The notes under the pieces are model-generated. The model ran no database searches, was not told the origin of the DNA, and was given only the letters and a program-made list of their open reading frames with translations. A DNA stretch of 64,000 nt, from the NCBI GenBank assembly GCA_937889595.1, contig CALAOR010000078.1, forward strand, positions 1-64,000. Direction: 5' to 3'. This document shows, one piece after another, positions 1-64,000 of this stretch (positions within the stretch are counted from its first letter, which is position 1; each line of letters starts with the position of its first letter). Source of the stretch: an uncultured bacterium (GTDB lineage: Bacteria > Oederibacteriota > PGYV01 > Palsa-1178). The position numbers and the translations under genes are program-made.

Positions 1-240
1 TCGGCACTGCTGTGTCAACCGCTGTCGGTACCGCTGTGTTTACTGCTGTCGGAACTGCTGTGTCAACTGCTGTTGGGACTGCTGTATTTACTGCTGTCGG
101 AACCGCTGTGTCAACCGCTGTTGGTACTGCTGTATTTACTGCCGTCGGCACTGCTGTGTCAACTGCTGTCGGTACTGCTGTGTCAACCGCTGTTGGAACC
201 GCTGTGTCAACCGTTGTCGGCACTGCTGTCGGGATTGCAC
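1..240. repeat. 24-bp tandem repeat (coding)
   Basis: About ten imperfect copies of a 24-bp unit encode the PTAV(D/N)TAV octapeptide of the minus-strand gene. The copies vary mainly at third codon positions and at one D/N codon, so selection on the protein rather than recent slippage is likely. Confidence 0.85.
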
Positions 241-682
241 TTTCTATTATAGTGTCCCCTGCCGGCGTGCCGTTCCATGTTGCGCCTGAGCCATTTGAAC
301 CGGTTGTTGCTGTGAAATGCTCTGTTGTAGCCGTGCTTGCTGACGTAAATATATAAAGGAAATCAGCTGTTGCTCCCAGAGCAATGTCCTGCGCTATTGG
401 GCTTGTGTTTAAAATAACATTAGAATCATAATTAAGTGCGGGCAACACATTGCTTAACGGTCCGCTGCCGGTATTTCTTACCGTCACCGTCACGCTAAAT
501 TCATAAGCGTAAGTTACTGCAGCCGGTGCGATTATATTTTCCAATGTTATCACGTTGGCCGCGAGAACTCTCGTTGGGAAAAATAATGCAATAACAAAAA
601 TCGTTATTGGCAATATAAGATAGGTGAGATTTATGTTGTGATTATTGACCATCCGCTTGCTTCCCGCATTTTCTTTATTCAT
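1..682 (-). CDS. Secreted protein with octapeptide repeats, partial (cut by left edge)
   Basis: Reading the minus strand from an ATG at 682 (or at 652) gives an open frame to the window edge with no stop. The first ~42 residues hold a basic start, a hydrophobic stretch and ALA-type cleavage residues (signal peptide). Next comes a ~100-residue domain rich in T, S, N and V whose pattern looks like the conserved-repeat (DUF11/CARDB-like) domains of surface proteins. From about position 240 down to 1 it becomes a near-perfect 8-residue repeat, PTAVDTAV or PTAVNTAV, encoded by a 24-bp DNA repeat. The repeat is probably an extended stalk or linker between surface domains. The C-terminus is outside the window. 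I do not recognise a function. The start is unsure: a purine-rich GGAAG precedes the ATG at 652, while the ATG at 682 lacks a clear ribosome site. Confidence 0.7.
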   Translation of the reverse strand, partial: MNKENAGSKRMVNNHNINLTYLILPITIFVIALFFPTRVLAANVITLENIIAPAAVTYAYEFSVTVTVRNTGSGPLSNVLPALNYDSNVILNTSPIAQDIALGATADFLYIFTSASTATTEHFTATTGSNGSGATWNGTPAGDTIIESAIPTAVPTTVDTAVPTAVDTAVPTAVDTAVPTAVNTAVPTAVDTAVPTAVNTAVPTAVDTAVPTAVNTAVPTAVDTAVP

Positions 683-1124
683 AAGCTATTTTACTTGTCA
701 TCTTTATAACCGCCTTTTATCAAATTTATTTCCCCATTGAAAAATATATGACTAATTGCACATATCTTTCTTTGTGGAACAAGCATACATAAAACGCTCA
801 AATTTAGGTATGACGGCATTCCCAATTATTCCGACTTATCTCCACCAACGGATTTTTTGGAATGATTTTGGTGTTATTTTAAGCGTGTTGCTGTTTTTCC
901 GGTTTTTAAATTTTGTCCGGAACTCACACATTAGTGTATTGCCGGATTTTGTATGGATTCAATGCGCCACGAAATACCGCTTGTCCCGACGCAGTAGCTT
1001 ACGGGACTTGATCGGGTATTTGTGGCTGTAAGCTTTTCGTCGCTTTAGCGCCCATTGATTTTGTGCTTTTCAAAATCTTACGGGCGCTTATGCGAAGTCA
1101 AGCTCCTCAAAGCTAACAGCCACA
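683..1124. other. Intergenic stretch without a supported gene
   Basis: Roughly 440 bases between the left-edge gene and the terminator. The only notable structure is the long imperfect palindrome at 1019-1126. A plus-strand frame at 756-1031 has no ribosome site, no recognisable domain, and runs into the palindrome, so I do not call it. Confidence 0.6.
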
Positions 1125-1126
1125 AA
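1019..1126. repeat. Imperfect 108-bp palindrome
   Basis: Outer arms at 1019-1034 and 1111-1126 are inverted copies with one mismatch in 16 (core TGTGGCTGT / ACAGCCACA). Inner arms at 1032-1053 and 1082-1103 match at about 16 of 22 positions. The whole can fold into one long stem with a ~28-nt loop. It directly precedes a perfect terminator hairpin. It could be a MITE-like or REP-like relic. Confidence 0.55.
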
Positions 1127-1160
1127 TGAAAAAGCCGGCCTTTCGGCCGGCTTTTTCATT
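1125..1160. terminator. Bidirectional intrinsic terminator
   Basis: Perfect 16-bp stem (1125-1140 with 1145-1160) around a TTTC loop, GC-rich at the top (GCCGGCC) and ending in A and T tracts on both sides. It lies 35 bp past the stop of the minus-strand MORN lipoprotein gene and is its likely terminator. Confidence 0.85.
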
Positions 1161-1195
1161 TCATGCAGGGACTTATTTTGTGCTGTCACTTCCGG

Positions 1196-2140
1196 TTAAA
1201 AAACTTTTTTACTTACGGACTTGTCTTCCCGGAACATTTCTTCCGAGATCTTCCCGCCGTCCGGTTTATAAACGGTGAAAAGGCCTTCCCTCTTATCGTT
1301 CTTAAGATTTCCCGTCATGATCACTTTTCCGGCTTCGTCGAAACTTTTTAAATATCCGTTCCTTTGTCCATCCTTAAAAACAGCCTCTGACATCAGTTTC
1401 CCTTTTTCATTGTACCAGAAATATTTTCCATTAAGCTTTCCTTTGACGTTTGTGCCCTGCGCTGAAAGCACGCCGCCGTCATTATATACTTTCAGGATGC
1501 CGTCCTGTATGCCGCTTTTATACCCCGTTTCCTGCTTTATTTTCCCGTTGTCGTGATACCATGTAAATACGCCTTCGAATTTCCCGCCCTTATATTCAGC
1601 CGTGCTTATTGTCTTTCCTTTTTCGGAATAATCAGCGGATTTGCCTTCAAGCAGGTTGTTCTTATAGTTCCCTTCCGTTCTTTTGGCGCCTTTCTCATAA
1701 TATTTTACAAAAGGCCCGTCAAAATCGTCATTTACCATATTGTACGCGGCCATGACCCTGCCGCTGTTAAAGTACTCCTCCATTTTCCCGTTCATCCGGT
1801 CGTTTTTAAGCTCGAATTTGCCGTGTAACTGCCCCGCCTTATAATAGGAGGAATATGTGCCGTCGACAGGGGCATTATCCTTGTATATTATAACGTCAAA
1901 ATACACATCTTCGCCGGGCCTTGTGCGCATGAATTTCACCCTGCCTTCCACGGGCCGGCCTGTCTTGGTGATTTTTCCGCCGTCTTCATAGACCCATTGC
2001 GCTATTTCCCTGTTGTTTTCATAGAATTTCCTGGTATTGCCGATCTGGTTCCCGGAAATTCCGGCGCGGTCCAGCTCGGAACATGAAAAAAACAGGAAAA
2101 ATACCGCAGGCAGGCACAGCAAAAATGTTAATTTTTTCAT
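1196..2140 (-). CDS. MORN-variant (YwqK-like) repeat lipoprotein
   Basis: A 314-residue protein with a lipoprotein signal: basic start, hydrophobic core, and a likely lipidated cysteine at residue 20 (FFSC-S). From about residue 60 to the end it is built of roughly ten ~23-residue repeats of the type G-x-(W/Y)-x-(W/Y)-(H/Y)-x-x-G-x-(K/L), the MORN_2 variant found in the 'YwqK family antitoxin' annotation. Despite that label these proteins are usually surface or periplasmic repeat proteins of unknown role, and no toxin partner is adjacent here. An AAGGAG site precedes the ATG. The gene is divergent from the GT-C gene at 2313 and ends at a strong terminator. Function unknown, family assignment firm. 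Confidence 0.85.
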   Translation of the reverse strand: MKKLTFLLCLPAVFFLFFSCSELDRAGISGNQIGNTRKFYENNREIAQWVYEDGGKITKTGRPVEGRVKFMRTRPGEDVYFDVIIYKDNAPVDGTYSSYYKAGQLHGKFELKNDRMNGKMEEYFNSGRVMAAYNMVNDDFDGPFVKYYEKGAKRTEGNYKNNLLEGKSADYSEKGKTISTAEYKGGKFEGVFTWYHDNGKIKQETGYKSGIQDGILKVYNDGGVLSAQGTNVKGKLNGKYFWYNEKGKLMSEAVFKDGQRNGYLKSFDEAGKVIMTGNLKNDKREGLFTVYKPDGGKISEEMFREDKSVSKKVF

Positions 2141-2252
2141 TAGTTCTCCTTTTATGCATGTTTTTTATTTAAAGGCAATCTATCATTTAATCAGGCAAAA
2201 TACAATAGTCAAAAAATACCGTCGTAATTTAATTTTTTTTTGTCTTTTATGA

Positions 2253-2281
2253 TATAATAAATTCAGCCGGTGATGCCGGCT
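2253..2281 (+). promoter_or_regulatory. Possible -10 box and leader hairpin for the GT-C gene
   Basis: A consensus TATAAT at 2253-2258 lies in an AT-rich gap, without a convincing -35. It is followed by a 6-bp hairpin (AGCCGG at 2265-2270 with CCGGCT at 2276-2281) in what would be the 5' leader of the gene starting at 2313. Confidence 0.4.
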
Positions 2282-2312
2282 AATTTTATTAATATAAGGG
2301 ATATTAAAAACC

Positions 2313-4511
2313 ATGATAAAAAAACGCCATACCGTAAAAATTCACAGCGGCAGGACTGCAGGCATTACAGACAAAAAAAACTCCCCCGGCGCGCCGTTCA
2401 AACAGGAATATTTCATTGGTTTTTACCGGCTGGCCTTCCTAATGCTGTCCGTTGTTTTCTCCCTCGCGGCTGCGCGCCAGCCTTTCCTTTATAAAGCCCT
2501 TACATACATATACGGCGCCCTGCACCTTCCACTTGAAGTTATATACGCGCAAAACGGCTACGAGATATTATTCCCCGCGTATTTTTTCATCAATATCCTC
2601 CTGGCGTCCATAAGCGCCTTTTTTTTACTTTACTTTTGCGGAGGCAGTTACGATGATTATAGCGGGTCGTTCATCAAACCCGGAACCGGGCGCTTAAAGG
2701 AACGGCCGCCTTTCATATTTTTCATACTTTCGATACTTGTATATATGATAATCCTCAAGCTTCACCTGACAAACAAAATGCATTTTTTCCAGCTTGTCCT
2801 ATCCGCGGTCTTTTTCTGCATGGTACTTTACTATGCACATGAGAAGGACAGGCTCACCCACAGCGGCATATCCGTAAAAGATCTCCTGATGAAATACGAG
2901 CTGCCTGTTATCTTTCTTTTCTGCGCCGTATTCATTATTATATACGCCTTTGACCTTGATTCATGGAAATATTCCTATATCGGCGACGACGAGCTGTCTT
3001 TTTGGGACTATAGCAATATAATAAGGAATTTAAACTCCATACCGAACCCGTTTTCCGGAAAAGGTGTTTTCCAGTATCATCCCGTGCTTTCATCGCTCTG
3101 GCAGTCTCTTTTCATGAAATTCGGGGGGTACAATTCATTTGCATGGAAACTCAGCTCTGCGGTAATTCCCGCCCTTGCTTTTGTCCCTCTTTATTTGTGG
3201 ACTTTGCTGGTATTCGGCAGGCGGGCCGCTGTTTTCACATCAATAAGTTTTGTTTTCTCCCAGGGAGTGATGGCGTTCGGGCACCTGGGATATAATAATG
3301 TGCAGTCGCTTCTGCCTTTCACGCTCTCACTGCTTTTCTGCGAACTTGCCTTGAGAAAAAACTCGCTTGTTTTTGTCTGCCTCTGCGCTTTTTCAGCGGC
3401 CCTGGGCTGGAATACTTTTTACAGTGCCAGGCTCGCGTGCGCAGCCGTCGCCCTCTATTACGTGATATCGCCATACAGGAAGAACCTGTCTTTTTCCAAA
3501 CTTTCCTTCGGCATTATGCTTTTTATTTCCTGTATCCTTTTTATTTTCATGGAACCCGGGGCTGTAAGCGATATGATGAACCAGACAAGCGCCAAAATAG
3601 GCTCCTTCCCGGCCGGGATGCCGAAAATTATCGCGCTGTCGATGAATTTCACGCACTCGCTGTTCACGTTCATGTTCCTGCCGCATGAAAGCCATATAAC
3701 GGTCATAAGCCTGATGGATTATGTTTCCTGCGCAGGCATAGTAATATCCATTGTATGGATGTTTTCTTCGCTGAAATCGGACTGGAGGGCAAGGCTTATC
3801 CTTTCTTTTTTCCTGCTGTTTATATTCGTTATAGGCACCATATCACAGTACGCAAATCCCCCCATTACCAGGATATTCTTTTTATCCATAATCTTTTCAA
3901 TAATGGCGGGTGTAGGCTGGTCAAGGGCTTCGGGTATAGTTTCCGCTGGAAAAAACAGCGCCGTGCTCAAAACTGTGTTCATATCCCTGTTGGCCGCGCT
4001 ATGCGCCATTACCGCTCTTTACAGGTTTTATGCGGCTAATCCGTTCCAGTACTGGTATCTAAGGCAGGCTTATTTTATCGAGTTCATACAGCACTATGCA
4101 AAGGGCGGCAATTTTATCGTAGTGGACACGGCCTCAAAACAGGCCGCGAGTTTCAGGCTTCCTTATGAAATAAACAGGCTTTGCGCGGGCACGGAGCTTG
4201 TCACTTATGCTGATCTTGAAAAAAACCTTGTTTCAGGAAAATACATTGGGAAAACAATAGCCATAAACGGAAGCGACCTCACAGCAAAAGAAACCCTGAA
4301 AAAATATTCCCTGGACAGGCATACCATCAGGGATGCATGGTCCGGCACCATGGTCTATTATCTTTACAGCCTTAAAGATGAAAATTATTATAAAGTTTTC
4401 AGTGATATTGTCTTGAAAGGGAAAACAAACGCGCCTGCGCCTGCAGACAAATCAACAGATACGGAAAGCGGGTATAAATTAATCCCGTGGAAAACCATTG
4501 CCCGGCTTTAA
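2313..4511 (+). CDS. GT-C family membrane glycosyltransferase-like protein
   Basis: A 732-residue polytopic membrane protein with about a dozen hydrophobic segments. Around residues 221-229 an acidic loop, YIGDDELSF, sits just after a transmembrane segment and is followed by a stretch (about 230-330) that resembles ArnT/PMT-type GT-C glycosyltransferases, including an FQYHPVL motif and the LGYNN segment. Enzymes of this class move a sugar from a polyprenyl-phosphate donor to an acceptor on the periplasmic side. The last ~200 residues form a soluble, probably periplasmic domain. It is one of four GT-C-like proteins within 11 kb, but is the only one on the plus strand. An AAGGG lies about 13 nt ahead of the ATG. 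The acceptor and donor cannot be told from sequence. Confidence 0.7.
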   Translation: MIKKRHTVKIHSGRTAGITDKKNSPGAPFKQEYFIGFYRLAFLMLSVVFSLAAARQPFLYKALTYIYGALHLPLEVIYAQNGYEILFPAYFFINILLASISAFFLLYFCGGSYDDYSGSFIKPGTGRLKERPPFIFFILSILVYMIILKLHLTNKMHFFQLVLSAVFFCMVLYYAHEKDRLTHSGISVKDLLMKYELPVIFLFCAVFIIIYAFDLDSWKYSYIGDDELSFWDYSNIIRNLNSIPNPFSGKGVFQYHPVLSSLWQSLFMKFGGYNSFAWKLSSAVIPALAFVPLYLWTLLVFGRRAAVFTSISFVFSQGVMAFGHLGYNNVQSLLPFTLSLLFCELALRKNSLVFVCLCAFSAALGWNTFYSARLACAAVALYYVISPYRKNLSFSKLSFGIMLFISCILFIFMEPGAVSDMMNQTSAKIGSFPAGMPKIIALSMNFTHSLFTFMFLPHESHITVISLMDYVSCAGIVISIVWMFSSLKSDWRARLILSFFLLFIFVIGTISQYANPPITRIFFLSIIFSIMAGVGWSRASGIVSAGKNSAVLKTVFISLLAALCAITALYRFYAANPFQYWYLRQAYFIEFIQHYAKGGNFIVVDTASKQAASFRLPYEINRLCAGTELVTYADLEKNLVSGKYIGKTIAINGSDLTAKETLKKYSLDRHTIRDAWSGTMVYYLYSLKDENYYKVFSDIVLKGKTNAPAPADKSTDTESGYKLIPWKTIARL

Positions 4512-4527
4512 AGGTTGAACCTGGGCG

Positions 4528-5565
4528 CTAAAACAGCGGCTTTATCTTTACGACCATATTTTTAAACATCTCGGTTATATAAAGGTTGTCCTCTTTATCC
4601 ACGGCTATACCCAGAGGATTTACAAATAAAGGCTCGTTATTAACGCTTTTCTTTATGGTTCCCATGTATTTAAAAGATTTATCGTTTATATCATATACGG
4701 CTATTTCATTTGTTTTCTGGGACACGGCGTACAGCCTGTCGCGCGAATCTATTGCTATCATGGGCCAGCCGCCATTATTTGTTTTCCAGGCTTTAACCTT
4801 AAACTGAGCCAGGGGCAACAGGTCGGATGAAAAAACCTGTATCCTAGCGTTGCCTGAATCCGCGGCAAACAGCCTTCCTTTTGAATCAATAGCAAGCCCG
4901 AAAACCTCAAGGAACTCTCCCGCTGATTTTCCCCGGCCCCCGGCCGGGTTGGCCGTGGCATTGCCCTGCGCGTCCAGCCTGTGCAGTTTGCTTAAGCCCG
5001 TGTCGGCCACATAAACCATCCCTGCCTTTGCCGCTATAACTGTCCTCGGCCTGTAAAATGATCTATTAATTTCCGATTTATACTTTCCGTCGGCGTCGAA
5101 TTTCTGCACCCTGCTGTTGGCAGCGTCGGCGGCGTATACGTTCCCGTCCGTATCAATTGCCAGTCCTGACACTTCATTAAACTGACCGGGTTGGTCTCCT
5201 GTCTTTCCCCAGGAAAGCACGGGGGTCCATTCCCTGTCCGCAGCTTCCGGCAGTTTCATTTTATGTATCATATTTGCGTCAAGCGACGCCACATATATAT
5301 ATGAATTGTCGGGTGAAAGCGCTATGCCGCACAGGCTGCCCGCTTTCTTCACTTTATCGCCGGAAAAACCCCATTCCCCGATTTTTTCTGCGTTTATCTG
5401 TTTTACATCCGGCGCCGGTTTAATATCCGACAACACCTTCACACTGCCTATTATTACGACAACCGCGGCAAACATTATCATTAATATGTCCGCCCTTTTG
5501 CCTTTTGGTCCGGCCGTCTTTGCCTTTTTGGTTTTCATCCCGTTCTTTTTCATGATTTTCGCCAT
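4528..5565 (-). CDS. Membrane-anchored NHL-repeat beta-propeller protein (copy 2)
   Basis: A 345-residue protein. A very basic N-terminus (about 25 residues, many K) is followed by one transmembrane segment (about residues 25-46, LMIMFAAVVVIIGS) and then a propeller of about six NHL blades with the recurring pattern G-(L/I)-A-(I/V)-D-x-x-(G/D)-(N/R)-(L/V)-Y-x-(A/T)-D. By charge the propeller should face the periplasm. AGGAGG lies 5 nt before the ATG. It is clearly paralogous along its whole length to the protein at 7814-8848, and each copy directly follows a paralogous GT-C membrane protein, so the two proteins of a pair probably act together. NHL propellers usually bind proteins or glycans. 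No enzymatic residues are evident. Confidence 0.85.
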   Translation of the reverse strand: MAKIMKKNGMKTKKAKTAGPKGKRADILMIMFAAVVVIIGSVKVLSDIKPAPDVKQINAEKIGEWGFSGDKVKKAGSLCGIALSPDNSYIYVASLDANMIHKMKLPEAADREWTPVLSWGKTGDQPGQFNEVSGLAIDTDGNVYAADAANSRVQKFDADGKYKSEINRSFYRPRTVIAAKAGMVYVADTGLSKLHRLDAQGNATANPAGGRGKSAGEFLEVFGLAIDSKGRLFAADSGNARIQVFSSDLLPLAQFKVKAWKTNNGGWPMIAIDSRDRLYAVSQKTNEIAVYDINDKSFKYMGTIKKSVNNEPLFVNPLGIAVDKEDNLYITEMFKNMVVKIKPLF

Positions 5566-5613
5566 ATATTCCTCCTGTTGGTTTATTTTTATGGAAATTA
5601 ATCAAACCGCTCT

Positions 5614-7605
5614 TTATTTTTGCGCAGAGCCGTTGACAGCCGATTTTCTGTAAACACAAAGAATATTGTTTTTTTCAGCGTGTTCATCATTGGAAAAAAC
5701 GTCAAGCAGGCTGCCTATGGCTTTCTTTTCATCCACTATTATATAATAGCCTTTATTCAGCAGGCTGTCGAGGAAAACCGTCATATCTTTTTTATACAGC
5801 CAGGCATTGAAAGGCTGATAATAACCGATTGGATCGTAATTTCCGTAAAAATAGTATAAAAAACCCCTGGTATTGCATAGAAAATACACATTTTTTGAAT
5901 TATTGGTAAGCCAGTTTACGGCGGACAGATCCACTTCCTGTTTCCCGCTTATTGTATACTCATGTCTTTTTATGGCGCTAATCTGCAATCCGACTTTTTT
6001 TAATATCCTGCCCGAATAAGATGCCGCTGCCAGGCCGAGAAAAATTATCGGAACGGCCCAGGTTATTACCTTCAATGCCAGCCTGTACCGGGGCGTTGCG
6101 CGTTTATCCTCAAGCTTAAGGAAAACAACGTCAAGCAGGACAAAAAACACCCAGAGCAAAACCGCTGATATGGCAATCATATTGTAATCCTGGCTCCTGC
6201 CAAAATAATAAATAGAGCTGCCTATTGCCAGAAAAACCAGGAAGAACGCCGTATTAAAATATTTTTCCGGTATAATCTTCCGCATCGAGTAAAGCAGATA
6301 CACCAGGCTTCCAAAAATAACCGGCATAAACCAGTAAAAAGAATGCCTGTCAATGGGAAGAAAACCAAATCCCGCTTTCCTGTATATCCCGGCTCCCTCC
6401 AGTCCGGCTTTGCCGAATACAAATGAACCAAGCAAATAGGACGCGATTATTATGGAAAAATTTTTCCAATTGAGTTTCAAATACTTAAAGAACGCATTTT
6501 TAAGCGTTTCGGGATTAAACCCGCTTTTCAGGGAATTATCCGTAACATCTATCGCAATAAGGACGCAGATAACTTCCGCGTATGAAAGCAGGTATATGAT
6601 GCCGAAAGTTTTCGCGAAGAAAACCAGAAAGGCAAGATATACAGCGAGGAAAAATGAAAATATACCGCGGTAGTAGGCCAAAAGCATGGCTATGAACCAC
6701 AGGTCAAGCCTGAGAGGGGTTGCCTGAAAAAGCGCCTGCGGGTCGACCCAGAAAGCGTAAAATCTCAGTATTACCATGGACAAAAGCAAAAATGCCGGCA
6801 ATTTTTTGTCGTGAAAGAAACGTTTTGAGAAAATATAAGAACCGGCAAAGAGCAGATATACCGAGAACTGCCCGAGTTTCTGCAGGTCAAAATAATTCAT
6901 CCCCAGTTTCATCCATAATGCCGCGATAAGCGACAACAGAAAATCATACAGAAAGTATATCCCGGAAAGCTTGAACCCTTTCAGTATTTTCAGGGCGGGA
7001 TTCAGGATATATTCATAGTCACCGAGAGAAAACGGGCCTGTAGCGACAAAACATACCGGGACAAGAGCCAGGATCACCGTTATATCCATAATGCTTTCGG
7101 CAAGCCGGCTCTTAAGCGCTATGGAATTCAGGCCCACAGGTACGGCAAAAACTATGAGATATAACAAAAAATGATAAAATGTGAAATTCTTTATGTCCGT
7201 CATTTGCCTTTCAGGCGGAGAAAAACCGACCGCGGCAAAGTAAAGGCATGCCGCGGCAAAAAAAACAAATAACAATATATTGCGCAGTTTTGTGTGTTTT
7301 ATCACGTTATATATATATATCAGCGCAAAAGACAGGGCCGCATTTATCAACATAATGCCGTACAGGAAATATACCTGAAGCCCGTTGCGCGGTTCCAGCC
7401 ATCCTCTGGCCCATTCCACATAATAAGTGTCAAAGGGTTCATAATGGACGTTGAAGGACCATATGAAACCGGAAAACCTGAAAAACAGCAGGTAAAAAAT
7501 ACAACTGACAAAAGCTGATATAAAAACCGACGCCAATATTCCACCGGATTTATTCTTGTCCGGCGCGCTGTTATTCTTTATCTTATTTATTTTCCTACCC
7601 TCCAT
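5614..7605 (-). CDS. GT-C-like polytopic membrane protein (copy 2 of the module)
   Basis: A 663-residue protein with about twelve hydrophobic helices and a ~110-residue soluble C-terminal domain. It is paralogous to the protein at 8918-10873. Shared landmarks include the loop DTYYVEWA after the first helix, LxALVPVCFVA, the acidic GDYEYILNPALKILKG loop near residue 195, TPLRLDLWF near 300, and a C-terminal GYY(I/L)V(D/A)(D/E)(E/K)K motif. The loop after the first helix and the general build fit the GT-C glycosyltransferase fold, but I see no clear catalytic DD or DE pair, so enzymatic activity is unproven. It lies 48 bp upstream of its NHL partner and is probably cotranscribed with it. Confidence 0.65.
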   Translation of the reverse strand: MEGRKINKIKNNSAPDKNKSGGILASVFISAFVSCIFYLLFFRFSGFIWSFNVHYEPFDTYYVEWARGWLEPRNGLQVYFLYGIMLINAALSFALIYIYNVIKHTKLRNILLFVFFAAACLYFAAVGFSPPERQMTDIKNFTFYHFLLYLIVFAVPVGLNSIALKSRLAESIMDITVILALVPVCFVATGPFSLGDYEYILNPALKILKGFKLSGIYFLYDFLLSLIAALWMKLGMNYFDLQKLGQFSVYLLFAGSYIFSKRFFHDKKLPAFLLLSMVILRFYAFWVDPQALFQATPLRLDLWFIAMLLAYYRGIFSFFLAVYLAFLVFFAKTFGIIYLLSYAEVICVLIAIDVTDNSLKSGFNPETLKNAFFKYLKLNWKNFSIIIASYLLGSFVFGKAGLEGAGIYRKAGFGFLPIDRHSFYWFMPVIFGSLVYLLYSMRKIIPEKYFNTAFFLVFLAIGSSIYYFGRSQDYNMIAISAVLLWVFFVLLDVVFLKLEDKRATPRYRLALKVITWAVPIIFLGLAAASYSGRILKKVGLQISAIKRHEYTISGKQEVDLSAVNWLTNNSKNVYFLCNTRGFLYYFYGNYDPIGYYQPFNAWLYKKDMTVFLDSLLNKGYYIIVDEKKAIGSLLDVFSNDEHAEKNNILCVYRKSAVNGSAQK

Positions 7606-7813
7606 CGGTCCATCTTACCCGCTTTTTCAATAAACTACCCCGCAGGGTATTAAACCCTGCATTACATACAAGAGCCGCAACCTGAAGGTTGCGCCTACAT
7701 AATCAAATACCAACCGCTTATATCTTGCTTGCCCGTGTAGGCGCAACCTTTATGTTGCGGCCCTAGTTCTAACGCAGCAAGCTGCGGTAAATTTTACGCG
7801 TATATTATTAAAT
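7606..7813. repeat. REP-like cluster: three hairpins and an inverted REP pair
   Basis: This 208-bp gap between the two duplicated modules is almost filled with palindromes. There is a GCAGGGT/ACCCTGC hairpin (7642-7660), an inverted pair of 25-bp REP units (7675-7699 and 7736-7760, each with a GCAACC...GGTTGC stem and a TAGGCG tail, two mismatches between them), and a GCAGC-AA-GCTGC hairpin (about 7774-7786). The same 25-bp unit recurs at 16917-17036. Confidence 0.8.
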
Positions 7814-8848
7814 TTAAAAAACAGGCCTTATTTTCAACACTTTATTTTTTGTCGGTTCAGTTATGTAAATATTGTCAAGCCCGTCTATTGCAATGCCTGC
7901 CGGGTGTGTAAAGAGCGGATTATTATTGGCATCGTTCCTGATCGTGCCGATATATTTATTATTGTTTTTTGTATTGTAGACAAGTATCTCCTGGGTATCG
8001 GACGATACCACATACAGTCTGTCCTGGGAGTCAACAGCAAGCAAGCCGCTCTGCGATGCATTTACATTGAAATGCGCCTGTGATATAAGATCCTGCGAAA
8101 AAACCTCGATTTTTTTAAGCAGGCCGTCGGATACATATATCCTTCCTGTTGAATCTTCAGCAATGCCGTATGCCTGATAAAACTGCCCCCGCCCTTTTCC
8201 CCAGAAACCGGCAGGTTCCCCGATTTTGTTGCCCGCCTGATCGAACTTCCATATCCTGTTCATACCCGTGTCTGCAATGTATATCATGCCTTTCCTGCCG
8301 GCAAATACGTTCCTCGTCCTATAGAATCCGTATTTTGGATAATCAATCAAGAACTTAAATTTTGCGTTTTCGTCAAATACCTGTATCCTGCTGTTCACCG
8401 CGTCTGCTATATATATATTGCCGTTTTTGTCCACTGATATGCCGGAAGGCTCGTCGAATTTTCCCGGAGTCCCGCCTTTCCCGCCCCAGGCATGCGCCTG
8501 TTTCCAATTTTCGCCCGGCTTTACAGGCAGTTTGTATTTGTATATCGTATCTGTGCTGAGTGACGCTATATATAGGAAGGCGTTATCCGGAGAAACAGCT
8601 GCTCCCGTCGGCCCTGTCATGGCGTTTTTGCCTGTTTCAGGCCCCCATTCGGCTATTTTGTCGGTTTTAATAAGCTTTACTGTTGGTGTAAATTTGATGA
8701 CCGGCGCCAGCATTACAAACCCTATTATCACAACCACTGTTGTAAGCGCTATCATGCTTATATCGTACTTCTTCTCAGCTGTTTTTATTTCAGTTTTTAC
8801 CGCATTTTTAACAGCCTTTCCGCCGCTTTTTGCCTGTCTTTTTCCCAT
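7814..8848 (-). CDS. Membrane-anchored NHL-repeat beta-propeller protein (copy 1)
   Basis: A 344-residue paralogue of the protein at 4528-5565 with the same build: lysine-rich N-terminus, one transmembrane helix (about residues 30-50), then about six NHL blades to the C-terminus. Good blade examples are GISVDKNGNIYIADAVNSRI and, at the end, GIAIDGLDNIYITEPTKNK. The ATG is preceded by AGGAGG. It sits 69 bp downstream of the GT-C-like gene at 8918-10873. The propeller is predicted to be periplasmic and most likely binds either its membrane partner or the product that partner makes. The assignment to the NHL family is firm. The role is inferred from the conserved pairing only. Confidence 0.85.
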   Translation of the reverse strand: MGKRQAKSGGKAVKNAVKTEIKTAEKKYDISMIALTTVVVIIGFVMLAPVIKFTPTVKLIKTDKIAEWGPETGKNAMTGPTGAAVSPDNAFLYIASLSTDTIYKYKLPVKPGENWKQAHAWGGKGGTPGKFDEPSGISVDKNGNIYIADAVNSRIQVFDENAKFKFLIDYPKYGFYRTRNVFAGRKGMIYIADTGMNRIWKFDQAGNKIGEPAGFWGKGRGQFYQAYGIAEDSTGRIYVSDGLLKKIEVFSQDLISQAHFNVNASQSGLLAVDSQDRLYVVSSDTQEILVYNTKNNNKYIGTIRNDANNNPLFTHPAGIAIDGLDNIYITEPTKNKVLKIRPVF

Positions 8849-8917
8849 AAATTTCCTCCTGTTTGTTTTTTCATATTGCGCCTTATTAAAATATGATATA
8901 ACATTATAATTTAATAA

Positions 8918-10873
8918 TCAATGCCTTTTCCTGTAAATGCAGATCATGGAATTTTTTTCTTTTCGCGTATCAAATATCAGTGAATCAAACAAGTTTCCCA
9001 GTGATTTTTCATCATCGGCAACCAGATAATATCCCTTACTAAGAAGGCCGTTCAAAAATACGGCCAGATCCTTTTTATATAACCAGGCAGTAAACGGCGA
9101 AAAGTATCCCAAAGGATCATATCGTCCGTAATAATAATATAGAAAATCATTTTGATGCGTTAAAAAATAAACTTTTTCCGAATTGCCGGTCAGCTCCTTT
9201 ACAGCGGCGATATCGACCGAATCTTTATCATAGGAATACATCACTTTGTGGTTTTTTAATGTCGCGAGCTGCAGTACAACTTTGTGTTTTATTTCGCCGG
9301 AATAATAAACAGCGACGAGGGATATAAATAAAGCCGGAACAACCCATGCAGCCAGATCAATATATTTTGTTTGTTTTCCGGGCTTATGCCGTTCTCTTAA
9401 GTATATTAATACCACATCGAGCAGGACAAACAGAACCCACAGATATATCCGCGCGATATTCAGCAGATTGTTTTCATAGCTCCTGCCGAAAAAATACAGG
9501 GAATTTCCAACAGTCAATATGATCAGGAAAACAATTGCATTGAAATATTTCCCGGTGACGCTCTTTTTTATTTCGAACAGCGCGTATGTAAGCAATGATA
9601 ATATTACCGGGATATACCAAAAAAATGAGGATCTTAAAATGGGAAGAAAGCCTATCCCGACCGTAACAAATGCGCCGGCAGATTCCAGCCCTGCTTTCCC
9701 AAAAATAACGACATTCACGCAATAAGCCGCGGCTATTATCACCGCATTTTTATAATATAATTTCAGGCAGTCCCTGATCCCGGTTAAAAATAATCCGGCG
9801 CTCCAGCCTTTTTCTGATGCTTTTTCGATCAGTCCAGCAGCAAAAAGGATAAAAACAGTTTCCAGATAAGCAAGCAAATATATCATGCCGAAGCTTTTCG
9901 AAAATATAAGCAAAAAACCCAGGTAAAAAGCGAGGAACATGGAGGAAATCCCGTAAAAATACGCCAGTATAAAGGCCCCAAACCACAGGTCAAGCCTTAA
10001 AGGGGTCATTTGCGCAAGATTTTGAACATCATAAAAGCACAACAGCACCATGGAAAAAACCAGAAAAACCGGCATCTTCTTATCATAAAAAATATGACGG
10101 CCAAAGAAATATGTCCCCAAATAGAACAGGTACAGGGAGCTCATGCCTATTACCTGAAAATAGTTAAAATTTATTCCCGTCTTCATAAGGGCGGCGGCGA
10201 TAATGGAAATCAACGCATCATATTGAAAATAAATCTCTTTAAGGGGTATCCCCTTTATTATTTTTACTGCCGGCTCCAGGATATAACCATAGTCAAAGAT
10301 AATATAACGCATAACCGGCACAAAACATACGGGGATCAGCAATAATGTTACCAAAATATCAGTGATATTCTTTAAACGCTCATTTATTCCGGACAAAAAA
10401 CACAGTACCAGGGGGATTAAAACGATCATAAGGAAAAACACGGGGTCATAATGCGAAAAACCAGCGATCGTGTTCCTTGGCGGATTGAATCCTATTGTCC
10501 TAAAATATACTATTGATTCGACCAAAAATATCAGGAAAATAAAATAGTAATTTCTTATATCCCTGATCCGGTCCAATATTTTTATCAGTATAAAAGAAAA
10601 TAAAACATCGATAAACGTCATGATATAAAGCACATACAACTCTATACCGTCATGCTCGTTCAGAAACGACTTTGACCACTCCACGTAATATGTATCTATG
10701 GGATAAAGCCTGAAATTAAGGGACCATATAAAAGCCGAGTAATGAAAAAATACAATATAAGCCGCATAACTTACGACGGCAGAAATACATATAGCCGCAA
10801 GAACGCCGGATTTTCTGCCCTCAATTAAAGGATAACCGGCATTCAGGGTTTTTCCATTCTTCCTGTTTTTCAT
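8918..10873 (-). CDS. GT-C-like polytopic membrane protein (copy 1 of the module)
   Basis: A 651-residue membrane protein with about twelve hydrophobic segments and a ~110-residue soluble C-terminal tail, paralogous to 5614-7605. Shared features include IDTYYVEWSKSFL after the first helix, LLIPVCFVP, the FDYGYILEPAVKIIKG loop, MTPLRLDLWF, and SKGYYLVADDEKSLGN near the end. Divergence is clearly visible, so the duplication is not recent. AGGAGA precedes the ATG. The neighbours (a PA14-bearing GT-C protein upstream and an NHL propeller downstream) suggest a role in building or modifying a surface polymer. I cannot name a substrate, and the protein could also be a flippase or polymerase rather than a transferase. 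Confidence 0.65.
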   Translation of the reverse strand: MKNRKNGKTLNAGYPLIEGRKSGVLAAICISAVVSYAAYIVFFHYSAFIWSLNFRLYPIDTYYVEWSKSFLNEHDGIELYVLYIMTFIDVLFSFILIKILDRIRDIRNYYFIFLIFLVESIVYFRTIGFNPPRNTIAGFSHYDPVFFLMIVLIPLVLCFLSGINERLKNITDILVTLLLIPVCFVPVMRYIIFDYGYILEPAVKIIKGIPLKEIYFQYDALISIIAAALMKTGINFNYFQVIGMSSLYLFYLGTYFFGRHIFYDKKMPVFLVFSMVLLCFYDVQNLAQMTPLRLDLWFGAFILAYFYGISSMFLAFYLGFLLIFSKSFGMIYLLAYLETVFILFAAGLIEKASEKGWSAGLFLTGIRDCLKLYYKNAVIIAAAYCVNVVIFGKAGLESAGAFVTVGIGFLPILRSSFFWYIPVILSLLTYALFEIKKSVTGKYFNAIVFLIILTVGNSLYFFGRSYENNLLNIARIYLWVLFVLLDVVLIYLRERHKPGKQTKYIDLAAWVVPALFISLVAVYYSGEIKHKVVLQLATLKNHKVMYSYDKDSVDIAAVKELTGNSEKVYFLTHQNDFLYYYYGRYDPLGYFSPFTAWLYKKDLAVFLNGLLSKGYYLVADDEKSLGNLFDSLIFDTRKEKNSMICIYRKRH

Positions 10874-10951
10874 TTTTCTCCTGTTTGCCGGTAAAATTTA
10901 ATTACGGCAATTTTTTTCAAACCAATTCCCCCGCTTTTAAGCCGTTTACGG

Positions 10952-13114
10952 TCATGGATACAGCACATTGCACGGCACAAGCGCATTCACCCCTTTGGGT
11001 GGGGTCCAGTGCAGTTCCATTTTACCGAACATCCTGTCCTGGGTGTAGAGGATATTCAGGGTATGAAACCCTTTGCCAAGATGGACCACCGCGTCCGGCG
11101 GTTTGGCGCCTTTGGCAGTACCGTTGTTTACAAATACTTTTTTATTGTCTATATTTATCTCCGAGTGACCGTATGAGTCTGTGGTAAAGGCATACATGCC
11201 GTCCCTGTCTATTTTGATCCTTCCGTTCCAGTCGCATGAAAATGCGCCGAATGAAACTTCCAAAAGCCCCACAGGCACTGTCCTGGTCCAGTCGGGTTTT
11301 CCCGTCCAATCCTGTGTTTTGAAACGGCGCATTATAAGTCCGTTTACATGCTTTTTTGCGGCCAATTTTTCTATCTCGCTGTACGGCACCTCATAGGCAA
11401 AACAATACATGCTTTGCGAATTGTATTTATTGTAAAACGGCACGAATTTTCCGCCCGGATAAAGCACTTTAAGCACGGCATCGACGAGCGGCCTGTACTC
11501 CGGGTTGAATAAATAAACATAATTAAGCCTGCCGTCGGGCTTTATGGGTATTGAATCCTGCATATTGAACCAGTCATAATAATTGCCTATTTCTTTGGCG
11601 TATATAAAATTGAAAGTGTTCAGTGAATACGCCTGAAAGGAGGATATGGCCCTCCAGTTATTTCCAAGCGCCTTGTAATACTCCGCCACATTACAGGCGT
11701 CCGTTGTAAAATCCAGCCAGCAGGAGGGGTTCTTTGCCTGCTTTTCGAAATAAAGGTTGAAATTATTTGCCGTTATAAAGATAAAAGACGCCCCGAATAA
11801 CGCCGCAAAAACACCCCTGATTATCCTTGAATTCCATGCGTCTTTAATTGACATGAAAAACCTCTGCATGAAGATCACGGCAAAAAGTATGACGGCGGGT
11901 ATAACCATGATGACCCTTAAACTCTGCGGGGCTTCAGCTGTAAAAAAACCGGGCAAAAGGAATATAAAGAACATTGAGACGAGGAAAAACAGCATGGGGT
12001 TAAAAATCCTGCTTATGGCCCATCCAAAACCCAGGAACGCGAAAACGCCTGTAAAAAAATCAAGCTCGGGCTGCCACGGGATATTATGCCTGGCGTCCCA
12101 GTCGCCCCTGTAGTTGAACATCATCATGGTATCCGCCACGTTTTTTGCAATTGCCTGCGTCAGGGTTTTTCCGTGGAACCACGTGTCAAATGTGGTCCTG
12201 TCAAAAATACTCACCTTATTCTGCCTGCCTGTGAACTCGGCCTGATTGGTGAGCATAAATATGCCCATAGGCAGGAAAACCACGGCAGCCACTATGGCCG
12301 CAACAGCAATCTTTTTTATTTTATTCTTAAAGAAAACCCTGTCCTTAAAGAAAATGTACACGCAAAACAGGAAAAGCCACACAGGTATGAGCCTGGCTGC
12401 CTGATAGGTGTACTGGGAAAGGCCCGTGGTAAGGCCGAGAGCTATAAAATCAAACCATTTCCCCTCCTTATAAACCCTGTAAGCAAAATAGAAAACAAGG
12501 ACGAAAACAAACACGGCAAATACGGAGTGGTACCCTATCCTGCTGAAATTTACGTGCCATCTCATGACCGCCAGCAGGAAAGCTCCGGCAAGGGCCATCC
12601 TGGCCCCGAAAACACTCCTTATGAAAAAATATAAAGCCGGCACTGTAAGTATCCCGAATATTGCGGAAGTCATCCTTATCTGCGTCCCGCCTATACCCAA
12701 AACTTTGAACACAACCGCTATAAAATATATGAACATGGAGGTGTTATGCGTATATAACGGCAGCTTGCCCTCTATTATGCCCAGCGCGTCAAGCCCGTTT
12801 AAGGCTTCATCGTCATGGAGCCCGGCCGGTATTTCGTTTATCCTGTAGAGCCTGAAAAATATTGCCAGCAAAAGGATCGCGGAAAACAGGATTATTTCCA
12901 GTTTAAGGTTAAGCTTTTCAGGCTTTATCTCCCCCGTATTTTTCCTGTCCGCATATATGAGGACTATAACGCCGAAAATAAGAAAAAACAGCCCTGTGAC
13001 AGGATCATGTTTGATATATATATAATATTGCCCGATGATCCCGCTTATTAAAGCAAAAAGCATAAACACAAATGAATGTGGATCTTTTCCCGCAATAACG
13101 CGTTTTCCCGCCAA
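10952..13114 (-). CDS. PMT/ArnT-like GT-C glycosyltransferase with C-terminal PA14 domain
   Basis: A 720-residue protein. Residues ~1-450 hold the membrane helices of a GT-C transferase. The first large loop carries YRINEIPAGLHDDEALNGLDAL, in which the HDDE acidic cluster (about residue 100) is the expected catalytic and metal region of PMT/ArnT enzymes. The last ~110 residues resemble a PA14 domain (a short beta domain often binding sugars), with FSCDWNGRIKIDRDGMYAFT and LGKGFHTLNILYTQDR. Residues 450-600 are soluble. The start is a TTG at 13112-13114 with GGAGG six bases ahead. A good promoter lies at 13165-13193. It is the first gene of the minus-strand glycan cluster and the most convincing transferase in it. 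Confidence 0.8.
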   Translation of the reverse strand: MAGKRVIAGKDPHSFVFMLFALISGIIGQYYIYIKHDPVTGLFFLIFGVIVLIYADRKNTGEIKPEKLNLKLEIILFSAILLLAIFFRLYRINEIPAGLHDDEALNGLDALGIIEGKLPLYTHNTSMFIYFIAVVFKVLGIGGTQIRMTSAIFGILTVPALYFFIRSVFGARMALAGAFLLAVMRWHVNFSRIGYHSVFAVFVFVLVFYFAYRVYKEGKWFDFIALGLTTGLSQYTYQAARLIPVWLFLFCVYIFFKDRVFFKNKIKKIAVAAIVAAVVFLPMGIFMLTNQAEFTGRQNKVSIFDRTTFDTWFHGKTLTQAIAKNVADTMMMFNYRGDWDARHNIPWQPELDFFTGVFAFLGFGWAISRIFNPMLFFLVSMFFIFLLPGFFTAEAPQSLRVIMVIPAVILFAVIFMQRFFMSIKDAWNSRIIRGVFAALFGASFIFITANNFNLYFEKQAKNPSCWLDFTTDACNVAEYYKALGNNWRAISSFQAYSLNTFNFIYAKEIGNYYDWFNMQDSIPIKPDGRLNYVYLFNPEYRPLVDAVLKVLYPGGKFVPFYNKYNSQSMYCFAYEVPYSEIEKLAAKKHVNGLIMRRFKTQDWTGKPDWTRTVPVGLLEVSFGAFSCDWNGRIKIDRDGMYAFTTDSYGHSEINIDNKKVFVNNGTAKGAKPPDAVVHLGKGFHTLNILYTQDRMFGKMELHWTPPKGVNALVPCNVLYP

Positions 13115-13164
13115 AATTACCCTCCACGGACCTTATGATCCCGGTTTATTTAAAACATTTTTCG

Positions 13165-13193
13165 ATTATACAATTCTTTCCCCGTATTTTCAA
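13165..13193 (-). promoter_or_regulatory. Sigma-70-like promoter of the glycan operon
   Basis: On the minus strand TTGAAA (13188-13193), a 17-bp spacer and TATAAT (13165-13170), about 50 bp ahead of the TTG start at 13114. Confidence 0.7.
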
Positions 13194-13269
13194 TCCTTTA
13201 CTTGCGCCCGAAAAATGTGATAGACCTGATACAAAACCACACGCAACGCGGGCCTTTTAAGCCAAAGTC

Positions 13270-13464
13270 TTATGCGGCTTTTTTAACCGCAAACCAGTAT
13301 TCAAGCAGCAGTTTTTCAATACGTTTGTAGTCCTTAAACTCCGCCTGGACATGCCTGTAAAATTCCTTTTTGTGGTTCCTGATCTTCCTGTGCAAAACCT
13401 CATGGTGGACTATGTACCGTATCATCTCATCAGGCAGCAGCGACAGCTTTGAGTCGAAAAACCC
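13270..13464 (-). pseudogene. C-terminal remnant of a YgjP/DUF45-like metallopeptidase
   Basis: The minus strand translates without interruption for about 64 codons into a fragment containing MIRYIVHHEVLH and NHKKEFYRHV, ending in a TAA at 13270. This is the zinc-binding HxxxH end of the YgjP (DUF45, WLM-like) family, and it lines up with the last 55 residues of the intact gene at 38453-39166. A TAG (13465-13467) sits immediately upstream in frame, so the N-terminal three quarters of the gene is missing. Confidence 0.75.
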
Positions 13465-13502
13465 CTAAAAACCATCGTTGTGTGCCGAATAATATTCGGC
13501 CC

Positions 13503-13620
13503 CTAAAAACTCCCGCCCGGATTGAATATTTCAATCCTGCGCTGACCGGACAGATCTGCCCGCCAGTTCATATGCTCTTTAATATATTCATTGCCCTCTT
13601 TCAGCAGGTCAACTAACAGA
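13503..13620 (-). pseudogene. Remnant of an AlbA_2/divergent AAA-4 ATP-binding protein
   Basis: A minus-strand frame of about 37 codons encodes EYIKEHMNWRADLSGQRRIEIFNPGG and then a stop. In intact family members, RRIEIP begins one block and DRIEIFNPGG belongs to a block about 40-50 residues later. Here the two are fused at the shared RIEI, which looks like an internal deletion. The family identification is from memory and is moderate. Confidence 0.5.
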
Positions 13621-13628
13621 TAAAAGTA

Positions 13629-13663
13629 TCGACAACCAAATAGACAACCAAATCGACAACCTC
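13629..13663. repeat. Short direct repeat ACAACCAAAT
   Basis: Two and a half copies of a 13-14 bp unit (GACAACCAAAT with A/C variation) lie between the ATP-binding remnant and the stop of the fic gene. Confidence 0.6.
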
Positions 13664-14710
13664 TTAAATCATCACATAGTAGCTTGCCCTGGCTTTACCC
13701 TTCATTTTTATTATCCCTGTCTCAGAAAGCTTCCCAATTTCCTTTAAAGCCGCCTGTCTGGTAATCTTAAACATGCCTGTAATATCCCCGGTATTTATCT
13801 TCCCGTTCTGGTTTATAAATTCCACTATCCTCATCTGCCTCTCCGTCAACGCTATCTGGCCCTTTTTCTTTGCCCTTAGCCTCTCGCTGCTCAGTTTTGC
13901 CACCTTTTCCCTTATAGCCGTTATGCTCACCGCCACGCCGTCCACGAAGTACTCCAGCCACTTTGTCAGGTCCAGCTTCTTCGGGTTTACCGTGCGCAGG
14001 GCTTTGTAGTATTCGTTTCTGTCGGAGTCGTAGTAGTCGTCCAGACAAAAAAACTGCTTTGTGTCAAATCCCCTCTGGTACAGTATCAGCGCGGCTATGA
14101 CCCTAGATGTCCTTCCGTTTCCGTCCATGAAGGGGTGTATGCGGACGAATTCATAATGTGCTGCGCCTGCGGCTATGACCGGGTCGAGTTTTGCGGATTG
14201 TTTTGAGTTCAGCCATTCCACATACTCACCCATCATTTTGGGAGCTATGTCGTTTTGCGGCGGCCTGAAAGTTACTTCGCCTGTTTGCCTGTTACCTACC
14301 ACCACGTATTTTCCGTTTGTCCATCTGAAGGCTCCGCAGTCTTTCGGGTCCTCCAGGGTTCCTGTTGTCAACATTTCCTGTATTTTCAGTATGTTGTCTT
14401 CCGTTATGATCTTGCCGTCGGTCAGGGTGTTTATTTTTTCAAGGGCTTTCAGGTAATTCAGGACTTCTGTCTTATCCTTTCTTTTTGCCATTATATCGCG
14501 TCCTTTGGCAAGTTCGCTGACCTGTTCTAAGGACAGGTTATTTCCCTCTATGCTTGTCGAAGCATGGGCGCTCCGGATTATCGCATCCCTTCTTAGGGAT
14601 ATTTCCCACTTTGGCACCAGCGGCGAATTCAGCACAACTTCCCTTGCCGCTGATATTTTCACCAATTTGTCGACTATCTCATGTGTATACTTGAATTTGG
14701 GTTTATACAT
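13664..14710 (-). CDS. Fic family protein (predicted AMP transferase) with winged-helix tail
   Basis: A 348-residue protein. The catalytic Fic motif HPFMDGNGR is intact at residues 192-200 with the active-site histidine at 192. An N-terminal inhibitory helix motif STSIEG (S51, E55, G56) is present, so this is a self-inhibited class II Fic enzyme of the kind that transfers AMP to target hydroxyls. The last ~60 residues (LTERQMRIVEFINQNGKI onward) form a winged-helix DNA-binding domain, suggesting autoregulation. GGAGGGGG precedes the ATG. It sits between a C-terminal hsdM fragment (14720) and two other remnants, so it is the surviving gene of a decayed type I restriction locus. The cellular target is unknown. 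Confidence 0.85.
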   Translation of the reverse strand: MYKPKFKYTHEIVDKLVKISAAREVVLNSPLVPKWEISLRRDAIIRSAHASTSIEGNNLSLEQVSELAKGRDIMAKRKDKTEVLNYLKALEKINTLTDGKIITEDNILKIQEMLTTGTLEDPKDCGAFRWTNGKYVVVGNRQTGEVTFRPPQNDIAPKMMGEYVEWLNSKQSAKLDPVIAAGAAHYEFVRIHPFMDGNGRTSRVIAALILYQRGFDTKQFFCLDDYYDSDRNEYYKALRTVNPKKLDLTKWLEYFVDGVAVSITAIREKVAKLSSERLRAKKKGQIALTERQMRIVEFINQNGKINTGDITGMFKITRQAALKEIGKLSETGIIKMKGKARASYYVMI

Positions 14711-14719
14711 TGCCCCCTC

Positions 14720-14877
14720 CTATTTTATTTCCTTCAGATACCCTTCAATCTTCTTTTCCTCCCTGAACACATACCTGGTCACGTTAAGCGACCATCCGTT
14801 TTTCTCTATCTCTGCCATATCCACAACCTAAAAATAGCCTTTCTTGCCCCTGAAGCCATCCTTTTCTTTGAAATCCA
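14720..14877 (-). pseudogene. C-terminal remnant of a type I methylase (HsdM)
   Basis: The minus strand encodes a 32-residue end fragment, MAEIEKNGWSLNVTRYV and onward, which matches the tail of HsdM proteins (compare DEIKENEFNLNIPRYV in the intact copy at 47489). Upstream in the same frame, after one TAG, FRGKKGYF and VVD continue the family pattern up to the stop codon of uvrB at 14878. The rest of hsdM is gone. ATG at 14816-14818 could allow translation of the fragment, but I consider it a relic. Confidence 0.65.
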
Positions 14878-16881
14878 CTAAAACTTATACTTTTTTTTCT
14901 TCATCTTCCTTGCCCCGACGGTTTTTATGTCCTCTATCTTATCCCTTAGCTTCGCAGCTTCCTCAAAGTTCAGCGCTTTGGCGTGCTTTACCATCTCGCC
15001 TTCCATCTGCCTTATCAGGTCTTCCGTGTTCTTGTATGTGAATTCCGCGTCTTCTTCCACCAGAGGAACCGTGAAATAATCCATCTCATACACGCTGTGC
15101 ATTATGTTCTTTATTTCCTTTTTTATAGACACGGGCGTTATGTTGTTTTTCTTATTGTACGCCGTCTGTTTTGCCCTCCTGCGGTCCGTCTCGCCTATTG
15201 CCTTTTTCATGGAGTCTGTTATTTTATCAGCGTACATTATTACCTTTCCTTCCACGTTCCTGGCGGCGCGGCCAACTGTCTGGATAAGGGCGGTGGCGGA
15301 GCGTAAAAAACCTTCTTTGTCCGCGTCAAGTATGGCGACTAACGACACTTCGGGAATATCCAGTCCTTCTCTCAGCAGGTTTATGCCTATGAGAGCCGTA
15401 AATTTTCCCTCGCGTAGCTCGCGGATTATCTGGATCCTTTCAAGGGTATCTATGTCGGAATGCAGGTACCTGCATTTTACATTTTTGTCCTTAAGGAACG
15501 ACGCCAGGCTTTCCGCCATTTTTTTAGTAAGCGTAGTCACCAGCACGCGCTCATTTTTTTCCGCGCGGATTTTTATTTCCGTCATTATATCATCCACCTG
15601 GTTTTTTGTCGGCCTGACTATTATTACAGGGTCCACCAGGCCTGTCGGCCTCACTATCTGCTCGGCTATATTATCCTTGCCGCTTAAGTCCGTTTCATAC
15701 ACGTTCGGCGTCGCGGATACGTAAACCGCCTGGTTCACCTTTTTCTCAAACTCGTCAAACTTAAGCGGCCTGTTATCATAGGCCGCAGGCAGCCTGAAGC
15801 CGTAGTCTATGAGGTTTTTCTTCCTGGAAAAATCGCCTGCCTGCATGCCGTGTATCTGAGGTATGGTAACATGCGACTCGTCTATGAACATTAGGTAATC
15901 TTCGGGAAAATAATCAAGCAGGGTAAAAGGGGCAGTCCCCGGCGCCCTTCCTTCTATTATCCTGGAATAGTTTTCTATTCCCTTGCAGTATCCCATTTCC
16001 TGCAGCATTTCTATATCATAACCCGTGCGGGCCTTTAACCTTTCATACTCGACCGGCCTGCCTTCAAGTTCCTTCAACCTCACATCAAGTTCCTTTTGTA
16101 TGTCTTTTACAACTCTTTGTATCGTGTTCTCGGGCATTACATACTGCGTAGCCGCGAATATGGCCGTGCTTTTCACTTTTGCAATGGAATTTTTGCTTAC
16201 CGGGTCTATCTCTGTTATTGCCTCCACCGTGTCCCCGAACAGTTCTATCCTTATAGCCGTTGTGTCGTATGCGGGGTATATCTCCACTATGTCGCCTTTA
16301 ATCCTGAATATCCCCTGGCTGAACTCGAATTCATTCCTTTTGTACTGCAGCAGCACCAGCTGTTCCGCGAGGGAATTTATGGATATTTTATCGCCTGTTT
16401 CCAGGTAAAGCCTCATGCTCTTGTATGTTTCCGGGGAACCCAGCCCGTATATGCACGACACGCTCGAAACGATAACCACGTCGCGTCTTGTCATGAGTTT
16501 GTGCGTCGCCGATAACCTTAAGCGCTCGAGTTCCGCGTTGATCGCGGAATCTTTTTCTATGAACAGGTCCCTGTGCGGTATGTACGCCTCAGGCTGGTAA
16601 TAATCATAGTAGGAAACAAAATACTCAACCGCGTTCTCGGGGAAAAATTCCTTGAACTCCATGTACAGCTGGGCAGCAAGCGTTTTATTATGGGATATTA
16701 TTATTGAGGGCCTGTTCACTTTTTCTATGACCTTGGCCATGGTAAATGTCTTGCCCGACCCGGTCACACCTAGGAGCGTCTGGTTTTTCTCCCCTTTAAG
16801 AACGGAATTTGCGAGCTTCTCTATGGCCTCCGGCTGGTCGCCGGCGGGCTGGTATTTGCTGTTGATTTTAAAGTTGTCCAT
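14878..16881 (-). CDS. uvrB: Excinuclease ABC subunit B (UvrB)
   Basis: Full-length 667-residue UvrB, the damage-verifying helicase-like subunit of nucleotide excision repair, which is loaded by UvrA and recruits UvrC. Walker A GVTGSGKT is at residues 38-45, the damage-probing beta-hairpin YYDYYQPEAYIP at 91-102, helicase motifs VYVSATP and QTVGRAARN further on, and the C-terminal UVR domain (LIRQMEGEMVKHAKALNFEEAAKLRDKI split by the UvrC contact) at about 620-655, ending in a lysine-rich tail. Its stop codon directly abuts the hsdM remnant, so the downstream end of the locus has been rearranged. Upstream lies a REP pair. Confidence 0.97.
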   Translation of the reverse strand: MDNFKINSKYQPAGDQPEAIEKLANSVLKGEKNQTLLGVTGSGKTFTMAKVIEKVNRPSIIISHNKTLAAQLYMEFKEFFPENAVEYFVSYYDYYQPEAYIPHRDLFIEKDSAINAELERLRLSATHKLMTRRDVVIVSSVSCIYGLGSPETYKSMRLYLETGDKISINSLAEQLVLLQYKRNEFEFSQGIFRIKGDIVEIYPAYDTTAIRIELFGDTVEAITEIDPVSKNSIAKVKSTAIFAATQYVMPENTIQRVVKDIQKELDVRLKELEGRPVEYERLKARTGYDIEMLQEMGYCKGIENYSRIIEGRAPGTAPFTLLDYFPEDYLMFIDESHVTIPQIHGMQAGDFSRKKNLIDYGFRLPAAYDNRPLKFDEFEKKVNQAVYVSATPNVYETDLSGKDNIAEQIVRPTGLVDPVIIVRPTKNQVDDIMTEIKIRAEKNERVLVTTLTKKMAESLASFLKDKNVKCRYLHSDIDTLERIQIIRELREGKFTALIGINLLREGLDIPEVSLVAILDADKEGFLRSATALIQTVGRAARNVEGKVIMYADKITDSMKKAIGETDRRRAKQTAYNKKNNITPVSIKKEIKNIMHSVYEMDYFTVPLVEEDAEFTYKNTEDLIRQMEGEMVKHAKALNFEEAAKLRDKIEDIKTVGARKMKKKKYKF

Positions 16882-16916
16882 TTTTTACCCCGCGTTTGAC
16901 TTCGCGTATCGGCACA

Positions 16917-17036
16917 TGTAGGCGCAACCTTCAGGTTGCGGGTGTTGTTTGAAATGATGCAAGCCGGTTTATCTGATGCCTGAAATAAAAATAACAGCGT
17001 CAGAACAAATGCCGCAACCTGAAGGTTGCGCCTACA
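16917..17036. repeat. Inverted REP pair (REPIN-like)
   Basis: Two identical 25-bp units in inverted orientation at 16917-16941 and 17012-17036 (each with a GCAACC...GGTTGC stem and a GTAGGCG end) with about 70 bp between. The same unit occurs as a pair at 7675-7760, with the arms facing the other way. Confidence 0.85.
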
Positions 17037-17064
17037 TAAACCGTCTTTCATTGTTTTATGTTTA

Positions 17065-17097
17065 ATTAGCCATTAGTAATTGGTAATTGGTAATTTT
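17065..17097. repeat. Simple AT-rich word repeat
   Basis: Three tandem copies of TTAGTAA/TTGGTAA-type heptamers in the gap before the TPR gene stop. The same word family forms the stem at 26551-26664. Confidence 0.6.
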
Positions 17098-17103
17098 CTT
17101 TGA

Positions 17104-18642
17104 TTAACCCCCCTGCTTTTTCGTTATTTCCTCCAGCAGGCCCTTGACTTCCCTGTTCTCCGGATATTTTTCGGAGAGTTTATTGTATATCCTCATGGCT
17201 TCTTTTATGACGCCCTGGTGTATGTATATGTACGACATGGTTATAAGGGAGTCGAGGGTTTCATCATTCACTATTATTTCTTCGCCCATGTTCTTTGGGG
17301 TGTGGTCAGCCTCGCCTATGTCGTCAACGATTTCATCCCTGCCCTCCGCGGCCCTGGCCAATTCATTTTTCACAGGTTCCGGCTTCGGCTCCGGAGCTTT
17401 GGCTGTTTTTATATCTTTTCCCATTTCCTTTATATCCTGTGACACGCTGCGCGCGTCTGATTCATTTACGTTGATTTTCGGGGTTTCGTAGGCTTTTTTC
17501 AGGGTTTCCATGAGAGAAGCCGAGGACGCGGGTCTGGGCTCAAAAAAATTGTTTTCAACCGGCGCTTCCGCGGCTTTTGCGGACATCGCCTGCGCGTGTA
17601 TGGCTTCTTTTTGTTTTTTGAATTTGTCCACGGCTTCGCGTTTCAGTTTCTCCAGCAGGTCGCGTTTCTTTTCCTCCTGCTCATTCATTATCCTCTGCAC
17701 TTCGTCTTCTTTCAGCTTTTCGCTCTTCTGGGCCTCGTCAAGCTTGTTTTTAAGCTCTTCAGCCGCAGCCTGTATTATAACGAGTTCTTTCTTTTCATAT
17801 TCATTCTGTATCACGGTTTCTTCGTCAAGCATCTTCCTCGCCCGCGCTTCCTCTTCCTTCATTATCTGCGCGTGCCTTTCTTCGATCGCTTTTTGCTTTG
17901 CCTCTTCAAGTTTGTCCTTCGGGTTTTTGTTCAGCTTGTCCCAGACGTGTTCCCCGGCTGATTCGGACGCGATCGTCATATAGACCTTATGAAGCTTGGC
18001 CCGCAGATCCTCGTTGCCCGGGGATAATTTCAGCGCGGTTATATAAGTTTCCACGGCTCCGTCATAGTCGCCGTTATTCATGTAATTCTGCGCCATTTTG
18101 TCAAACTTTGATATGATGTCTTTCTGAGTGTCCTGCGGCGCCTCGCGCTTTATCTCCTCCTGTTTCCTGCTCCTGGCCGCGAATTCGTCTTCCTCGGCCT
18201 TTAATTCCTTTAACTTCAGGTTCACCGGGTAATCATCGCCGTCAAATTCCTGTATGCCCTCGTATATGGCCCTGGCGTCGCTGAATTCATGGTTTGTTAT
18301 TTTTTTTTCAGCGTCCTTCATCATTATCCTCAGGGCGTTCTTGAGCTTGTTTTTTATCCGCTGGTCTTCAGGGAAATACCTGGCGATTTTCTTCGCGAGT
18401 TTTATGAGTTTTTCATGCTGTTCCTTGCGTTCAAGCATTGAAATTGAGGATACATACGCTTCCAAAGACTTGTCTTTCATGTCAAGTTTGAGGTATGTGT
18501 CGGCGAGCATATTTAAAAGGTTAAAGTCCTCTGCGTCTGATTTGTATATTTTTTCGTACAAATCAAGGGCTTTTTTGTATTCTTTATTCTGATAATAGCC
18601 GTAAGCCAGCTTTATGTACAGTTTCTTTTCTTCCGGGTCCAA
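17104..18642 (-). CDS. TPR and coiled-coil protein
   Basis: A 512-residue protein without a signal peptide or membrane helix, so probably cytoplasmic. Residues ~5-100 and 185-215 show tetratricopeptide repeats (for example AYGYYQNKEYKKALDLYEKIY and MNNGDYDGAVETYITALKLSP). Residues ~240-345 are a very charged region rich in E and K (long coiled coil), 350-430 is a proline/alanine-rich linker, and a last TPR pair lies at ~455-505 (MSYIYIHQGVIKEAMRIYNKLSEKYP). The start is a TTG at 18640-18642 behind AAGGAG. Such proteins act as scaffolds. A similar C-terminal TPR occurs in proteins of unknown role in several candidate phyla. No specific function can be assigned. Confidence 0.75.
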   Translation of the reverse strand: MDPEEKKLYIKLAYGYYQNKEYKKALDLYEKIYKSDAEDFNLLNMLADTYLKLDMKDKSLEAYVSSISMLERKEQHEKLIKLAKKIARYFPEDQRIKNKLKNALRIMMKDAEKKITNHEFSDARAIYEGIQEFDGDDYPVNLKLKELKAEEDEFAARSRKQEEIKREAPQDTQKDIISKFDKMAQNYMNNGDYDGAVETYITALKLSPGNEDLRAKLHKVYMTIASESAGEHVWDKLNKNPKDKLEEAKQKAIEERHAQIMKEEEARARKMLDEETVIQNEYEKKELVIIQAAAEELKNKLDEAQKSEKLKEDEVQRIMNEQEEKKRDLLEKLKREAVDKFKKQKEAIHAQAMSAKAAEAPVENNFFEPRPASSASLMETLKKAYETPKINVNESDARSVSQDIKEMGKDIKTAKAPEPKPEPVKNELARAAEGRDEIVDDIGEADHTPKNMGEEIIVNDETLDSLITMSYIYIHQGVIKEAMRIYNKLSEKYPENREVKGLLEEITKKQGG

Positions 18643-18705
18643 GTATTTCTCCTTATATGAATTTATGCGGCGTCCATTATAATACCGCCATTTGACAAAA
18701 TCAAC

Positions 18706-21063
18706 CTATTTTGTCAGAAGTTCCACTTCAACCCTGCGTCCTGCTTTTACTATTTCTTTGGAAGCCGCGCCCGCCGCGTACGTTCCGTCGCCGTATCCCG
18801 CTATGTAAACATTTCCCGCGGGCACCCCGGCGGCCACGAGATAATCCCGGACAGTCGCAGCGCGTTCTATGGAAAGTGCCAGATTTTCTTCCGGCCCTCC
18901 CGCGTCATTAGAGTATGCTTTTATATATAAATAATAATCTTTCGCGTATTTTTTTACGGCTTCCGATGCCTGGTTTAAGTACCCGTACTCGCTGGCGGGT
19001 ATTGACCTGTCTCCCGCCGCGAAATCAACCGCGCCCAGGGTAAGGTCTATCCCCGCGTCCTTGAATTCCGGCAGTGAAGTCTGTATTATGCCTGTCTGCT
19101 CCATAGTTATTTCGTTTTTCTGGCGCACTGTCGCTTTATACCCGTAAGAGCTTCCGGCCCTGACTTCCTGTAAATTATTGTCCGTGCCGTCCCAGTTGAT
19201 TTTTCTGGCCGCAATCGTCCTGTTTTTATAAACCTTGACCAGCGCTTTATCGGCATATATTTCAAAGTCCCAGGATTTTATCCTGCCAGGCTCGCCAAAA
19301 TCAGCGGCAAAAACAACACTCTCTTTTACGGGCTTGAATATGCGCCTGTCCGGGATAATTTTCACCCTCGTAACGTGCGTATCGACTTTGAACGCCGCGG
19401 ATTGTTCATATTTATTCCCGGCAAAATCAGTCATGATTATGACAGCCGCGTAATCCCCGTCCTTTACCGTGTTATCCAGCGCGTCTTTGCCCGCCCATGC
19501 CAGTTTCCCGGTAAAACCGTCCCCTGACATTTTCCTTATTATGTGCTTTTCAGTATCCTGTATAAAAAGCTGCCAGGACTTTATGTCGCTTGCTTTTGTC
19601 TTTATATCCAGGGTAAGTTCCTTTATGCCGCTGGCCTTGATTGGCGCGAATACTTTCGGGTACAGCGCAATGTCAAAAACAGGCGCGGTGGTGTCAAGCG
19701 TGACCACCCTTGCTTTTTTCCATATTTCCTTTGACTTGGCATATAGATAAAACGTAGCTGTATAATCCCCGTCAGCCGCCGTCGCCAGAGCGTTGTTGTC
19801 GCCGCGCCATATGTAAGATTCCGGGACTTTGTCGCTGCCGCTTAATTCTTTTGTGATTGCCCCGGCCTGGTTCGTGATCTGCAGTTTCCATCCAATGCCT
19901 TTAAAATCCGCGGGCTTGTTTTTAACCGTGAACTCGACAAAATCCATGACGCCGTCATTGTTCGGGGACAGGTATTTCTGGGAGATCCCAAGATCAACAA
20001 GCCTGTATTTTTCCGCATAAAGCGCCACATCAGCATCATTAACCGCTGCCGCAGGTATCTCAATTTCCGGCGCCTTATACGCGGTCCTTCCCCCGAAAAA
20101 ATACGATAAATTGATCTTATGCGTCTCTCCGAGGCTGTTGACAGGAAGTATATAAACGTAATCAAGCACAAAATCCTCCCTGCCGTAGGAAAAACCGAGA
20201 GTGAATTTATAGTTGGGGTCCAGGGCCTCCCGCCATGCAAATCCACCGCGCGCCGCGAAGTTGCCTATGATGCGGTTTAAAAACCATTTTTCCCCGCCTA
20301 TCTCAAGGCCGGTCCTGCTGTGATATATGCCGGCCTCGCTCTGCAAAATGTCAATATCCATTGAAACTACGGCGGTCGGGTCAAATGAATACGCCGCACC
20401 CATTTTAAAAAGGTACGGGATCCGCTGTTTTATGTCATTGTTCCATATGACAACTTCATCCAGGTTTTGGACCAGGAAACCGAACCTGATCTTTTTCTCA
20501 AGTATGTCAGGAAAGACCATAACTCCTATGTCGATCCCGCCTGCACTGCCGTACACATCGGTATCCGCCGCGGAAGTGTTTGTAAACTTGAAATTCACCC
20601 CGAGCGCGTACATTTTCTTGTCGTCTAAGTATGTTGACCCGGTGAGGTAAAGTGCGTCGTCCGAGAATATGGAACCCGAATATCCGGTATGAAAATATGA
20701 GAAGGCAAGCGTATATGTTTCAAAAAGCGGGTAAGTGAAGTTAAACCCCACGTCTGTCTGGCTGTTTTTGTATACGGAATCATAGGAAACAGTTGCGCTC
20801 ATCCGGTCTATAAGCACCAGTCCGGCCGGGTTCCAGAAAAAAGCCGAGTAATCATCGGCCACAGCCGCAAAAGCCCCGCCAAAACCGGCCGCGCGCGCGC
20901 CAGGTGATTTAAGGATATTTTCTATGACCACGGTTGAGGATAAAGCTGCCGGAATCATTGAAAAAATGCAGATTATGACGAGAAAAACAGCTGCTCTCAT
21001 GTTGGTTGAAGAAATGCCTCTGAAGGCGCTTTTCATTGAATGAAACTTATATATCATAAACAT
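18706..21063 (-). CDS. PorV-like outer-membrane barrel fused to Ig-like domains and an OmpA domain
   Basis: A 785-residue protein with three parts. After a signal peptide (MRAAVFLVIICIFSMIPAALSS), residues ~50-335 resemble the PorV/UPF0164 barrels, with GARAAGFGGAFAAVADDYSAFFWNPAG as the hallmark N-terminal strand-loop. Residues ~350-650 hold three FlgD-like Ig domains with repeated FSPNNDG-type and (I/L)xWDGxD motifs. Residues ~670-785 are OmpA-like, with IxAYSNDAGGxExNLALSxxRAxxVRxYLVxxGV and the arginine-rich end, so this part should bind peptidoglycan. The true start is unsure: candidates are 21063, 21036 and 21000, none with a good ribosome site. The fusion would tie an outer-membrane barrel to the cell wall. 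Confidence 0.85.
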   Translation of the reverse strand: MFMIYKFHSMKSAFRGISSTNMRAAVFLVIICIFSMIPAALSSTVVIENILKSPGARAAGFGGAFAAVADDYSAFFWNPAGLVLIDRMSATVSYDSVYKNSQTDVGFNFTYPLFETYTLAFSYFHTGYSGSIFSDDALYLTGSTYLDDKKMYALGVNFKFTNTSAADTDVYGSAGGIDIGVMVFPDILEKKIRFGFLVQNLDEVVIWNNDIKQRIPYLFKMGAAYSFDPTAVVSMDIDILQSEAGIYHSRTGLEIGGEKWFLNRIIGNFAARGGFAWREALDPNYKFTLGFSYGREDFVLDYVYILPVNSLGETHKINLSYFFGGRTAYKAPEIEIPAAAVNDADVALYAEKYRLVDLGISQKYLSPNNDGVMDFVEFTVKNKPADFKGIGWKLQITNQAGAITKELSGSDKVPESYIWRGDNNALATAADGDYTATFYLYAKSKEIWKKARVVTLDTTAPVFDIALYPKVFAPIKASGIKELTLDIKTKASDIKSWQLFIQDTEKHIIRKMSGDGFTGKLAWAGKDALDNTVKDGDYAAVIIMTDFAGNKYEQSAAFKVDTHVTRVKIIPDRRIFKPVKESVVFAADFGEPGRIKSWDFEIYADKALVKVYKNRTIAARKINWDGTDNNLQEVRAGSSYGYKATVRQKNEITMEQTGIIQTSLPEFKDAGIDLTLGAVDFAAGDRSIPASEYGYLNQASEAVKKYAKDYYLYIKAYSNDAGGPEENLALSIERAATVRDYLVAAGVPAGNVYIAGYGDGTYAAGAASKEIVKAGRRVEVELLTK

Positions 21064-21221
21064 AATTTTAGTGCAAAAACATCAAAAAAGCAACCAATAA
21101 AGGGGAATCCGGGGTTTGGAACGGGTCCATCCAGCTTACAAAGTAAATTACCACCGACTGAAGTCAATGGATTTTCCGGGATTAAATTTATGAAAGAGCC
21201 GGATTAAGGGCCGTTTAAGTT

Positions 21222-21584
21222 TCACAGGCTGTGGAGCTTGCTGAAGAGCTCTTCGAAATTAATTGGTTTGGGGATGACATATTTGACCATGCCTTCCAGA
21301 TCTTCCTCAACAAGCGTCTTTTCTATAAAGGGCCTGCCTGAAACCAGGATGATGTTGCTTTTGATGTTTTTATTTTTAAGTTTTTTCAATATATCCACCC
21401 CGGTCATTCCCGTCATTTTATAATCCATAATAACTATATCAAAGTTCCCGTTCTTTATAAGTACTTCTCCCTTTACGGCGTTTGTCACACATGTCGCGGA
21501 AAAGCCTTCGCTCTCAAGCAGTTCTCCCATTTCCTCACACAGCTCTTTATCATCATCTATGAGCAGTATCCGTTTTTTGTCCAT
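21222..21584 (-). CDS. Single-domain response regulator (CheY-like)
   Basis: A 120-residue receiver domain with no output domain. Acidic pocket D10-D12, phosphoacceptor D54 (VIMDYKM), switch serine in LVSGRP and lysine in the KP pair near residue 107 (IPKPI) are all present. Its ATG overlaps the stop of the upstream histidine kinase (TAATG), so the two are translationally coupled and almost certainly form one signalling pair. With no DNA-binding domain it probably acts through protein contacts or in a phosphorelay. Confidence 0.92.
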   Translation of the reverse strand: MDKKRILLIDDDKELCEEMGELLESEGFSATCVTNAVKGEVLIKNGNFDIVIMDYKMTGMTGVDILKKLKNKNIKSNIILVSGRPFIEKTLVEEDLEGMVKYVIPKPINFEELFSKLHSL

Positions 21585-24500
21585 TATTTTCCTTTCCTTT
21601 TAGGGAGGCACACCGCGACCGCGGTGCCTTTCCCCGCTTCGCTTTCTATGGTTATGGAACCGCCATGAAAATCCACTATCTGCCTGCATACGGACAGACC
21701 AAGCCCCGTGCCTTTGGCCTTTGTGGTAAAAAACGGGTCAAAAACTTTTGAAATGCATTTATTGTCTATGCCGTGGCCGTTATCACTGATGACTATCCCT
21801 ATGGAAACGCCTGTATCGATTCCCTTGATCTCTATCCTGCCGCCGTCTTTAGGGACCGCATCGCAGGCGTTATTCAGTATGTTATTTATGACTTCCTTTA
21901 TCTGGACGGGATCGGCTTCTATGACAAGGCCCTTTAAAACATCTATATTCCTGACCGCGGCGACATGCGGACCGTGTTTTTCGGCCGCAGCCTCCATGGA
22001 TTCTTCGATTATTTCATGCAAATCCACGCTGTTGTAAACGGGCGGCTTTATGCGCGAGAAGGAAAGCAGGTTGTTTATTATCTGGTCGCTTTCCGAGATT
22101 TTTTTTTGGATGTTAAGCAAATGCTTTTCCAGATCCGGGTTGTTGGCTTTTCTTTTGATGTTATACGCCGCTATCCCGATAGCTGCGAGGGGATTGCGCA
22201 ATTCGTGCGCCACGGTAGCCGCAAGTGTTCCTATGTCGGAGAGGCGTTTCGCCCTTTCGAGTTCCACATGGGCGGTTATCAGTTCTTTTGACCTTAACGC
22301 AACGAGCCTTTCAAGCAGTTCATTGTCCCTTTGCATGATTTCCCCGGCTTGTTTGTTCTCTTCGCGCAGGCGTATCGTCATTATGCCGTAAGCGAGGTCG
22401 TTTGCCAGGGCTTCCAGCAGTTTTACCTCGTCTTCGCCGAAAGGGTCGGGTAATTTTGAATATATTGTCAGCGCGCCGAATACCCCTGAATTATCGCTTA
22501 AGGGCAAAGCAATGGAAGACGCATAGCCGCGTTTTATCGCCTGCTCGCGCCATGGCAGGAATTTCGGGTCAGTAAGCATGTTCCTGCACATGCATGTTTC
22601 CCCGGTCCTCACGGCAATGCCTGTGGGGCCCCTGCCGCGCCCTGTATCGGACCACGTAATATTCAAAGTATCAAGGTACCCTTCCTCAAAGCCCGCCTGC
22701 GCCACAGGCCTGACGGATTTTGCCGCATTTTCCTCCTTAAAACCGACCCATACCATGGCATAGCCGCAGTCCTTCATAATTATCCCGCAAACCTCTTTAA
22801 TATATTCGCCCTCATTGACGGCGCGCATCATGGCATGTGTGGAATTATTGTGCGCCGTTAATGTCAGGTTCATCTTTTTGAGTACTTCTTCGTTCTTTTT
22901 TAGCCCGGTAATATCCTGAAAAACCGTGACTGCCCCGGTTATAACATTTTTAATATTCCTGATAGGCGAAGACGACGCTACCGCCGTCCTCATCACCCCT
23001 GATTTGTCCGTATAGTTGAACATAACCCCTGCCACGTTCTCTCCCCGCAGGGCGCGCATTGTGGCGGTGGATCGGACTTCGTGTTTTGCGCCGGATGGGA
23101 TATTCTGTGAAAGCTGTTTTCCAACGCGGTCGTAACCGAATATGGCTGTTGCGGCGGAATTTGCCCTGACAGCAGCCGCGTCCGCATCGTATACTATTAC
23201 CGCGTCTGTCAGGGAAGCAAAGATAGTTTCAAGTTCCGCCGCCTGTTTTTGGGATTTTTCCTCGGCAAACTTTCGTTTGGTGATATCCTGGGCATATATG
23301 CGGACGGTTTTTAATTCCGGAATGATCGATATAGTTTCAAGGAAGACGCGGTCTTTTATCCCGACCTCCCTGCTGTATTTGTCTTTTTTTATGTATTTGT
23401 CTTTTTTTTCCGCCCTAAGGGTATCAAGGATTATGTCAATGTCTGCCGGAAAAAACAGGTCTGTCCTGGATACGCCGAGTTCTTTAAGCATTCCAAAGAC
23501 TGCCTGGTTCGCGTAGGTTACTTTGCGGTTAACGTCTATTTCAATTATCGGGTTTGGGTTGTTTTTCGGGAAACTTGCCATATGAATGATCTCGGCCTCG
23601 GCGTGCCTGCGTTCGGTGATGTCGTGTACCATGCCGATCAACCGGACAGTTTTGCCCGCAACATCCCGCAAGTGCACGCATTTCTCAAGGACAATCCGCG
23701 CCTCTCCCGTATCTTTGCGTACGATTCGGTGTTCGATCTCATAGCTGTCCAGGTTTTTACGCAAAGAACCTGAATACGCAGCATCAACGGCCGCGCGGTC
23801 TTCCGGATGCACGCATCCGAGGAACCCCTCATAAGTCGCGTTTAATTCATGCGGCGTTAAACCAAGTATCCGGTAGACCTCGTCTGACCATGTGAGCTTG
23901 TTTGTTTTAAGTTCCAGTTCCCAGCTTCCAAGGCCGGCTATTTTCTGGGCCTGATTCAGGCGGTATTCGCTGGCGAGCAGGGTTTCCTCGGCTTTTTTTC
24001 GCTCATCTGTTTCCACGCGGAGTTCCTCGTTGGACGCGGTAAGCTCCTCGTTCATGGATGTGAGTTCTTCATTGACAAGCTGCAATTTATCTTTGGCAAA
24101 CACACGGTCCGTTATATCCGATATAATGACCGAAAAATACCCTTTTTGCGGGCTGAAGGCCGAGACAGAATACCATTTTTTAATACCTTCCGAATAATTC
24201 TCGAATTTCACGGCTTTTCCGGAAAGCGCGACCTTTCCATATACACCTATCCAGTTTGCGGGATCATTTTCTATACCAGGCAATACCTGCGTTGCCCTTT
24301 TCCCGGCTATGTTTTCCTGTTTTAGCCCCGTAAGTTTTTCAAACGCTTTGTTCGTTTCAATAAATATATAATCGCAGGGTTTGCCCCTGCCGTCCAGGAC
24401 TATCCTGTGATGCGCAAACCCCTCGGAAATATTCGCAAAAACCGAACTCAGTTTTTCTTTGTTCCTCTGATGGGCATCCCTTACCAGGCGCGCGTCCCGG

Positions 24501-25066
24501 CTCTCTATCACGTCCCATTTGCCGGCATTGCGGACAAACGCGAACCTGTGGTTCTTCAGCGTTTCCGTGAATTTGGCCCCGCTGAACTTATCCCTGGGAT
24601 ACGCGTACGCGCAGACAACGTTTTGCCCGGCTATATCCTTTGCGCCGTGGCAGTAAAAGGCGTTTGCGCCTGAATTCCCGCATATGACGCCGCAGGCGAG
24701 CCTTAATCCCTCAAAACCGCGGTATACGGCCCTGTCCACGCCGGAAAAAACATTTGAACAGGATTTTTTGCCGCCTGTTTTGCATTTGGCCGCATTTACA
24801 ATATCGATCTGCCCTTTTTTAAGGTATCGTTCTATATTTGGAACGGCTTTTTTCAGGGATTTTTTCGCGTCCTGGATTGTGAGCGGTTTTGAAGTTACCC
24901 AGAGGCAGTATTCATTATTTTCCAGGCCGGCTTTAAAGTACGGCGTGAGTATATCAAGCATGTCTTTTTTTGTTTCGTAGAAATGGCAGAAGTGTGAACC
25001 CCATGGCATGGATTCAATATAAGGCAGGCCTGATTTTCTTTTCTCAAAATCTGGATTTTTTCTCAT
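21584..25066 (-). CDS. MEDS-PAS-GAF sensor histidine kinase
   Basis: A 1160-residue soluble kinase with no transmembrane helix. Order: MEDS (DcmR-type) sensory domain at ~10-185 (PWGSHFCHFYETKKDMLDIL, with several cysteines), PAS at ~200-325, a coiled coil, a PAS_3 domain at ~370-485, two more PAS domains at ~490-720, a GAF domain at ~745-900, then the HisKA and ATPase core. The phospho-accepting histidine is about residue 954 (VAHELRNP), the N box NNILNNACDAV at ~1061-1071, DNGHGID at ~1094, and GTGLGLS at ~1118. MEDS domains are known from methylotroph and methanogen sensors and probably sense small hydrocarbon or redox signals. It is followed, with overlap, by its CheY-like partner. Confidence 0.9.
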   Translation of the reverse strand: MRKNPDFEKRKSGLPYIESMPWGSHFCHFYETKKDMLDILTPYFKAGLENNEYCLWVTSKPLTIQDAKKSLKKAVPNIERYLKKGQIDIVNAAKCKTGGKKSCSNVFSGVDRAVYRGFEGLRLACGVICGNSGANAFYCHGAKDIAGQNVVCAYAYPRDKFSGAKFTETLKNHRFAFVRNAGKWDVIESRDARLVRDAHQRNKEKLSSVFANISEGFAHHRIVLDGRGKPCDYIFIETNKAFEKLTGLKQENIAGKRATQVLPGIENDPANWIGVYGKVALSGKAVKFENYSEGIKKWYSVSAFSPQKGYFSVIISDITDRVFAKDKLQLVNEELTSMNEELTASNEELRVETDERKKAEETLLASEYRLNQAQKIAGLGSWELELKTNKLTWSDEVYRILGLTPHELNATYEGFLGCVHPEDRAAVDAAYSGSLRKNLDSYEIEHRIVRKDTGEARIVLEKCVHLRDVAGKTVRLIGMVHDITERRHAEAEIIHMASFPKNNPNPIIEIDVNRKVTYANQAVFGMLKELGVSRTDLFFPADIDIILDTLRAEKKDKYIKKDKYSREVGIKDRVFLETISIIPELKTVRIYAQDITKRKFAEEKSQKQAAELETIFASLTDAVIVYDADAAAVRANSAATAIFGYDRVGKQLSQNIPSGAKHEVRSTATMRALRGENVAGVMFNYTDKSGVMRTAVASSSPIRNIKNVITGAVTVFQDITGLKKNEEVLKKMNLTLTAHNNSTHAMMRAVNEGEYIKEVCGIIMKDCGYAMVWVGFKEENAAKSVRPVAQAGFEEGYLDTLNITWSDTGRGRGPTGIAVRTGETCMCRNMLTDPKFLPWREQAIKRGYASSIALPLSDNSGVFGALTIYSKLPDPFGEDEVKLLEALANDLAYGIMTIRLREENKQAGEIMQRDNELLERLVALRSKELITAHVELERAKRLSDIGTLAATVAHELRNPLAAIGIAAYNIKRKANNPDLEKHLLNIQKKISESDQIINNLLSFSRIKPPVYNSVDLHEIIEESMEAAAEKHGPHVAAVRNIDVLKGLVIEADPVQIKEVINNILNNACDAVPKDGGRIEIKGIDTGVSIGIVISDNGHGIDNKCISKVFDPFFTTKAKGTGLGLSVCRQIVDFHGGSITIESEAGKGTAVAVCLPKRKGK

Positions 25067-25344
25067 GTTACGCCCTTCCTGTACTTATTTCACACAGTTT
25101 TAGCCCCTATAGGCATAAATAACATGTACTTGTTTAACAGCATCTTTTTCATTTCTTAACCGGGTAGTTCTGCCGGATTTTCATTATTATAATACCTGCG
25201 GAACCGCGGGTCAACTGTTCTTTTTTCCCAAATAGACAATATTCAGGAAGGCATTGTTGCGGATTGGATGGAAATTGGAAGCAGGGGACATCTGTCCCGC
25301 ATTATCTACTCTCTACTATCTACTTTCTGAATATTTCGACTTAT
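25067..25344. other. Intergenic stretch upstream of the kinase
   Basis: No gene is supported. It holds a GGGACA-TC-TGTCCC hairpin (25285-25298) and a run of TCTACT-type words (about 25307-25325), both of the kind scattered between genes here, then the terminator at 25345. Confidence 0.5.
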
Positions 25345-25376
25345 AAAAAAAACCCGGATTGCTCCGGGTTTTTTTT
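25345..25376. terminator. Intrinsic terminator of the HU gene
   Basis: Perfect 14-bp stem (25345-25358 with 25363-25376) with TTGC loop, CCCGGA core and flanking A8/T8 tracts, 15 bp past the HU stop codon. Works in either direction. Confidence 0.9.
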
Positions 25377-25391
25377 ATTCCTGCCTGTATA

Positions 25392-25664
25392 CTAGAGAAC
25401 GGAAGCCTTTAAGTCCTTCGCTATTCTCATCTTTACAACTTTTTTTGCCGGTATGTTGATGCTCGCGCCCGTCATCGGGTTTCTTCCGACCCTTGCCTTG
25501 CGGTGTTTTACCGCGAGGATCCCGAGTCCCGGAAGCTTTACCTTTTTCTCTTTCTTGAGCGTTGCGATGATGACTTCCGTGAAAGCTTCCACTGTTTTCT
25601 TTACATCTTTCTTTGCCACTCCCGCCTTGTCCGCGATTGCCTGGATCATTTCTGATTTCGTCAT
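25392..25664 (-). CDS. hup: HU-family DNA-binding protein
   Basis: A 90-residue HU/IHF protein, a histone-like DNA-bending nucleoid protein. The start is the ATG at 25664 (MTKSEMIQAIADKAG), chosen because AGGAGG lies seven bases before it. The family landmarks GFGxF-like LPGLGILAV, then RKARVGRNPMTGASINIPAKKVVKMRIAKDLK, are complete, including the proline in the DNA-intercalating arm (NP). The gene follows the outer-membrane protein gene at 25708 by 43 bp and ends at a strong terminator. Confidence 0.95.
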   Translation of the reverse strand: MTKSEMIQAIADKAGVAKKDVKKTVEAFTEVIIATLKKEKKVKLPGLGILAVKHRKARVGRNPMTGASINIPAKKVVKMRIAKDLKASVL

Positions 25665-25707
25665 TCTTTTGCCTCCTGTTTTTATTGGATAAAACCTTTT
25701 ATTTAAA

Positions 25708-26301
25708 TTAGAACGCCCATCCGATTTCGTAGTCAACCGTGGGCGATATCCCTTTTAGCACAAGCAGTGTGGCGCCCGTTGATATTCCTCCTGATGATGA
25801 CTTCCATGTGGAGCTTATGTTTGCCCATGCGCCGAAGCCGATTCCCATTTCAAACCCGCCCTGCCATACCCACCTGTATCCGGCTGATGCTCCGAGCATC
25901 ATTATCATCCAGTTTCCGTCTTCCGTACTAGTCTTAATCGTTAAGAAAAATGCATCATACCTTGGCCCCACGAACCAACCCGTGCACGCCTTGCCCATCG
26001 GGTAGATAAATACGTCGCCGCCAAAACCGAAGAAATTACCTGCCCCGCTTGAGATCGTACTGATCAGCGCCCAGTCCATGGCCCTTACCCTGATGCTGGT
26101 GTAATCCATGATCTTCCTTTCGTAACTGACATTGAAAAATCCTATAAGATAAGACAGGGCGTTAATTGAAACGATATTATCAGCCGTTGGTCCCGCCCCC
26201 GCAGTCGTTCCGTCATCCACCTCAACCATTTTCTTCTCTGCAAAAGAACTTACGGAAAAAACCAGTGCAAGAGCTAAAACCAACAAAATCATTTTTTTCA
26301 T
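25708..26301 (-). CDS. Small outer-membrane beta-barrel-like protein
   Basis: A 197-residue protein starting at 26301 (MKKMILLVLALALVFSVSSFA) behind AAGAAG; a longer reading from 26355 has no support. A cleavable signal peptide is followed by alternating hydrophobic strands separated by turns (ISINALSYLIGFFNVSYERKI, FFGFGGDVFIYPMGK, MMLGASAGYRWVWQGGFEMGIGFGAWANI) and it ends in W-A-F, an aromatic C-terminal residue typical of outer-membrane barrels. It resembles DUF3575-type small barrels, though I cannot be certain. No function is known. Confidence 0.65.
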   Translation of the reverse strand: MKKMILLVLALALVFSVSSFAEKKMVEVDDGTTAGAGPTADNIVSINALSYLIGFFNVSYERKIMDYTSIRVRAMDWALISTISSGAGNFFGFGGDVFIYPMGKACTGWFVGPRYDAFFLTIKTSTEDGNWMIMMLGASAGYRWVWQGGFEMGIGFGAWANISSTWKSSSGGISTGATLLVLKGISPTVDYEIGWAF

Positions 26302-26355
26302 TTTCACACTCTTCTTTGTCAGATTTATTACAATTTGAGTCAATTTATATACCAT

Positions 26356-26663
26356 ATATTGTGTTGTATGAACTTATAACACACAATACAAATCACGTCA
26401 ATAAAAAAATGACATTTTTAAAGGCTTTTTTTAATATTTTTACAAAAATAGCATTATTTGCCTTTAAAATAAGGAATTTTATTGTTTTTAACCTTTTTTC
26501 GCTGAATTTAAAGTGTTTTTGAAGTATTGTAATTTTAAATTGTCGTAGGGTTTAGTAATTTGTAATTACCAATTACTAATTACTAATTAAACCTTAGTAC
26601 TTAAAGGCTTTGATTACTGAACGAAAACCTTAATTAGTAATTAGTAATTTGTAATTAGTAATT
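26356..26663. repeat. AT-rich gap with a TAATTAG-word inverted repeat
   Basis: No gene is supported in these ~300 bases. Two tracts built from TTAGTAA/TTACTAA words (26551-26590 and 26630-26664) are inverted copies; 20 bp are perfectly paired (26571-26590 with 26630-26649) across a 39-bp spacer. This lies just past the stop of metW and may serve as its transcript end, although it is nearly pure AT. Confidence 0.6.
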
Positions 26664-27332
26664 TTATTTGGGTTTAAGAGCGTTGTTTACAAAAACTTCC
26701 TTCATGGTTATTTTTTCCTGCGGTTCTTTTTGCAGAAGGAATATCGCCTCTTCCGCGAATATGTTTTCAAGCCCCAGGTTATTATTTGTTTTTGTCTGCC
26801 TTCCCACAAGGTATATTTCCTTCAGAAGTATTATGCTGTTTGCTTTGCAGAAGTTTTTAAAATCCTTTATTGTGAGCTGGTGTATGTTGGGCGTGTTAAA
26901 CCACTCGAACGGAAGCACCTCCGACTTGGGCATTTCCCCGTTGAAAAGGAATTTAAACCTGAGCTTGTAGTAGGCAAAATTTGGAAAGGTAACTATGACT
27001 TTTTTTCCGACCCGTAATATCTGGTTAATTATGAAATCAGGCCTTTTAACGGTCTGGAGGGTTTCCGAGAGTATCACGTAATCAAACGACTGGTCCTTGT
27101 ACTTGTATATGCCTTCTTCTATGTCTTCCTGTATGACCGATACCCCGCGCTTTATGCACTTTAGGACCTCTTCGGTATTTATATCGACCCCGAGGCCGTA
27201 CACGTTTCTCCTGTTATAAAGAAGCTCAAGAAGCTCTCCGTCGCCGCAGCCCAGGTCAAGGACGCGCGAATTGTCCTCTATCATCTTCACGATCTCTTCG
27301 TATGTGTGCTTTAGGTAGATTTCCTTGTACAT
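26664..27332 (-). CDS. metW: MetW-like methyltransferase
   Basis: A 222-residue class I methyltransferase-fold protein with the S-adenosylmethionine motif RVLDLGCGDG at residues 23-32, then YGLGVDIN and FDYVILSETLQ. The segment GKKVIVTFPNFAYYKLRFKFLFNGEMPKSEVLPFEWFNTPNIHQLTIKDF matches MetW (split here only by reading, it is continuous). MetW works with MetX in making O-acyl-homoserine for methionine synthesis, and here it lies just downstream of metX (146 bp). AGGAG precedes the ATG. Its exact biochemical role in the pair is unsettled in general. Confidence 0.88.
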   Translation of the reverse strand: MYKEIYLKHTYEEIVKMIEDNSRVLDLGCGDGELLELLYNRRNVYGLGVDINTEEVLKCIKRGVSVIQEDIEEGIYKYKDQSFDYVILSETLQTVKRPDFIINQILRVGKKVIVTFPNFAYYKLRFKFLFNGEMPKSEVLPFEWFNTPNIHQLTIKDFKNFCKANSIILLKEIYLVGRQTKTNNNLGLENIFAEEAIFLLQKEPQEKITMKEVFVNNALKPK

Positions 27333-27355
27333 AACAGCTCCTGGGTGGGCGGATT

Positions 27356-27470
27356 TGTTCTTTGTTCTCTGTTCTTTGTTCTATGTTCTATGTTCTCTGT
27401 TTTAAGTTTTAAAGCTTGTTTTAGACTTTCTCATCAGAACAGAGAACAGAGAACAGAGAACAGAGAACAA
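27356..27470. repeat. GAACAGA-word inverted repeat between metX and metW
   Basis: A tract of TGTTCTC/TGTTCTT words at 27356-27399 faces an inverted tract of AGAGAAC words at 27436-27469, able to form a ~34-bp stem. Fills nearly the whole metX-metW gap. Confidence 0.75.
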
Positions 27471-27478
27471 TCTTTTCC

Positions 27479-28669
27479 TCACTTTATATGTATCAAAAAG
27501 TTCTTAAATGCCTGCCCTAAGATCTTATTTTCCGAGACCGTCTTTTTTTCCAGCAAAAACGCGTCGTGGCCGTGTATTGATTTTATTTCTATGTAGGATA
27601 CGTCCTTATTATTTAGCGTAAGGGCCTGCACTATTTCCTTTGCCTGCGCGGGCGAAAAAAGCCAGTCAGACGTGAAAGACACCATGAGGACTTCCGCTTT
27701 TACCCTTTTCATGGCCTTGGTCAGCGAACCGCCGCCGTATTTATTGTCCACGTCAAAGTAGTCCATGGCTTTTGTCACGTACAGATAGGCGTTCGCGTCA
27801 AATCTTTCCACGAATTTTTTCCCCTGGTGCGCGAGGTAGCCTTCCACGGCAAAACCGTTCTCAAACTCTTTTTCAAAAGGCGACATGGACGCGGCCATGG
27901 CGGCGTCCTCTATCCTGCGGCCGAATTTCTTTTCCATGCCTTCCTCGCTTAAGTAGGATATATGCCCGACCATCCTTGCGACCGCAAGCCCCTTTAATTT
28001 TTTGTCCTTTCCGTAATAATTGCCGTTCTCCCAGTGCGCGTCCATTTTTATGGCGTTCCTGCCCACCGCATCCAGCGCGATTTCCTGTGCGGATAGCGCT
28101 GCCGAGGCCGCTATTACTATCACGCTTTTCGGCACGTCCGGGAACTGCAGCGCCCATTCAAGCGCCTGCATCCCGCCCATGGAGCCGCCTATCACACTGA
28201 CGAGTTTTTCTATGCCGAGATTGTCAAGCAGGATTTTCTGCGCTTTTACCATGTCGGGTATTGTCACTTCCGGAAATGTCATGCCGTATTCTTTTCCGGT
28301 AGCGGGGTTGATGGATGCCGGGCCCGTGGTGCCGTAGCAGCTGCCGAGTATATTGGAACATATTATAAAATATTTATTTGTATCCATGGGCTTGCCGGGG
28401 CCTATCATGAGGTCCCACCAGCCCGTATTTTTTTTTGGCCCTTTTATGTCTTCGTCGGTATAGTATCCCGCGGCATGCGCGTTTCCGGAAAGGGCATGGC
28501 ATACAAGCAGGGCGTTTGATCTGTCTTTGTTGAGAGTGCCGTAGGTTTCATAGGCTATTGTGATGGGCCCGAGTTTGCCGCCTTTTTCAAGCAGCATCCC
28601 GTCCGGAGATTCCGCGAAGGTAAAATACTGGGGTTTGATGATCCCCACTGAGTCTGGCGGTTTTTCCAT
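27479..28669 (-). CDS. metX: Homoserine O-acetyltransferase (MetX)
   Basis: A 396-residue alpha/beta-hydrolase that acylates homoserine with acetyl-CoA (or succinyl-CoA), activating it for sulfur transfer by MetY. The nucleophile lies in GGSMGGMQALEW (S163), the oxyanion region in VCHALSGNAHAAG, and the catalytic histidine in SIHGHDAFL near the C-terminus, with the aspartate in FTSDWLFSP. Length is normal. GGAG lies ahead of the ATG. It is followed by metW and preceded by cysK, and a weak promoter lies at 28710-28738, so it may also be transcribed on its own. Confidence 0.95.
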   Translation of the reverse strand: MEKPPDSVGIIKPQYFTFAESPDGMLLEKGGKLGPITIAYETYGTLNKDRSNALLVCHALSGNAHAAGYYTDEDIKGPKKNTGWWDLMIGPGKPMDTNKYFIICSNILGSCYGTTGPASINPATGKEYGMTFPEVTIPDMVKAQKILLDNLGIEKLVSVIGGSMGGMQALEWALQFPDVPKSVIVIAASAALSAQEIALDAVGRNAIKMDAHWENGNYYGKDKKLKGLAVARMVGHISYLSEEGMEKKFGRRIEDAAMAASMSPFEKEFENGFAVEGYLAHQGKKFVERFDANAYLYVTKAMDYFDVDNKYGGGSLTKAMKRVKAEVLMVSFTSDWLFSPAQAKEIVQALTLNNKDVSYIEIKSIHGHDAFLLEKKTVSENKILGQAFKNFLIHIK

Positions 28670-28709
28670 TTCTTCTCGTTGTCTCCTTCAAATTTTATTT
28701 GCTTTTGAA

Positions 28710-28753
28710 ATTATATCATAACGGCAAAAAAATGATAATACTTTTTTGCCGTT
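28710..28753 (-). promoter_or_regulatory. Hairpin and possible promoter ahead of metX
   Basis: A 12-bp perfect stem (28720-28731 with 28742-28753, AACGGC top) lies in the cysK-metX gap, without a following U-run on the minus strand. TATAAT (28710-28715) with a TTATCA (28733-28738) at 17-bp spacing overlaps it, pointing towards metX. Confidence 0.4.
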
Positions 28754-28784
28754 GTGTGTCTTTTTGCTTTTGAATCCTGTTGAA

Positions 28785-28850
28785 TCCTGAGCCTGTCGAA
28801 GGATGAACCCGCCTTCACTCCGAATTCCGAACTTCGAACTCCGAATTCCG
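28785..28850. repeat. Dispersed intergenic elements after cysK
   Basis: CCTGAGCCTGTCGAAGGA at 28785-28803 is a well-known dispersed bacterial intergenic word (reverse: CCTTCGACAGGCTCAGG). It is followed by two exact copies of ACTCCGAATTCCG (28817-28829 and 28838-28850). Confidence 0.55.
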
Positions 28851-28856
28851 CAGTTC

Positions 28857-29795
28857 CTACCCGATAACATCCTTAAACAACCACGTGGAAAGGTATCGTT
28901 CCCCTGTGTCCGGCAGCACAACAACTATTGTCTTGCCTTTATTTTCAGGCCTCTTTGCGACTTCAATTGCCCCCCATAAAGCGGCTCCGCTTGATATGCC
29001 GACCAGTATGCCTTCCTGCCTTGCAAGGTTTCTCGATGTTTCGCCCGCGTCGGCGTCTTTGATCCTTATTATTTCGTCAATCACGCTTTTATTAAGGACC
29101 GAGGGGATAAAATTGGCCCCAATTCCCTGTATTTTATGCGGCCCTGCCTGTCCTGTGGAGAGCAAAGGCGATAAATCCGGCTCTACCGCTATTATTTTTA
29201 TATCCTTGTTTTTTTTCTTCAGTACTTCGCCTACCCCGGTTATGGTCCCGCCTGTGCCGATGCCGGAAACAAATATGTCCACTTTTCCGTCAGTATCCTT
29301 CCATATTTCTTCAGCCGTTGTTCTCCTGTGTATTTCTGGGTTTGCCGGGTTGTCAAACTGCCCGACTAATATTGAACCCGGCGTTTCCTTATTTAACGCG
29401 TCAGCTTTAGCCACAGCGCCTTTCATGCCTTCCGCGCCTGGGGTTAAAACAAGCTGCGCCCCGAGTATTGCCAGAAGCTGCCTGCGCTCCACGCTCATGG
29501 TATCAGGCATGGTAAGAATTAGTTTGTATCCTTTTGCGGCCGCAGTAAACGCCAGCGCGACCCCGGTGTTTCCGCTCGTGGGTTCTATAAGCGTGTCTCC
29601 CGGTTTGATCTTGCCTTTTTTCTCGGCATCCTCTATCATAGCCACGCCTATCCTGTCTTTTACGCTTGATAAAGGGTTGAAGGATTCAAGTTTTGCCAGC
29701 ACCTGCGTCCCGGGCTGGATCCCGGCCGTCAGCTTGTTGATCTTCACGAGCGGTGTGTTTCCGACTGTTTTGGTAATGTCATCGTATATTCTCAT
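28857..29795 (-). CDS. cysK: Cysteine synthase (O-acetylserine sulfhydrylase)
   Basis: A 312-residue PLP enzyme that makes cysteine from O-acetylserine and sulfide. The start is the ATG at 29795 ([19 protein letters not shown]), with AGGAGG five bases ahead; the frame opens earlier, at 29825, without support. PLP lysine K46 in SSVKDR, substrate loop TSGNTG, phosphate loop GTGGTITG, and the SSGAA motif near the C-terminus are all present. In the operon it lies between metY and metX, consistent with a shared response to sulfur supply. Confidence 0.96.
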
Positions 29796-29821
29796 ACATC
29801 CTCCTGATTTAACCCCGAGGC

Positions 29822-29860
29822 CCATAAGCCCGGATAAAATCGCTTTTACCCGGGCTATGG
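29822..29860. promoter_or_regulatory. Hairpin between metY and cysK
   Basis: A stem of 13 bp with one mismatch (29827-29839 with 29844-29856, AGCCCGG core), extended by CCATA/ATGG with a bulge. No T-run follows on the minus strand, so it is more likely a processing or attenuation structure than a terminator. Confidence 0.45.
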
Positions 29861-29876
29861 ACTTTGTGGCTTTTTT

Positions 29877-31169
29877 TTAAATTTTTCCTAATGCCTGGTC
29901 TATATCCGCTTTTATGTCCTCAATATTCTCGATCCCTATTGAGAGCCTCACAAAATCATCCGTTACCCCTGTTGAAAGCCTTTCTTCGGCAGTCAGCTGC
30001 TGGTGCGTGGTTGTGGCCGGGTGTATGGCAAGCGATTTTGCATCCCCGATATTTGCCACATGGGATATCAACTGTAGGGAATTGATGAATTTCTTTCCCG
30101 ATTCTATCCCGCCCTTTACGCCGAATCCGATGATCCCGCCCGCACCGTGTTTTAAGTACTTCTTTACCCTGTCTTTCTCGGGGCTGCTGTCGAGTCCGGG
30201 ATAGTTTACCCACGCCACCTTCGGGTGTTTTTCAAGATGTTTTGCTATTGCAAGCGCGTTTTCGCAATGTCTTTCATATCTTAAGTGAAGGGTTTCAATA
30301 CCCTGCAGGATCTGAAAAGCATTAAAAGGAGAAAGCGCGGTCCCCAGGTCCCTCAAAAGCACGACTCTCGCCTTTATTATGAACGCTATATTGCCTATGG
30401 GCTTTAGCGCCTGCACAAAATCCATATTGTGATAACTCGGGTCCGGCCCGGATATCAGCGGGAACTTGCCGTTGGTCCAGTCAAATTTACCGGAGTCTAC
30501 TATGACGCCTCCAAGCGATGTGCCGTGTCCCCCGAGGAATTTTGTAGCCGAGTAAACCACTATGTCAACCCCGAAATCGATCGGCCTTAATGTATACGGC
30601 GTTGAAGTGTTGTCAAGCACGAGCGGTATGCCGTTCTTGTGCGCGATTTTTGCCAGCGCTTCCAGGTCGGCCACGTCAAGCTTGGGGTTTCCCACCGACT
30701 CCGCATATATGGCTTTTGTTTTCGGGGTGATGGCTTTTTCAAACGCCGCAAAGTCGTTTGATTTTACAAATTTTACATCGATGCCGAATTTCTTGAAAGT
30801 ATAATGAAAAAGGTTATATGTGCCGCCGTAAAGGTTGTCCGCCGATACTATCTCGTCGCCGTTCTGCGCTATGTTCAAAAGCGCGATTGTGGTCGCCGAC
30901 TGTCCGCTTGAGACCGCAAGCGCGGCCGCTCCGCCGTCCATAAGGGCTATCCTTTTTTCCAGCACGTCGGTGGTGGGGTTCATGAGCCTTGTGTAAATGT
31001 TCCCGAACTCGGTAAGCGCGAAAAGGTTTGCCGCATGATCCGTGGAGTTAAACTGGTAGGAAGTTGTCTGGTAAATAGGCACAGCCAGCGCGCCTGTAGT
31101 CGGGTCAGGCGACTGCCCGCCGTGTAAAGCAAGTGTTTCAACCTTCAGGTTCTTGTCGATTTTGCTCAT
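29877..31169 (-). CDS. metY: O-acetylhomoserine sulfhydrylase (MetY)
   Basis: A 430-residue Cys/Met-metabolism PLP enzyme of fold type I, which makes homocysteine from O-acetylhomoserine and sulfide. Typical motifs: [17 protein letters not shown] at the N-terminus, [14 protein letters not shown], the PLP-binding lysine K210 in [13 protein letters not shown], and C-terminal [14 protein letters not shown]. Length and the LHGGQ start mark it as MetY rather than MetB or MetC. AAGGAG lies ahead of the ATG. It follows the rrf2 regulator and a tiny ORF, and precedes cysK. Confidence 0.95.
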
Positions 31170-31225
31170 TTTCTGTTTCTCCTTGGTTTTTTTTGTTTTT
31201 TTGGTCCATACTAAGCTTGCATTTT

Positions 31226-31291
31226 TCAGGCCCGCATAAAATAGCTTTCAACCCAGAGTTTGTACTTGATTTCCTTTTTGGTATTCTTCAT
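31226..31291 (-). CDS. 21-residue ORF between rrf2 and metY
   Basis: On the minus strand an ATG at 31291 behind AAAGGAGAAATAA encodes 21 residues beginning [13 protein letters not shown] and containing VESYF, ending at TGA 31226. It starts 20 nt after the rrf2 stop and ends 57 nt ahead of metY. The ribosome site is as good as those of the flanking genes. It contains no Met or Cys run, so it is not an obvious attenuation peptide. Possibly a small protein or a leader. Confidence 0.4.
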
Positions 31292-31310
31292 TTATTTCTC
31301 CTTTTTCGTT

Positions 31311-31781
31311 TCATATCTGGTATGTAAACTGCTCTACCGCCTTTTTTTTCCTGCCCTGTTCCATTTCAACCAGGTTCTTGAAACTTATATTATCTACAAC
31401 GCCGGATATCGCGTCGTTCACCCTCGCCCATATCGGTTTTAAAACGCACCGCGCCTCAAAATCACAGGCCTGATATGCGGAGTGCGACACGCAGGATATG
31501 GGGGCCAGGGGCCCGTCTACCAGCCTTATTATCTCGCCAAGCTTGATCTTCTCCGGGTCCTTTGCTATAGTGTACCCGCCGTTTTTTCCCCTTAAACTTT
31601 TTACATACCCTGCATTTTTCAGGCTGAGCAGGATCTGCTCCAAAAATTTCTCCGGTATGTCCTGGTCCTTTGATATTTCCTGTATCTGGCTGTATGAATC
31701 CACCCCGTTCTCACGGATGTATCTTGCGGCAAGATAAAGAAGCGACTTTATCGCGTAATCTCCTTTATAAGTTATCTTCAT
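31311..31781 (-). CDS. Rrf2-family regulator (CymR/IscR-like)
   Basis: A 156-residue winged-helix regulator. The N-terminus MKITYKGDYAIKSLLYLA and the helix-turn-helix region (IPEKFLEQILLSLKNAGYVKSLRGKNGGY) are typical of Rrf2. Three cysteines lie in PISCVSHSAYQACDFEARC, spaced 8 and 5 residues apart, a layout compatible with Fe-S or redox sensing. It heads the operon metY-cysK-metX-metW, so it is most likely a CymR-like regulator of sulfur amino acid synthesis that also controls itself through the operator overlapping its promoter (31824-31842). Confidence 0.9.
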   Translation of the reverse strand: MKITYKGDYAIKSLLYLAARYIRENGVDSYSQIQEISKDQDIPEKFLEQILLSLKNAGYVKSLRGKNGGYTIAKDPEKIKLGEIIRLVDGPLAPISCVSHSAYQACDFEARCVLKPIWARVNDAISGVVDNISFKNLVEMEQGRKKKAVEQFTYQI

Positions 31782-31823
31782 TTACTTTCTCCTTTTCCAT
31801 ATATAGTCTATCATGTTTGTCGG

Positions 31824-31859
31824 CAATGTATATATAACATTGTCTACCGAGTTTGTCAA
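31824..31859 (-). promoter_or_regulatory. rrf2 operon promoter with overlapping palindromic operator
   Basis: TTGACA at 31854-31859, exactly 17 bp, then TATATA at 31831-31836 (minus strand). A 19-bp palindrome (CAATGT-7-ACATTG, 31824-31842) covers the -10 box, as expected for repression by the Rrf2 protein encoded directly downstream. Confidence 0.75.
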
Positions 31860-32005
31860 GTTATATTTTTGAAAGTGTTGTGCTAAATTCTTGATAGGGC
31901 CTTAAACCATTAACAGCGAAGAAATTTTTTAGTGTCAAGCCAGCCCCCCTGCCTGTCAATTTACATTCCTTTACAGGTAAAATGGCCACAAAATGGCTCC
32001 AGGTC

Positions 32006-32032
32006 AATTGTCGTGACAGTGTCACGACAATT
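32006..32032. promoter_or_regulatory. 27-bp perfect palindrome
   Basis: Arms of 13 bp (AATTGTCGTGACA and its inverse) around a single G, between the stop at 32059 and the rrf2 promoter. The 1-nt centre argues for a protein-binding site or REP relic more than for a hairpin terminator, and no T-run is present. Confidence 0.55.
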
Positions 32033-32058
32033 TCCTTTCGTATACTTCTGTGTCAATA

Positions 32059-33003
32059 TTATTTCACCCGAAAAAACAGTTCCTTTATCTTTACCCACTT
32101 ATCCTGCCTGCGAAACCCGCTCTGCCTCTCTATCCTGATACCGGTATCGCCTTTATCAAAAGCCTCTATCGAAGCGTAGATCATTCCCGGCCTTGAAAAA
32201 AGCACGCCTTCGTTCAGACGCCACGCGCTATAATATAGGCCGTCGCTTACCTTGACACGCCCGTTCAAAGCGGATATTTTATAAAAAGGCCCGCTTTTTG
32301 AGCCAATAGCCGCGGCTTCATATTTGAAATTTGTTCCGGCCGGGACGGTGTAGTTGGAAAAATCATAAAGGGTAATGTTTTTTTCCAGGGTATTGCCTTC
32401 ATAATCGACGCATTTGATATTCACGCTATTTTTGACGTTGTTCTCGACGTATATCCGCCCTTTTGTGAAGCCGGCGCAACCGGTGTTTTTTTCCACGCTA
32501 AATCCCGCCCCTCTTCCGTTTACGGTGACCTTCACTGATGAGCTGTCTATATAGTATCCGGCCCATTCCGGACTTAAACCGCCCTCAAAAAAACCTTCAT
32601 TATCCACAACGTTGAGAAAAACGATATCAGCTTTTGGGTGATAGTTGAAATTGACCGAGCTCTTGCGTCCGGCCAGCGTGACTTCAAGTGTTTTATTCCC
32701 GGGTTTCCCGGGATTTAAGCTCAAGTCATACCGCGTTCCGCCATCCCAACCGTATCCGGAACCGACGGTAAAAGTAATGTCCCTGCCGTTCAAAACCACC
32801 TTCGCGTCATCCCTGTCCATTCCTCCGGGAGTGAGCTTAAGGATTTCCTCGTTGTCCGTGGAGGTCACCAAAATTATTGCCGACAAGCCCCCAAGATCCC
32901 CATAACTGTTCTGTGGGGAGATTGAAATGGAAATAGCGGGAAAGATAAAAGACGAAAAACACAGGACAAAGATCAGCAACAGCCATAGCAGGTTCTTTTT
33001 CAT
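32059..33003 (-). CDS. Secreted protein of unknown function
   Basis: A 314-residue protein starting at 33003 (MKKNLLWLLLIFVLCFSSFIFPAIS), with GGAGG ahead; the open frame from 33069 adds residues without support. After the signal peptide the rest is rich in beta-strand patterns (GNKTLEVTLAGRKSSVNFNYHPKADIVFLNVVDNEGFFEGGLSPEWAGYYIDSS in broken view), like two or three Ig-like or filamin-type modules, with only two cysteines in the mature part, in CAG and CVDYEG. I recognise no domain with confidence. It is a single gene between the rrf2 promoter and the toxin-antitoxin region. Confidence 0.65.
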   Translation of the reverse strand: MKKNLLWLLLIFVLCFSSFIFPAISISISPQNSYGDLGGLSAIILVTSTDNEEILKLTPGGMDRDDAKVVLNGRDITFTVGSGYGWDGGTRYDLSLNPGKPGNKTLEVTLAGRKSSVNFNYHPKADIVFLNVVDNEGFFEGGLSPEWAGYYIDSSSVKVTVNGRGAGFSVEKNTGCAGFTKGRIYVENNVKNSVNIKCVDYEGNTLEKNITLYDFSNYTVPAGTNFKYEAAAIGSKSGPFYKISALNGRVKVSDGLYYSAWRLNEGVLFSRPGMIYASIEAFDKGDTGIRIERQSGFRRQDKWVKIKELFFRVK

Positions 33004-33236
33004 GAAACCCTCCGTGTTATTATTTGGATCCGTTCTTTTAAGGACACCGAAGGCCGGAAAAGGTTCCATTTCTTTCTATATTTCAAATAGCATCAAACAT
33101 TGATAGGATCGCTATTTTCGATACGTCTATAACCATTTTTTTCTTACAAAAATCCGAAAGTGGCCGCCTTGCGGCGGAGTAGACAATCGTCATACTCCGG
33201 ATTTTACATAAAAGCTGGACGCACTTTTTGTTTTAT

Positions 33237-33545
33237 TTAGGTAAGTTTCATCTCAAGTCTTTTGCCTAAGCCATGCGCCATTTTTTGGAGTGTTTTATAT
33301 TGGGCGTTTTCGGCGTTGTCCAATACCCGCGAAACAACAAAGGGATTAAGACCAATTTTTTTTGCAAGGGCATATTTGGTCATGTGTTTTTTAACAAGTT
33401 CGTTTTTCACACTGGCAATAAAATCACACATTGCCAACTCCTCTTTTAATGCTTCGTCTCTTTCTTTTCTGTCGTTATATTTGTTTAATACCCTTTTTAT
33501 GTCTGCTTTCTTTGCTATTGTCAGTTGGTCTTTGGTCGGTTTCAT
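33237..33545 (-). CDS. HigA-like antitoxin (XRE helix-turn-helix)
   Basis: A 102-residue protein with an XRE-type helix-turn-helix at about 50-90 (MTKYALAKKIGLNPFVVSRVLDNAENAQYKTLQKMAHGLGKRL). It starts three bases after the stop of the upstream toxin gene, and AAGGAG lies ahead of its ATG inside the toxin end. In this gene order (toxin first, antitoxin second) it fits HigA-type antitoxins, which neutralise the toxin and repress the shared promoter through their HTH. The palindrome at 33905-33924 is the predicted target. Confidence 0.85.
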   Translation of the reverse strand: MKPTKDQLTIAKKADIKRVLNKYNDRKERDEALKEELAMCDFIASVKNELVKKHMTKYALAKKIGLNPFVVSRVLDNAENAQYKTLQKMAHGLGKRLEMKLT

Positions 33546-33548
33546 GTT

Positions 33549-33884
33549 TTATCTCCTTTTTATCATTTCATTTCTTATTATATCCGCCGTCTGATACTCT
33601 CTTTGGTTCTTCTTTTTCTTTCCTCTTTCATAAAAAGTATGAATGAACCAAGCCGTTCGCTCCTGCCAATAGAAAATCATTCTAAATTCCAAATTTGCAA
33701 AAGAAGGCCTTAATTCCCATAAATTTTTATAACTCTCAACCTTGTCAACATAAGGATTGAATAAATAGAACCCTTTTGCTTCAAGCATTCCCAAATACAT
33801 ATCTACTTTCTTATGCAATCCCTCCGGTAATTCATTCACAGCCTTTAATACCGCATTTGTCATTTCATAAGAATATTGGTTCAT
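33549..33884 (-). CDS. HigB/Gp49-like toxin (RelE superfamily)
   Basis: A 111-residue basic protein of the phage Gp49-like (PF05973) branch of RelE/HigB, which cleave mRNA at the ribosome. The diagnostic segment is LWELRPSFANLEFRMIFYWQERTAWFIHTFYERGKK at about residues 54-90 (with the conserved R in ELRP and FRMIFYW, and H/F in the ILLHxFxKK position). It lies first in the pair, directly downstream of a strong promoter. An unrelated short frame starts four bases upstream (33888) but stops early. Confidence 0.85.
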   Translation of the reverse strand: MNQYSYEMTNAVLKAVNELPEGLHKKVDMYLGMLEAKGFYLFNPYVDKVESYKNLWELRPSFANLEFRMIFYWQERTAWFIHTFYERGKKKKNQREYQTADIIRNEMIKRR

Positions 33885-33902
33885 TCATACCCCATTTGTA
33901 CA

Positions 33903-33931
33903 ACTATACACTTCTAAGTGTATATAGTCAA
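33903..33931 (-). promoter_or_regulatory. Autoregulated promoter of the toxin-antitoxin pair
   Basis: TTGACT (33926-33931), 17 bp, TATAGT (33903-33908) on the minus strand. A 20-bp palindrome, TATACACTT-CT-AAGTGTATA (33905-33924), fills the spacer and overlaps the -10 box, a typical site for HigA-type repression. Confidence 0.8.
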
Positions 33932-33944
33932 GATTTATTTGTAT

Positions 33945-34112
33945 TTATTTCAAAATATCCGGAAACGGTTCAGTATTTCTCTTTACAGCCTGATTTAGTA
34001 CTTTAGTTCCGACCCAATAGAAAACCGCCAAATCGCTGTCCAGCATGACTTTCTGACCTCGAATAAGATTAATCCCTTGCACAACACTTTCAACCGGTAT
34101 CAAACCCTCCAT
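33945..34112 (-). pseudogene. Truncated ORF6N-domain (KilA-N type) gene
   Basis: ATG at 34112 behind GGGGGATCAG starts [20 protein letters not shown], the highly conserved beginning of ORF6N-domain proteins, followed by [26 protein letters not shown]. The family then continues with ERFPEDFMF; here it has become TEPFPDILK and stops at 33945. Only the first ~55 residues of a normally 150-300-residue phage-type DNA-binding protein remain. Confidence 0.75.
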
Positions 34113-34457
34113 CTGATCCCCCTGTATTTTTAGGTGTATAACCCATCTTAAGAAAATAATACATTTTGTATACTTATATGTCAATAACAATTCAGCAATG
34201 TCAGTTTTGGGAATACCATCAAAGATTTGATTTAAAAAGACGGTTAAATAAACTTATCAGTAGCGTATAACACAGGCGTAGTTTTCAGGAGTTTTAATTG
34301 CCGTCAATCAATAAGGCTTGCCAAATATAAAAGCTATAAGTGAGGTCTGACCCCGTCCCTCACCTTATTTCCCCCATCCCTGTTTAGAGGTGGCAAGCCC
34401 CCTCTCTACGAAATCTAATGCGGAACAGGCACCTACGATGTTATATAGTTTTTTTAC
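34113..34457. other. Intergenic stretch without a gene
   Basis: About 345 bases with no supported frame. It contains GAGGTCTGACCCCG (34344-34357), similar to the end of the 80-bp elements at 35132 and 36846, so it may hold a solo end of that element family. Confidence 0.5.
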
Positions 34458-35078
34458 TTACAGGTATTTCACCACCATATCAAGCCCGTGTTTGGAAGGC
34501 TGTACACCCGGTTTGGCCGGATAACCTATGGGAATAATCGCCATAAATTCACCTCCCGGTGCGCCCAGAAAATCAAGCACATCTTTTTGCATCAAAGCAA
34601 GCACGCCGAGCCAGACAGTGCCAAGGCCCAGTGAAGTCGCGGCAAGCAGCATATTCTGCACGCTTGCTGCCGAGCTTTGGATCTCCATGATCCTGAAAAA
34701 GTTATGCGCTTTTTCCTTATCCATCTTGAAAAGTTCTGTCCCTCTTTCAATAAGCTCGCCGGTATTAATAACCGCAACCACCACCGGCGCGTTGATGATG
34801 CTGCGCGACGCCATCCTGAGCAAAGCTGCCGAAGGCTTTGGGAAATTCACCGAACGCTCGGTTACCATTGCGGCAAGGTCGCTTTTTGACTTATCTTTTA
34901 AAACAATAAATCTCCACGACTGCTGATTATGGGCGGACGGTGCCTGATGAGCGGCGTGAAGTATCGTTAAAAGGTCAGCCTCGCTTACCTGAGTGTCCAG
35001 AAATGTGCGTATGCTTCTTCTGTCCCTTATGGTGCGCAGAGTTTCATTTCTATCAAGATGTGTTTTGGGATCCTGCAT
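34458..35078 (-). CDS. Nitroreductase-family FMN oxidoreductase
   Basis: A 206-residue protein of the nitroreductase family, FMN-dependent NAD(P)H oxidoreductases that act as dimers. The FMN-phosphate contacts are in DRRSIRTF (about 18-25) and the family signatures APSAHNQQSWRFIV (about 53-66), AASVQNMLLAATSLGLGTVWLG (about 138-159) and IIPIGYPAKP near the C-terminus are all present. AGGAGG precedes the ATG. No neighbour points to a substrate; the gene lies in the accessory stretch, followed by a gap and preceded by a repeat element. Confidence 0.9.
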   Translation of the reverse strand: MQDPKTHLDRNETLRTIRDRRSIRTFLDTQVSEADLLTILHAAHQAPSAHNQQSWRFIVLKDKSKSDLAAMVTERSVNFPKPSAALLRMASRSIINAPVVVAVINTGELIERGTELFKMDKEKAHNFFRIMEIQSSAASVQNMLLAATSLGLGTVWLGVLALMQKDVLDFLGAPGGEFMAIIPIGYPAKPGVQPSKHGLDMVVKYL

Positions 35079-35131
35079 TTTTGCCTCCTAAATTTCATAA
35101 TCTTCCGGTTTATAACTCTCTCGATCTGTAT

Positions 35132-35211
35132 GGTGTCAAACCTCGCTTATAGCATAGACAAATGTTATGTCATTCACTATTTCATCAATACTCTAAGCAA
35201 GGTTTGACCCC
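35132..35211. repeat. 80-bp palindromic element, copy A
   Basis: Ends are inverted repeats of 18 bp (35132-35149 and 35194-35211, two mismatches; GTCAAACCTCGCTTA versus TAAGCAAGGTTTGAC). It is about 86% identical over the same length and in the same orientation to the element at 36846-36925. Lies 20 bp past the stop of the FGE-like lipoprotein gene. Confidence 0.8.
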
Positions 35212-35230
35212 GGTCTTATAGACCTATTTA

Positions 35231-36625
35231 TTAATTCGACCTCGCGAAGCGGAACCCCACACTTCGGGCGCCCGCAACGTAGGGGATGTACTGAAAGCGC
35301 ACCCCGACCTGGATATATTCCGTGGTGCTGAAATAATATCCCCCACGGATGACGCGTTCCGTACCGCTTAAAGGGCCCCTGTAATCCGTTTGCGCCGTAA
35401 AAGGATAAACGTCCATCCAGTCCCAGCACCATTCCCACACATTTCCGGACATATCATAAATACCCAGCGCGTTCGGGGCCTTTAAGCCTTCAATGTGCGA
35501 GGTATTGTCTGAATTGTCGTAAAACCAGCACACTGTCCTGTCCGAGGCGATGTCATAATATATATTCGGGGCTCCGCTCGCGTAATTATCCGGGAGCCAG
35601 CTTGTCCCGTCTATGTAGCTTGCCGCGTACTGCCATTCCCCTTCTGTCGGAAGCCTGTAGCCGTTCGCGGACCAGTTCACATAAGGGCTGTCAAAACTGC
35701 CGGGCGCTGTATTTACGCTTCCGGCATAGGCACCGCTTGTGGAATCTTTAAGCGCTGAAATAAAACCCGCGTCCGCGTAATAAACAGGGATGTAACCCGA
35801 TTTTTCGCTGTAAGCGTTGCACCACACAATGGCGTCCCGCCAGTTCACAGCAGTCACCGGGTTGAACCTTGCCGCGTCAGTGGGATTGTTGCCGGCTATC
35901 CCGTCTTTGCCCTCGGCCCCGGCGGATGAAAAAGCATAGCCGTGCGTTATGGCCCATTTATATACTATGAACCACAGGTTATAGGTCAATTCATACTTGC
36001 ATATCTTAAACTGGGAAATTGTATGGTTAAAAGGGTATTGGTAGAAGGTCCCCCCCGGGACAGAAATCTCCTCCGATGATCTGAAAATTGCTTCCTGAGC
36101 CACGGCCGTGGGTACGCCCGCTATTGTGGCTGTCTGCGTGGCCATGATTGCCGACGCTGTTTGAGTTGCTATCGCGGCCACCCGCGTCTGGGTTGCCATG
36201 ACAACCGAAACCGTCTGTGTAGCCGCAAGCGCCACTTTTGTCTGTGTCAAAACTACGGCAGTCTGCATTGCCGCGATTATGGCGGTCTGGGTGGCAATGA
36301 AACCGTTCATATTCGCAGTCTCGGTCGCGCGTATCTGCGCCTCAAGTGTCGCGACCATCTGTGCTGTCGGGCCCGCTGTAGCAAGCGCGATAGCGGTTGC
36401 CATCTGATAAATCGAGGCGTTAACAGTGGCTTCCGCGGCCTGCATTGTGGCGGACTGCTGTGCCGTCAACCCGGCAGTCTGAAGGGCTTCAACGGTCATA
36501 GTGACATTCGGCGTGGGAGTGTCGGCCGTATAAGTAGGAACCTGTTTCGCGCAGCCGTTTAAGGACGCAAGAAAAAACACAAATATCGCGATGGCTGTAA
36601 ATATTTTCATCTTTAAAGGAACCAC
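35231..36625 (-). CDS. Lipoprotein with formylglycine-generating-enzyme-like domain
   Basis: A 464-residue protein. The start is GTG 36625 or ATG 36610. A lipoprotein signal ends in LNGC (C25). Residues ~40-180 are a low-complexity, alanine/threonine/glutamine helix with many ATQT and MATQTA units. Residues ~190-464 are an FGE-sulfatase (SUMF1-type) domain: FKICKYELTYNLW, AVNWRDAIVWCNAYSEKSG, GYRLPTEGEWQYAA, GIYDMSGNVWEWCWDW, RVIRGGYYFS and GFRFARS. The cysteine pair that makes the oxidase active is not evident, so it is probably a binding or structural version, anchored to a membrane and held away from it by the stalk. Two direct copies of an 80-bp repeat flank the gene. Confidence 0.85.
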   Translation of the reverse strand: MVPLKMKIFTAIAIFVFFLASLNGCAKQVPTYTADTPTPNVTMTVEALQTAGLTAQQSATMQAAEATVNASIYQMATAIALATAGPTAQMVATLEAQIRATETANMNGFIATQTAIIAAMQTAVVLTQTKVALAATQTVSVVMATQTRVAAIATQTASAIMATQTATIAGVPTAVAQEAIFRSSEEISVPGGTFYQYPFNHTISQFKICKYELTYNLWFIVYKWAITHGYAFSSAGAEGKDGIAGNNPTDAARFNPVTAVNWRDAIVWCNAYSEKSGYIPVYYADAGFISALKDSTSGAYAGSVNTAPGSFDSPYVNWSANGYRLPTEGEWQYAASYIDGTSWLPDNYASGAPNIYYDIASDRTVCWFYDNSDNTSHIEGLKAPNALGIYDMSGNVWEWCWDWMDVYPFTAQTDYRGPLSGTERVIRGGYYFSTTEYIQVGVRFQYIPYVAGARSVGFRFARSN

Positions 36626-37072
36626 GGCACGACCCCCTTTTTTTTATACTCTATTACGATAATTAGTTATACCCCTTATAGGCTTTGTGCTGCCCATGAT
36701 ACATATTATACTTAAAACCGCTCCTTATTACAAGTGACTGATTAGATGGTGGTTTGATACCGGACTCTGCAAGTTACATTTTATTACCCAATTAAGGAAT
36801 TCAAATAAAACTATTCCGTAACGCAAATTTAGGGCAATTATGTATGGTGTCAAGCCTCGCTTAGAGCACAGACAAATGTCATGCCATTCACGATTTTATC
36901 AATGTTCCACGCAAGGTTTGACCCCTGCCCTACTGCCTCTCCCCGGCACCCGCACTTAAGGAAGCAGCCGGACAATCAAAGAACAGGATGTTTGTCCTGT
37001 TTGAGTACCTGGATTTGTTTAAATAGCAGCACAGACGATGGTTTTGCAGGCAATAAAGCGTTGGCTGCGGAT
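36626..37072. other. Intergenic stretch upstream of the FGE-like gene
   Basis: About 450 bases without a supported gene. The main content is the second 80-bp palindromic element (36846-36925). Confidence 0.5.
36846..36925. repeat. 80-bp palindromic element, copy B
   Basis: Inverted ends at 36846-36863 and 36908-36925 and the same length as copy A at 35132-35211; 11 differences by eye. The preceding bases TGTAT are also shared. Confidence 0.8.
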
Positions 37073-38353
37073 TTATTTGTTGATATATTCCAGGCACTTC
37101 CGCCCAAAAAACTCCATCTGTCTTTCTTCATGCGCTGATGATATGAAACACGCCTCGAACTGCGACGGCGGGAGCAGGATATTGTTTGACATCATGAACC
37201 TGTGGAACTTTGCAAAGGCTGACGTGTCCGATGTTTTTGCGGTTTTAAGGTCTGTTACCTTCACATTGGTGAAAAACAGCGTGAACATTCCCCCGCTCCT
37301 CGCGTAGTGGACCCCCGGTGCGTTAGCCAGCAAATCATCAAGAACAAGGCCCAGCTTATTTATTTTTTTGAAAGTATCCTGCCTGATATATGCTTTTAAC
37401 GTGGCTGCGCCTGCTTCCATGACAACCGGGTTCCCCGAAAAAGTCCCTGCCTGGTACACGGGGCCGCTTGGCGCGAGCATGGACATGATCTCTTTTTTTC
37501 CTGCGACCGCGCCCACGGGGAGCCCGCCGCCTATTATCTTTCCCAGGCAGACAAGCCCGGGTTCAACACCGTAATATTCTTTTCCCGTACGCGCATATGC
37601 CCTGAATCCCGCCATGATCTCGTCAAAGATAAGCACGCTGTTGTATTTTTTACATAAGGAACCGGCTTTCCGTATGAATGCGCCGTTTCCCGGCACAACA
37701 CCCATATTGCCCGCAACAGGCTCGAGTATCAAAGCGGCAATTTTATTCCCGGATACTGCAAATACATCCTCAAGCGCGTCAATATCATTATAAGGAATAA
37801 CAATAGTATCCCTGCCCGCGGCTTTTGTTATCCCGGGGCTGTCAGGCACTCCAAATGTCAGCGCGCCGGACCCCGCTGAAACAAGCATGGAGTCCAGGTG
37901 GCCGTGGTAGCATCCGCTCATCTTTATTATCACATCCCTGCCTGTATAAGCGCGGGATAGCCTTATGGCTGTCATGACGGCTTCAGTGCCGGAATTTACG
38001 AACCTCATCATGTTGATCCACGGCAGGAGTTTTTTTATTTCCACGGCAAGGCGCAGTTCACTGACTGTATTAAGCCCTGCGCACAGGCCCTTAGCTGCCG
38101 CTTTTTTTACCGCGTCAACCGCCGCTTTATACGCATGCCCGAGCACAGCCGGCCCCCACGCGCCGATAAAATCCAGGTACCTGTTCCCGTCAATGTCATA
38201 TATATACTGCCCTTTTCCCCTGCTGAAATAAACCGGGCCGCCGCCCACGGATTTAAAGGCCCTTACCGGGCTGTTAACCCCGCCGGGAAAATATTTTTTT
38301 GCCTCTTTGAATGCTTTGATAGATTTTTTTGATGTCATTTTTGGTTTTCCCAT
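37073..38353 (-). CDS. hemL: Glutamate-1-semialdehyde 2,1-aminomutase (HemL)
   Basis: A 426-residue PLP enzyme turning glutamate-1-semialdehyde into 5-aminolevulinate, the second step of the C5 route that HemA begins. Motifs: YFPGGVNSPVRAF at the N-terminus, MRFVNSGTEAVMTAIRLSRAYTGRD, the DEIMAGFR loop (about 244-251) and the PLP lysine K272 in LGKIIGGGLPVGA. The rest of the hem genes lie 15 kb away beyond the defence island. A promoter at 38381-38409 can drive it alone. The start may be the ATG at 38353 or the one at 38338; neither has a strong ribosome site. Confidence 0.96.
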   Translation of the reverse strand: MGKPKMTSKKSIKAFKEAKKYFPGGVNSPVRAFKSVGGGPVYFSRGKGQYIYDIDGNRYLDFIGAWGPAVLGHAYKAAVDAVKKAAAKGLCAGLNTVSELRLAVEIKKLLPWINMMRFVNSGTEAVMTAIRLSRAYTGRDVIIKMSGCYHGHLDSMLVSAGSGALTFGVPDSPGITKAAGRDTIVIPYNDIDALEDVFAVSGNKIAALILEPVAGNMGVVPGNGAFIRKAGSLCKKYNSVLIFDEIMAGFRAYARTGKEYYGVEPGLVCLGKIIGGGLPVGAVAGKKEIMSMLAPSGPVYQAGTFSGNPVVMEAGAATLKAYIRQDTFKKINKLGLVLDDLLANAPGVHYARSGGMFTLFFTNVKVTDLKTAKTSDTSAFAKFHRFMMSNNILLPPSQFEACFISSAHEERQMEFFGRKCLEYINK

Positions 38354-38380
38354 CTGTTTTTATATTTGATTTTAATCATC

Positions 38381-38409
38381 ATATTATTATTTGACTACTC
38401 ACTTAACAA
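38381..38409 (-). promoter_or_regulatory. Possible promoter of hemL
   Basis: TTGTTA (38404-38409), 17 bp, TAATAT (38381-38386) on the minus strand, about 30 bp ahead of hemL. Confidence 0.45.
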
Positions 38410-38452
38410 AATCTATCACACCAAAAGAATCTCGTCAAGGCTCAATGCTCCA

Positions 38453-39166
38453 TTATTGATTTATTATATATTTTTCCAACTTTTCCTTCCTTCTTTTCCA
38501 GTCCGGCGTGACTCTCGCCAGCAGTTCATAATACTTTTTATCATGGTTCCTGTTTAAAAAATGCAGCAGCTCGTGGTCTATGATATATTCGATGCACTCC
38601 CGCGGTGTCTTGATTAATTCCAGATTCAGGTTTATCCTGCCCTTTTTCGGGCTGCAACTCCCCCACCTTGAAGTCATTTTTTTTATATAAAACTCAGGAA
38701 GTTTGATTCTGTATTCTTGCAGCCTTCCAACCCTGCTGTTAAGTATTTCAGCGAACTTTTTTTCCGCCTGCCACTTATACCAATTATAAAGCATTTCTTT
38801 TCTATGTACTATATTCCCATTCCGGTTTGTAAACAGGTATATAAAGCCCCCTGATTTTCTTATCCGCTCATTAATGTTGTTTCTTACCCTCAGCCGGTAC
38901 TTCCTTCCCATATAACTGTGCGTTTCCCCGCTTACATATTCTTTCCTTATAACATGCTTTGCATTTTTCTCAAAATAATCCAGATGCTTTGCTATCCATT
39001 TGGCTTTTTTTGTGACTTTACCAATTACCCTGCCCCTGTCTGCTCCAGCAGGCATGTGAACTAAAACTGTCCTATCCGGATTAACTGTTATCGCAAGAGT
39101 TCTTCTGGCCCTTTTGATCAATGTTACTGGTATCCTTCTTTTCCCGTATTTTATAACCGCCTTCAT
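38453..39166 (-). CDS. YgjP/DUF45-like metallopeptidase of the restriction locus
   Basis: A 237-residue member of the M48-related YgjP (DUF45) family. Zinc ligands HELLH (198-202) and a third histidine at 208 (RNHDKKYYELL) are intact, and the MTSRWGSCSPKKGRINLN block at about 164-181 is the family signature. Its start overlaps the hsdR stop by four bases (ATGA), so it is cotranslated with hsdR. Genes of this family are regularly found at the end of type I restriction operons, where their role is not known. A decayed relative lies at 13270. Confidence 0.9.
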   Translation of the reverse strand: MKAVIKYGKRRIPVTLIKRARRTLAITVNPDRTVLVHMPAGADRGRVIGKVTKKAKWIAKHLDYFEKNAKHVIRKEYVSGETHSYMGRKYRLRVRNNINERIRKSGGFIYLFTNRNGNIVHRKEMLYNWYKWQAEKKFAEILNSRVGRLQEYRIKLPEFYIKKMTSRWGSCSPKKGRINLNLELIKTPRECIEYIIDHELLHFLNRNHDKKYYELLARVTPDWKRRKEKLEKYIINQ

Positions 39167-42100
39167 TTAGCGTATCTCCTGGCCGCGATCTTCATGACTC
39201 CATTGATAATGGCATCCACACTGTCATAATCCGCGCCTGCCTCGTCGATCAGATAATCCTCAATCTCATTTATCATCTTCTTTTTGGCGTCATCATTATA
39301 CTGCCAGTCCACGATAGCGTTTTTATTGACTATGTCATCTATTGCCAGCGCTGTTTTTGACAGGTCCGCCCCTCTTACCCCGGCTTTTGATATTTCTTCT
39401 TTTACCACCCTGTAGATCGCCGCCGCAGGCCCGTTTCCCTTTAACTCCTCAGGCAGTCCCTCGCTGTCCTTGTTAATAATACTCTCGGCAATATCCCTGA
39501 CCCTCTTGAGATACTCAGCATCGTTGATTCGTTCCAGCCTGAAGGCATCTATCGCCTCCTTAAGCAATTCTGAGAATTTTTTAAAGAACACCGGGTCTTC
39601 GTCGTATTTGTCATGTATTGTCCTCCTGGTATTGTATGCTATGGTATCGGCCTTGGCTGCCTTGCCCTCCACTTTTTCCACCGCGTTGTCAAACTTTGCC
39701 TTGTCAAATATATCCACCTGCCCGGTTATCTGCACCATATCGCCTGAAGTGACATAAGTGTCGAGTATCCGCTTTATTTTCGGCTCATATTCCGCCATGT
39801 CGAGGGCCTCGGAATACCTGTTCTTTGCCATGCGCCGCAGGTTCTGGAAAAATTTCAGATACCTTCTGTACTCTTCAGCCTGTTTATCATCAACTTCCTC
39901 ATAAAATATCCCGCTGGAAAGGGCTATGCCCATGCGGAGCGAAAATTTGGAAAGCTTGTCATAGAATTTATCCCTCAATTCCTCGTCCCCGAGCATTTTC
40001 AGGTATTCCTCGCTGTCCTGCTTGTTTTTAATGCCCGAGAACATGGCTTTAATGTTTGTATAATCCTCAGCAACCTGCCTGACCTCGTCTTTCATTCTTA
40101 ATAAGGTGCCTTTTAAGTCCTTTTCCTCAAAACCGTCAAGCGCTTTGTAAAATGTCATAGCCTTGTCCAGCTCGCCCAGTATGCCGGCGTAGTCTATGAT
40201 AAACCCGTATTCCTTGCCGTCACACACCCTGTTTACCCTGGCTATTGCCTGTAACAAAGTATGGTCATGAAGCTCTTTCGCAAGATATAGAACAGTATTT
40301 TTCGGCGCGTCAAACCCGGTTAAAAGTTTCGAGACAACGATTATAATTTCCGGTTCATCATCGTATTTGAACTTATTTACGATTTGTTCCTCGTATTTTT
40401 CCCCATCCCCGAAACGCTTCATCATTTTTGACCAAAAATTATTAACTTCATCAGCGGGTTTTTCATCCACTTCCTCGTACCCTTCCCTGTCATCAGGCGC
40501 TGATATAAGGACTTCGGAAGTAACCTTGGCGAAACTATCGAGATATTTTTTAAATTTTAAAGCATCGGCTTTTGACCCTGTGGCGAGCTGGGCCTTAAAT
40601 CCGGTGCCTTTCCAGTTTTTGGAATAATGCTCGCTTATGTCGTATGCAATTGCCTTGATATTGTCCTCAACCGACATCAGCCTTCTCTTGCCCGAGAATT
40701 CACGCTTTAATTCCGCCTTCTGGTCATATGACAGCCCCTCAGATTCCCTGACAAACCACTTGTCAGTCCCGTCCTGGTCCACTTTCAGGACATTCATCCG
40801 GCCTTCATATATAAGCCTTACAACCGCGCCATCGGCTGTGGCTTCCTCTATGGTATATGTCGGGTCAATGAATCCCCCAAATTTTTCTATGGTACTGCGT
40901 TTTTCGTCCTTCATGAGAGGCGTGCCAGTGAATCCTATATAACACGCGCCCGGCAGCATCCGCTCCATGGTGCCGCGGGCAGTGCCGTAATGGCTCCTGT
41001 GCCCTTCATCCGCAAGGACAAAGACATTTTCCGTGTTTATTTCCTTATTGCTCTGCCTGACAGCGGAGCGGAACTTAAAAAGCACGGTTGTCATAACTGT
41101 ATTGCGCTCGTCCTCGATAAGTTCCAGCAGGTCAGCGCCCGACCCGACTCTCTTTGCGTCTATTCCGCAATGCCTGAAAGTATCACGTATCTGCTTATCA
41201 AGGTTTATCCTGTCTGTAACGATAATGACGCGCGCGTTCGGGATTGAAGGCTCCATGGCAAGGGCTTTTGAAAGCATAACCATGGTCAGCGACTTACCGC
41301 TGCCCTGAGTGTGCCATATAACGCCGCCCCGCCGTTTTTTTCCTGTTTCATATTCTTTTACCCTGTTTATCGCGCTCTTTACAACAAAATACTGCTGATG
41401 CCTGGCTATTTTTTTTACACTTTTTTCTTCAAATACAATGAAATATCTTATTAAGTCTAAAAGTCTTTCCGGCCTGCAAAGCCTGTATATGGCGCGGTCC
41501 TGTTCAGTCACCATGCGGCCTTGCTTTTCCATGGAGTCAAAATAACGTGAAACATAATTATACCTGTCACTAAAAAGTTGCTCTTTTGTTTCTTCATCAA
41601 GCGGTTTATTTATCAATGCCTGAATATCCGCCTCATCCTTGCTTCTTTCTTTCCATTTTGACCAGAATTTTATTGCCGTGCCTGTTGTGCCATATCTGGC
41701 ATCGTTTACGCTAAGAACCATGAGAAGCTGGGAAAAGGTGTAAAGATAAGGTATCTCCTCCCTGTCCTGGTTCCGTATCTGCTGTGATATTGCCTGGCCA
41801 AGAGGCTCTTTCATATCAGGCCGCTTGCATTCGATAACGCATACCGGTATGCCGTTGATAAATAATATGATATCCGGCCTGCGTCGGTGCTTCCCGTCGG
41901 ATGTTTCCACGCTGTATTCCTCTGTGACGTGAAAGGCATTATTTGACATGTCCTGCCAGTCTATATATTTCAGGTCAAAACTCTTCTTGCCCGTAGACAA
42001 AGTTTCTTCAAAGCTCTTGCCGAGGGATAAAAGGTCGTATACTTTTTCATTTGTCCGGATAAGGCCATCATAAGGCATTTTTTTGAGCGTATTGATTGCC

Positions 42101-42339
42101 TCGCTGATGCTGGAGTTTGAGAACTGGTACTTCTGCCCGCCGGAGGTAAATGAGTTGCAAGGCATATTACGAAGCCGCTCGTCAAGCACGGTTTCCAGTA
42201 TCACATTTCCGGCCTTTCCGCCCCGCATTCTCAAAGCCTCATCAGGCGATATGTATTTATATCCGAGGTTTATGAGAAGCTGTAGCGCAGGTATCTGCGA
42301 TATGTGGTCTTCCTGAAACGAAGGCGTATCATTTGGCAT
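39163..42339 (-). CDS. hsdR: Type I restriction enzyme R subunit (HsdR)
   Basis: A 1058-residue motor and nuclease subunit, starting at ATG 42339 (MPNDTPSFQEDHIS) behind GGAGAAG. The PD-(D/E)xK nuclease is at RRPDIILFINGIPVCVIECK (D156, E170, K172). Helicase motifs follow: Walker A HTQGSGKS (343-350), DEGH (444-447), GFTGTPLM, LLTGFDAP and QAIARVNR. It translocates DNA in an ATP-dependent way and cuts when the HsdM/HsdS core meets an unmodified site. It overlaps the hsdS end upstream and ygjP downstream, and all motifs are intact, so the enzyme should be active. Confidence 0.95.
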   Translation of the reverse strand: MPNDTPSFQEDHISQIPALQLLINLGYKYISPDEALRMRGGKAGNVILETVLDERLRNMPCNSFTSGGQKYQFSNSSISEAINTLKKMPYDGLIRTNEKVYDLLSLGKSFEETLSTGKKSFDLKYIDWQDMSNNAFHVTEEYSVETSDGKHRRRPDIILFINGIPVCVIECKRPDMKEPLGQAISQQIRNQDREEIPYLYTFSQLLMVLSVNDARYGTTGTAIKFWSKWKERSKDEADIQALINKPLDEETKEQLFSDRYNYVSRYFDSMEKQGRMVTEQDRAIYRLCRPERLLDLIRYFIVFEEKSVKKIARHQQYFVVKSAINRVKEYETGKKRRGGVIWHTQGSGKSLTMVMLSKALAMEPSIPNARVIIVTDRINLDKQIRDTFRHCGIDAKRVGSGADLLELIEDERNTVMTTVLFKFRSAVRQSNKEINTENVFVLADEGHRSHYGTARGTMERMLPGACYIGFTGTPLMKDEKRSTIEKFGGFIDPTYTIEEATADGAVVRLIYEGRMNVLKVDQDGTDKWFVRESEGLSYDQKAELKREFSGKRRLMSVEDNIKAIAYDISEHYSKNWKGTGFKAQLATGSKADALKFKKYLDSFAKVTSEVLISAPDDREGYEEVDEKPADEVNNFWSKMMKRFGDGEKYEEQIVNKFKYDDEPEIIIVVSKLLTGFDAPKNTVLYLAKELHDHTLLQAIARVNRVCDGKEYGFIIDYAGILGELDKAMTFYKALDGFEEKDLKGTLLRMKDEVRQVAEDYTNIKAMFSGIKNKQDSEEYLKMLGDEELRDKFYDKLSKFSLRMGIALSSGIFYEEVDDKQAEEYRRYLKFFQNLRRMAKNRYSEALDMAEYEPKIKRILDTYVTSGDMVQITGQVDIFDKAKFDNAVEKVEGKAAKADTIAYNTRRTIHDKYDEDPVFFKKFSELLKEAIDAFRLERINDAEYLKRVRDIAESIINKDSEGLPEELKGNGPAAAIYRVVKEEISKAGVRGADLSKTALAIDDIVNKNAIVDWQYNDDAKKKMINEIEDYLIDEAGADYDSVDAIINGVMKIAARRYAK

Positions 42340-43525
42340 TTTTCTTCTCCTCATCTGCTTTAGCGCGGATCTTTCCAGTCAGAAGCTGCTGCATAAGACC
42401 TTTTTTCTGCAATTTTAGCAACATTACTCTCTGTTTTATCAATTCTATTTCTTTATCCATTGTGGATAGTAAAACACCTATTTCCTTTTGTTCCTGAAGA
42501 TTATGTAATTTAATATGGTAACTCATAAAACTCTCAAGATCAAAGTTTCTTCTCACAATACTGGCGCCCTGAACGGAAGAACTTATTAAAATTCGTTTCA
42601 TTTTATCCGTCTTTATAAAATAACTAAAATATTCTTTATCTGCCTTGTTTTCGTTGATTGAAAAAACTTTGTAAGCCGGAGATATTATCCCTGCATCGAC
42701 CAGATTTTGTTTATGGATTGATCCCATCCAAAAATTTAAGCCACTCATAGCTATTTCATCTTTCTTAACTATTAAATAACCACTGGTATTTTTATTTGCT
42801 ATTCGTTTATTGAAATAGTCGCTTTGAAGCATTATCTTTTCAGTTGTTACTGATAAAATTGGTAAAATATCCTTTCCATCGTGTTCTCTTTTAACCAAGG
42901 AAAGAACATCGGACATTAATACTTTAATACATCCTTTAATATTTGATTTTTCAAAAAAACTTTGCATCAACCCCTTTTTATACTTTTCCTTCAGCTGGGT
43001 AAGCTGCTCGGTTTTTTCAATGACAGAATCAAACGCCATAAGAATATCAGTAATATGGTCTTGCATTCTGATATCTATAGGCACTATTATATTAATCATT
43101 CCAAGATCATCTCTGTTAATTTTTGGTATCCCCGTCCTCATTGACGCTTCAATCGCTTGTTTTAAAAAGAATTCACTTAACATGATTTGAAATAAAAACT
43201 TCTTACTAACAATTTTTGTTTTTGGCAATATCGGATAAATATCTGCACTACAGAGACCCTTAAAATTTGGAGCACATACTTTGTTCAGATTTGGACGAAT
43301 TTTTGAATATACAATCATGTTCTCATCAAACAAGTAGTTTCCTGAAATAATCTGCTTTTCACCAACGGTTATTTTTTCAACAATTTTACCCGTACCAGAC
43401 TCTATGTTTTCCGAGCTGATTTGATACACACCTTGATATTTTGTTTCTTTGGGATCTACCTGCCCATTCACAATATCAGCAATCTCGTCAAATCTATAAA
43501 GCTTCCAGCTAACTGGAATTTTCAT
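42329..43525 (-). CDS. hsdS: Type I restriction specificity subunit (HsdS)
   Basis: A 398-residue specificity subunit from ATG 43525 (MKIPVSWKLYRFDEIADI), AGGAG ahead; the frame opens at a TTG nine bases earlier. It has two target recognition domains, each starting with a W-x-x-x-x-(F/L)-(D/G/S) type block and ending in a coiled dimer helix: first ending near LTQLKEKYKKGLMQSFF (about 190), second near ELIKQRVMLLKLQKKGLMQQLLTGKIR. The two repeated KKGLMQ ends are the conserved regions that contact HsdM. Lower GC than its neighbours suggests exchange by recombination, as is common for hsdS. Confidence 0.93.
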   Translation of the reverse strand: MKIPVSWKLYRFDEIADIVNGQVDPKETKYQGVYQISSENIESGTGKIVEKITVGEKQIISGNYLFDENMIVYSKIRPNLNKVCAPNFKGLCSADIYPILPKTKIVSKKFLFQIMLSEFFLKQAIEASMRTGIPKINRDDLGMINIIVPIDIRMQDHITDILMAFDSVIEKTEQLTQLKEKYKKGLMQSFFEKSNIKGCIKVLMSDVLSLVKREHDGKDILPILSVTTEKIMLQSDYFNKRIANKNTSGYLIVKKDEIAMSGLNFWMGSIHKQNLVDAGIISPAYKVFSINENKADKEYFSYFIKTDKMKRILISSSVQGASIVRRNFDLESFMSYHIKLHNLQEQKEIGVLLSTMDKEIELIKQRVMLLKLQKKGLMQQLLTGKIRAKADEEKKNAK

Positions 43526-43557
43526 TTTACACAAACTCCTTTATTTTTTACTATCTC

Positions 43558-43611
43558 TTATTTAATTTCCGGTATTGTTGTTTCCGCTTCCATATCAACG
43601 TTTGTTTCCAT
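43558..43611 (-). CDS. Possible 17-residue ORF between the 154-residue gene and hsdS
   Basis: ATG at 43611 preceded by AGGCGG encodes METNVDMEAETTIPEIK and stops at 43558. The ribosome site is fair and the gap is otherwise empty. It may be a leader that helps hsdS start. Too short to judge by itself. Confidence 0.2.
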   Translation of the reverse strand: METNVDMEAETTIPEIK

Positions 43612-43638
43612 TTATCCGCCTGATTTTTCCATCTTTGT

Positions 43639-44103
43639 TTATGCATTACCACCCAATTTAGAATCCCAAAATTTTTCAATTCCTTCTAAAATCTGTCTAA
43701 GTTCTAAAGTGTTTTTCCCATTAGTAACAATCAGCTTTTCCGGAACATGCGTTCCGTCTTTCCTGCCGGACTGATAAGGTTTTTCCTTGTTATAGTGTTT
43801 TGTCCCGTTGGCTATGTTTTCCAATGCTTCGCCATATGGTATTTCTTTGCGCACCTTCTTCTTTTCTTCCTTAGAGGGACAATGCCAGTCTATCACATGA
43901 TATAGTGTTATACATGCGTTCAAAGCCTTTCTCTCATTTGTTTCATCGTTATAAAACTCTTTTAAATTTTCTTTTACAATTTTGTGATAGAAATATCGCG
44001 GGTCTTGATATATGAAAGAAGATCCTTTCCTAATTACGGTCATATTTATCACCGGTTCTATTTCCAAACCCATTTCAGGAAACCTGATTATTCTTTTTTC
44101 CAT
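43639..44103 (-). CDS. Helical protein of unknown function in the restriction operon
   Basis: A 154-residue protein, GGAGG before its ATG. The segment ALNACITLYHVIDWHC (about 75-90) and then YGEALENIANGTKHYN (about 107-122) match, from memory, a family of small helical proteins with ALN-(A/S)-x-x-(T/L)-x-(Y/W)-H-x-x-(D/E)-W and (D/E)-(I/L)-AN-(G/A)-x-KH signatures. These look HEPN-like, but the usual RxxxxH nuclease motif is not visible. It lies between the PrrC/RloC-like gene and hsdS, in the same strand and spacing as the other operon members, so it is likely part of the system. Confidence 0.5.
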   Translation of the reverse strand: MEKRIIRFPEMGLEIEPVINMTVIRKGSSFIYQDPRYFYHKIVKENLKEFYNDETNERKALNACITLYHVIDWHCPSKEEKKKVRKEIPYGEALENIANGTKHYNKEKPYQSGRKDGTHVPEKLIVTNGKNTLELRQILEGIEKFWDSKLGGNA

Positions 44104-44247
44104 TTTTTCCTCCTGCTGCGCACTTTAGTTTATTGCGCAATATATTCGTCGCAATCATCCCGCGTTTGATTTAACTATCTGTTTGCAACGTTTTATAATT
44201 TGCAAACCAATCTATATCCTGCGTTGGCAAAGTTATCTTGCACCAGC

Positions 44248-46401
44248 TCACCCTCCTCTTTCAGTGTTCACAAACCTGTCTGCATCAACAATATAGTTTT
44301 CGGGAACTATATTGAAACGCCGCACATCAAGCGAATAGATATAGTCGTTCTCAATATGAAATGTCTCATCTACATATTTCCGAAGCACGTCGTTGATTTT
44401 ACGCAGACGTTCTCTTGCTTCTTTATTCTGTTCAGTATAGGCGCGGAGTATAAGCATTTTGATATACCCCGATGTCTCATCACTGTATCTGCTCAACAGT
44501 TTCTGGGCGGAACATTCAGTAAGTGCTTTTAGATAGTCAAAATTTTGAATAAAACTCTTAATATATGCATTACCCTCGTCAATTTGCTCAGCGGTTAGCT
44601 TATTTTTACCATCCGCATCAGAAGTGGGTTCTGTGCGACCGTGTATCAGGCTTGATAGAATGTTATAAGCATTCGACTCAATCTGTGGATTCTTAAACTG
44701 ATGCTCAATGAACTTTCGCAGACAACCAATTCTTGCTGCTATGTCAATTATTGCATCCATAGCCAGTTCCTTGAAGAGGACTACGGATGACATTAAATCG
44801 TCACCTCTTTGGATTGGCGTACATCGAATTTGCCCATTAATGTTTTCAAAATACGTAGCGCAGACCGACGTATGGGTCTGTCTACCGGAATTCGTCTGTA
44901 TATAGTCAATGATAGGCTCAAAGTCATGAGTCAGCATTAAGACCGGTCGCTGATACAGACTCTTCTCTTTATCACCAACTTTAAATAGACGATTGATAAT
45001 AGCGTACTTCTTGTTGCTGTCAAACGACGATATTGGATCGTCGAGAATTATAAATTTGGCATCGCTTCTTATCGCATCAAACATAAAGAGTATTAAGGCG
45101 AAAGAGTGCTTCTCGCCCCAGCTCAAATGATTGCCCTGTGACTGCACATCGCCGGGGTTGCCGTCTGGTAAAATAAACTTAAGCAATGCCCGCGCACTGT
45201 TCTCACCAATCACCTCAACATCGAATGTGTACTTGAATCCAGCAAGGCTCAAAAAATCGTTAATATCTTGCTTTATGACCTTGATTTGGTCCTGAATATG
45301 CTTATTATACTTTCCAATCTCGCCCTTGAGAGTACCGACCTTCTCTAACAAACTATCAATTTCATCATTTATTATTTTCATTTCGTTTTTCGTTAAGTCT
45401 GCCGTAAAATAGGAATCGCAAGCTTGAAGGTCTACCTTCATATCTGCCAAATTCGATTCCAAATCCGCGATATTGTCCCTGTCAACAGACGAACCGTTAA
45501 ATGATACTATTGCCGTCAACCGGTCATGTAGATAGCGAGCCTCTGCACCCAGTTTTGCAAGCTGGGTTTCAAGAACGGCTGTTTTTTCTTTTGCACCAAA
45601 CAACGCGAGAAGTTCTCTTGCCTTGTCCATATTCAGGTATGCGGACAGTGCATCCAAGGCTTTTGAGATTGCATCGGCATACTCAACGCTTGCCTTGTCG
45701 AAACTATCGACAAAAACTTTGTTTATCGTAGTTGTCTTTTCAGTGTCTCCAGTAGAACAATAAGGGCAACGACCTTTTGCTCCGAAATCGGCATAGCCTT
45801 GCAGACGCCAGGCCGCCCATTTGGACACGGTGGCTGCTTCAAAAAACGGGCGTAGTTCATTAAGTTCTGTAGGTGGATTAAAATATGCCCCTTTCCCATT
45901 GAGAACACCCTTTATACCTCCCTTGCGTTTTGCCAGTTTATTTGCGCCAGTAAATTCAATGTTGTTAATGAGTACGCCGATTTGTTGTTGCAAGGCAATT
46001 ACCTCTTTACGACCAGTAATCGTTGTTTTTATTTTTGCTAAAGCATCATCAATGTTCTTCTTTGCCTCGTCATATTCTTTTGAACGGATAAGAACCTCGA
46101 AAGTGTCCTTTATCAGGGTATCTGTTTGGTAAACATATCGGTTGACGTAATTGTCATCAAAAATGAAAATACCGCCAGAGTTTACCCCTTCAATGGATGG
46201 CTGAGCATCCGTATTTACGCTACCGTAGGGGGCAAGTTCTGTCAGCGATTTCCCCTGAGATGCAAGGTCAATAGCTCGCGCAATCGTAGATTTGCCCGTA
46301 CCGTTCCTACCGAACAAAATATTCAATTTATCATCACAAAAGCTTAACTCGCCGTTCGTAATGTTGTTGCAGTTTCGAATTTTGATTGTCGTTGTAGCCA
46401 T
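44248..46401 (-). CDS. PrrC/RloC-like AAA ATPase (predicted anticodon nuclease)
   Basis: A 717-residue protein starting at 46401 (MATTTIKIRNCNNITNGELSF), chosen for the GGAGGG eight bases ahead. ABC-type ATPase: Walker A GRNGTGKST (31-39), a CPYC pair (C212, C215) that could form a zinc hook, a helical middle (240-390), signature LSWGEKHS (426-433), Walker B FIILDDPISSFD (450-461) and H-loop LTHDF (490-494). The C-terminal part has LRKFIEHQF followed by LIHGR, giving R562, E566 and H587, like the R-x3-E...H site of the PrrC and RloC anticodon nucleases. Known PrrC genes sit inside type I hsd operons, as this one does, so a tRNA-cleaving, phage-triggered role is likely. Other AAA_13 proteins share part of this build. 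Confidence 0.7.
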   Translation of the reverse strand: MATTTIKIRNCNNITNGELSFCDDKLNILFGRNGTGKSTIARAIDLASQGKSLTELAPYGSVNTDAQPSIEGVNSGGIFIFDDNYVNRYVYQTDTLIKDTFEVLIRSKEYDEAKKNIDDALAKIKTTITGRKEVIALQQQIGVLINNIEFTGANKLAKRKGGIKGVLNGKGAYFNPPTELNELRPFFEAATVSKWAAWRLQGYADFGAKGRCPYCSTGDTEKTTTINKVFVDSFDKASVEYADAISKALDALSAYLNMDKARELLALFGAKEKTAVLETQLAKLGAEARYLHDRLTAIVSFNGSSVDRDNIADLESNLADMKVDLQACDSYFTADLTKNEMKIINDEIDSLLEKVGTLKGEIGKYNKHIQDQIKVIKQDINDFLSLAGFKYTFDVEVIGENSARALLKFILPDGNPGDVQSQGNHLSWGEKHSFALILFMFDAIRSDAKFIILDDPISSFDSNKKYAIINRLFKVGDKEKSLYQRPVLMLTHDFEPIIDYIQTNSGRQTHTSVCATYFENINGQIRCTPIQRGDDLMSSVVLFKELAMDAIIDIAARIGCLRKFIEHQFKNPQIESNAYNILSSLIHGRTEPTSDADGKNKLTAEQIDEGNAYIKSFIQNFDYLKALTECSAQKLLSRYSDETSGYIKMLILRAYTEQNKEARERLRKINDVLRKYVDETFHIENDYIYSLDVRRFNIVPENYIVDADRFVNTERGG

Positions 46402-46402
46402 C

Positions 46403-46471
46403 TTATATACCCTCCCCATATTTATTCTTAAAACCACGCACCCGTAGTGTCGAAATTTCTTCCATACTCAT
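46403..46471 (-). CDS. 22-residue ORF coupled to the PrrC/RloC-like gene
   Basis: ATG at 46471, eight bases after AGGAGG, encodes 22 residues beginning MSMEEISTLRVRGFK. Its TAA is separated by one base from the ATG at 46401 (TAAGATG). The ribosome site is as strong as any in the operon, and the ribosome site of the ATPase gene (GGAGGG) lies inside this ORF. Hence the toxin-like ATPase is probably translated by coupling to this small ORF. It may also be a small partner peptide. Confidence 0.45.
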   Translation of the reverse strand: MSMEEISTLRVRGFKNKYGEGI

Positions 46472-46521
46472 TTATACCGCCTCCTTTTACGTTTTTAGCT
46501 AAAGGTCGTTGAATAATATTG

Positions 46522-47355
46522 TTATCTTTTCAGTTTTCTATTCCAATCGTAGCTAAATGTGGTGTCAAAAATTTCTACTAATTCAGGAAACTTTTTTGCC
46601 ATATGTATTAGTATAGTTGATATTAAAGTTCCTCTCAATATTTGATCTTTATCATACCACTTATGAAAAATACCAATTATTTTAGATTTTTCTACATGCC
46701 AATCATCAAGTCGATTTTTTGACATATTAGTGTCCCAGATAGGACACCCGCTATTGCCTGCAAAATCCCACTCCAAAATTGGTTGATCATCAACTGTCAT
46801 ATTTTCGCCAGTGGAAAAATCCGGACAAAATAATTCAATGCTGTAATTTTTGGTCCAAATAGGTTTCTTGTCTGGTGTAATAGTGCCATACGGCTGAAAG
46901 CTTACGTTTGACCTCTTGTTTACATGGTCCAGTTTCTGAGTCGAACAGGAAAAACCAGTCAGCAGAAGAAACTCTTTCTCTTTCTTTCTGAACGCGGGGT
47001 CAAAAGTTGTCAAATCTAAAAATATTTTATTTGAAACATTTCCAAGTAGGTCATTGTCAAATTCAAAAAATGCAATATCTTCAGTATCGCTTGACTTATA
47101 CACTTTCCCGGGAACTAAATATCCTTTATTTATATTGACCCATGCCTTGCCATTACTCACCACATCTTCTATAACATGCTTTGCGGTAGCACAAAATCGT
47201 CTGTCACTAATTTTGTACAAAAAACCCGTACCAAAAAAAATTTTTCCAGAATAAAATCCCACCGTACATTTCAGTGCTTTTTGGCTCATTTCACTCTGTA
47301 TTTTTTTTGCATATTCTTGTTTTCCGATATCCGTTAATTTTTCTTCTTGAACCAT
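46522..47355 (-). CDS. Trypsin-like serine protease in the restriction operon
   Basis: A 277-residue protein with the chymotrypsin/trypsin-fold catalytic set: histidine H60 in FCATAKHVI (the TAAHC position), aspartate D93 in TEDIAFFEF, and serine S202 in FAGNSGCPIW (the GNSGGP position, here with Cys instead of the second Gly). There is no signal peptide or membrane segment, so it should act in the cytoplasm, unlike most family members. AAGGAG precedes the ATG. It lies between hsdM and the PrrC/RloC-like ATPase with gaps of 120-133 bp. A cytoplasmic trypsin-like protease in a defence operon suggests it cleaves a partner or host protein on a trigger. The substrate is unknown. Confidence 0.75.
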   Translation of the reverse strand: MVQEEKLTDIGKQEYAKKIQSEMSQKALKCTVGFYSGKIFFGTGFLYKISDRRFCATAKHVIEDVVSNGKAWVNINKGYLVPGKVYKSSDTEDIAFFEFDNDLLGNVSNKIFLDLTTFDPAFRKKEKEFLLLTGFSCSTQKLDHVNKRSNVSFQPYGTITPDKKPIWTKNYSIELFCPDFSTGENMTVDDQPILEWDFAGNSGCPIWDTNMSKNRLDDWHVEKSKIIGIFHKWYDKDQILRGTLISTILIHMAKKFPELVEIFDTTFSYDWNRKLKR

Positions 47356-47488
47356 CGATACTCCTTATCATTTTGTTTATCCTTTGAATTTCATAAATAA
47401 TTACAAGTAAAAATTACCACACCCTAACACCTTCTAAACTGTCGTATTTCTATCAGGATGTGTACCCGTCTTCGCATTTCCTTTCTTA

Positions 47489-48988
47489 TCAGACACCCAG
47501 TTCCTTTATCATTTTTTTTATTTTTATCCGAACTTCAGCAAGATCTTCTTCCACTTTCGTAATTTCTTTCTCTGTTTTTTTTAAATCAATCTCTTTCTCT
47601 CGTTCAAACGAATCAACATACCTCGGTATATTCAAATTAAACTCATTCTCCTTAATCTCATCAAAAGAAGCTAAATAAGCATACTTGTCTATGGTTTCAT
47701 ATCCCTTATATGCTTTAACAATCTTTTCAACGTGCTCATCCAGAAGCGTATTTTTAGTCTTATCCTTTTCAAACTCCCTGCTCGCATCTATGAAAAGCAC
47801 ATCTTTTTTCTTTCTCCCTTTCTTAAAAGCAAGCACTGTCACAGGGATTCCCACGCCATAAAACAGATTCGCAGGCAGGCCAATAACAACATCCAGCAGA
47901 TTGTCCTCTATAAGGCTCTGCCGTATCTTACCTTCGTTTCCACCACGGAAAAGTACTCCATGCGGCACGACCACACCCACCCTGCCGGTGTCATCCAGCA
48001 TAGACGCTATCATATGGAGTATAAAAGCATAGTCACCCTTGCTTTTTGGCGGTACGCCGCGGTCAAACCTGTGGTATTTATCGCTTGCGGCATTCTCTGC
48101 GCCCCATTTGTCGAGTGAAAAAGGAGGATTGGCAACAACTACATTAAATTTCATTAAGTCATCATCCTTGATGTGCAGGGGGTTATTGATGGTATCACCC
48201 CAGTATATCTTTGCGCCGTCTATCTCATGCAAGAACATGTTCATTTTACAAAGCGCCCAGGTGCTGCCATTGTTTTCCTGTCCATAAACCGAGTAATCAT
48301 TACTCCCTATTTCCTTGGCCATTTTTATAAGCAACGACCCTGAACCGCAGGCAGGATCATATAACCTCTCCCCTGCCTTGGGTTTTAAAAGCTTAGATAA
48401 AAGGACAGAAACTTCGGGAGGTGTATAAAACTCCCCCCCTTTTTTTCCGGCATCGCTTGCAAATCGTTTTATCATATATTCATATGCGTCGCCTATTATG
48501 TCACTATGCCCAATACGTGAAGGTCTTAAATCAAGTGCTTCCTTTGCAAAATCTTCTATTATGTGTTTAAGCCTCCTATTTCTATCTTTTACCTGTCCCA
48601 AATTGGCTTCAGAATTAAAATCAATATTCCGAAAAACTCCATCAAGTTTAGCTTTATTACGTTCTTCTATTTCTTCAAGCGCCTTATTTATAATCTCACC
48701 AATATTGTTTTGATCGCGTTTTTCATATATATGATCATACGTACAATGTTCCGGTAGATAAAATCTTTCCCTCTCCAGTTTCCGTTTTATTCTCTCTTTA
48801 TCTCCTTTAAACTGTTTCTCATACTCTATCTTCGCATCTTTCCAAACATCACTTAAATATTTCAGGAAGAGAAACACGAGTATATAATCTTTATACTGTG
48901 CGGGATCAATAGTCCCTCTGAAAGTATCGCAAGCCGCCCATAACGCCTTCTCTATTTCAGCCTTAAGTTTGTCATCTTTTTCAGTCAT
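47489..48988 (-). CDS. hsdM: Type I DNA methyltransferase subunit (HsdM)
   Basis: A 499-residue N6-adenine methyltransferase. N-terminal HsdM domain (about 10-150), SAM-binding DPACGSG at 211-217, catalytic NPPF at 287-290, GEFYTPPEV at ~185-193, and a C-terminal tail with SFDEIKENEFNLNIPRYV, ending in a coiled segment that contacts HsdS. It methylates the recognised site with HsdS. GGAG lies ahead of the ATG. It is placed upstream of the protease and ATPase genes, so hsdM and hsdS are separated by ~4 kb of extra genes. Confidence 0.95.
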   Translation of the reverse strand: MTEKDDKLKAEIEKALWAACDTFRGTIDPAQYKDYILVFLFLKYLSDVWKDAKIEYEKQFKGDKERIKRKLERERFYLPEHCTYDHIYEKRDQNNIGEIINKALEEIEERNKAKLDGVFRNIDFNSEANLGQVKDRNRRLKHIIEDFAKEALDLRPSRIGHSDIIGDAYEYMIKRFASDAGKKGGEFYTPPEVSVLLSKLLKPKAGERLYDPACGSGSLLIKMAKEIGSNDYSVYGQENNGSTWALCKMNMFLHEIDGAKIYWGDTINNPLHIKDDDLMKFNVVVANPPFSLDKWGAENAASDKYHRFDRGVPPKSKGDYAFILHMIASMLDDTGRVGVVVPHGVLFRGGNEGKIRQSLIEDNLLDVVIGLPANLFYGVGIPVTVLAFKKGRKKKDVLFIDASREFEKDKTKNTLLDEHVEKIVKAYKGYETIDKYAYLASFDEIKENEFNLNIPRYVDSFEREKEIDLKKTEKEITKVEEDLAEVRIKIKKMIKELGV

Positions 48989-49000
48989 TTGTTTTCTCCT

Positions 49001-49963
49001 TTAAAAAAGTGTTTGTTGGTTTTTTTCAGAAATTTTCAACGGTCTTTTTTTATAAAAATTATCCTTTACTCTTGCATAATCTCCGTAATCATCTTTCAAT
49101 TCCTCAATCGTATTATTTGGGAAAAATGAAATATCATATCGACCAAAATAATTGTATCTTGATTTCTTTTTCCATGGTTGATTTATAATTCTGTCAACTA
49201 AAGGTACGATTTTTGTTGCAATTTTTATTTTGTCATTATCATCTTTGGGACTTTCCGCTTCAAACACCTCTTTTATACTGCCTGTTATCAGATCAATTAG
49301 TTGGATTAAATTTGAGTATTTATTATTCGAAGTTTTATGATCCGAATCTAAAAATTCTATTTTATCAGCGGAGGTTACAATATTCAATTCTTGTTTTGGT
49401 ATTTTACTAAGACAATGCCATGAAAAATATTCATGCCCTTCTAAGGCTGAGCTATTATCGTGATAAATTGAAGTAATATCGACTTTTGTTTCTTTTCCAA
49501 AAAACTTTTTTACGCAATATAAAAGCGCCGCCCTAAAAAACCTGTTATAAATTCTGCTTTCCCTATTTTTCCCGTTCCCAAATTCTGATAAATTTAATTT
49601 TGTTCTATCAATACCCAAAACATAAAATCTGATTTTATTGTTTCCAGACAATAAGTAATTCATCCATCTTTCTGATATATAATACAAATCTTTTCTATCA
49701 TTCAGTTTTGTAAAGTGAACTTCTTTATTATTCCCATCGTGAAAATCACATTTTTCCTTGCAATTTATCCAGTCTTTTACTTTTTTAGGATCTTTGCTAC
49801 CACACCTGTTATTCAGTAAATCATTAAGTAATCCCTCTTCATCAGACTCTGGAACAACAAGCAGTCCAATATATAACCAGTTTTTCGTCCCGCTTTCGTC
49901 GCAGAAAAGTTTAACCTTAAGAATATCACTTTGTTGTTCGCCGAATAAATTAGAATGGTACAT
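49001..49963 (-). CDS. DUF3800 protein
   Basis: A 320-residue protein starting at ATG 49963 (MYHSNLFGEQQSDI, AAGAGG ahead); a longer frame from 50035 would run into rmuC further. The DUF3800 mark is FCDESG (D22) followed by YIGLLVV, and later ID-R-T-K-L (YVLGIDRTKL), IYHDNSSA and LIQLIDLITGSI, which supply the aspartates of its predicted RNase H-like fold. These proteins are common in defence islands, and their activity is unproven. It overlaps the rmuC end by 14 bases and sits 12 bp upstream of hsdM. Confidence 0.85.
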   Translation of the reverse strand: MYHSNLFGEQQSDILKVKLFCDESGTKNWLYIGLLVVPESDEEGLLNDLLNNRCGSKDPKKVKDWINCKEKCDFHDGNNKEVHFTKLNDRKDLYYISERWMNYLLSGNNKIRFYVLGIDRTKLNLSEFGNGKNRESRIYNRFFRAALLYCVKKFFGKETKVDITSIYHDNSSALEGHEYFSWHCLSKIPKQELNIVTSADKIEFLDSDHKTSNNKYSNLIQLIDLITGSIKEVFEAESPKDDNDKIKIATKIVPLVDRIINQPWKKKSRYNYFGRYDISFFPNNTIEELKDDYGDYARVKDNFYKKRPLKISEKNQQTLF

Positions 49964-51215
49964 TTTTATCCTCTTCCGACTGCTCAATAGCATCTTGAAA
50001 TTCCTTGGGTATTTCCTTCGTTGTTTTTGCACCAAGTGCTTTTATTTTTTCCGTTCTGTTTATAAGATTTCCTGAACCGTCTTTTAGCTTTTTTATTGCA
50101 GAGTCGTAGGCATCCTGTGTGTTTTTTATTTTGTTTCCAATGCCTATTAAGTCCTCCAAAAAACCAACAAATTTGTCGTATAAAGCTCCAGCTTGTTTTG
50201 CTATTTCAACAACATTCTTATTTTGTTTTTCAAGTTGCCAAATATTATATATAATTCTCAGGGTGGCAATCAATAATGAGGGACTAAGAATAAGCACATT
50301 TTTGTCATAAGCATCCATTATTAGATCTGCATCAAAATGCATTGCTGTGGAAAATGCTCCTTCAATTGGCAAAAACATAATGACAAAATCCGGAGATGTT
50401 ATTCCTTCAATTTTTGTATATTCTTTAGAACTAAGACTTTTAATCCTTTCTCTTATTGCTGAAAGATAATTCTTAAGATGAGTATCTTGCGACGTCTTTT
50501 CCTCACACGAACAAAATGATTCATAATCTTTTAAAATTACTTTAGAATCTAAAACAATATGTTTGTCTCCTGGTAAATTAAAGATAACGTCCGGCCTTGG
50601 CCTGCTTCCATCCTCGCCTTTTTGTGCTTCCTGCTTTGTGTATTCTCTTCCTTCCTCTAAACCGGATTTTTGTAGAATAGTTTCAAGGATAAATTCCCCC
50701 CATTTGCCGCGGGTTGTTACATGCCCCTTAAGTGCATTGGTGAGATCATTTGTCTCTTTGCTCATTTGTTTATTCAGATCGTGTAACTGTTCTATTTGTC
50801 CTTTTAAAGTTGCACGTTCCTTTCCTTCAGTCTCAACTCTTTGTTGAAATTGCGAAATGGATTCTTTTAATGGTTTTAATATATCGTCAATTTTTTTTCC
50901 ACTTGCATCGGTTATATCTTTACCTGCTTCTCTAAGCACTGAATCTGCTGCTGTTTTGAATTCTTCTTTAAGTTTTTTTAATTCCTGAATTTGAGCTTCA
51001 ACAGCTTTAATTTGCATATCTTTAGTTGCTGCCTGGCTCACTACATCCGTATATTTATTTCTGACAGTTTCTAGCTCACCTTTCAACTCAATTATATTTT
51101 TTTCAAGTAACACTTCTTTTTCCTTGTTAAATATTGGTTTTTGAAGGAATTTCGTCATTAGAAAACCAATAACAAAACCAACCACCAATCCAATAATAAG
51201 CATTATAATTTGCAT
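49950..51215 (-). CDS. rmuC: DNA recombination protein RmuC
   Basis: A 421-residue RmuC protein from ATG 51215 (MQIIMLIIGLVVGFVIGFLMTKF), AGGAGG ahead. It has an N-terminal transmembrane anchor, a coiled coil (about 30-150), and a nuclease-like core with TRGKWGEFILETILQKSGLEEGREY, RPDVIFNLPGDKHIVLDSKV (the D-x-K of a PD-(D/E)xK fold) and FMLPIEGAF-like VIMFLPIEGAFSTAM. RmuC limits inversions at short inverted repeats and is regularly found near restriction genes. It probably shares a transcript with the DUF3800 gene and hsdM. Confidence 0.92.
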   Translation of the reverse strand: MQIIMLIIGLVVGFVIGFLMTKFLQKPIFNKEKEVLLEKNIIELKGELETVRNKYTDVVSQAATKDMQIKAVEAQIQELKKLKEEFKTAADSVLREAGKDITDASGKKIDDILKPLKESISQFQQRVETEGKERATLKGQIEQLHDLNKQMSKETNDLTNALKGHVTTRGKWGEFILETILQKSGLEEGREYTKQEAQKGEDGSRPRPDVIFNLPGDKHIVLDSKVILKDYESFCSCEEKTSQDTHLKNYLSAIRERIKSLSSKEYTKIEGITSPDFVIMFLPIEGAFSTAMHFDADLIMDAYDKNVLILSPSLLIATLRIIYNIWQLEKQNKNVVEIAKQAGALYDKFVGFLEDLIGIGNKIKNTQDAYDSAIKKLKDGSGNLINRTEKIKALGAKTTKEIPKEFQDAIEQSEEDKNVPF

Positions 51216-51597
51216 ATTTGCCTCCTTTTTTAATCTCATTAAACAAGTACTTTGGCGGGGCGAGGGGGCTTTAGGCCCCCTCTGCGCTATATCTCCTACT
51301 AAACGGCCGTATTATTGAAATTGGGTACATCCTTATGCCGGAGCCATAACCCCATTAGCGCGACTCCCGCCATAAGCATTACTGCCTTTATCATTATTAT
51401 CACCACCATTCCTACATTTACTTCTATCTTTACAACCATGGTGGCTATGATCTCCAGCGTAAACCTTAATCCCAATCCAATAACAACGCCTGGATAAGAG
51501 CAAAACTACTAAAATCCTATGTATCTTTATCCGTCATTTCATATGCAAGCCAATAATCTTTCCATTTTTTTGCGGGTGGTGTTTTTGGAGGGTATGC
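51216..51597. other. Gap between rmuC and the half-HsdS gene
   Basis: It contains a GAGGGGGC-TTTAG-GCCCCCTC hairpin (51262-51282) without a T-run, and a weak candidate small ORF (51299-51439). Another minus frame encodes a G/N/S-rich stretch (NGGDNNDKGSNAYGGSRANG) without a start codon. Confidence 0.45.
51299..51439 (-). CDS. Possible 46-residue hydrophobic protein
   Basis: Minus-strand ATG at 51439 (GGAG about 12 bases ahead) encodes MVVKIEVNVGMVVIIMIKAV and onward to GLWLRHKDVPNFNNTAV. There is one or two hydrophobic helices and a polar tail. Neither the ribosome site nor any homology is convincing. It could be a relic of a larger gene, since the frame stays open upstream without a start. 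Confidence 0.2.
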   Translation of the reverse strand: MVVKIEVNVGMVVIIMIKAVMLMAGVALMGLWLRHKDVPNFNNTAV

Positions 51598-52188
51598 TCA
51601 TCCCCCAAAAATCCTTATTACCTTTTCCAAAGAATTCTTGTAATAAAGCTTTCTCAATTCAAATAATTCTTTTTCAAGCTTATCTTCCCTGCCGATCAGT
51701 TCCCCAAGTTCGGCCAGGGTTTTTTGTTTTTCAATTGGTGGGAGTTCAACTTCCAGTTCCTTTAGCGCGGCAGCGGATACAAACGGGATATGCGAGCCAG
51801 AACCGCACTGGTCAAAATAATCCATGGCCGGCTTCTGCCGCAGATAACAAGCAAGATAACTGGATAAAACCCTGCTTTTAAAATCATCCTTGATTCTTAT
51901 AATAAGATAGTGGTTTGAAACCGTTGTTCCTTCCAGTTTTCTGTCTATTACCCCGGCACTTCTTTTGCTCCCCTTTGCCGCGAATATCACATCCCCGGAA
52001 AATAGCTCCGGGTATTTGTCTTTGCTGCTTATATCTTCAGTCCTTAAATGGTCATAGTCTATGGTTCCATTGACATTCAGGTCACGAAGCTGTATAATTA
52101 ATATAGTAGTAAGTTCAGCAGGCTTCTTTGATTCTCGCTGTAAAAAGCCCGCTGTAATATCCGCTATTTCGCTTAGCTTTGCTTTCAT
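51598..52188 (-). CDS. Orphan half-size HsdS (single recognition domain)
   Basis: A 196-residue protein with one type I target recognition domain: N-terminal LSEIADITAGFLQR, then DLNVNGTIDYDHL, GDVIFAAKGSKRSAGVID, VSNHYLIIRI, SGSHIPFVSAAALKELEVELPP and a coiled tail (EKQKTLAELGELIGREDKLEKELFELRKLYYKNSLE in broken view). Full HsdS has two such halves. It is at the upstream edge of the island, not next to hsdM, and has GGAG ahead of its ATG. It may pair with itself to form an alternative specificity unit, or serve as a recognition-domain donor for the main hsdS. Confidence 0.8.
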   Translation of the reverse strand: MKAKLSEIADITAGFLQRESKKPAELTTILIIQLRDLNVNGTIDYDHLRTEDISSKDKYPELFSGDVIFAAKGSKRSAGVIDRKLEGTTVSNHYLIIRIKDDFKSRVLSSYLACYLRQKPAMDYFDQCGSGSHIPFVSAAALKELEVELPPIEKQKTLAELGELIGREDKLEKELFELRKLYYKNSLEKVIRIFGG

Positions 52189-52321
52189 AAGGCTTCTCCT
52201 TTTCAGAGTGTTGCATGCGCTACAAATATAATATTAACATAAGATAGTGTCTTTGTCAATATAAATCTTCTTATAAACTACGTTTTTTTTATTGAAGTCA
52301 ATCTTAAAACTAAACCCATTC

Positions 52322-52353
52322 ATATTTTAACTTAGTTAACTAAGTTAAAATAT
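52322..52353. promoter_or_regulatory. 32-bp perfect palindrome upstream of fic
   Basis: Two perfect 16-bp halves centred on 52337/52338 with the core CTTAGTTAACTAAG. It ends 11 bp before the -35 box of the fic promoter and lies between divergent genes. It is a strong candidate operator, possibly bound by the winged-helix end of the Fic protein itself. Confidence 0.75.
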
Positions 52354-52364
52354 ACATAATCATA

Positions 52365-52393
52365 TTGACACTTACTACTTCAAATGATATTAT
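52365..52393 (+). promoter_or_regulatory. Promoter of fic
   Basis: TTGACA (52365-52370), 17 bp, TATTAT (52388-52393), 20 bp ahead of the start at 52414. Confidence 0.75.
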
Positions 52394-52413
52394 ATATTCA
52401 ATTGGAGGATAAT

Positions 52414-53547
52414 ATGTATAATCCAGGCACTTTCAAGACAATTTTTCCAAATAAAGATACAGAGTATAAAAGCTTTTTACCCACTCATATAAACAATCAA
52501 TTTGAGTGGTCCGATAAGGAAATCACTATGCAGCTTGAAGAAGCCATGCGTTTTCTCGGAGAGTTAAACGCATATTCAAACCTGGTACCTGATGTCGATT
52601 TTTTTATTAAGATGCATGTATTAAAGGAAGCCACAACATCGAGTAGGATCGAAGGTACGAGGACCGATATTGATGATATTGTTAAACCACAATCCGAAGT
52701 AAACCCGGAAAAACGTGATGATTGGGCAGAAGTCCATAATTATATATCTGCGGTAAAACGTGCAATAGCAGAACTTGCCAATCTTCCGCTGTCAATCAGG
52801 CTACTAAAAGAAACCCACTCCCAGTTAATGTCAGGTGTGCGCGGAGAAAAAAAATATCCCGGTGAAGTAAGAAAAAGCCAGAACTGGATTGGTGGTTCAA
52901 GTCCCAGGGATGCGTTTTTTGTCCCGCCTCATTGGGATGATTTATCTGATTTACTTTCGGACCTTGAAATGTTCTGGCACAATAGAGGGCTTGGAATTCC
53001 AAATCTGATAAAAATAGCCATGAGTCACTATCAGTTTGAGACCATACACCCTTTTTGCGATGGGAATGGCAGATTGGGCCGGCTGCTAATAACACTGCAA
53101 CTCGTAGAGCTGGGCTTTCTACAAAAACCCGCGCTTTATCTGTCTGCGTTTTTTGAAAAACACAAGGGTTCCTATTACGATGCTCTCACCATGGTCAGGT
53201 CATCTGGAAATATGGAACAATGGATAAAATTCTTCCTCTCAGGAGTCATAGATACAGCAAAAAACGGAAAGGAAACATTGCAGGCAATTGTAACCTTAAG
53301 AAAAGAATACAATGAAAAAATCCTTGGCTTTGGGAAAAGGATTAAACTGGCTAACCGCCTGTTACTAAAGCTGTTTGGGGATCCGGCTGTCAGTATTGTT
53401 GGTGTTGCTGAGTACCTTGAGGTTGCATTTGCAACTGCCGCAAGGCTTGTTGATGAATTTCAAGCAGTAGGAATTTTAAAGGAATCTACAGGCCAATCAA
53501 AAAATAGAATATTTGTTCTGGATAGTTATTTGAGTTTATTCAAATAA
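52414..53547 (+). CDS. Fic family protein (predicted AMP transferase)
   Basis: A 377-residue protein from ATG 52414 ([12 protein letters not shown]), GGAGG six bases ahead; the earlier start at 52384 is not supported. Fic_N region about 1-90, an inhibitory motif TTSSRIEG (S76, E80, G81), and the complete active-site [12 protein letters not shown] with H212. A winged-helix domain lies at the C-terminus (about 310-377). It differs from the Fic protein at 13664 in length and N-terminus. It is the only plus-strand gene between 4.5 and 64 kb and lies between the defence island and hemB. Predicted to AMPylate a host protein when released from inhibition. Confidence 0.88.
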
Positions 53548-53575
53548 GTCTATCTATGTTCTACAGTATCAAAAC

Positions 53576-54559
53576 TTAATCCCGCGCCTGTTTTATAATC
53601 TTCGCCGCTTCCTTCGCGTAGTATGTTATTATAATCCTTGCGCCCGCCCTTTTCATGGAAAGCAGGGCCTCCATCATGGCAGCCTGCCCGTCAAGCAGCC
53701 CTTTAGCGCCTGCCGACAGTATCATGCTGTATTCGCCGCTCACGCTGTACGCGGCAATGGGGACGTCGAGAACCTGCGATGCCTTCTGTATTATATCCAG
53801 GTATGCAAGAGCAGGCTTTACCATGACTATATCCGCGCCTTCGTCTATATCAAGCTTCATTTCCTTTATTGCCTCGGCTGAATTTGCAGGGTCCATCTGG
53901 TATGTTTTCCTGTCGCCAAATGCAGGCGCCGAATGCGCGGCCTCGCGGAACGGCCCGTAAAAAGCGGACGCGTATTTTGCCGAGTATGACATTATGATGG
54001 TGTCTGTAAAGCCGCTGTCGTCGAGTTCTTTCCTGATGGCTGCCACCCTGCCGTCCATCATGTCCGACGGCGCCACCATATCAGCCCCTGCTCTGGCGTG
54101 CGACAGGGCCATTTTTGACAGCGCAGCGAGGGAACGGTCATTGTCTATTTTATTTCCATCAAGGATGCCGCAGTGGCCCGACTTTGTGTACGCGCACAGG
54201 CACACGTCTGTCGCGGCTATTATGTCAGGGAACTCCTTTTTAATGTTTTTTAGCGCAACCTGCACTATGCCGTTCTTATCTGCCGCACCCGTGCCTTTAT
54301 CGTCCTTTTTTTCAGGCACCCCGAATATCAGCACCCCGGGAATGCCGCATTTTTTAACTTCTTCCACTTCAGAGCATATCATGTCGGACGAAAACCTGTA
54401 AACACCCGGCATTGAGCTTATCTCCTCTTTTATTTTACTGCCCGGGACTACAAAAACAGGCTGCATGAAATTAGAGGCTTCAAGCCCTGTTTCCCTGACA
54501 AGCTTCCTTATGCCCGCATTCTGCCTTAAACGCCTTGCCCTGTGCTCTGGAAATTTCAT
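53576..54559 (-). CDS. hemB: Porphobilinogen synthase (HemB)
   Basis: A 327-residue 5-aminolevulinate dehydratase joining two 5-aminolevulinate to porphobilinogen. The active-site lysines K195 (MSYSAKYASAFYGPFREA) and K248 (VMVKPALAYLD) are present, and the zinc cysteines C120, C122 and C130 lie in DVCLCAYTKSGHCG, so it is the zinc-dependent type. GGAGG lies ahead of the ATG. It is the last gene of the hem string in this direction; the next gene, hemL, is on the other side of the defence island. Confidence 0.97.
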   Translation of the reverse strand: MKFPEHRARRLRQNAGIRKLVRETGLEASNFMQPVFVVPGSKIKEEISSMPGVYRFSSDMICSEVEEVKKCGIPGVLIFGVPEKKDDKGTGAADKNGIVQVALKNIKKEFPDIIAATDVCLCAYTKSGHCGILDGNKIDNDRSLAALSKMALSHARAGADMVAPSDMMDGRVAAIRKELDDSGFTDTIIMSYSAKYASAFYGPFREAAHSAPAFGDRKTYQMDPANSAEAIKEMKLDIDEGADIVMVKPALAYLDIIQKASQVLDVPIAAYSVSGEYSMILSAGAKGLLDGQAAMMEALLSMKRAGARIIITYYAKEAAKIIKQARD

Positions 54560-54578
54560 CTTAACCTCCGTTATTGGC

Positions 54579-55307
54579 TTATAGTTTTGAGGCTGTCCTG
54601 ACCATTGATTCGAAACTACTTTTGTCCGATGTTATGACATTATTAAACCCTGATTTTATTATTGTGTCCGCGGTCTGGGCGCCTATTGCTATTGCCGCTG
54701 ATTCCATAAGCGCGGCCCTGCCTTCTTCCCCTGTTATTTCCAGGTAATTTTTAAATGACGAAGGGCTGGAAAACAATATCGCGCGGTACGGCCTGTTGTC
54801 CATGAATTCTTTTATCTGTGAAGAGCTCTTTTGCGCTTTTACTGCCGTATAAACGAAGAGCCTGTCAATTTCAGCGCCGAGCGCGGTAAGTCCGTCCGCA
54901 ATATTCTTTCCTGATATGGCCGAACACGGCAAAAGCACCTTTTTTCCGGAAAAATCATATGCAATCCCGGCTTCTTTGACAAACGCCTGTGAATTGAATT
55001 CAGAGGGGATAAAATCCGATTTTATCCCGCATTTTTCCAGGGCAGCCGATGTCTCGCCGCCGATCGAGCCTGTTTTTTTACCCTTAAAATATCCTTTTCC
55101 GGATTTTTTGACAAAAAAATCGACCGCGTTCCTGCTTGTAAATATCACCCAGTCGTATTGGCGCCCGGACACCGTAAAATCAAGCGGCTGTATCTCTATT
55201 GTCGCAAAGTGCGCCGCGTCAAGCCCCGCACTTTTTGCGGTTGCAACGGCCTTTTCGAAATTTTCAATTGTGCTGGTTATCGCTATTTTTTTTCCTGATA
55301 TTTTCAA
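54579..55307 (-). CDS. hemD: Uroporphyrinogen-III synthase (HemD)
   Basis: A 242-residue HemD starting, most likely, at TTG 55305-55307 (KISGKKIAITST follows), because GGGGAGGG lies seven bases ahead; the upstream ATG at 55418 is deep inside hemC. The fold is recognisable by KKIAITST, DWVIFTSRNAVDFF, ALEKCGIKSDFIPSEF, KVLLPCSAI, YTAVKA and AILFSSPSSFKNYLE. It closes and inverts hydroxymethylbilane to uroporphyrinogen III. It overlaps the end of hemC by 44 bases. HemD is always divergent, but context makes it secure. Confidence 0.9.
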   Translation of the reverse strand: MKISGKKIAITSTIENFEKAVATAKSAGLDAAHFATIEIQPLDFTVSGRQYDWVIFTSRNAVDFFVKKSGKGYFKGKKTGSIGGETSAALEKCGIKSDFIPSEFNSQAFVKEAGIAYDFSGKKVLLPCSAISGKNIADGLTALGAEIDRLFVYTAVKAQKSSSQIKEFMDNRPYRAILFSSPSSFKNYLEITGEEGRAALMESAAIAIGAQTADTIIKSGFNNVITSDKSSFESMVRTASKL

Positions 55308-56196
55308 GCACAGCCCTCCCCCCAGCTGAAAGAAGTTTTTCCGCCAGTTCGCGGCCGTAAGGCCTGTTATATTCCGCAAACTCAAAGAGACCCCTGTAAA
55401 CCAGTTTTCCTTCTTCATCCCCTATGTAACCGTAAAGGCTGTGCCCTTTTGCGGACTTTACGCACAGCGCGCCGACCGGCAAAGAACAGCCTCCTCCGGT
55501 TTCCTTTAAAAAATCCCTTTCAGCCGTGTAACACAGCCTTGATTCAAGGCAGTCAAATTTGGCGGCCGCAATACCGGCTGACGAGCCGTTTACGGTTTCC
55601 ACCGCGATTATCCCCTGCCCGGGCGCGGGCGTGAATTCATCGGCCGCAATAATATTCAGCCCCGCCTTGTCAAGCCCCAGCCTTATTATGCCGGCGGCCG
55701 CCATTATGCCGCCGTCAAAACTTTCCATTATTTTTTTTACGCGTGTTTCCACGTTCCCCCTTATGGACTGTGCTATAAGGCCCGGCATCGCGGCTTTCAC
55801 CTGGCTCATCCGCCTTATGCTTCCCGCGGCTATGCTTCCTCCTTTTGGCACTTCCTTTAACTCCTTGTACTTTGCGGATATGAAAACATCCAGCGGGTTT
55901 TCCCTGTCAAGCATTGCCGTTATCTCAAGCCCGGACCTTAGATCCACGGGCATGTCCTTGAGTGAATGCACGGCAGCGTCTATCCTGCCTTCAAGCAGCG
56001 CTGTTTCGAGCTCTTTCACAAATACGCCTGTCTGCTTCATGGAATACAGCGGAACGTCTTTTTCCATGTCGCCTGTTGTCTTAATCACGATTATCTCTGT
56101 TTTATCACCGAGCGCATTGAATTTTCCGGCTACAATGCGCGCCTGCAGCATGGCCAAACCGCTGCCTCTTGTCCCTATCCTGACTGTTCCCGTCAT
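55264..56196 (-). CDS. hemC: Hydroxymethylbilane synthase (HemC)
   Basis: A 310-residue porphobilinogen deaminase. It joins four porphobilinogen units on a dipyrromethane cofactor attached to C237 in GGGCSLPVGA. Substrate-binding residues are in IGTRGSGLAMLQA, VHSLKDMPVDL, GSIRRMSQV and RGNVETRV, and the catalytic aspartate lies in VHSLKD. Its ATG overlaps the hemA stop by four bases (ATGA), and hemD starts inside its end, so hemA-hemC-hemD are translationally coupled. Confidence 0.97.
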   Translation of the reverse strand: MTGTVRIGTRGSGLAMLQARIVAGKFNALGDKTEIIVIKTTGDMEKDVPLYSMKQTGVFVKELETALLEGRIDAAVHSLKDMPVDLRSGLEITAMLDRENPLDVFISAKYKELKEVPKGGSIAAGSIRRMSQVKAAMPGLIAQSIRGNVETRVKKIMESFDGGIMAAAGIIRLGLDKAGLNIIAADEFTPAPGQGIIAVETVNGSSAGIAAAKFDCLESRLCYTAERDFLKETGGGCSLPVGALCVKSAKGHSLYGYIGDEEGKLVYRGLFEFAEYNRPYGRELAEKLLSAGGRAVLENIRKKNSDNQHN

Positions 56197-57449
56197 ATTT
56201 TAAACTCTTCCTTTATCAGTTTGATGAAACTTTCGTAATCCCCGCCGGCGTCTATCCTTTTTTTTAATTCATTCATGTGCGTGCTTATGATCCTGTCAAC
56301 TACGGCAACCGCGTTCTTTTCCACCAGTCTCGCGGCCGAGAGCGGCAGTTTGTTTTCCCTGGCTGTTTTCAGGCTTTCTTCCACAACTATGCCGTATATT
56401 TTTTCCTTTATGCCCTGCATAACCGGCGCCAGGTCCTTCATTATCAGCATTTTTTCAAATTTTCCGGTTGCGTGTTTTATGACAGCTTCCGCCGCTTTAT
56501 ACCCGCTCTTTCTTGCCGCCATATTCTTTTCGACATGTTTATTTAAGTCATCCATGTCATGAACGAATACTCCTTTTATATTTTTTATCCCGGCTTCGGT
56601 GTCGCGCGGTACCGCTATGTCTATAATGTGCAGCGGCGTATTCCTTTTTGCCGCTATGCCCCTGATGAGTTTTGTTTTTATCACCGGTTTTACCGACCCC
56701 GTTGAGGCCAGGACAATATCCGTGTTTTCCATTGCCTGTTTCAGGCTCCCGAACCCATACGCGGCCCCTTTGAATTCCTTTGACATATCCACTGCCTTTT
56801 CATATGTCTTATTCAGCACGTCTATGGAGCCGGCCCCTTTTTTCCTGAAATGCTCGGCCGCCATCTGCGCCATCCTGCCGGCCCCTATCAGAAGTACCCT
56901 TTTACCCTTTAACGTGCCGAATATCCCGGCCGCAAGTTCAACGGCAATATGACTTACCGAGACCGCGCCTTTTGATATGTCCGTACTGTTGCGGACTCTT
57001 TTTTCCGCGGCCATGGCAGCGTTGAAAAGCGCGTATAAGACCCTGCCTGCGGATTTATTTTCAAGGGCAGCGACGAACGCGTCCTTAAACTGCCCTGTAA
57101 CCTCGTTCTCGCCTATTACCATGGAATCAAGTGAAGACGCCACTTTGAAAACGTGTTCAACGGCCCTGCTTCCCCTGAATAAATAAAATGCCGCGGCGTG
57201 CTTTTTAAAGTCAATGTTTTTCATCCCGCAGAGGGCCTCCATGGCCGCGGTCCCCATATCCTTGCCGGAATAAACATAATAAATATCCGTCCTGTTGCAC
57301 GTGGAGAGTATCATGCATTCATCAATACCGCGAGTTTTAAGGAGCCCTGAAAGTGTTTCAGCCAGCATATTTGCCGGCACATAGAGTTTTTCCCTGAGAA
57401 TAAGTTCCGATGTCCTGTGATTTATGCCTTCAACACAGATTCTTTCCAT
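56193..57449 (-). CDS. hemA: Glutamyl-tRNA reductase (HemA)
   Basis: A 418-residue enzyme that reduces glutamyl-tRNA to glutamate-1-semialdehyde, the first committed step of the C5 pathway. Catalytic C51 is in ILSTCNRTDIYY, the NADPH-binding loop in VLLIGAGRMAQMAAEHF, and conserved FKVASSLDSMVIGENEV and the C-terminal dimer helices are in place. GGAG precedes the ATG. In the same string, precorrin-2 dehydrogenase is commonly found with hemA, as here. Confidence 0.97.
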   Translation of the reverse strand: MERICVEGINHRTSELILREKLYVPANMLAETLSGLLKTRGIDECMILSTCNRTDIYYVYSGKDMGTAAMEALCGMKNIDFKKHAAAFYLFRGSRAVEHVFKVASSLDSMVIGENEVTGQFKDAFVAALENKSAGRVLYALFNAAMAAEKRVRNSTDISKGAVSVSHIAVELAAGIFGTLKGKRVLLIGAGRMAQMAAEHFRKKGAGSIDVLNKTYEKAVDMSKEFKGAAYGFGSLKQAMENTDIVLASTGSVKPVIKTKLIRGIAAKRNTPLHIIDIAVPRDTEAGIKNIKGVFVHDMDDLNKHVEKNMAARKSGYKAAEAVIKHATGKFEKMLIMKDLAPVMQGIKEKIYGIVVEESLKTARENKLPLSAARLVEKNAVAVVDRIISTHMNELKKRIDAGGDYESFIKLIKEEFKI

Positions 57450-57464
57450 ATTAAAACTTCTCCT

Positions 57465-58796
57465 TTATCTAATGCTGTTTATTTCCGCCGCGACAGCCGC
57501 GGACCTTTTCACCATATCGCTTGCGCTTATGCCGAAAAAAGCATTGCCTCCAAGATACAGCCCGGGAAATCCTGAAAAGATCTTCAACAGTTCCGCGACA
57601 ATATCCTCATGCCCGACACGGTATATGGGAATGGCTTTTTCATGCCTTATGATCTTTGTAAACACAGGCGCCGCACTGATCCCGGTTGCCCGCTTCAAGC
57701 CGTCCAAAACAGCTTTCAAAAGGTCTGCGTCGGTGAGCGCATATACTTCCCTGTTTTTATCGCCGCCTGCCATGACAGTGATCAGCCCTTTTCCTTCGGG
57801 CGCCCTGTTCCTGAAAATAATTGACGCAAAAACAGCTCCAAGCGCGGCGTTTTTCACTTTTCCCGCGGTTAAAAAGCCGAACCCGGCTGCCTTTTTTTCA
57901 ATGTCCTTTTGCTCAAAACCCAGGTGCACGACCGAAAGCGGCGCGTAATCAATACGGCCGGCCGCTGCCCTTGCCGGTTCAAACATCCCGGCGAGTTCAT
58001 AAGAAGGCACGGCAAAAACCACGGCATCGTGGCTGGACATAAATCCGCTGCCTGACAGGCTCCATGAACCCCCGATACGCTTCACTGAATCAACAGAAAA
58101 TCCTGTTTTTATGTTTCTGCCCAGATTTTTGCTTAGCGCTTCTATTATAACACCCATTCCATTATCAAAACTGGTCAGTTTTCCCGGCGGCGCGCCTCCG
58201 CGCCCGAGTTTTGCCATGGCTTTAAAAAGCGAACCATATTCGCGTTCAAGCTCAAACATCCGCGGAAAAGCGCTCTTTAAGCTCAATTTTTCCGGATCGC
58301 CCGCGAATATGCCGCTGACCATGGGCGTGACAAGTTTGTCGAGCGCTTCGCGGCCAAGCCTGCGCCTTGTAAAAGACGCCACACTTTCATCTTCACTGCT
58401 TTTTTTTGGCACAACCAGCGGCTCCGCGATTATCCTGAGCTTTCCCGCAATGCTTATAAGGCCGCTCTTTATGAACGCGCCCGGGTTTTCCGGCAGTTTG
58501 TGCAATTTTTTCCCGTCAAAAATATACCGCGCGGCCGAAGCCGCATCTGCCTTTAGCAGAGAACCCTGGATGTTGAGCGCGGCGGCCAGCTCTGTTATGT
58601 AAGGCTTGCTGTCAAGGTATCCGTTCGGCCCGGTTTCCGCTGTAAATCCGTCTTCTTTTATGGTACCTATGGTGCCGCCCGGTCTTTTTTCTTTTTCATA
58701 AACTGTGATGTTATGCGCTTTGGGCGCGGCATTCTTTGTCAGGTAATATGCAGCGCTTAAACCCGATATACCGCCGCCGATAATTGCTATCTTCAT
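57465..58796 (-). CDS. hemY: HemY/CgoX-type porphyrinogen oxidase
   Basis: A 443-residue FAD-dependent oxidase. The dinucleotide fold is at the start (AIIGGGISGLSAAYYL), GGTIGTIKEDGFTAETGPNGYL follows, EPLVVPKKSSEDESVASFTRRRLGREALDKLVTPMVSGIFAGDPEKLS is the family middle (shown as continuous blocks), and LYLGGNAFFGISASDMVKR closes the FAD site. The family either oxidises protoporphyrinogen IX (HemY) or coproporphyrinogen III (CgoX). No HemN/HemF is visible here and an AhbD-like enzyme is in the string, so the CgoX role is favoured by context. It overlaps hemH by four bases. These enzymes normally use oxygen, which limits a strictly anaerobic model. Confidence 0.92.
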   Translation of the reverse strand: MKIAIIGGGISGLSAAYYLTKNAAPKAHNITVYEKEKRPGGTIGTIKEDGFTAETGPNGYLDSKPYITELAAALNIQGSLLKADAASAARYIFDGKKLHKLPENPGAFIKSGLISIAGKLRIIAEPLVVPKKSSEDESVASFTRRRLGREALDKLVTPMVSGIFAGDPEKLSLKSAFPRMFELEREYGSLFKAMAKLGRGGAPPGKLTSFDNGMGVIIEALSKNLGRNIKTGFSVDSVKRIGGSWSLSGSGFMSSHDAVVFAVPSYELAGMFEPARAAAGRIDYAPLSVVHLGFEQKDIEKKAAGFGFLTAGKVKNAALGAVFASIIFRNRAPEGKGLITVMAGGDKNREVYALTDADLLKAVLDGLKRATGISAAPVFTKIIRHEKAIPIYRVGHEDIVAELLKIFSGFPGLYLGGNAFFGISASDMVKRSAAVAAEINSIR

Positions 58797-59665
58797 AAAT
58801 TCTCCCTTATGACCTTTTCCATAAGTCCCGTGAATTCGCCGCTGTCATTCGGCAACACAGCGCGCGCAAATCCCGCTGCCCCGCTGTCGGCCGCTTCCTG
58901 CTTAAGCTTGATGTCTATATCATACAGCACTTCGATATTGTCGAGCGGGAAACTTAAATAAACAACCGCGATCTTTTTCGCGCGTTTGCCCGCTTCTTTT
59001 ATTATGCCCGACGCTTCGGGCCCGACCCATTTTCCCGGACCTGCTTTTCCTATATAAGCGAGCCTGCATTCGAAACCGGAAAATTTTGCCGCAAGCACCC
59101 TGTATGTTTCCTCTATATCCCGTATGTACGGGTCGTTGTTTTTTATCACAGCCTCAGGCAGGCTGTGCGCTATGAAAAGCATTGTTTTTTCGCCGCTGCC
59201 CAGGAGCGACAGGGCGTTTGCCGCGTTTTTTTCCGTCATTTCAAGAAATTTGCCCTGCCTGTGCCATTCCCTGATTATTGTCCTGCCAGACAGCCTTTTT
59301 TCCATCAGCCCCGCGAGCACCGATGAATAATGCGGGTAAAGCGGCAAAACCAAAGCGTCAGGCCCGGCTTCTTCTATGTAAGGCGGTACATGCGTGTAAA
59401 GCGCGCGCACGCGCAGGCCGTCATTTTCAAATATTTTTGAAAGTTTTGCCGCCAGCGATATGGTTAATTTTTTTACGGGAGTCCATCCGGTTTTTTCATA
59501 ATTAGCCAGTGATTTTTTGAACCTTAGCGCGGCTATAAGCGGCCCGAGAAGGCCCTGCAAAGGAAGTTTTATCATATCCCTGTCCTTGAAAATATTGCGG
59601 AGAAACATGCGCAATTCATCCGCGGTATCCGGCCCGCCCATGTGCGCGAGGATGATTTCTCTCAT
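58793..59665 (-). CDS. hemH: Ferrochelatase (HemH)
   Basis: A 290-residue ferrochelatase inserting iron into a porphyrin. The catalytic histidine H167 is in FIAHSLPEA and the conserved glutamate E245 in NIEVLYDIDI, with the N-terminal LxLAHMGGPDTADELRMFLRNIF start. It is shorter than the ~310-340 residues of most and lacks a C-terminal membrane or Fe-S extension. The GPDxxxxLRMFLRN start and compact length resemble the coproporphyrin ferrochelatases (CpfC), but substrate cannot be decided by eye. It overlaps hemE upstream and hemY downstream by four bases each. Confidence 0.93.
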   Translation of the reverse strand: MREIILAHMGGPDTADELRMFLRNIFKDRDMIKLPLQGLLGPLIAALRFKKSLANYEKTGWTPVKKLTISLAAKLSKIFENDGLRVRALYTHVPPYIEEAGPDALVLPLYPHYSSVLAGLMEKRLSGRTIIREWHRQGKFLEMTEKNAANALSLLGSGEKTMLFIAHSLPEAVIKNNDPYIRDIEETYRVLAAKFSGFECRLAYIGKAGPGKWVGPEASGIIKEAGKRAKKIAVVYLSFPLDNIEVLYDIDIKLKQEAADSGAAGFARAVLPNDSGEFTGLMEKVIRENL

Positions 59666-60669
59666 CTTTTGCCCGCGCTTTTTATGTATTCGACCGCAAA
59701 CATCACGTTTTCCTCGGGAGTTTCCTTGATCACCCCGTGTCCAAGGTTGAAAATATGCCCTTTAAGCCCGCGCGAGTCTGCAAGCACCGCGTCTATTCCA
59801 TTTTTTATCCCATCCTTATTTTTTAGCAGGACTGCGGGGTCCAGGTTCCCCTGCAGGATGAATTTGTTCCCTGTCCTCCTGTTGAATTCCGCCAGCGTCA
59901 TGGAAGAATCCACGGACAAAACGTCAATATTTTCAAGTTTGCCGACAGCCTCAGCCAGGCCCCATCCGTTTTTAAAAAAATAGATCACGCGGGCGCCTGC
60001 CGCCTTTATCCTGCCTGCTATTTTATCCACATAAGGCGCGGAATGTTCCCCGTAAAACCCGGGTTCAAGCAGCCCCGCCCATGTGTCAAATATCTGAAAA
60101 ACCTTCACGCCCGCCTTTACCTGGGCCAAAGCGCAATTTATTACCGCCTCCGTGACCTTTTCCATAAGAGGCGCATAAACCGCTGAGTCCTTCATTTTTA
60201 ATGCCCCTTCAAACCCGATGCCGTGTTTTTCTTTCATTATATACGCGAATAAAGTAAAAGGCGCGCCGCAAAATCCGATGACTTCTTTTTCCGCGGGTAA
60301 AGACGCGGTTACAAGGCGTATGGCTTGTGCAAGAAAATCAAAATCCTTTTCCCCCGGGATTTTAAGCTTGTCGACATCCGCCTTGGTTTCAACTGAGCCT
60401 TTGATTACCGGCCCGGGATTGAATTCCAGGCCAAAACCCATGCGTTCAAGCGGCAGCAGTATGTCGGAAAAAATTATTGCCGCGTCAAAACCGAATTTTT
60501 TCACGGGCTGAAGCGTAACTTCCGCTGCCAAATCCGGGGTTTTGCACATATCAAGGAAGGTGTGCTTTTCCTTTATCGCCCTGTATTGGGCCATGTACCT
60601 GCCAGCCTGCCTCATGAACCATACCGGGGAATGGTCTATTTTCCTGCCTTCAATGACATCCAGTATCAT
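59662..60669 (-). CDS. hemE: Uroporphyrinogen decarboxylase (HemE)
   Basis: A 335-residue enzyme decarboxylating uroporphyrinogen III to coproporphyrinogen III. The start is ATG 60669 (MILDVIEGRKIDHSPVWFMRQAGRYM), with GGGAGG ahead; its ATG overlaps the stop of the radical SAM gene (ATGA). Catalytic features are the MRQAGRYM arginines, FSDILLPLE (catalytic Asp), GFCGAPFTLFAYI, FDTWAG (Asp-Thr) and FNLGHGV near the end. Confidence 0.96.
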   Translation of the reverse strand: MILDVIEGRKIDHSPVWFMRQAGRYMAQYRAIKEKHTFLDMCKTPDLAAEVTLQPVKKFGFDAAIIFSDILLPLERMGFGLEFNPGPVIKGSVETKADVDKLKIPGEKDFDFLAQAIRLVTASLPAEKEVIGFCGAPFTLFAYIMKEKHGIGFEGALKMKDSAVYAPLMEKVTEAVINCALAQVKAGVKVFQIFDTWAGLLEPGFYGEHSAPYVDKIAGRIKAAGARVIYFFKNGWGLAEAVGKLENIDVLSVDSSMTLAEFNRRTGNKFILQGNLDPAVLLKNKDGIKNGIDAVLADSRGLKGHIFNLGHGVIKETPEENVMFAVEYIKSAGKR

Positions 60670-61736
60670 TTTACCGCCTCCCATGAGGCGGGCACATAAC
60701 CGCAGTAAGGATCGTTTGATTTCAAATCATTGTCATATATAAGCGCCCTTGCCCTGCAGCCGCCGCACGTGTTCCTGTAATCGCAAACGCCGCACCTGCT
60801 CTTATAATCCGAATAATCCCTGAATGATTTAAAAAGCCCGGACTCCCATATTTCCGAAAATTTTTGCCTGAAAATATTGCCTCCCGGTCCGGTAAAATAA
60901 CTGCACGGATAAACATCGCCTTCCGCGCTTATGTAGGCTATGGACTGCCCTGCGACGCAGCCCTTGCCGCCGCCCGGCGAAAACGACAGTTTCCGCCTGT
61001 CTGAATTATTGCCGGATTTTTTTTGTTCTTCGGCAAATATCCTGTAATAAGACGGCGCGCATGTCGGCCTTACAAGTATTTCGTGCTCTTTTATTTCCAT
61101 ATTATAATGCCATTTCAGTATTTTTTCATAATCTTCCCTGCTTATAAGCTCGTCTAAAAGGCCTTTGCCCCTGCCCATGGGCACCACGATGAACATATAC
61201 CAGGCTTTTGCCCCGAGTTTCCTGGCTAAAAGATAAGTGTCTTCTATATAAGGCTGGTTCCTCTTTGTAAAGGAGGAATTAATCAGGAATTCAATCCCGT
61301 GGGCCCTGAATTTTTCCGCAGCCGAGATCACCGCGTCAAAAGACCCTTTTTGTTTCCGGAAATTGTCGTGTGCTTCGGCGCCGGGTCCGTCCAGGCTCAA
61401 TGAAATTATTTTTATGCCTGATCCCTTTATTTTTTCGCAGACTTCATCCGTTACAAGCGAGCCGTTTGTGGCCATTGCCATTTTAAAACCCAGCTTTGTC
61501 CCGTATTTTGCAAGCTCGAAAATATCCCCGCGTAAAAGCGGCTCACCGCCGGTCAATACAAACACGGGCCGCGCAAACTCCGCGACCTTTTCCATAAGTT
61601 CAATGGCTTTTTTTGTATCCACAGTATCAAAATGCGATGCGTCGGCGTTTGACCTGCAATGAATGCACTTTAAGTTGCACTTTTTAGTGGTTTCCCACGC
61701 CACCCATTTTAATGGGAATGATCCGATATTTGTCAT
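60666..61736 (-). CDS. ahbD: AhbD-like radical SAM enzyme (heme b synthase candidate)
   Basis: A 356-residue radical SAM protein with the 4Fe-4S motif C20-x3-C24-x2-C27 (KKCNLKCIHCRS), LTGGEPLLRGDIFELA, and a SPASM-like second cluster region (GCVAGQSIAYISAEGDVYPCSYF, CGVCDYRNTCGGCRARA). RPTCAPSYYRI and the WVAWETTKKCN start match AhbD, which decarboxylates iron-coproporphyrin III to heme. AhbC (a related siroheme-derivative enzyme) and NirJ are the alternatives. It starts inside the end of cobA (53-base overlap, AAGGAAAG ahead) and directly precedes hemE. Confidence 0.75.
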   Translation of the reverse strand: MTNIGSFPLKWVAWETTKKCNLKCIHCRSNADASHFDTVDTKKAIELMEKVAEFARPVFVLTGGEPLLRGDIFELAKYGTKLGFKMAMATNGSLVTDEVCEKIKGSGIKIISLSLDGPGAEAHDNFRKQKGSFDAVISAAEKFRAHGIEFLINSSFTKRNQPYIEDTYLLARKLGAKAWYMFIVVPMGRGKGLLDELISREDYEKILKWHYNMEIKEHEILVRPTCAPSYYRIFAEEQKKSGNNSDRRKLSFSPGGGKGCVAGQSIAYISAEGDVYPCSYFTGPGGNIFRQKFSEIWESGLFKSFRDYSDYKSRCGVCDYRNTCGGCRARALIYDNDLKSNDPYCGYVPASWEAVK

Positions 61737-62475
61737 AACTTTCCTTTTTTTTCGCGCTTCGCGGTTGTCTGTTTACCACACTGCCTATTATAACAGTTGC
61801 CGGTGAAAAAAACGGTTTTATCCGCTTTGCGGCCGTCCCGAGGTTAAGCCTGTATGTTTTTTGTGGTTTTGTGCCAACGCCTGAAGCGACTGCCAGCGGT
61901 GTGCCGGCAGGCCAGCCTTTTTTGAGGAACATTTTGGAAATTTCGTTTATAACGGTCGCCGCCATGTAAAAAACAACGGTTCCTTTGAAGTTTTTAGGGG
62001 GTATATAAACACTGTTCATGGGATGTCCCGTACAAAATATCACGGAAGATGACATCCCCCTTTCGGTTAAGGGTATTTTCATGCACGCGGCCGCGGCCTG
62101 TGCTGCGGATATCCCCGGCACTATTTCGTAGCTTATCCCGTGTTTTTCAAGGAAATCCATCTCTTCCGCGGCCCTTCCGAATATAAGCGGGTCTCCGCCT
62201 TTTAAACGGGCAACGACCCTGCCTTTCATGACATTTTCAAGAATAAGTTCGTTCACCCGCTGCTGCGAAACAGAATGTCTTTGTTTCCTTCTGCCCGCCG
62301 GGATTTTCACGGCTTTTTTTATTTTCCTTATAATATCCCGCGAAACAAGGCTGTCATATATAACCGTGTCGGCTTCGCTCAGGATTCTTTCCGCCTTTTT
62401 TGTCAGCAATTCCGGGTCGCCCGGCCCTGCGCCTATAAGATAAACTTTGGTTTTATTTTGTTTTACTTTGTTCAT
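61684..62475 (-). CDS. cobA: Uroporphyrinogen-III C-methyltransferase (CobA/SUMT)
   Basis: A ~263-residue methyltransferase that makes precorrin-2 from uroporphyrinogen III, feeding siroheme and cobalamin. Motifs: VYLIGAGPGDPELLTKKAERIL near the N-terminus, LKGGDPLIFGRAAEE, GISAAQAAAACMKIPLTERGMSSSVIFCTGHP (shown as one block in the protein). The ATG at 62475 has AAGG seven bases ahead; a GTG six bases earlier is also possible. A 33-bp perfect inverted repeat lies just upstream, between it and the precorrin-2 dehydrogenase gene. Confidence 0.94.
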   Translation of the reverse strand: MNKVKQNKTKVYLIGAGPGDPELLTKKAERILSEADTVIYDSLVSRDIIRKIKKAVKIPAGRRKQRHSVSQQRVNELILENVMKGRVVARLKGGDPLIFGRAAEEMDFLEKHGISYEIVPGISAAQAAAACMKIPLTERGMSSSVIFCTGHPMNSVYIPPKNFKGTVVFYMAATVINEISKMFLKKGWPAGTPLAVASGVGTKPQKTYRLNLGTAAKRIKPFFSPATVIIGSVVNRQPRSAKKKESYDKYRIIPIKMGGVGNH

Positions 62476-62535
62476 ATTCACACCTTACATTATATGATAC
62501 TGCCGGAAAACCCTATAAATCCATGTAATTCTTTA

Positions 62536-62639
62536 TCGTGTCCGGTACGAACTTTAATTTTTCTATGGCCTTTGCGCGATTCCCCTATATAATATAAGCG
62601 CAAAATCCATAGAAAAATTAAAGTTCGTACCGGACACGA
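62536..62639. repeat. Long perfect inverted repeat (33-bp arms)
   Basis: Arms at 62536-62568 and 62607-62639 are exact inverse copies (33 of 33; each begins or ends with GTGTCCGGTACGAAC). The stem continues, after two mismatches, with TTTGCGC (62571-62577) and GCGCAAA (62598-62604), leaving a 20-nt AT-rich loop. There is no T-run, and it sits within the hem operon between cobA and the precorrin-2 dehydrogenase gene. Likely a REP/MITE-type insertion, or possibly an mRNA-processing structure. Confidence 0.9.
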
Positions 62640-62701
62640 CCTATCATAAGGGCTTTTCGGACAGTATCTATATACTATCACAACCGTGTCTTGTGCGCAA
62701 A

Positions 62702-63136
62702 TTAAAGAATTTTTTTCCTTATTTTCTCCGCGATCCCAAGGCTTTTTTTAATATCCTTTCCGTTTGATGAAACCGCAGCCACCATGCCTTTTTTCTTCAC
62801 AAAAACCATGTTCATGAAATTTGTATTTTCCCTGCCGCTTACGCTGTTTGCGAGCATATTTTTTTTTACAGCCAGCCCGCATATCCTGCCGTTTAAATTT
62901 TTGTCGTCTGTTGCGGCGATAACAAGGAATTTTCCTTTCAGGTCCGCGACTTTAAATTTTCTTTTTATGAGCTTTATTTTCCTGTTCCTTATGAAATATC
63001 CCGAAGTCCGGGGGCTTACCACGGATACATCCGCGCCTTCGGCTAAAAGCCGCCTTGTTTTCCTTTCAGCAATTGTCCCGGCCCCTGCAACAAGGCATTT
63101 TTTTCCCGTTAAAGACAGCATCACCGGATATGTCAC
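62702..63136 (-). CDS. Precorrin-2 dehydrogenase (SirC/Met8-like)
   Basis: A 144-residue NAD-dependent dehydrogenase turning precorrin-2 into sirohydrochlorin on the way to siroheme. The NAD-binding CLVAGAGTIAERKTRRLLAEGADVSVVSP and the KFLVIAATDDKNLNGRI segment fit the family, as does AVSSNGKDIKKSLGIAEKIR. It ends after the N-terminal dehydrogenase part (Met8 and CysG are longer), so iron insertion must come from another enzyme. The start is GTG 63134-63136, GGAG ahead, overlapping the cysN stop by four bases. Confidence 0.88.
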   Translation of the reverse strand: MTYPVMLSLTGKKCLVAGAGTIAERKTRRLLAEGADVSVVSPRTSGYFIRNRKIKLIKRKFKVADLKGKFLVIAATDDKNLNGRICGLAVKKNMLANSVSGRENTNFMNMVFVKKKGMVAAVSSNGKDIKKSLGIAEKIRKKIL

Positions 63137-64000
63137 AGATAATACTCCAGGATTATGTTTTTTTCCAGTAGAAACGCCTTAACCCTGTTTACGGCCCCGT
63201 CTAAAGTACTATCTTTTGCAAGCTGCACAAGATCATCAGCCTCTTTTAAATTTCCGCCCATGTCTATTATGATAATTCCCGATGGCCTGTTCAGCGAGCG
63301 TATCTCATCTATCTCAAAATCATCGGCATCCGTAAGGGTTGTTATAAAAATCGCACCGGTGTCTGTTATGATCCTGGCCAGTTCGCCTATCCTTCTTACA
63401 TGCTCGTCCCTGTCAAATTCGCCGCCCATGTCAGAATCAAGCCCGCCCTTTATAGCCGGCATGCCCAGGTAATATGCGTTTTTACCGTCGTTAAAAAGCC
63501 TTTTCTCGAGCAGCCTGGAGAATGTATCCGTAACAGCCGCGTCAGGCCCGGTTATGACAATAAGTTTTGGCGTCTGCCCGAACCTTAACGCCCTTTCCGA
63601 GGCCTGTATTTCCCCTTTTTGCCAGCTAAATTCCCTTTTTTCCACATGGCTGTCCGCAAAGGACTTTTCTCCCCTTATTGCCTCTGTTATTATGCCTCCG
63701 CCGGATATTTCGTAATCATCAACAATAACAAACCTTCCCGTACGCTGGTTGTCGGCATACAGGTCATAGGCGATTGGCTTTACGGTTTTAAAAACACACT
63801 GCGCCACGTCATGCCTGTCTATCTGCTTTTTATCCTGTTCAGCCTCGATCTCGGCCGCGTCTATAATGTTGAGTATTTTTTCAAGGTAAACCGGTTCCCT
63901 TGCCGCGCCTATTTTCAGCTTATACCTTTTCCCGTATATCATGGGCTTCCTGCCGAGCCAGAATATATTCGCTTTAAAAGCGAAACCTACTTCAGGCATG
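63133..64000 (-). CDS. cysN: CysN-type sulfate adenylyltransferase fused to a degenerate APS kinase domain, partial
   Basis: The right edge cuts off the N-terminal GTPase. Residues 1-115 of what is visible match the last CysN domain (VGFAFKANIFWL, KRYKLKIGAAREP, DVAQCVFKT, YADNQRTGRFVIVDDYEISGGGI). The last ~150 residues follow the APS kinase layout (KLIVITG, LEKRLFNDGKNAYYL, HVRRIGELARIITDTGAIFITTL), but the P-loop has become GPDAAVTDT instead of GLSGSGKST, and the DGD sequence is absent. The protein should thus activate sulfate to APS, not phosphorylate APS to PAPS. It ends by overlapping the dehydrogenase gene, linking sulfate activation to siroheme. Confidence 0.85.
   Translation of the reverse strand, partial: MPEVGFAFKANIFWLGRKPMIYGKRYKLKIGAAREPVYLEKILNIIDAAEIEAEQDKKQIDRHDVAQCVFKTVKPIAYDLYADNQRTGRFVIVDDYEISGGGIITEAIRGEKSFADSHVEKREFSWQKGEIQASERALRFGQTPKLIVITGPDAAVTDTFSRLLEKRLFNDGKNAYYLGMPAIKGGLDSDMGGEFDRDEHVRRIGELARIITDTGAIFITTLTDADDFEIDEIRSLNRPSGIIIIDMGGNLKEADDLVQLAKDSTLDGAVNRVKAFLLEKNIILEYYL

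Follow-up and report, generated by a model that had tools for sequence, protein, structure and literature searches.

A duplicated module of a putative GT-C membrane protein and an NHL propeller, and its relation to a phylum-wide surface-glycan locus

Described systems and layout of the duplicated module

Mycobacterial GT-C enzymes have periplasmic partners, amongst them those of AftB, which works together with FecB and the membrane-associated beta-propeller MMAR_1667/Rv3035, as judged by co-immunoprecipitation (PMC12802301). Among archaea, Haloarcula hispanica has a putative hexose-P-Dol flippase, Agl23, and the purified protein moves M5GN2-PP-Dol in proteoliposomes (PMC11182771). The locus described here, a pairing of an orphan membrane protein (M) and an NHL propeller, resembles the AftB complex in that a GT-C enzyme would be combined with a periplasmic, membrane-associated beta-propeller partner; however, the AftB partners are a predicted eight-bladed WD40-type propeller, not an NHL propeller, and an SBP-like lipoprotein, and the enzyme belongs to another GT-C family. 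It likewise resembles the loci encoding Agl23-type (TIGR03663) and TIGR03662 proteins, in which a GT-C-type polytopic protein adjoins or is fused to an NHL propeller, and whose second propeller, NHL2, is the source of the propellers described here. In contrast to these loci, the M proteins are not TIGR03663 members and show no profile similarity to them, and no YYY, Wzx or GT2 genes occur in their block. A literature search on TIGR03663, DUF2298, NHL-flippase pairing and Agl23-NHL association or fusion returned nothing, most subscription papers lying outside the search. GT-C machines partnered by a propeller are a known kind. An earlier note on this DNA, which knew of no described system with such a pairing, was nearly right as far as NHL propellers are concerned, although AftB with FecB and its propeller constitutes a related precedent (PMC12802301).

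Within the window, that is the whole analysed stretch of 64,000 nucleotides, the module and its flanks comprise the following features:

2313..4511, plus strand: PMT_2 GT-C of 732 aa, convergent with NHLb (PMT_2 5.9e-08 at residues 256-408)
4528..5565, minus strand: NHLb, 345 aa, NHLa paralogue
5614..7605, minus strand: M2, 663 aa, M1 paralogue
7668..7767, no strand: REP pair between the two modules, two inverted units
7814..8848, minus strand: NHLa, 344 aa, one membrane helix and a six-bladed NHL propeller
8918..10873, minus strand: M1, 651 aa, orphan polytopic membrane protein, probably a divergent GT-C glycosyltransferase
10952..13114, minus strand: PMT_2 GT-C of 720 aa with C-terminal PA14 domain (PMT_2 5.1e-15, PA14 6.4e-10)
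13165..13193, minus strand: sigma-70-like promoter match, TTGAAA-17-TATAAT (11/12), lying 50 nt ahead of the 720-aa gene, a consensus match only

The two M-NHL pairs were confirmed to be paralogous gene by gene: M1 and M2 share 44% identity over 656 aa, and NHLa and NHLb 45% over 342 aa (E 1e-99), both over the full lengths, with identical gene order and orientation and all four open reading frames on the minus strand. The intergenic gaps amount to 69 nt between M1 and NHLa, 208 nt between NHLa and M2, and 48 nt between M2 and NHLb. The second of these contains the REP cluster that the earlier note had placed between the modules, and its two inverted units (7677-7699 and 7736-7758) are exact pattern matches with 0 expected by chance; a further REP pair lies at 16917-17036. 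The stretches around and upstream of the NHL starts of both modules can be aligned (37 nt, 73%) at a spacing of 3284, which fits a single tandem duplication of the whole M-NHL module. Among the genomes searched, the duplicated module was seen in the source genome only. Retention of both pairs, from which it had been argued that they work as a unit, therefore amounts to a single event in the evolution of one genome and does not suffice to show such a unit.

On either side of the module lies a gene for a genuine PMT_2 protein. The 720-aa gene immediately precedes M1, on the same strand and with a gap of 78 nt, and is probably the first gene of a larger unit containing the M-NHL modules; its product scores 2.1e-10 against TIGR03663, under the cut-off. 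Elsewhere in the genome, four very large PMT_2 GT-C proteins (931-1165 aa) are encoded inside 15 kb (contig C76:203761-217958). Two further reading frames of the window were recorded, one of (V/S)GTAV-type tandem peptide repeats at 12-356, which may be mere repeat DNA, and a MORN_2-repeat protein at 1196-2140 that carries a signal of lipoprotein type (LFFSC) and is similar to Leptospira LIC20035.

Relation of the M proteins to GT-C enzymes

Simple hydropathy assigns 12-15 hydrophobic segments to M1 and M2, in keeping with at least eight membrane helices. Neither protein matched a Pfam or NCBIfam family above cut-off, nor any GT-C family in Pfam even at E<=1; searches against PDB sequences and against TIGR03663 (cut-off 126.25 bits) gave no match, direct hhalign comparison with Agl23 reached 0.1%, and comparison with either single GT-C of the window was negative. 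When the M profile was aligned by hhalign to the 19 PMT_2 proteins of the same genome, a weak match was obtained over residues 185-275 (P 0.0016, probability 15.8%), whose score of 37.1 exceeds all 60 block shuffles (maximum 32.0) as well as the reversed profile (22.0). This match places D194 on the aspartate of the D-E motif. Both D194 and R293-x-D295 are invariant in the four M homologues, and the latter motif, about 100 residues past D194, resembles by eye R208/D213 of Agl23, which lie about 95 residues past D117/E118. As in the 732-aa PMT_2 protein, where about five hydrophobic segments precede the PMT_2 domain, a similar number precedes D194 in M1 and M2 by hydropathy. M resembles PMT_2/ArnT-like GT-C enzymes (PF13231) in its many transmembrane helices, its C-terminal soluble part and, as the weak match suggests, an external Asp loop, but it does not match PF13231, and the profile similarity is confined to the first loop. 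An AlphaFold model of M1, computed with the four homologues, was poor (pLDDT 44). The profile match and the invariant residues are suggestive of M1 and M2 being divergent GT-C proteins; the label GT-C-like given to them earlier agrees with this weak match at the putative catalytic-Asp loop, whereas the family libraries return no match for it.

The M family has four members found, namely M1, M2, a homologue in G003, a genome of the same family as the source genome (34% identity; L024/L076), and another encoded by an Elusimicrobia MAG (33-34%; L077). The profile search for homologues covered 384 genomes and revealed nothing real beyond these; only the known copy was found in five genomes from the phylum of the Elusimicrobia member, and none in viral contigs. 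Weak matches in G135 and G283 were dismissed as chance, the reading frames looking by eye like a CDP-alcohol phosphatidyltransferase and a tyrosine recombinase. In the Elusimicrobia MAG, the M gene is located among glycosyltransferase genes, directly downstream of a GT2 gene resembling PgfS/ArnC (7.9e-69, 2e-44), which are lipid-phosphate sugar transferases. M genes are found among or next to glycan genes both in the window and in the Elusimicrobia MAG, but not in G003. No NHL gene was found within about 10 kb on either side of M in G003 (L076) or within the 5.6- and 2.8-kb flanks of the Elusimicrobia gene (L077), so that 0 of 2 independent M loci in outside genomes have an NHL neighbour and an obligate M-NHL system is not indicated. 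Relatives with the membrane protein and no NHL neighbour, which the earlier note had named as evidence against its proposal, are hence what G003 and the Elusimicrobia MAG present. As the family is tiny and both outside members are without NHL, a single origin of the M-NHL pairing in this genome, followed by its duplication, is probable.

The NHL propellers and their association with GT-C genes

Both propellers match Pfam NHL strongly, with E-values of 4.6e-23 for NHLa and 2.8e-20 for NHLb (80.5 and 71.7 bits, respectively; cut-off 20). As modelled by AlphaFold, NHLa forms a six-bladed propeller (pLDDT about 90) following a single N-terminal helix, and its nearest structures are TRIM-family NHL domains (Thin NHL domain, Foldseek E 9.7e-22), designed Pizza proteins and PknD. 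The NHL sensor domain of PknD (1rwi), matched by sequence and by structure, is likewise a membrane-anchored, extracytoplasmic six-bladed NHL propeller; in contrast, NHLa and NHLb carry no kinase domain and have the anchor at the N-terminus and the propeller at the C-terminus. Each of the two proteins has one hydrophobic segment after a K/R-rich start, which bears out the earlier reading of the propellers as membrane anchored and would place them outside the inner membrane. NHL repeats are widespread in this genome (59 matches, many in unrelated proteins). Near the end of contig C36, at about 13.5-18.1 kb, lies a 3497-aa open frame with many NHL repeats.

A third close copy in the source genome, NHL2 of contig C16, is 48% identical to NHLa and belongs to an operon (L023:4446-16635) of the order YYY, Agl23, NHL1, NHL2, Wzx, GT2, GT2, radical SAM, GT2, in which the YYY protein (DUF2298) scores 6e-154 with TIGR03662 and the Agl23-type GT-C 5e-82 with TIGR03663. 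At least 15 relatives have this operon, complete or partial, and NHL2 orthologues were found in 24 of the 45 genomes of the phylum, nearly always in the context of a YYY/Agl23/NHL/Wzx operon. NHL1 precedes NHL2 at almost all loci where the contig reaches far enough, and NHL1 in turn is preceded by an Agl23-type protein in at least 15 relatives and by a YYY protein in two genomes of family f12. In phylogenetic trees, NHLa and NHLb are sisters (support 100/97) and fall inside the family's NHL2 branch (94/95, slightly under threshold), that is with the operon NHL2 and not with NHL1. When a long-branch NHL sequence from G012 was added, support for the sister relationship fell to 83/29. The G012 gene (L062:2423-3373) encodes a divergent NHL2-like propeller that clusters with NHLa and NHLb on a long branch, and on its 3.4-kb contig it adjoins genes that by eye look LemA-like and M48-protease-like. 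Judged by sequence, NHLa and NHLb are copies of NHL2 from a phylum-wide surface-glycan locus that were set beside M and then duplicated together with it.

Outside the phylum, Agl23 and an NHL propeller are encoded in one open frame in three genomes:

L135:4783-7248 (G150): Agl23 with C-terminal NHL fusion, Agl23 at residues 2-486 and NHL at 552-814
L136:4474-7890 (G109): Agl23 with C-terminal NHL fusion, Agl23 at 28-664 and NHL at 845-1130
L134:2657-6187 (G380): Agl23 with C-terminal NHL fusion, Agl23 at 36-772 and NHL at 888-1168

A frame in G250 (L114), of the same genus as G109, also contains both. Gene fusion is classical evidence for joint action. An NHL propeller was found beside or within 19 of the 30 best-scoring TIGR03663 loci, which stem mostly from the source phylum and hence do not give an unbiased rate; for the PA14 GT-C family the figure was 2 of 30 loci, by which this family was ruled out as the usual NHL partner. 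At the TIGR03663 loci outside the phylum, the association was present in three of ten, all of them fusions and from two genera. The neighbourhood search proposed in the earlier note thus gave a divided answer: the two M loci found outside this genome have no NHL gene in the flanks covered, whereas TIGR03663 loci often have one. Its idea that GT-C and NHL proteins work jointly gains from the operon origin and the three Agl23-NHL fusions, but not from M itself.

Possible roles of the M-NHL module

Our proposal, held with about even confidence, is that both modules branched off in a single lineage from the phylum-wide surface-glycan locus, NHL2 copies being re-paired with M as GT-C partner subunits. 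As a divergent GT-C, M would take a sugar from a polyprenyl-phosphate carrier on the outer side of the inner membrane by means of its Asp194 and R-x-D loops. The propeller, tethered by its N-terminal helix, would cover the outer face of M and either scaffold the enzyme or present an acceptor, be it a glycan or a protein. The use of NHL1 and NHL2 by Agl23-type GT-C proteins appears to be similar, and in some other bacteria the two kinds of protein are joined in a single polypeptide; a second M-NHL pair would add another acceptor or linkage specificity. By analogy with Agl23 (PMC11182771) and the AftB-FecB-propeller complex (PMC12802301), the propeller most likely serves on the outer face as a subunit for docking or for presenting the acceptor. 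Counting against the proposal are the two outside relatives with M and no NHL, the missing library match, the poor M1 model, the hhalign result with Agl23 and the fall in tree support on addition of G012.

The absence of NHL beside the two outside M genes could also mean that M and NHL are neighbours without being partners, M being a self-sufficient enzyme and NHL an independent periplasmic glycan-binding or sensor protein of a shared surface-polysaccharide operon, both kept by block duplication. We consider this rather unlikely. That the pairing is confined to one genome and one duplication, and that NHL propellers occur in so many unrelated proteins there, would be readily accommodated; however, both NHL copies are intact beside M and have diverged to the same extent as their M neighbours, and the family from which they come goes specifically with Agl23 GT-C genes, for which fusion to NHL is seen elsewhere. 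M might also be unrelated to GT-C altogether, for example a transporter or polymerase whose resemblance to PMT_2 arose by chance, as the absence of any Pfam GT-C match, the uninformative model and the low hhalign probability would allow. The score above all shuffles, located on the diagnostic loop, and the glycan genes in or around the M loci of the window and of the Elusimicrobia MAG, though not of G003, render this improbable. The slimmest chance is given to M moving lipid-linked sugars as a flippase or translocation factor, the role put forward for archaeal Agl23, while NHL would be the periplasmic subunit of M. The H. hispanica transport data and the conserved partnership of TIGR03663 with NHL speak for it, but there is no detectable similarity between M and Agl23, the parent operon already contains a separate Wzx flippase, and M has kept a catalytic-type Asp loop.

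On the preferred reading, in which the propellers serve M as a GT-C enzyme, the module connects the Agl23/YYY glycan locus with an orphan membrane-protein family and with a candidate phylum that has received little study; the gene fusions are evidence for a direct joint action of NHL propellers and GT-C proteins. Tentatively, GT-C machines for lipid-linked sugars may in several phyla have membrane-anchored NHL propellers as a general, interchangeable periplasmic subunit, present as operon partner, as fused domain or, as here, re-paired with a new and unrecognised GT-C family formed by M1 and M2. This raises the testable question of what service a periplasmic propeller renders to a GT-C enzyme or a lipid-sugar flippase, the same question that is posed by AftB in mycobacteria.

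Follow-up and report, generated by a model that had tools for sequence, protein, structure and literature searches.

The type I restriction operon described here lies in a 64,000-nucleotide stretch of DNA from an uncultured bacterium (GCA_937889595.1 CALAOR010000078.1:1-64000; hereafter, the window) and carries an ABC ATPase gene between hsdM and hsdS. Between this locus and those of its relatives, the DNA is similar over little more than the ATPase gene itself, so that the gene can be regarded as a one-gene cassette whose partners vary. A single, nearly constant gene accompanies several kinds of defence system. To judge from its sequence, the encoded protein is likely to be a PrrC/RloC-like candidate nuclease. 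We consider it reasonably probable that the ATPase is an abortive-infection effector in a type I operon that hosts accessory defence genes, and that the serine protease encoded next to it is separate cargo.

Organization of the Operon

Pfam and NCBIfam profiles place hsdM, hsdS, hsdR and ygjP in a type I restriction operon on the minus strand. All three subunits of a type I restriction-modification system (HsdM, HsdS and HsdR) were recognized with Pfam, NCBIfam and PADLOC, and Pfam also confirmed an AAA_13 domain in the ATPase. On this strand, the order is hsdM, protease, ATPase, a 154-aa open reading frame, hsdS, hsdR and ygjP, so that three additional genes, for proteins of 277, 717 and 154 residues, separate hsdM from hsdS. 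The features are the following.

47489..48988, minus strand: hsdM, type I DNA methyltransferase subunit (Pfam N6_Mtase, 2.5e-109, and HsdM_N, 6.5e-33; NCBIfam TIGR00497)
46522..47355, minus strand: cytoplasmic trypsin-like serine protease with the triad H60/D93/S202, probably a cargo gene (triad pattern; Pfam Trypsin_2 below the cut-off; phrog_36721; Foldseek)
46403..46471, minus strand: 22-codon open reading frame (MSMEEISTLRVRGFKNKYGEGI) with a strong ribosome site, directly upstream of the ATPase (sequence and translation)
44248..46401, minus strand: ABC (Rad50/SMC-type) ATPase of the PDC-S06 family with R562/E566/H587 and C212-P-Y-C215 (PDLC04889, alignment, AF2)
43639..44103, minus strand: 154-aa protein, third gene of the inserted block (open reading frame with a ribosome site)
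42329..43525, minus strand: hsdS, type I specificity subunit (Pfam Methylase_S, 2.7e-19)
39163..42354, minus strand: hsdR, type I restriction and translocation subunit (HSDR_N, SWI2_SNF2, TIGR00348)
38453..39166, minus strand: YgjP-like metallopeptidase, last gene of the operon (Pfam YgjP-like, 7.1e-54)

An earlier note on this DNA had placed the protease and the ATPase between hsdM and hsdS; both genes are real, but the third gene of the block, which has no match in Pfam, NCBIfam, PADLOC or the plasmid search, was overlooked. The note had also proposed one transcriptional unit with short gaps. The common strand and the ribosome site in front of each gene of the block agree with this proposal, but the gaps from hsdM to hsdS are 133, 120, 144 and 113 nt, and are thus not short; hsdS and hsdR overlap. 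No terminator-like site was found on the minus strand in the gaps, and a single transcript for the whole operon is plausible from these sequence features. The GC content is 0.34 for the protease, 0.42 for the ATPase and 0.36 for the 154-aa open reading frame, compared with 0.40 for hsdM and 0.46 for hsdR.

Orthologues of hsdR in related genomes are 79-80% identical, and ygjP accompanies hsdR in relatives, adjoining it at L109-L112 and L062. In the sister operon of a genome from the same family (G003; hsdR 79% identical), hsdM and hsdS are 8 nt apart, and the protease, the ATPase and the 154-aa gene are all absent. Since the first part of hsdS differs between the two operons, either insertion in the window or loss in the sister genome may have produced this difference. 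The type I operon probably plays host to accessory defence genes.

Conserved Features of the ATPase

The start of the ATPase was set at the ATG at 46401 because its relatives begin there; this gives a protein of 717 residues, from which R562, E566 and H587 are numbered (R574, E578 and H599 with the alternative GTG start of the ORF list). The protein is a full-length match to the PADLOC candidate PDC-S06 (PDLC04889; 614.6 bits, E = 6e-185), in which positions 2-689 of the 693-position profile align with residues 17-725 in GTG numbering, and the PDC-S06 profile is itself labelled as a candidate only. It also matches the prophage family phrog_2801 (E = 2e-31).

The ATPase family is spread across many phyla. 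In an alignment of 88 members, R562 and the CPxC motif are invariant, E566 is conserved in 87 and H587 in 80, the position of the latter being occupied by lysine in eight. The elements of an ABC ATPase are likewise conserved, namely, the Walker A motif (GRNGTGKST), the signature (LSWGE), the Walker B motif (FIILDDPISSFD) and the switch histidine (H492). The CPYC pair and the R562/E566/H587 set pointed out in the earlier note hold in the ATG numbering.

The AF2 model of the ATPase has a mean pLDDT of 86, with most of the C-terminal domain above 90. In this model, the C-terminal domain is mostly helical from residue 539 onwards, after a short beta segment, as would be expected for, though short of proving, a HEPN domain, and the CPYC motif is flanked by two short helices (192-209 and 221-233). 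When the whole model was used in Foldseek, only ATPase heads were found among the matches listed, the head matching SMC, Rad50, RecN, RecF and LmuB of Lamassu. In the literature that was searched, neither this ATPase nor a protease within a type I operon turned out to have been described, although such descriptions may exist elsewhere.

Movement of the ATPase Gene among Defence Systems

Close relatives of the ATPase gene are found 45-64 nt downstream of HamB, BrxL or a type III Res. They adjoin HamA-HamB of Hachiman at L006 (gap of 60 nt), BrxL of a BREX locus, following PglX and PglZ, at L015 (45 nt), and a type III Res at L014 (59 nt) and L016 (64 nt); at L012 HsdR is 458 nt away, and at L013, which begins inside the ATPase gene at its contig end, the neighbour is the helicase candidate PDC-S53. 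A more distant member (L024) has a Schlafen AlbA_2 protein as its neighbour, and in a distant plasmid relative (L002), the genes that come next encode a cytosine methyltransferase and a type II restriction enzyme. Because L126 and L124 are the same loci as L014 and L016, respectively, the independent sample of the close clade is about ten.

Comparison of the ATPase proteins of L006, L012, L013 and L015 with one another gives identities of 84-89%, yet in the DNA of these loci the similarity reaches no further than about 24 nt ahead of the start codon and breaks off near the stop codon. Between the window and the close loci, the limits are much alike, with similarity beginning no more than about 32 nt upstream of the start codon. 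Overall, in comparisons that involve the window or unlike partners, the shared stretch opens within about 35 nt of the start codon on its upstream side and has ended at or near the stop codon; a longer shared flank occurs only among loci with the same type III system, and between L014 and L127. Most of the ATPase gene is also carried by 777 plasmid records, and in all seven of the plasmid regions that were fetched, the ATPase is present without the protease and without adjacent type I genes. An identity with IbfA was considered for these relatives, which lie in similar plasmid regions, and was rejected, IbfA being a 518-aa ATPase-TOPRIM protein. At L005, a separate gene for a 518-aa AAA ATPase lies upstream. 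The principle of recruitment is not new, because BREX loci are known to recruit backup nucleases, including ABC ATPases of the OLD type (PMC12839542).

These neighbourhoods bear on the possibility that the ATPase is a guard of the PrrC type, which HsdMSR would hold inactive and which would be freed once restriction has been blocked by a phage, with the protease as a bystander. The location of the gene inside hsdMSR resembles that of all ten fetched plasmid PrrC genes, each of which adjoins hsd genes, and three other relatives of the ATPase (L012, L062 and L088) also follow hsd genes. However, the relatives that are 84-89% identical adjoin Hachiman, BREX, type I restriction or a helicase candidate, and type I genes are absent from the vicinity of most relatives: an hsd-like gene is found at approximately 10 of the 89 other loci, and is adjacent in few, so that linkage to type I systems fails as a rule for the family. 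Guarding of this kind is unlikely, and the suggestion that the nuclease is silenced specifically by the type I complex is weakened. Because close relatives sit beside unlike systems, the trigger is unlikely to lie in any single restriction complex. If one particular complex silenced the nuclease, continued function beside such varied systems would be unexpected; therefore, internal regulation similar to that of RloC fits better.

Putative Nuclease Domain and Mode of Action

Published mutagenesis identified R320, E324 and H356 of PrrC, and their counterparts in RloC, as the nuclease site (PMC2610378). The same triad was located in a fetched E. coli PrrC, whose plasmid-borne gene sits between hsdS and hsdR, and the R-x3-E...H set of the ATPase coincides with it. 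Together with the helical C-terminal domain, this coincidence supports the earlier description of the ATPase as PrrC/RloC-like. When the ATPase family was aligned to PrrC by HHalign, the probability was 35% for the part from Walker B to the C-terminal part and 0.4% for the C-terminal domain alone; because this HMM-HMM similarity is weak, the shared triad could be convergent. It is also conceivable that the C-terminal domain is a helical regulatory or nucleic-acid-binding domain, in which R, E and H serve structural or binding roles. In favour of this reading, the C-terminal domain alone has no significant match to the PrrC profile, and further invariant residues of the family (R653, K675 and H682) fall outside the triad. 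This explanation is rather improbable in view of the R-x3-E spacing, which is the same as in PrrC, the conservation of the triad over 88 divergent sequences, and the defence genes that neighbour the ATPase.

Most likely, the ATPase is an abortive-infection effector, whose Rad50/SMC-like head would keep a C-terminal RNase domain with the PrrC-type R/E/H site shut off until a phage attacks. The released RNase domain would then cut RNA, probably tRNA, and translation would stop. The trigger may be independent of the partner, for example, DNA ends that arise from the phage or from cleavage by the adjacent defence system, as described for RloC, which is activated by DNA breaks (PMC3874168). Since all of the partner systems act on DNA, DNA ends or failed DNA restriction would be a signal common to them. 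The ATPase can thus be modelled, by analogy, as a self-contained backup killer similar to RloC.

A broader proposal, which we put forward only tentatively and regard as somewhat doubtful, is that the clade of this ATPase as a whole works as a one-gene backup killer that needs no particular partner. It would lodge inside unrelated DNA-targeting defences (type I and III restriction, BREX, Hachiman) or downstream of them, respond to something that they all give rise to, such as inhibited DNA restriction or broken DNA of the phage or the host, and stop translation. In the textbook view, PrrC forms a second line of defence that is tied to one restriction enzyme. A partner-independent killer, if true, would generalize the PrrC/EcoprrI idea from a single guarded complex to any DNA-cutting system. 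Because the ATPase proteins remain 84-89% identical although the systems next to them change between Hachiman, type I restriction, BREX and a helicase candidate, these loci offer a ready comparison set for deciding whether a particular complex or a general signal is guarded.

The Protease and Its Proximity to the ATPase

The triad of the protease is intact, with H60, D93 and S202 in the motifs TAKH, EDIA and GNSGCP, and a hydrophobic N-terminal segment or signal peptide is absent, as the earlier note had stated. An ordered H-D-S triad with GxSGxP did not arise in any of 200,000 shuffles of the protease sequence, and apart from the protease gene itself, the 1.45 Mb of sequence that were fetched contain the pattern a single time. 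Profile support for the family is weak. The Pfam profile Trypsin_2 matches below its gathering cut-off (E = 0.011; 16.9 bits against 27.6), and phrog_36721 matches residues 42-267 (E = 9e-5). As to the double beta-barrel fold of trypsin-like proteases, Foldseek matches of the single-sequence AF2 model are nearly all HtrA/DegS (best E about 0.003), and this structure search is weak because the model is of low confidence (pLDDT 38.6).

A 291-aa prophage gene product reached through phrog_36721 (L136) is similar in layout to the window protease, with no significant pairwise similarity between the two proteins; its gene adjoins late genes of what, in our reading of the sequences, looks like a P2-like prophage. 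Searches for relatives of the protease gave only noise in the 144 other genomes of a 145-genome set of relatives, in 72,556 plasmids, in viral and genome contigs, in 10 ATPase-carrying genomes and in 395 genomes of the phylum of the Chlorobium locus. The pattern scans of the contig collections used exact peptides, and thus reach close relatives of the protease, whereas distant homologues may escape.

The earlier note had envisaged the protease and the ATPase-nuclease as one system, in which the protease would act on the nuclease, on an inhibitor of the nuclease or on a protein of the host once a phage has disabled the restriction complex. The two genes are indeed adjacent on the same strand inside the hsd operon, 120 nt apart. 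A joint system of this kind is nevertheless very unlikely, because a relative of the protease at an E value of 0.01 or better is present at none of the 89 other ATPase loci, relatives are absent from the other genomes, plasmids and contigs at the sensitivity used, and the boundaries of the ATPase cassette, which moves alone, leave the protease outside. Conservation of the protease beside other copies of the ATPase had been set beforehand as the criterion, and because such conservation is not found, their adjacency is probably accidental. It is scarcely credible that the genes form a Lamassu-like pair of an LmuA-type effector and an LmuB-type SMC sensor, because, although LmuA is the best PADLOC match of the protease (E = 8e-4), LmuB is the second best of the ATPase (60.9 bits) and Lamassu chains are among the Foldseek matches of the latter, the PDC-S06 score is ten times higher (614.6 bits), the LmuB match is confined to the ATPase core, no LmuC gene was recognized in the PADLOC search, and the ATPase is usually found without any such protease. 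The protease in the window is probably separate cargo, an effector that answers to a trigger of its own. The pairing is not worth pursuing as a single system, and the mobile ATPase is the most useful outcome of the analysis.

Comparison with Known Systems

The protease shares the triad order and GxSGxP with trypsin-like proteases (Trypsin_2, HtrA/DegS, the LmuA protease and phrog_36721), but it differs from them in scoring below the Pfam cut-off, in being cytoplasmic without a signal peptide, and in that no PDZ domain was found.

Fusions of an ABC ATPase with a C-terminal HEPN domain, of the APECO1_4465 type, occur in prophages and mobile islands (PMC3710099). The ATPase may be of this kind, and it matches a prophage family (phrog_2801); the APECO1_4465 gene was not found in the single APEC O1 stretch that was examined.

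PrrC of EcoprrI consists, like the ATPase, of an ABC ATPase followed by an R-x3-E...H set, and both genes may lie within an hsd operon. However, the ATPase is longer (717 residues, compared with 396), the spacing from R to H is 25 rather than 36, and, unlike PrrC, it has a CPxC motif and extends beyond type I loci. RloC is an ABC ATPase with a CXXC motif and an R-x3-E...H triad that is rarely found at restriction loci (PMC2610378). RloC has a zinc hook on a long coiled coil, whereas the invariant CPxC of the ATPase is flanked by short helices in the AF2 model. The ATPase may work in the manner of PrrC or RloC, by analogy and without a claim of membership in PrrC.

Neighbours of the ATPase and its relatives

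The genes that surround the close relatives of the 717-aa ABC ATPase (loci L006 and L012 to L016) change from one locus to another and include Hachiman, type I restriction, a helicase candidate, type III restriction and BREX. Where the partners differ among these loci, the shared DNA similarity is limited to the ATPase gene itself. A match was found in 885 plasmid records, and a relative with 31% identity is carried by an IncF plasmid (L005), in which vapBC, pifC and another AAA ATPase, of 518 aa, lie nearby.

L005, 1975-8000: region of the ATPase relative, IncF plasmid

Within the operon of the window, the ATPase gene is flanked by two small ORFs.

46403-46471: ORF of 22 codons immediately 5′ of the ATPase gene, with a strong ribosome site
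43639-44103: 154-aa protein, between the ATPase and hsdS

No obvious counterpart of the 22-codon ORF was seen 5′ of the ATPase in those relatives whose upstream sequence was inspected, and the 154-aa protein had no relatives in Pfam, NCBIfam, PADLOC or plasmids.

Genes beside the operon and a prophage gene

Immediately 5′ of hsdM, and sharing its strand, a low-GC region carries a DUF3800 protein and rmuC (49001-51239), which are possibly additional cargo. A half-length hsdS-like ORF (196 aa, 51598-52188), with rmuC downstream, is possibly the remnant of another specificity gene. The trypsin-like protease family phrog_36721 led to a prophage gene that is a candidate for phage-borne defence cargo.

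L136, 7742-8617: trypsin-like gene, 291 aa, adjoining late genes of a prophage that appears P2-like from its sequences

Type I operons in other genomes

In the sister operon (L110, 10626-16243), two ORFs divide hsdS: one is transposase-like (14393-15355), the other encodes 1028 aa (11310-14396). In Chlorobium, hsdR and ygjP of the window's type share an operon with a Fic gene and with an ATPase that is a distant member of the family.

L062, 743-9094: Chlorobium operon, in the order hsdS, ATPase, Fic, hsdR, ygjP

The Fic gene in Chlorobium lies between the ATPase and hsdR; near the operon of the window there is also a putative Fic-like ORF, on the plus strand (52384-53547), assigned by its sequence alone.
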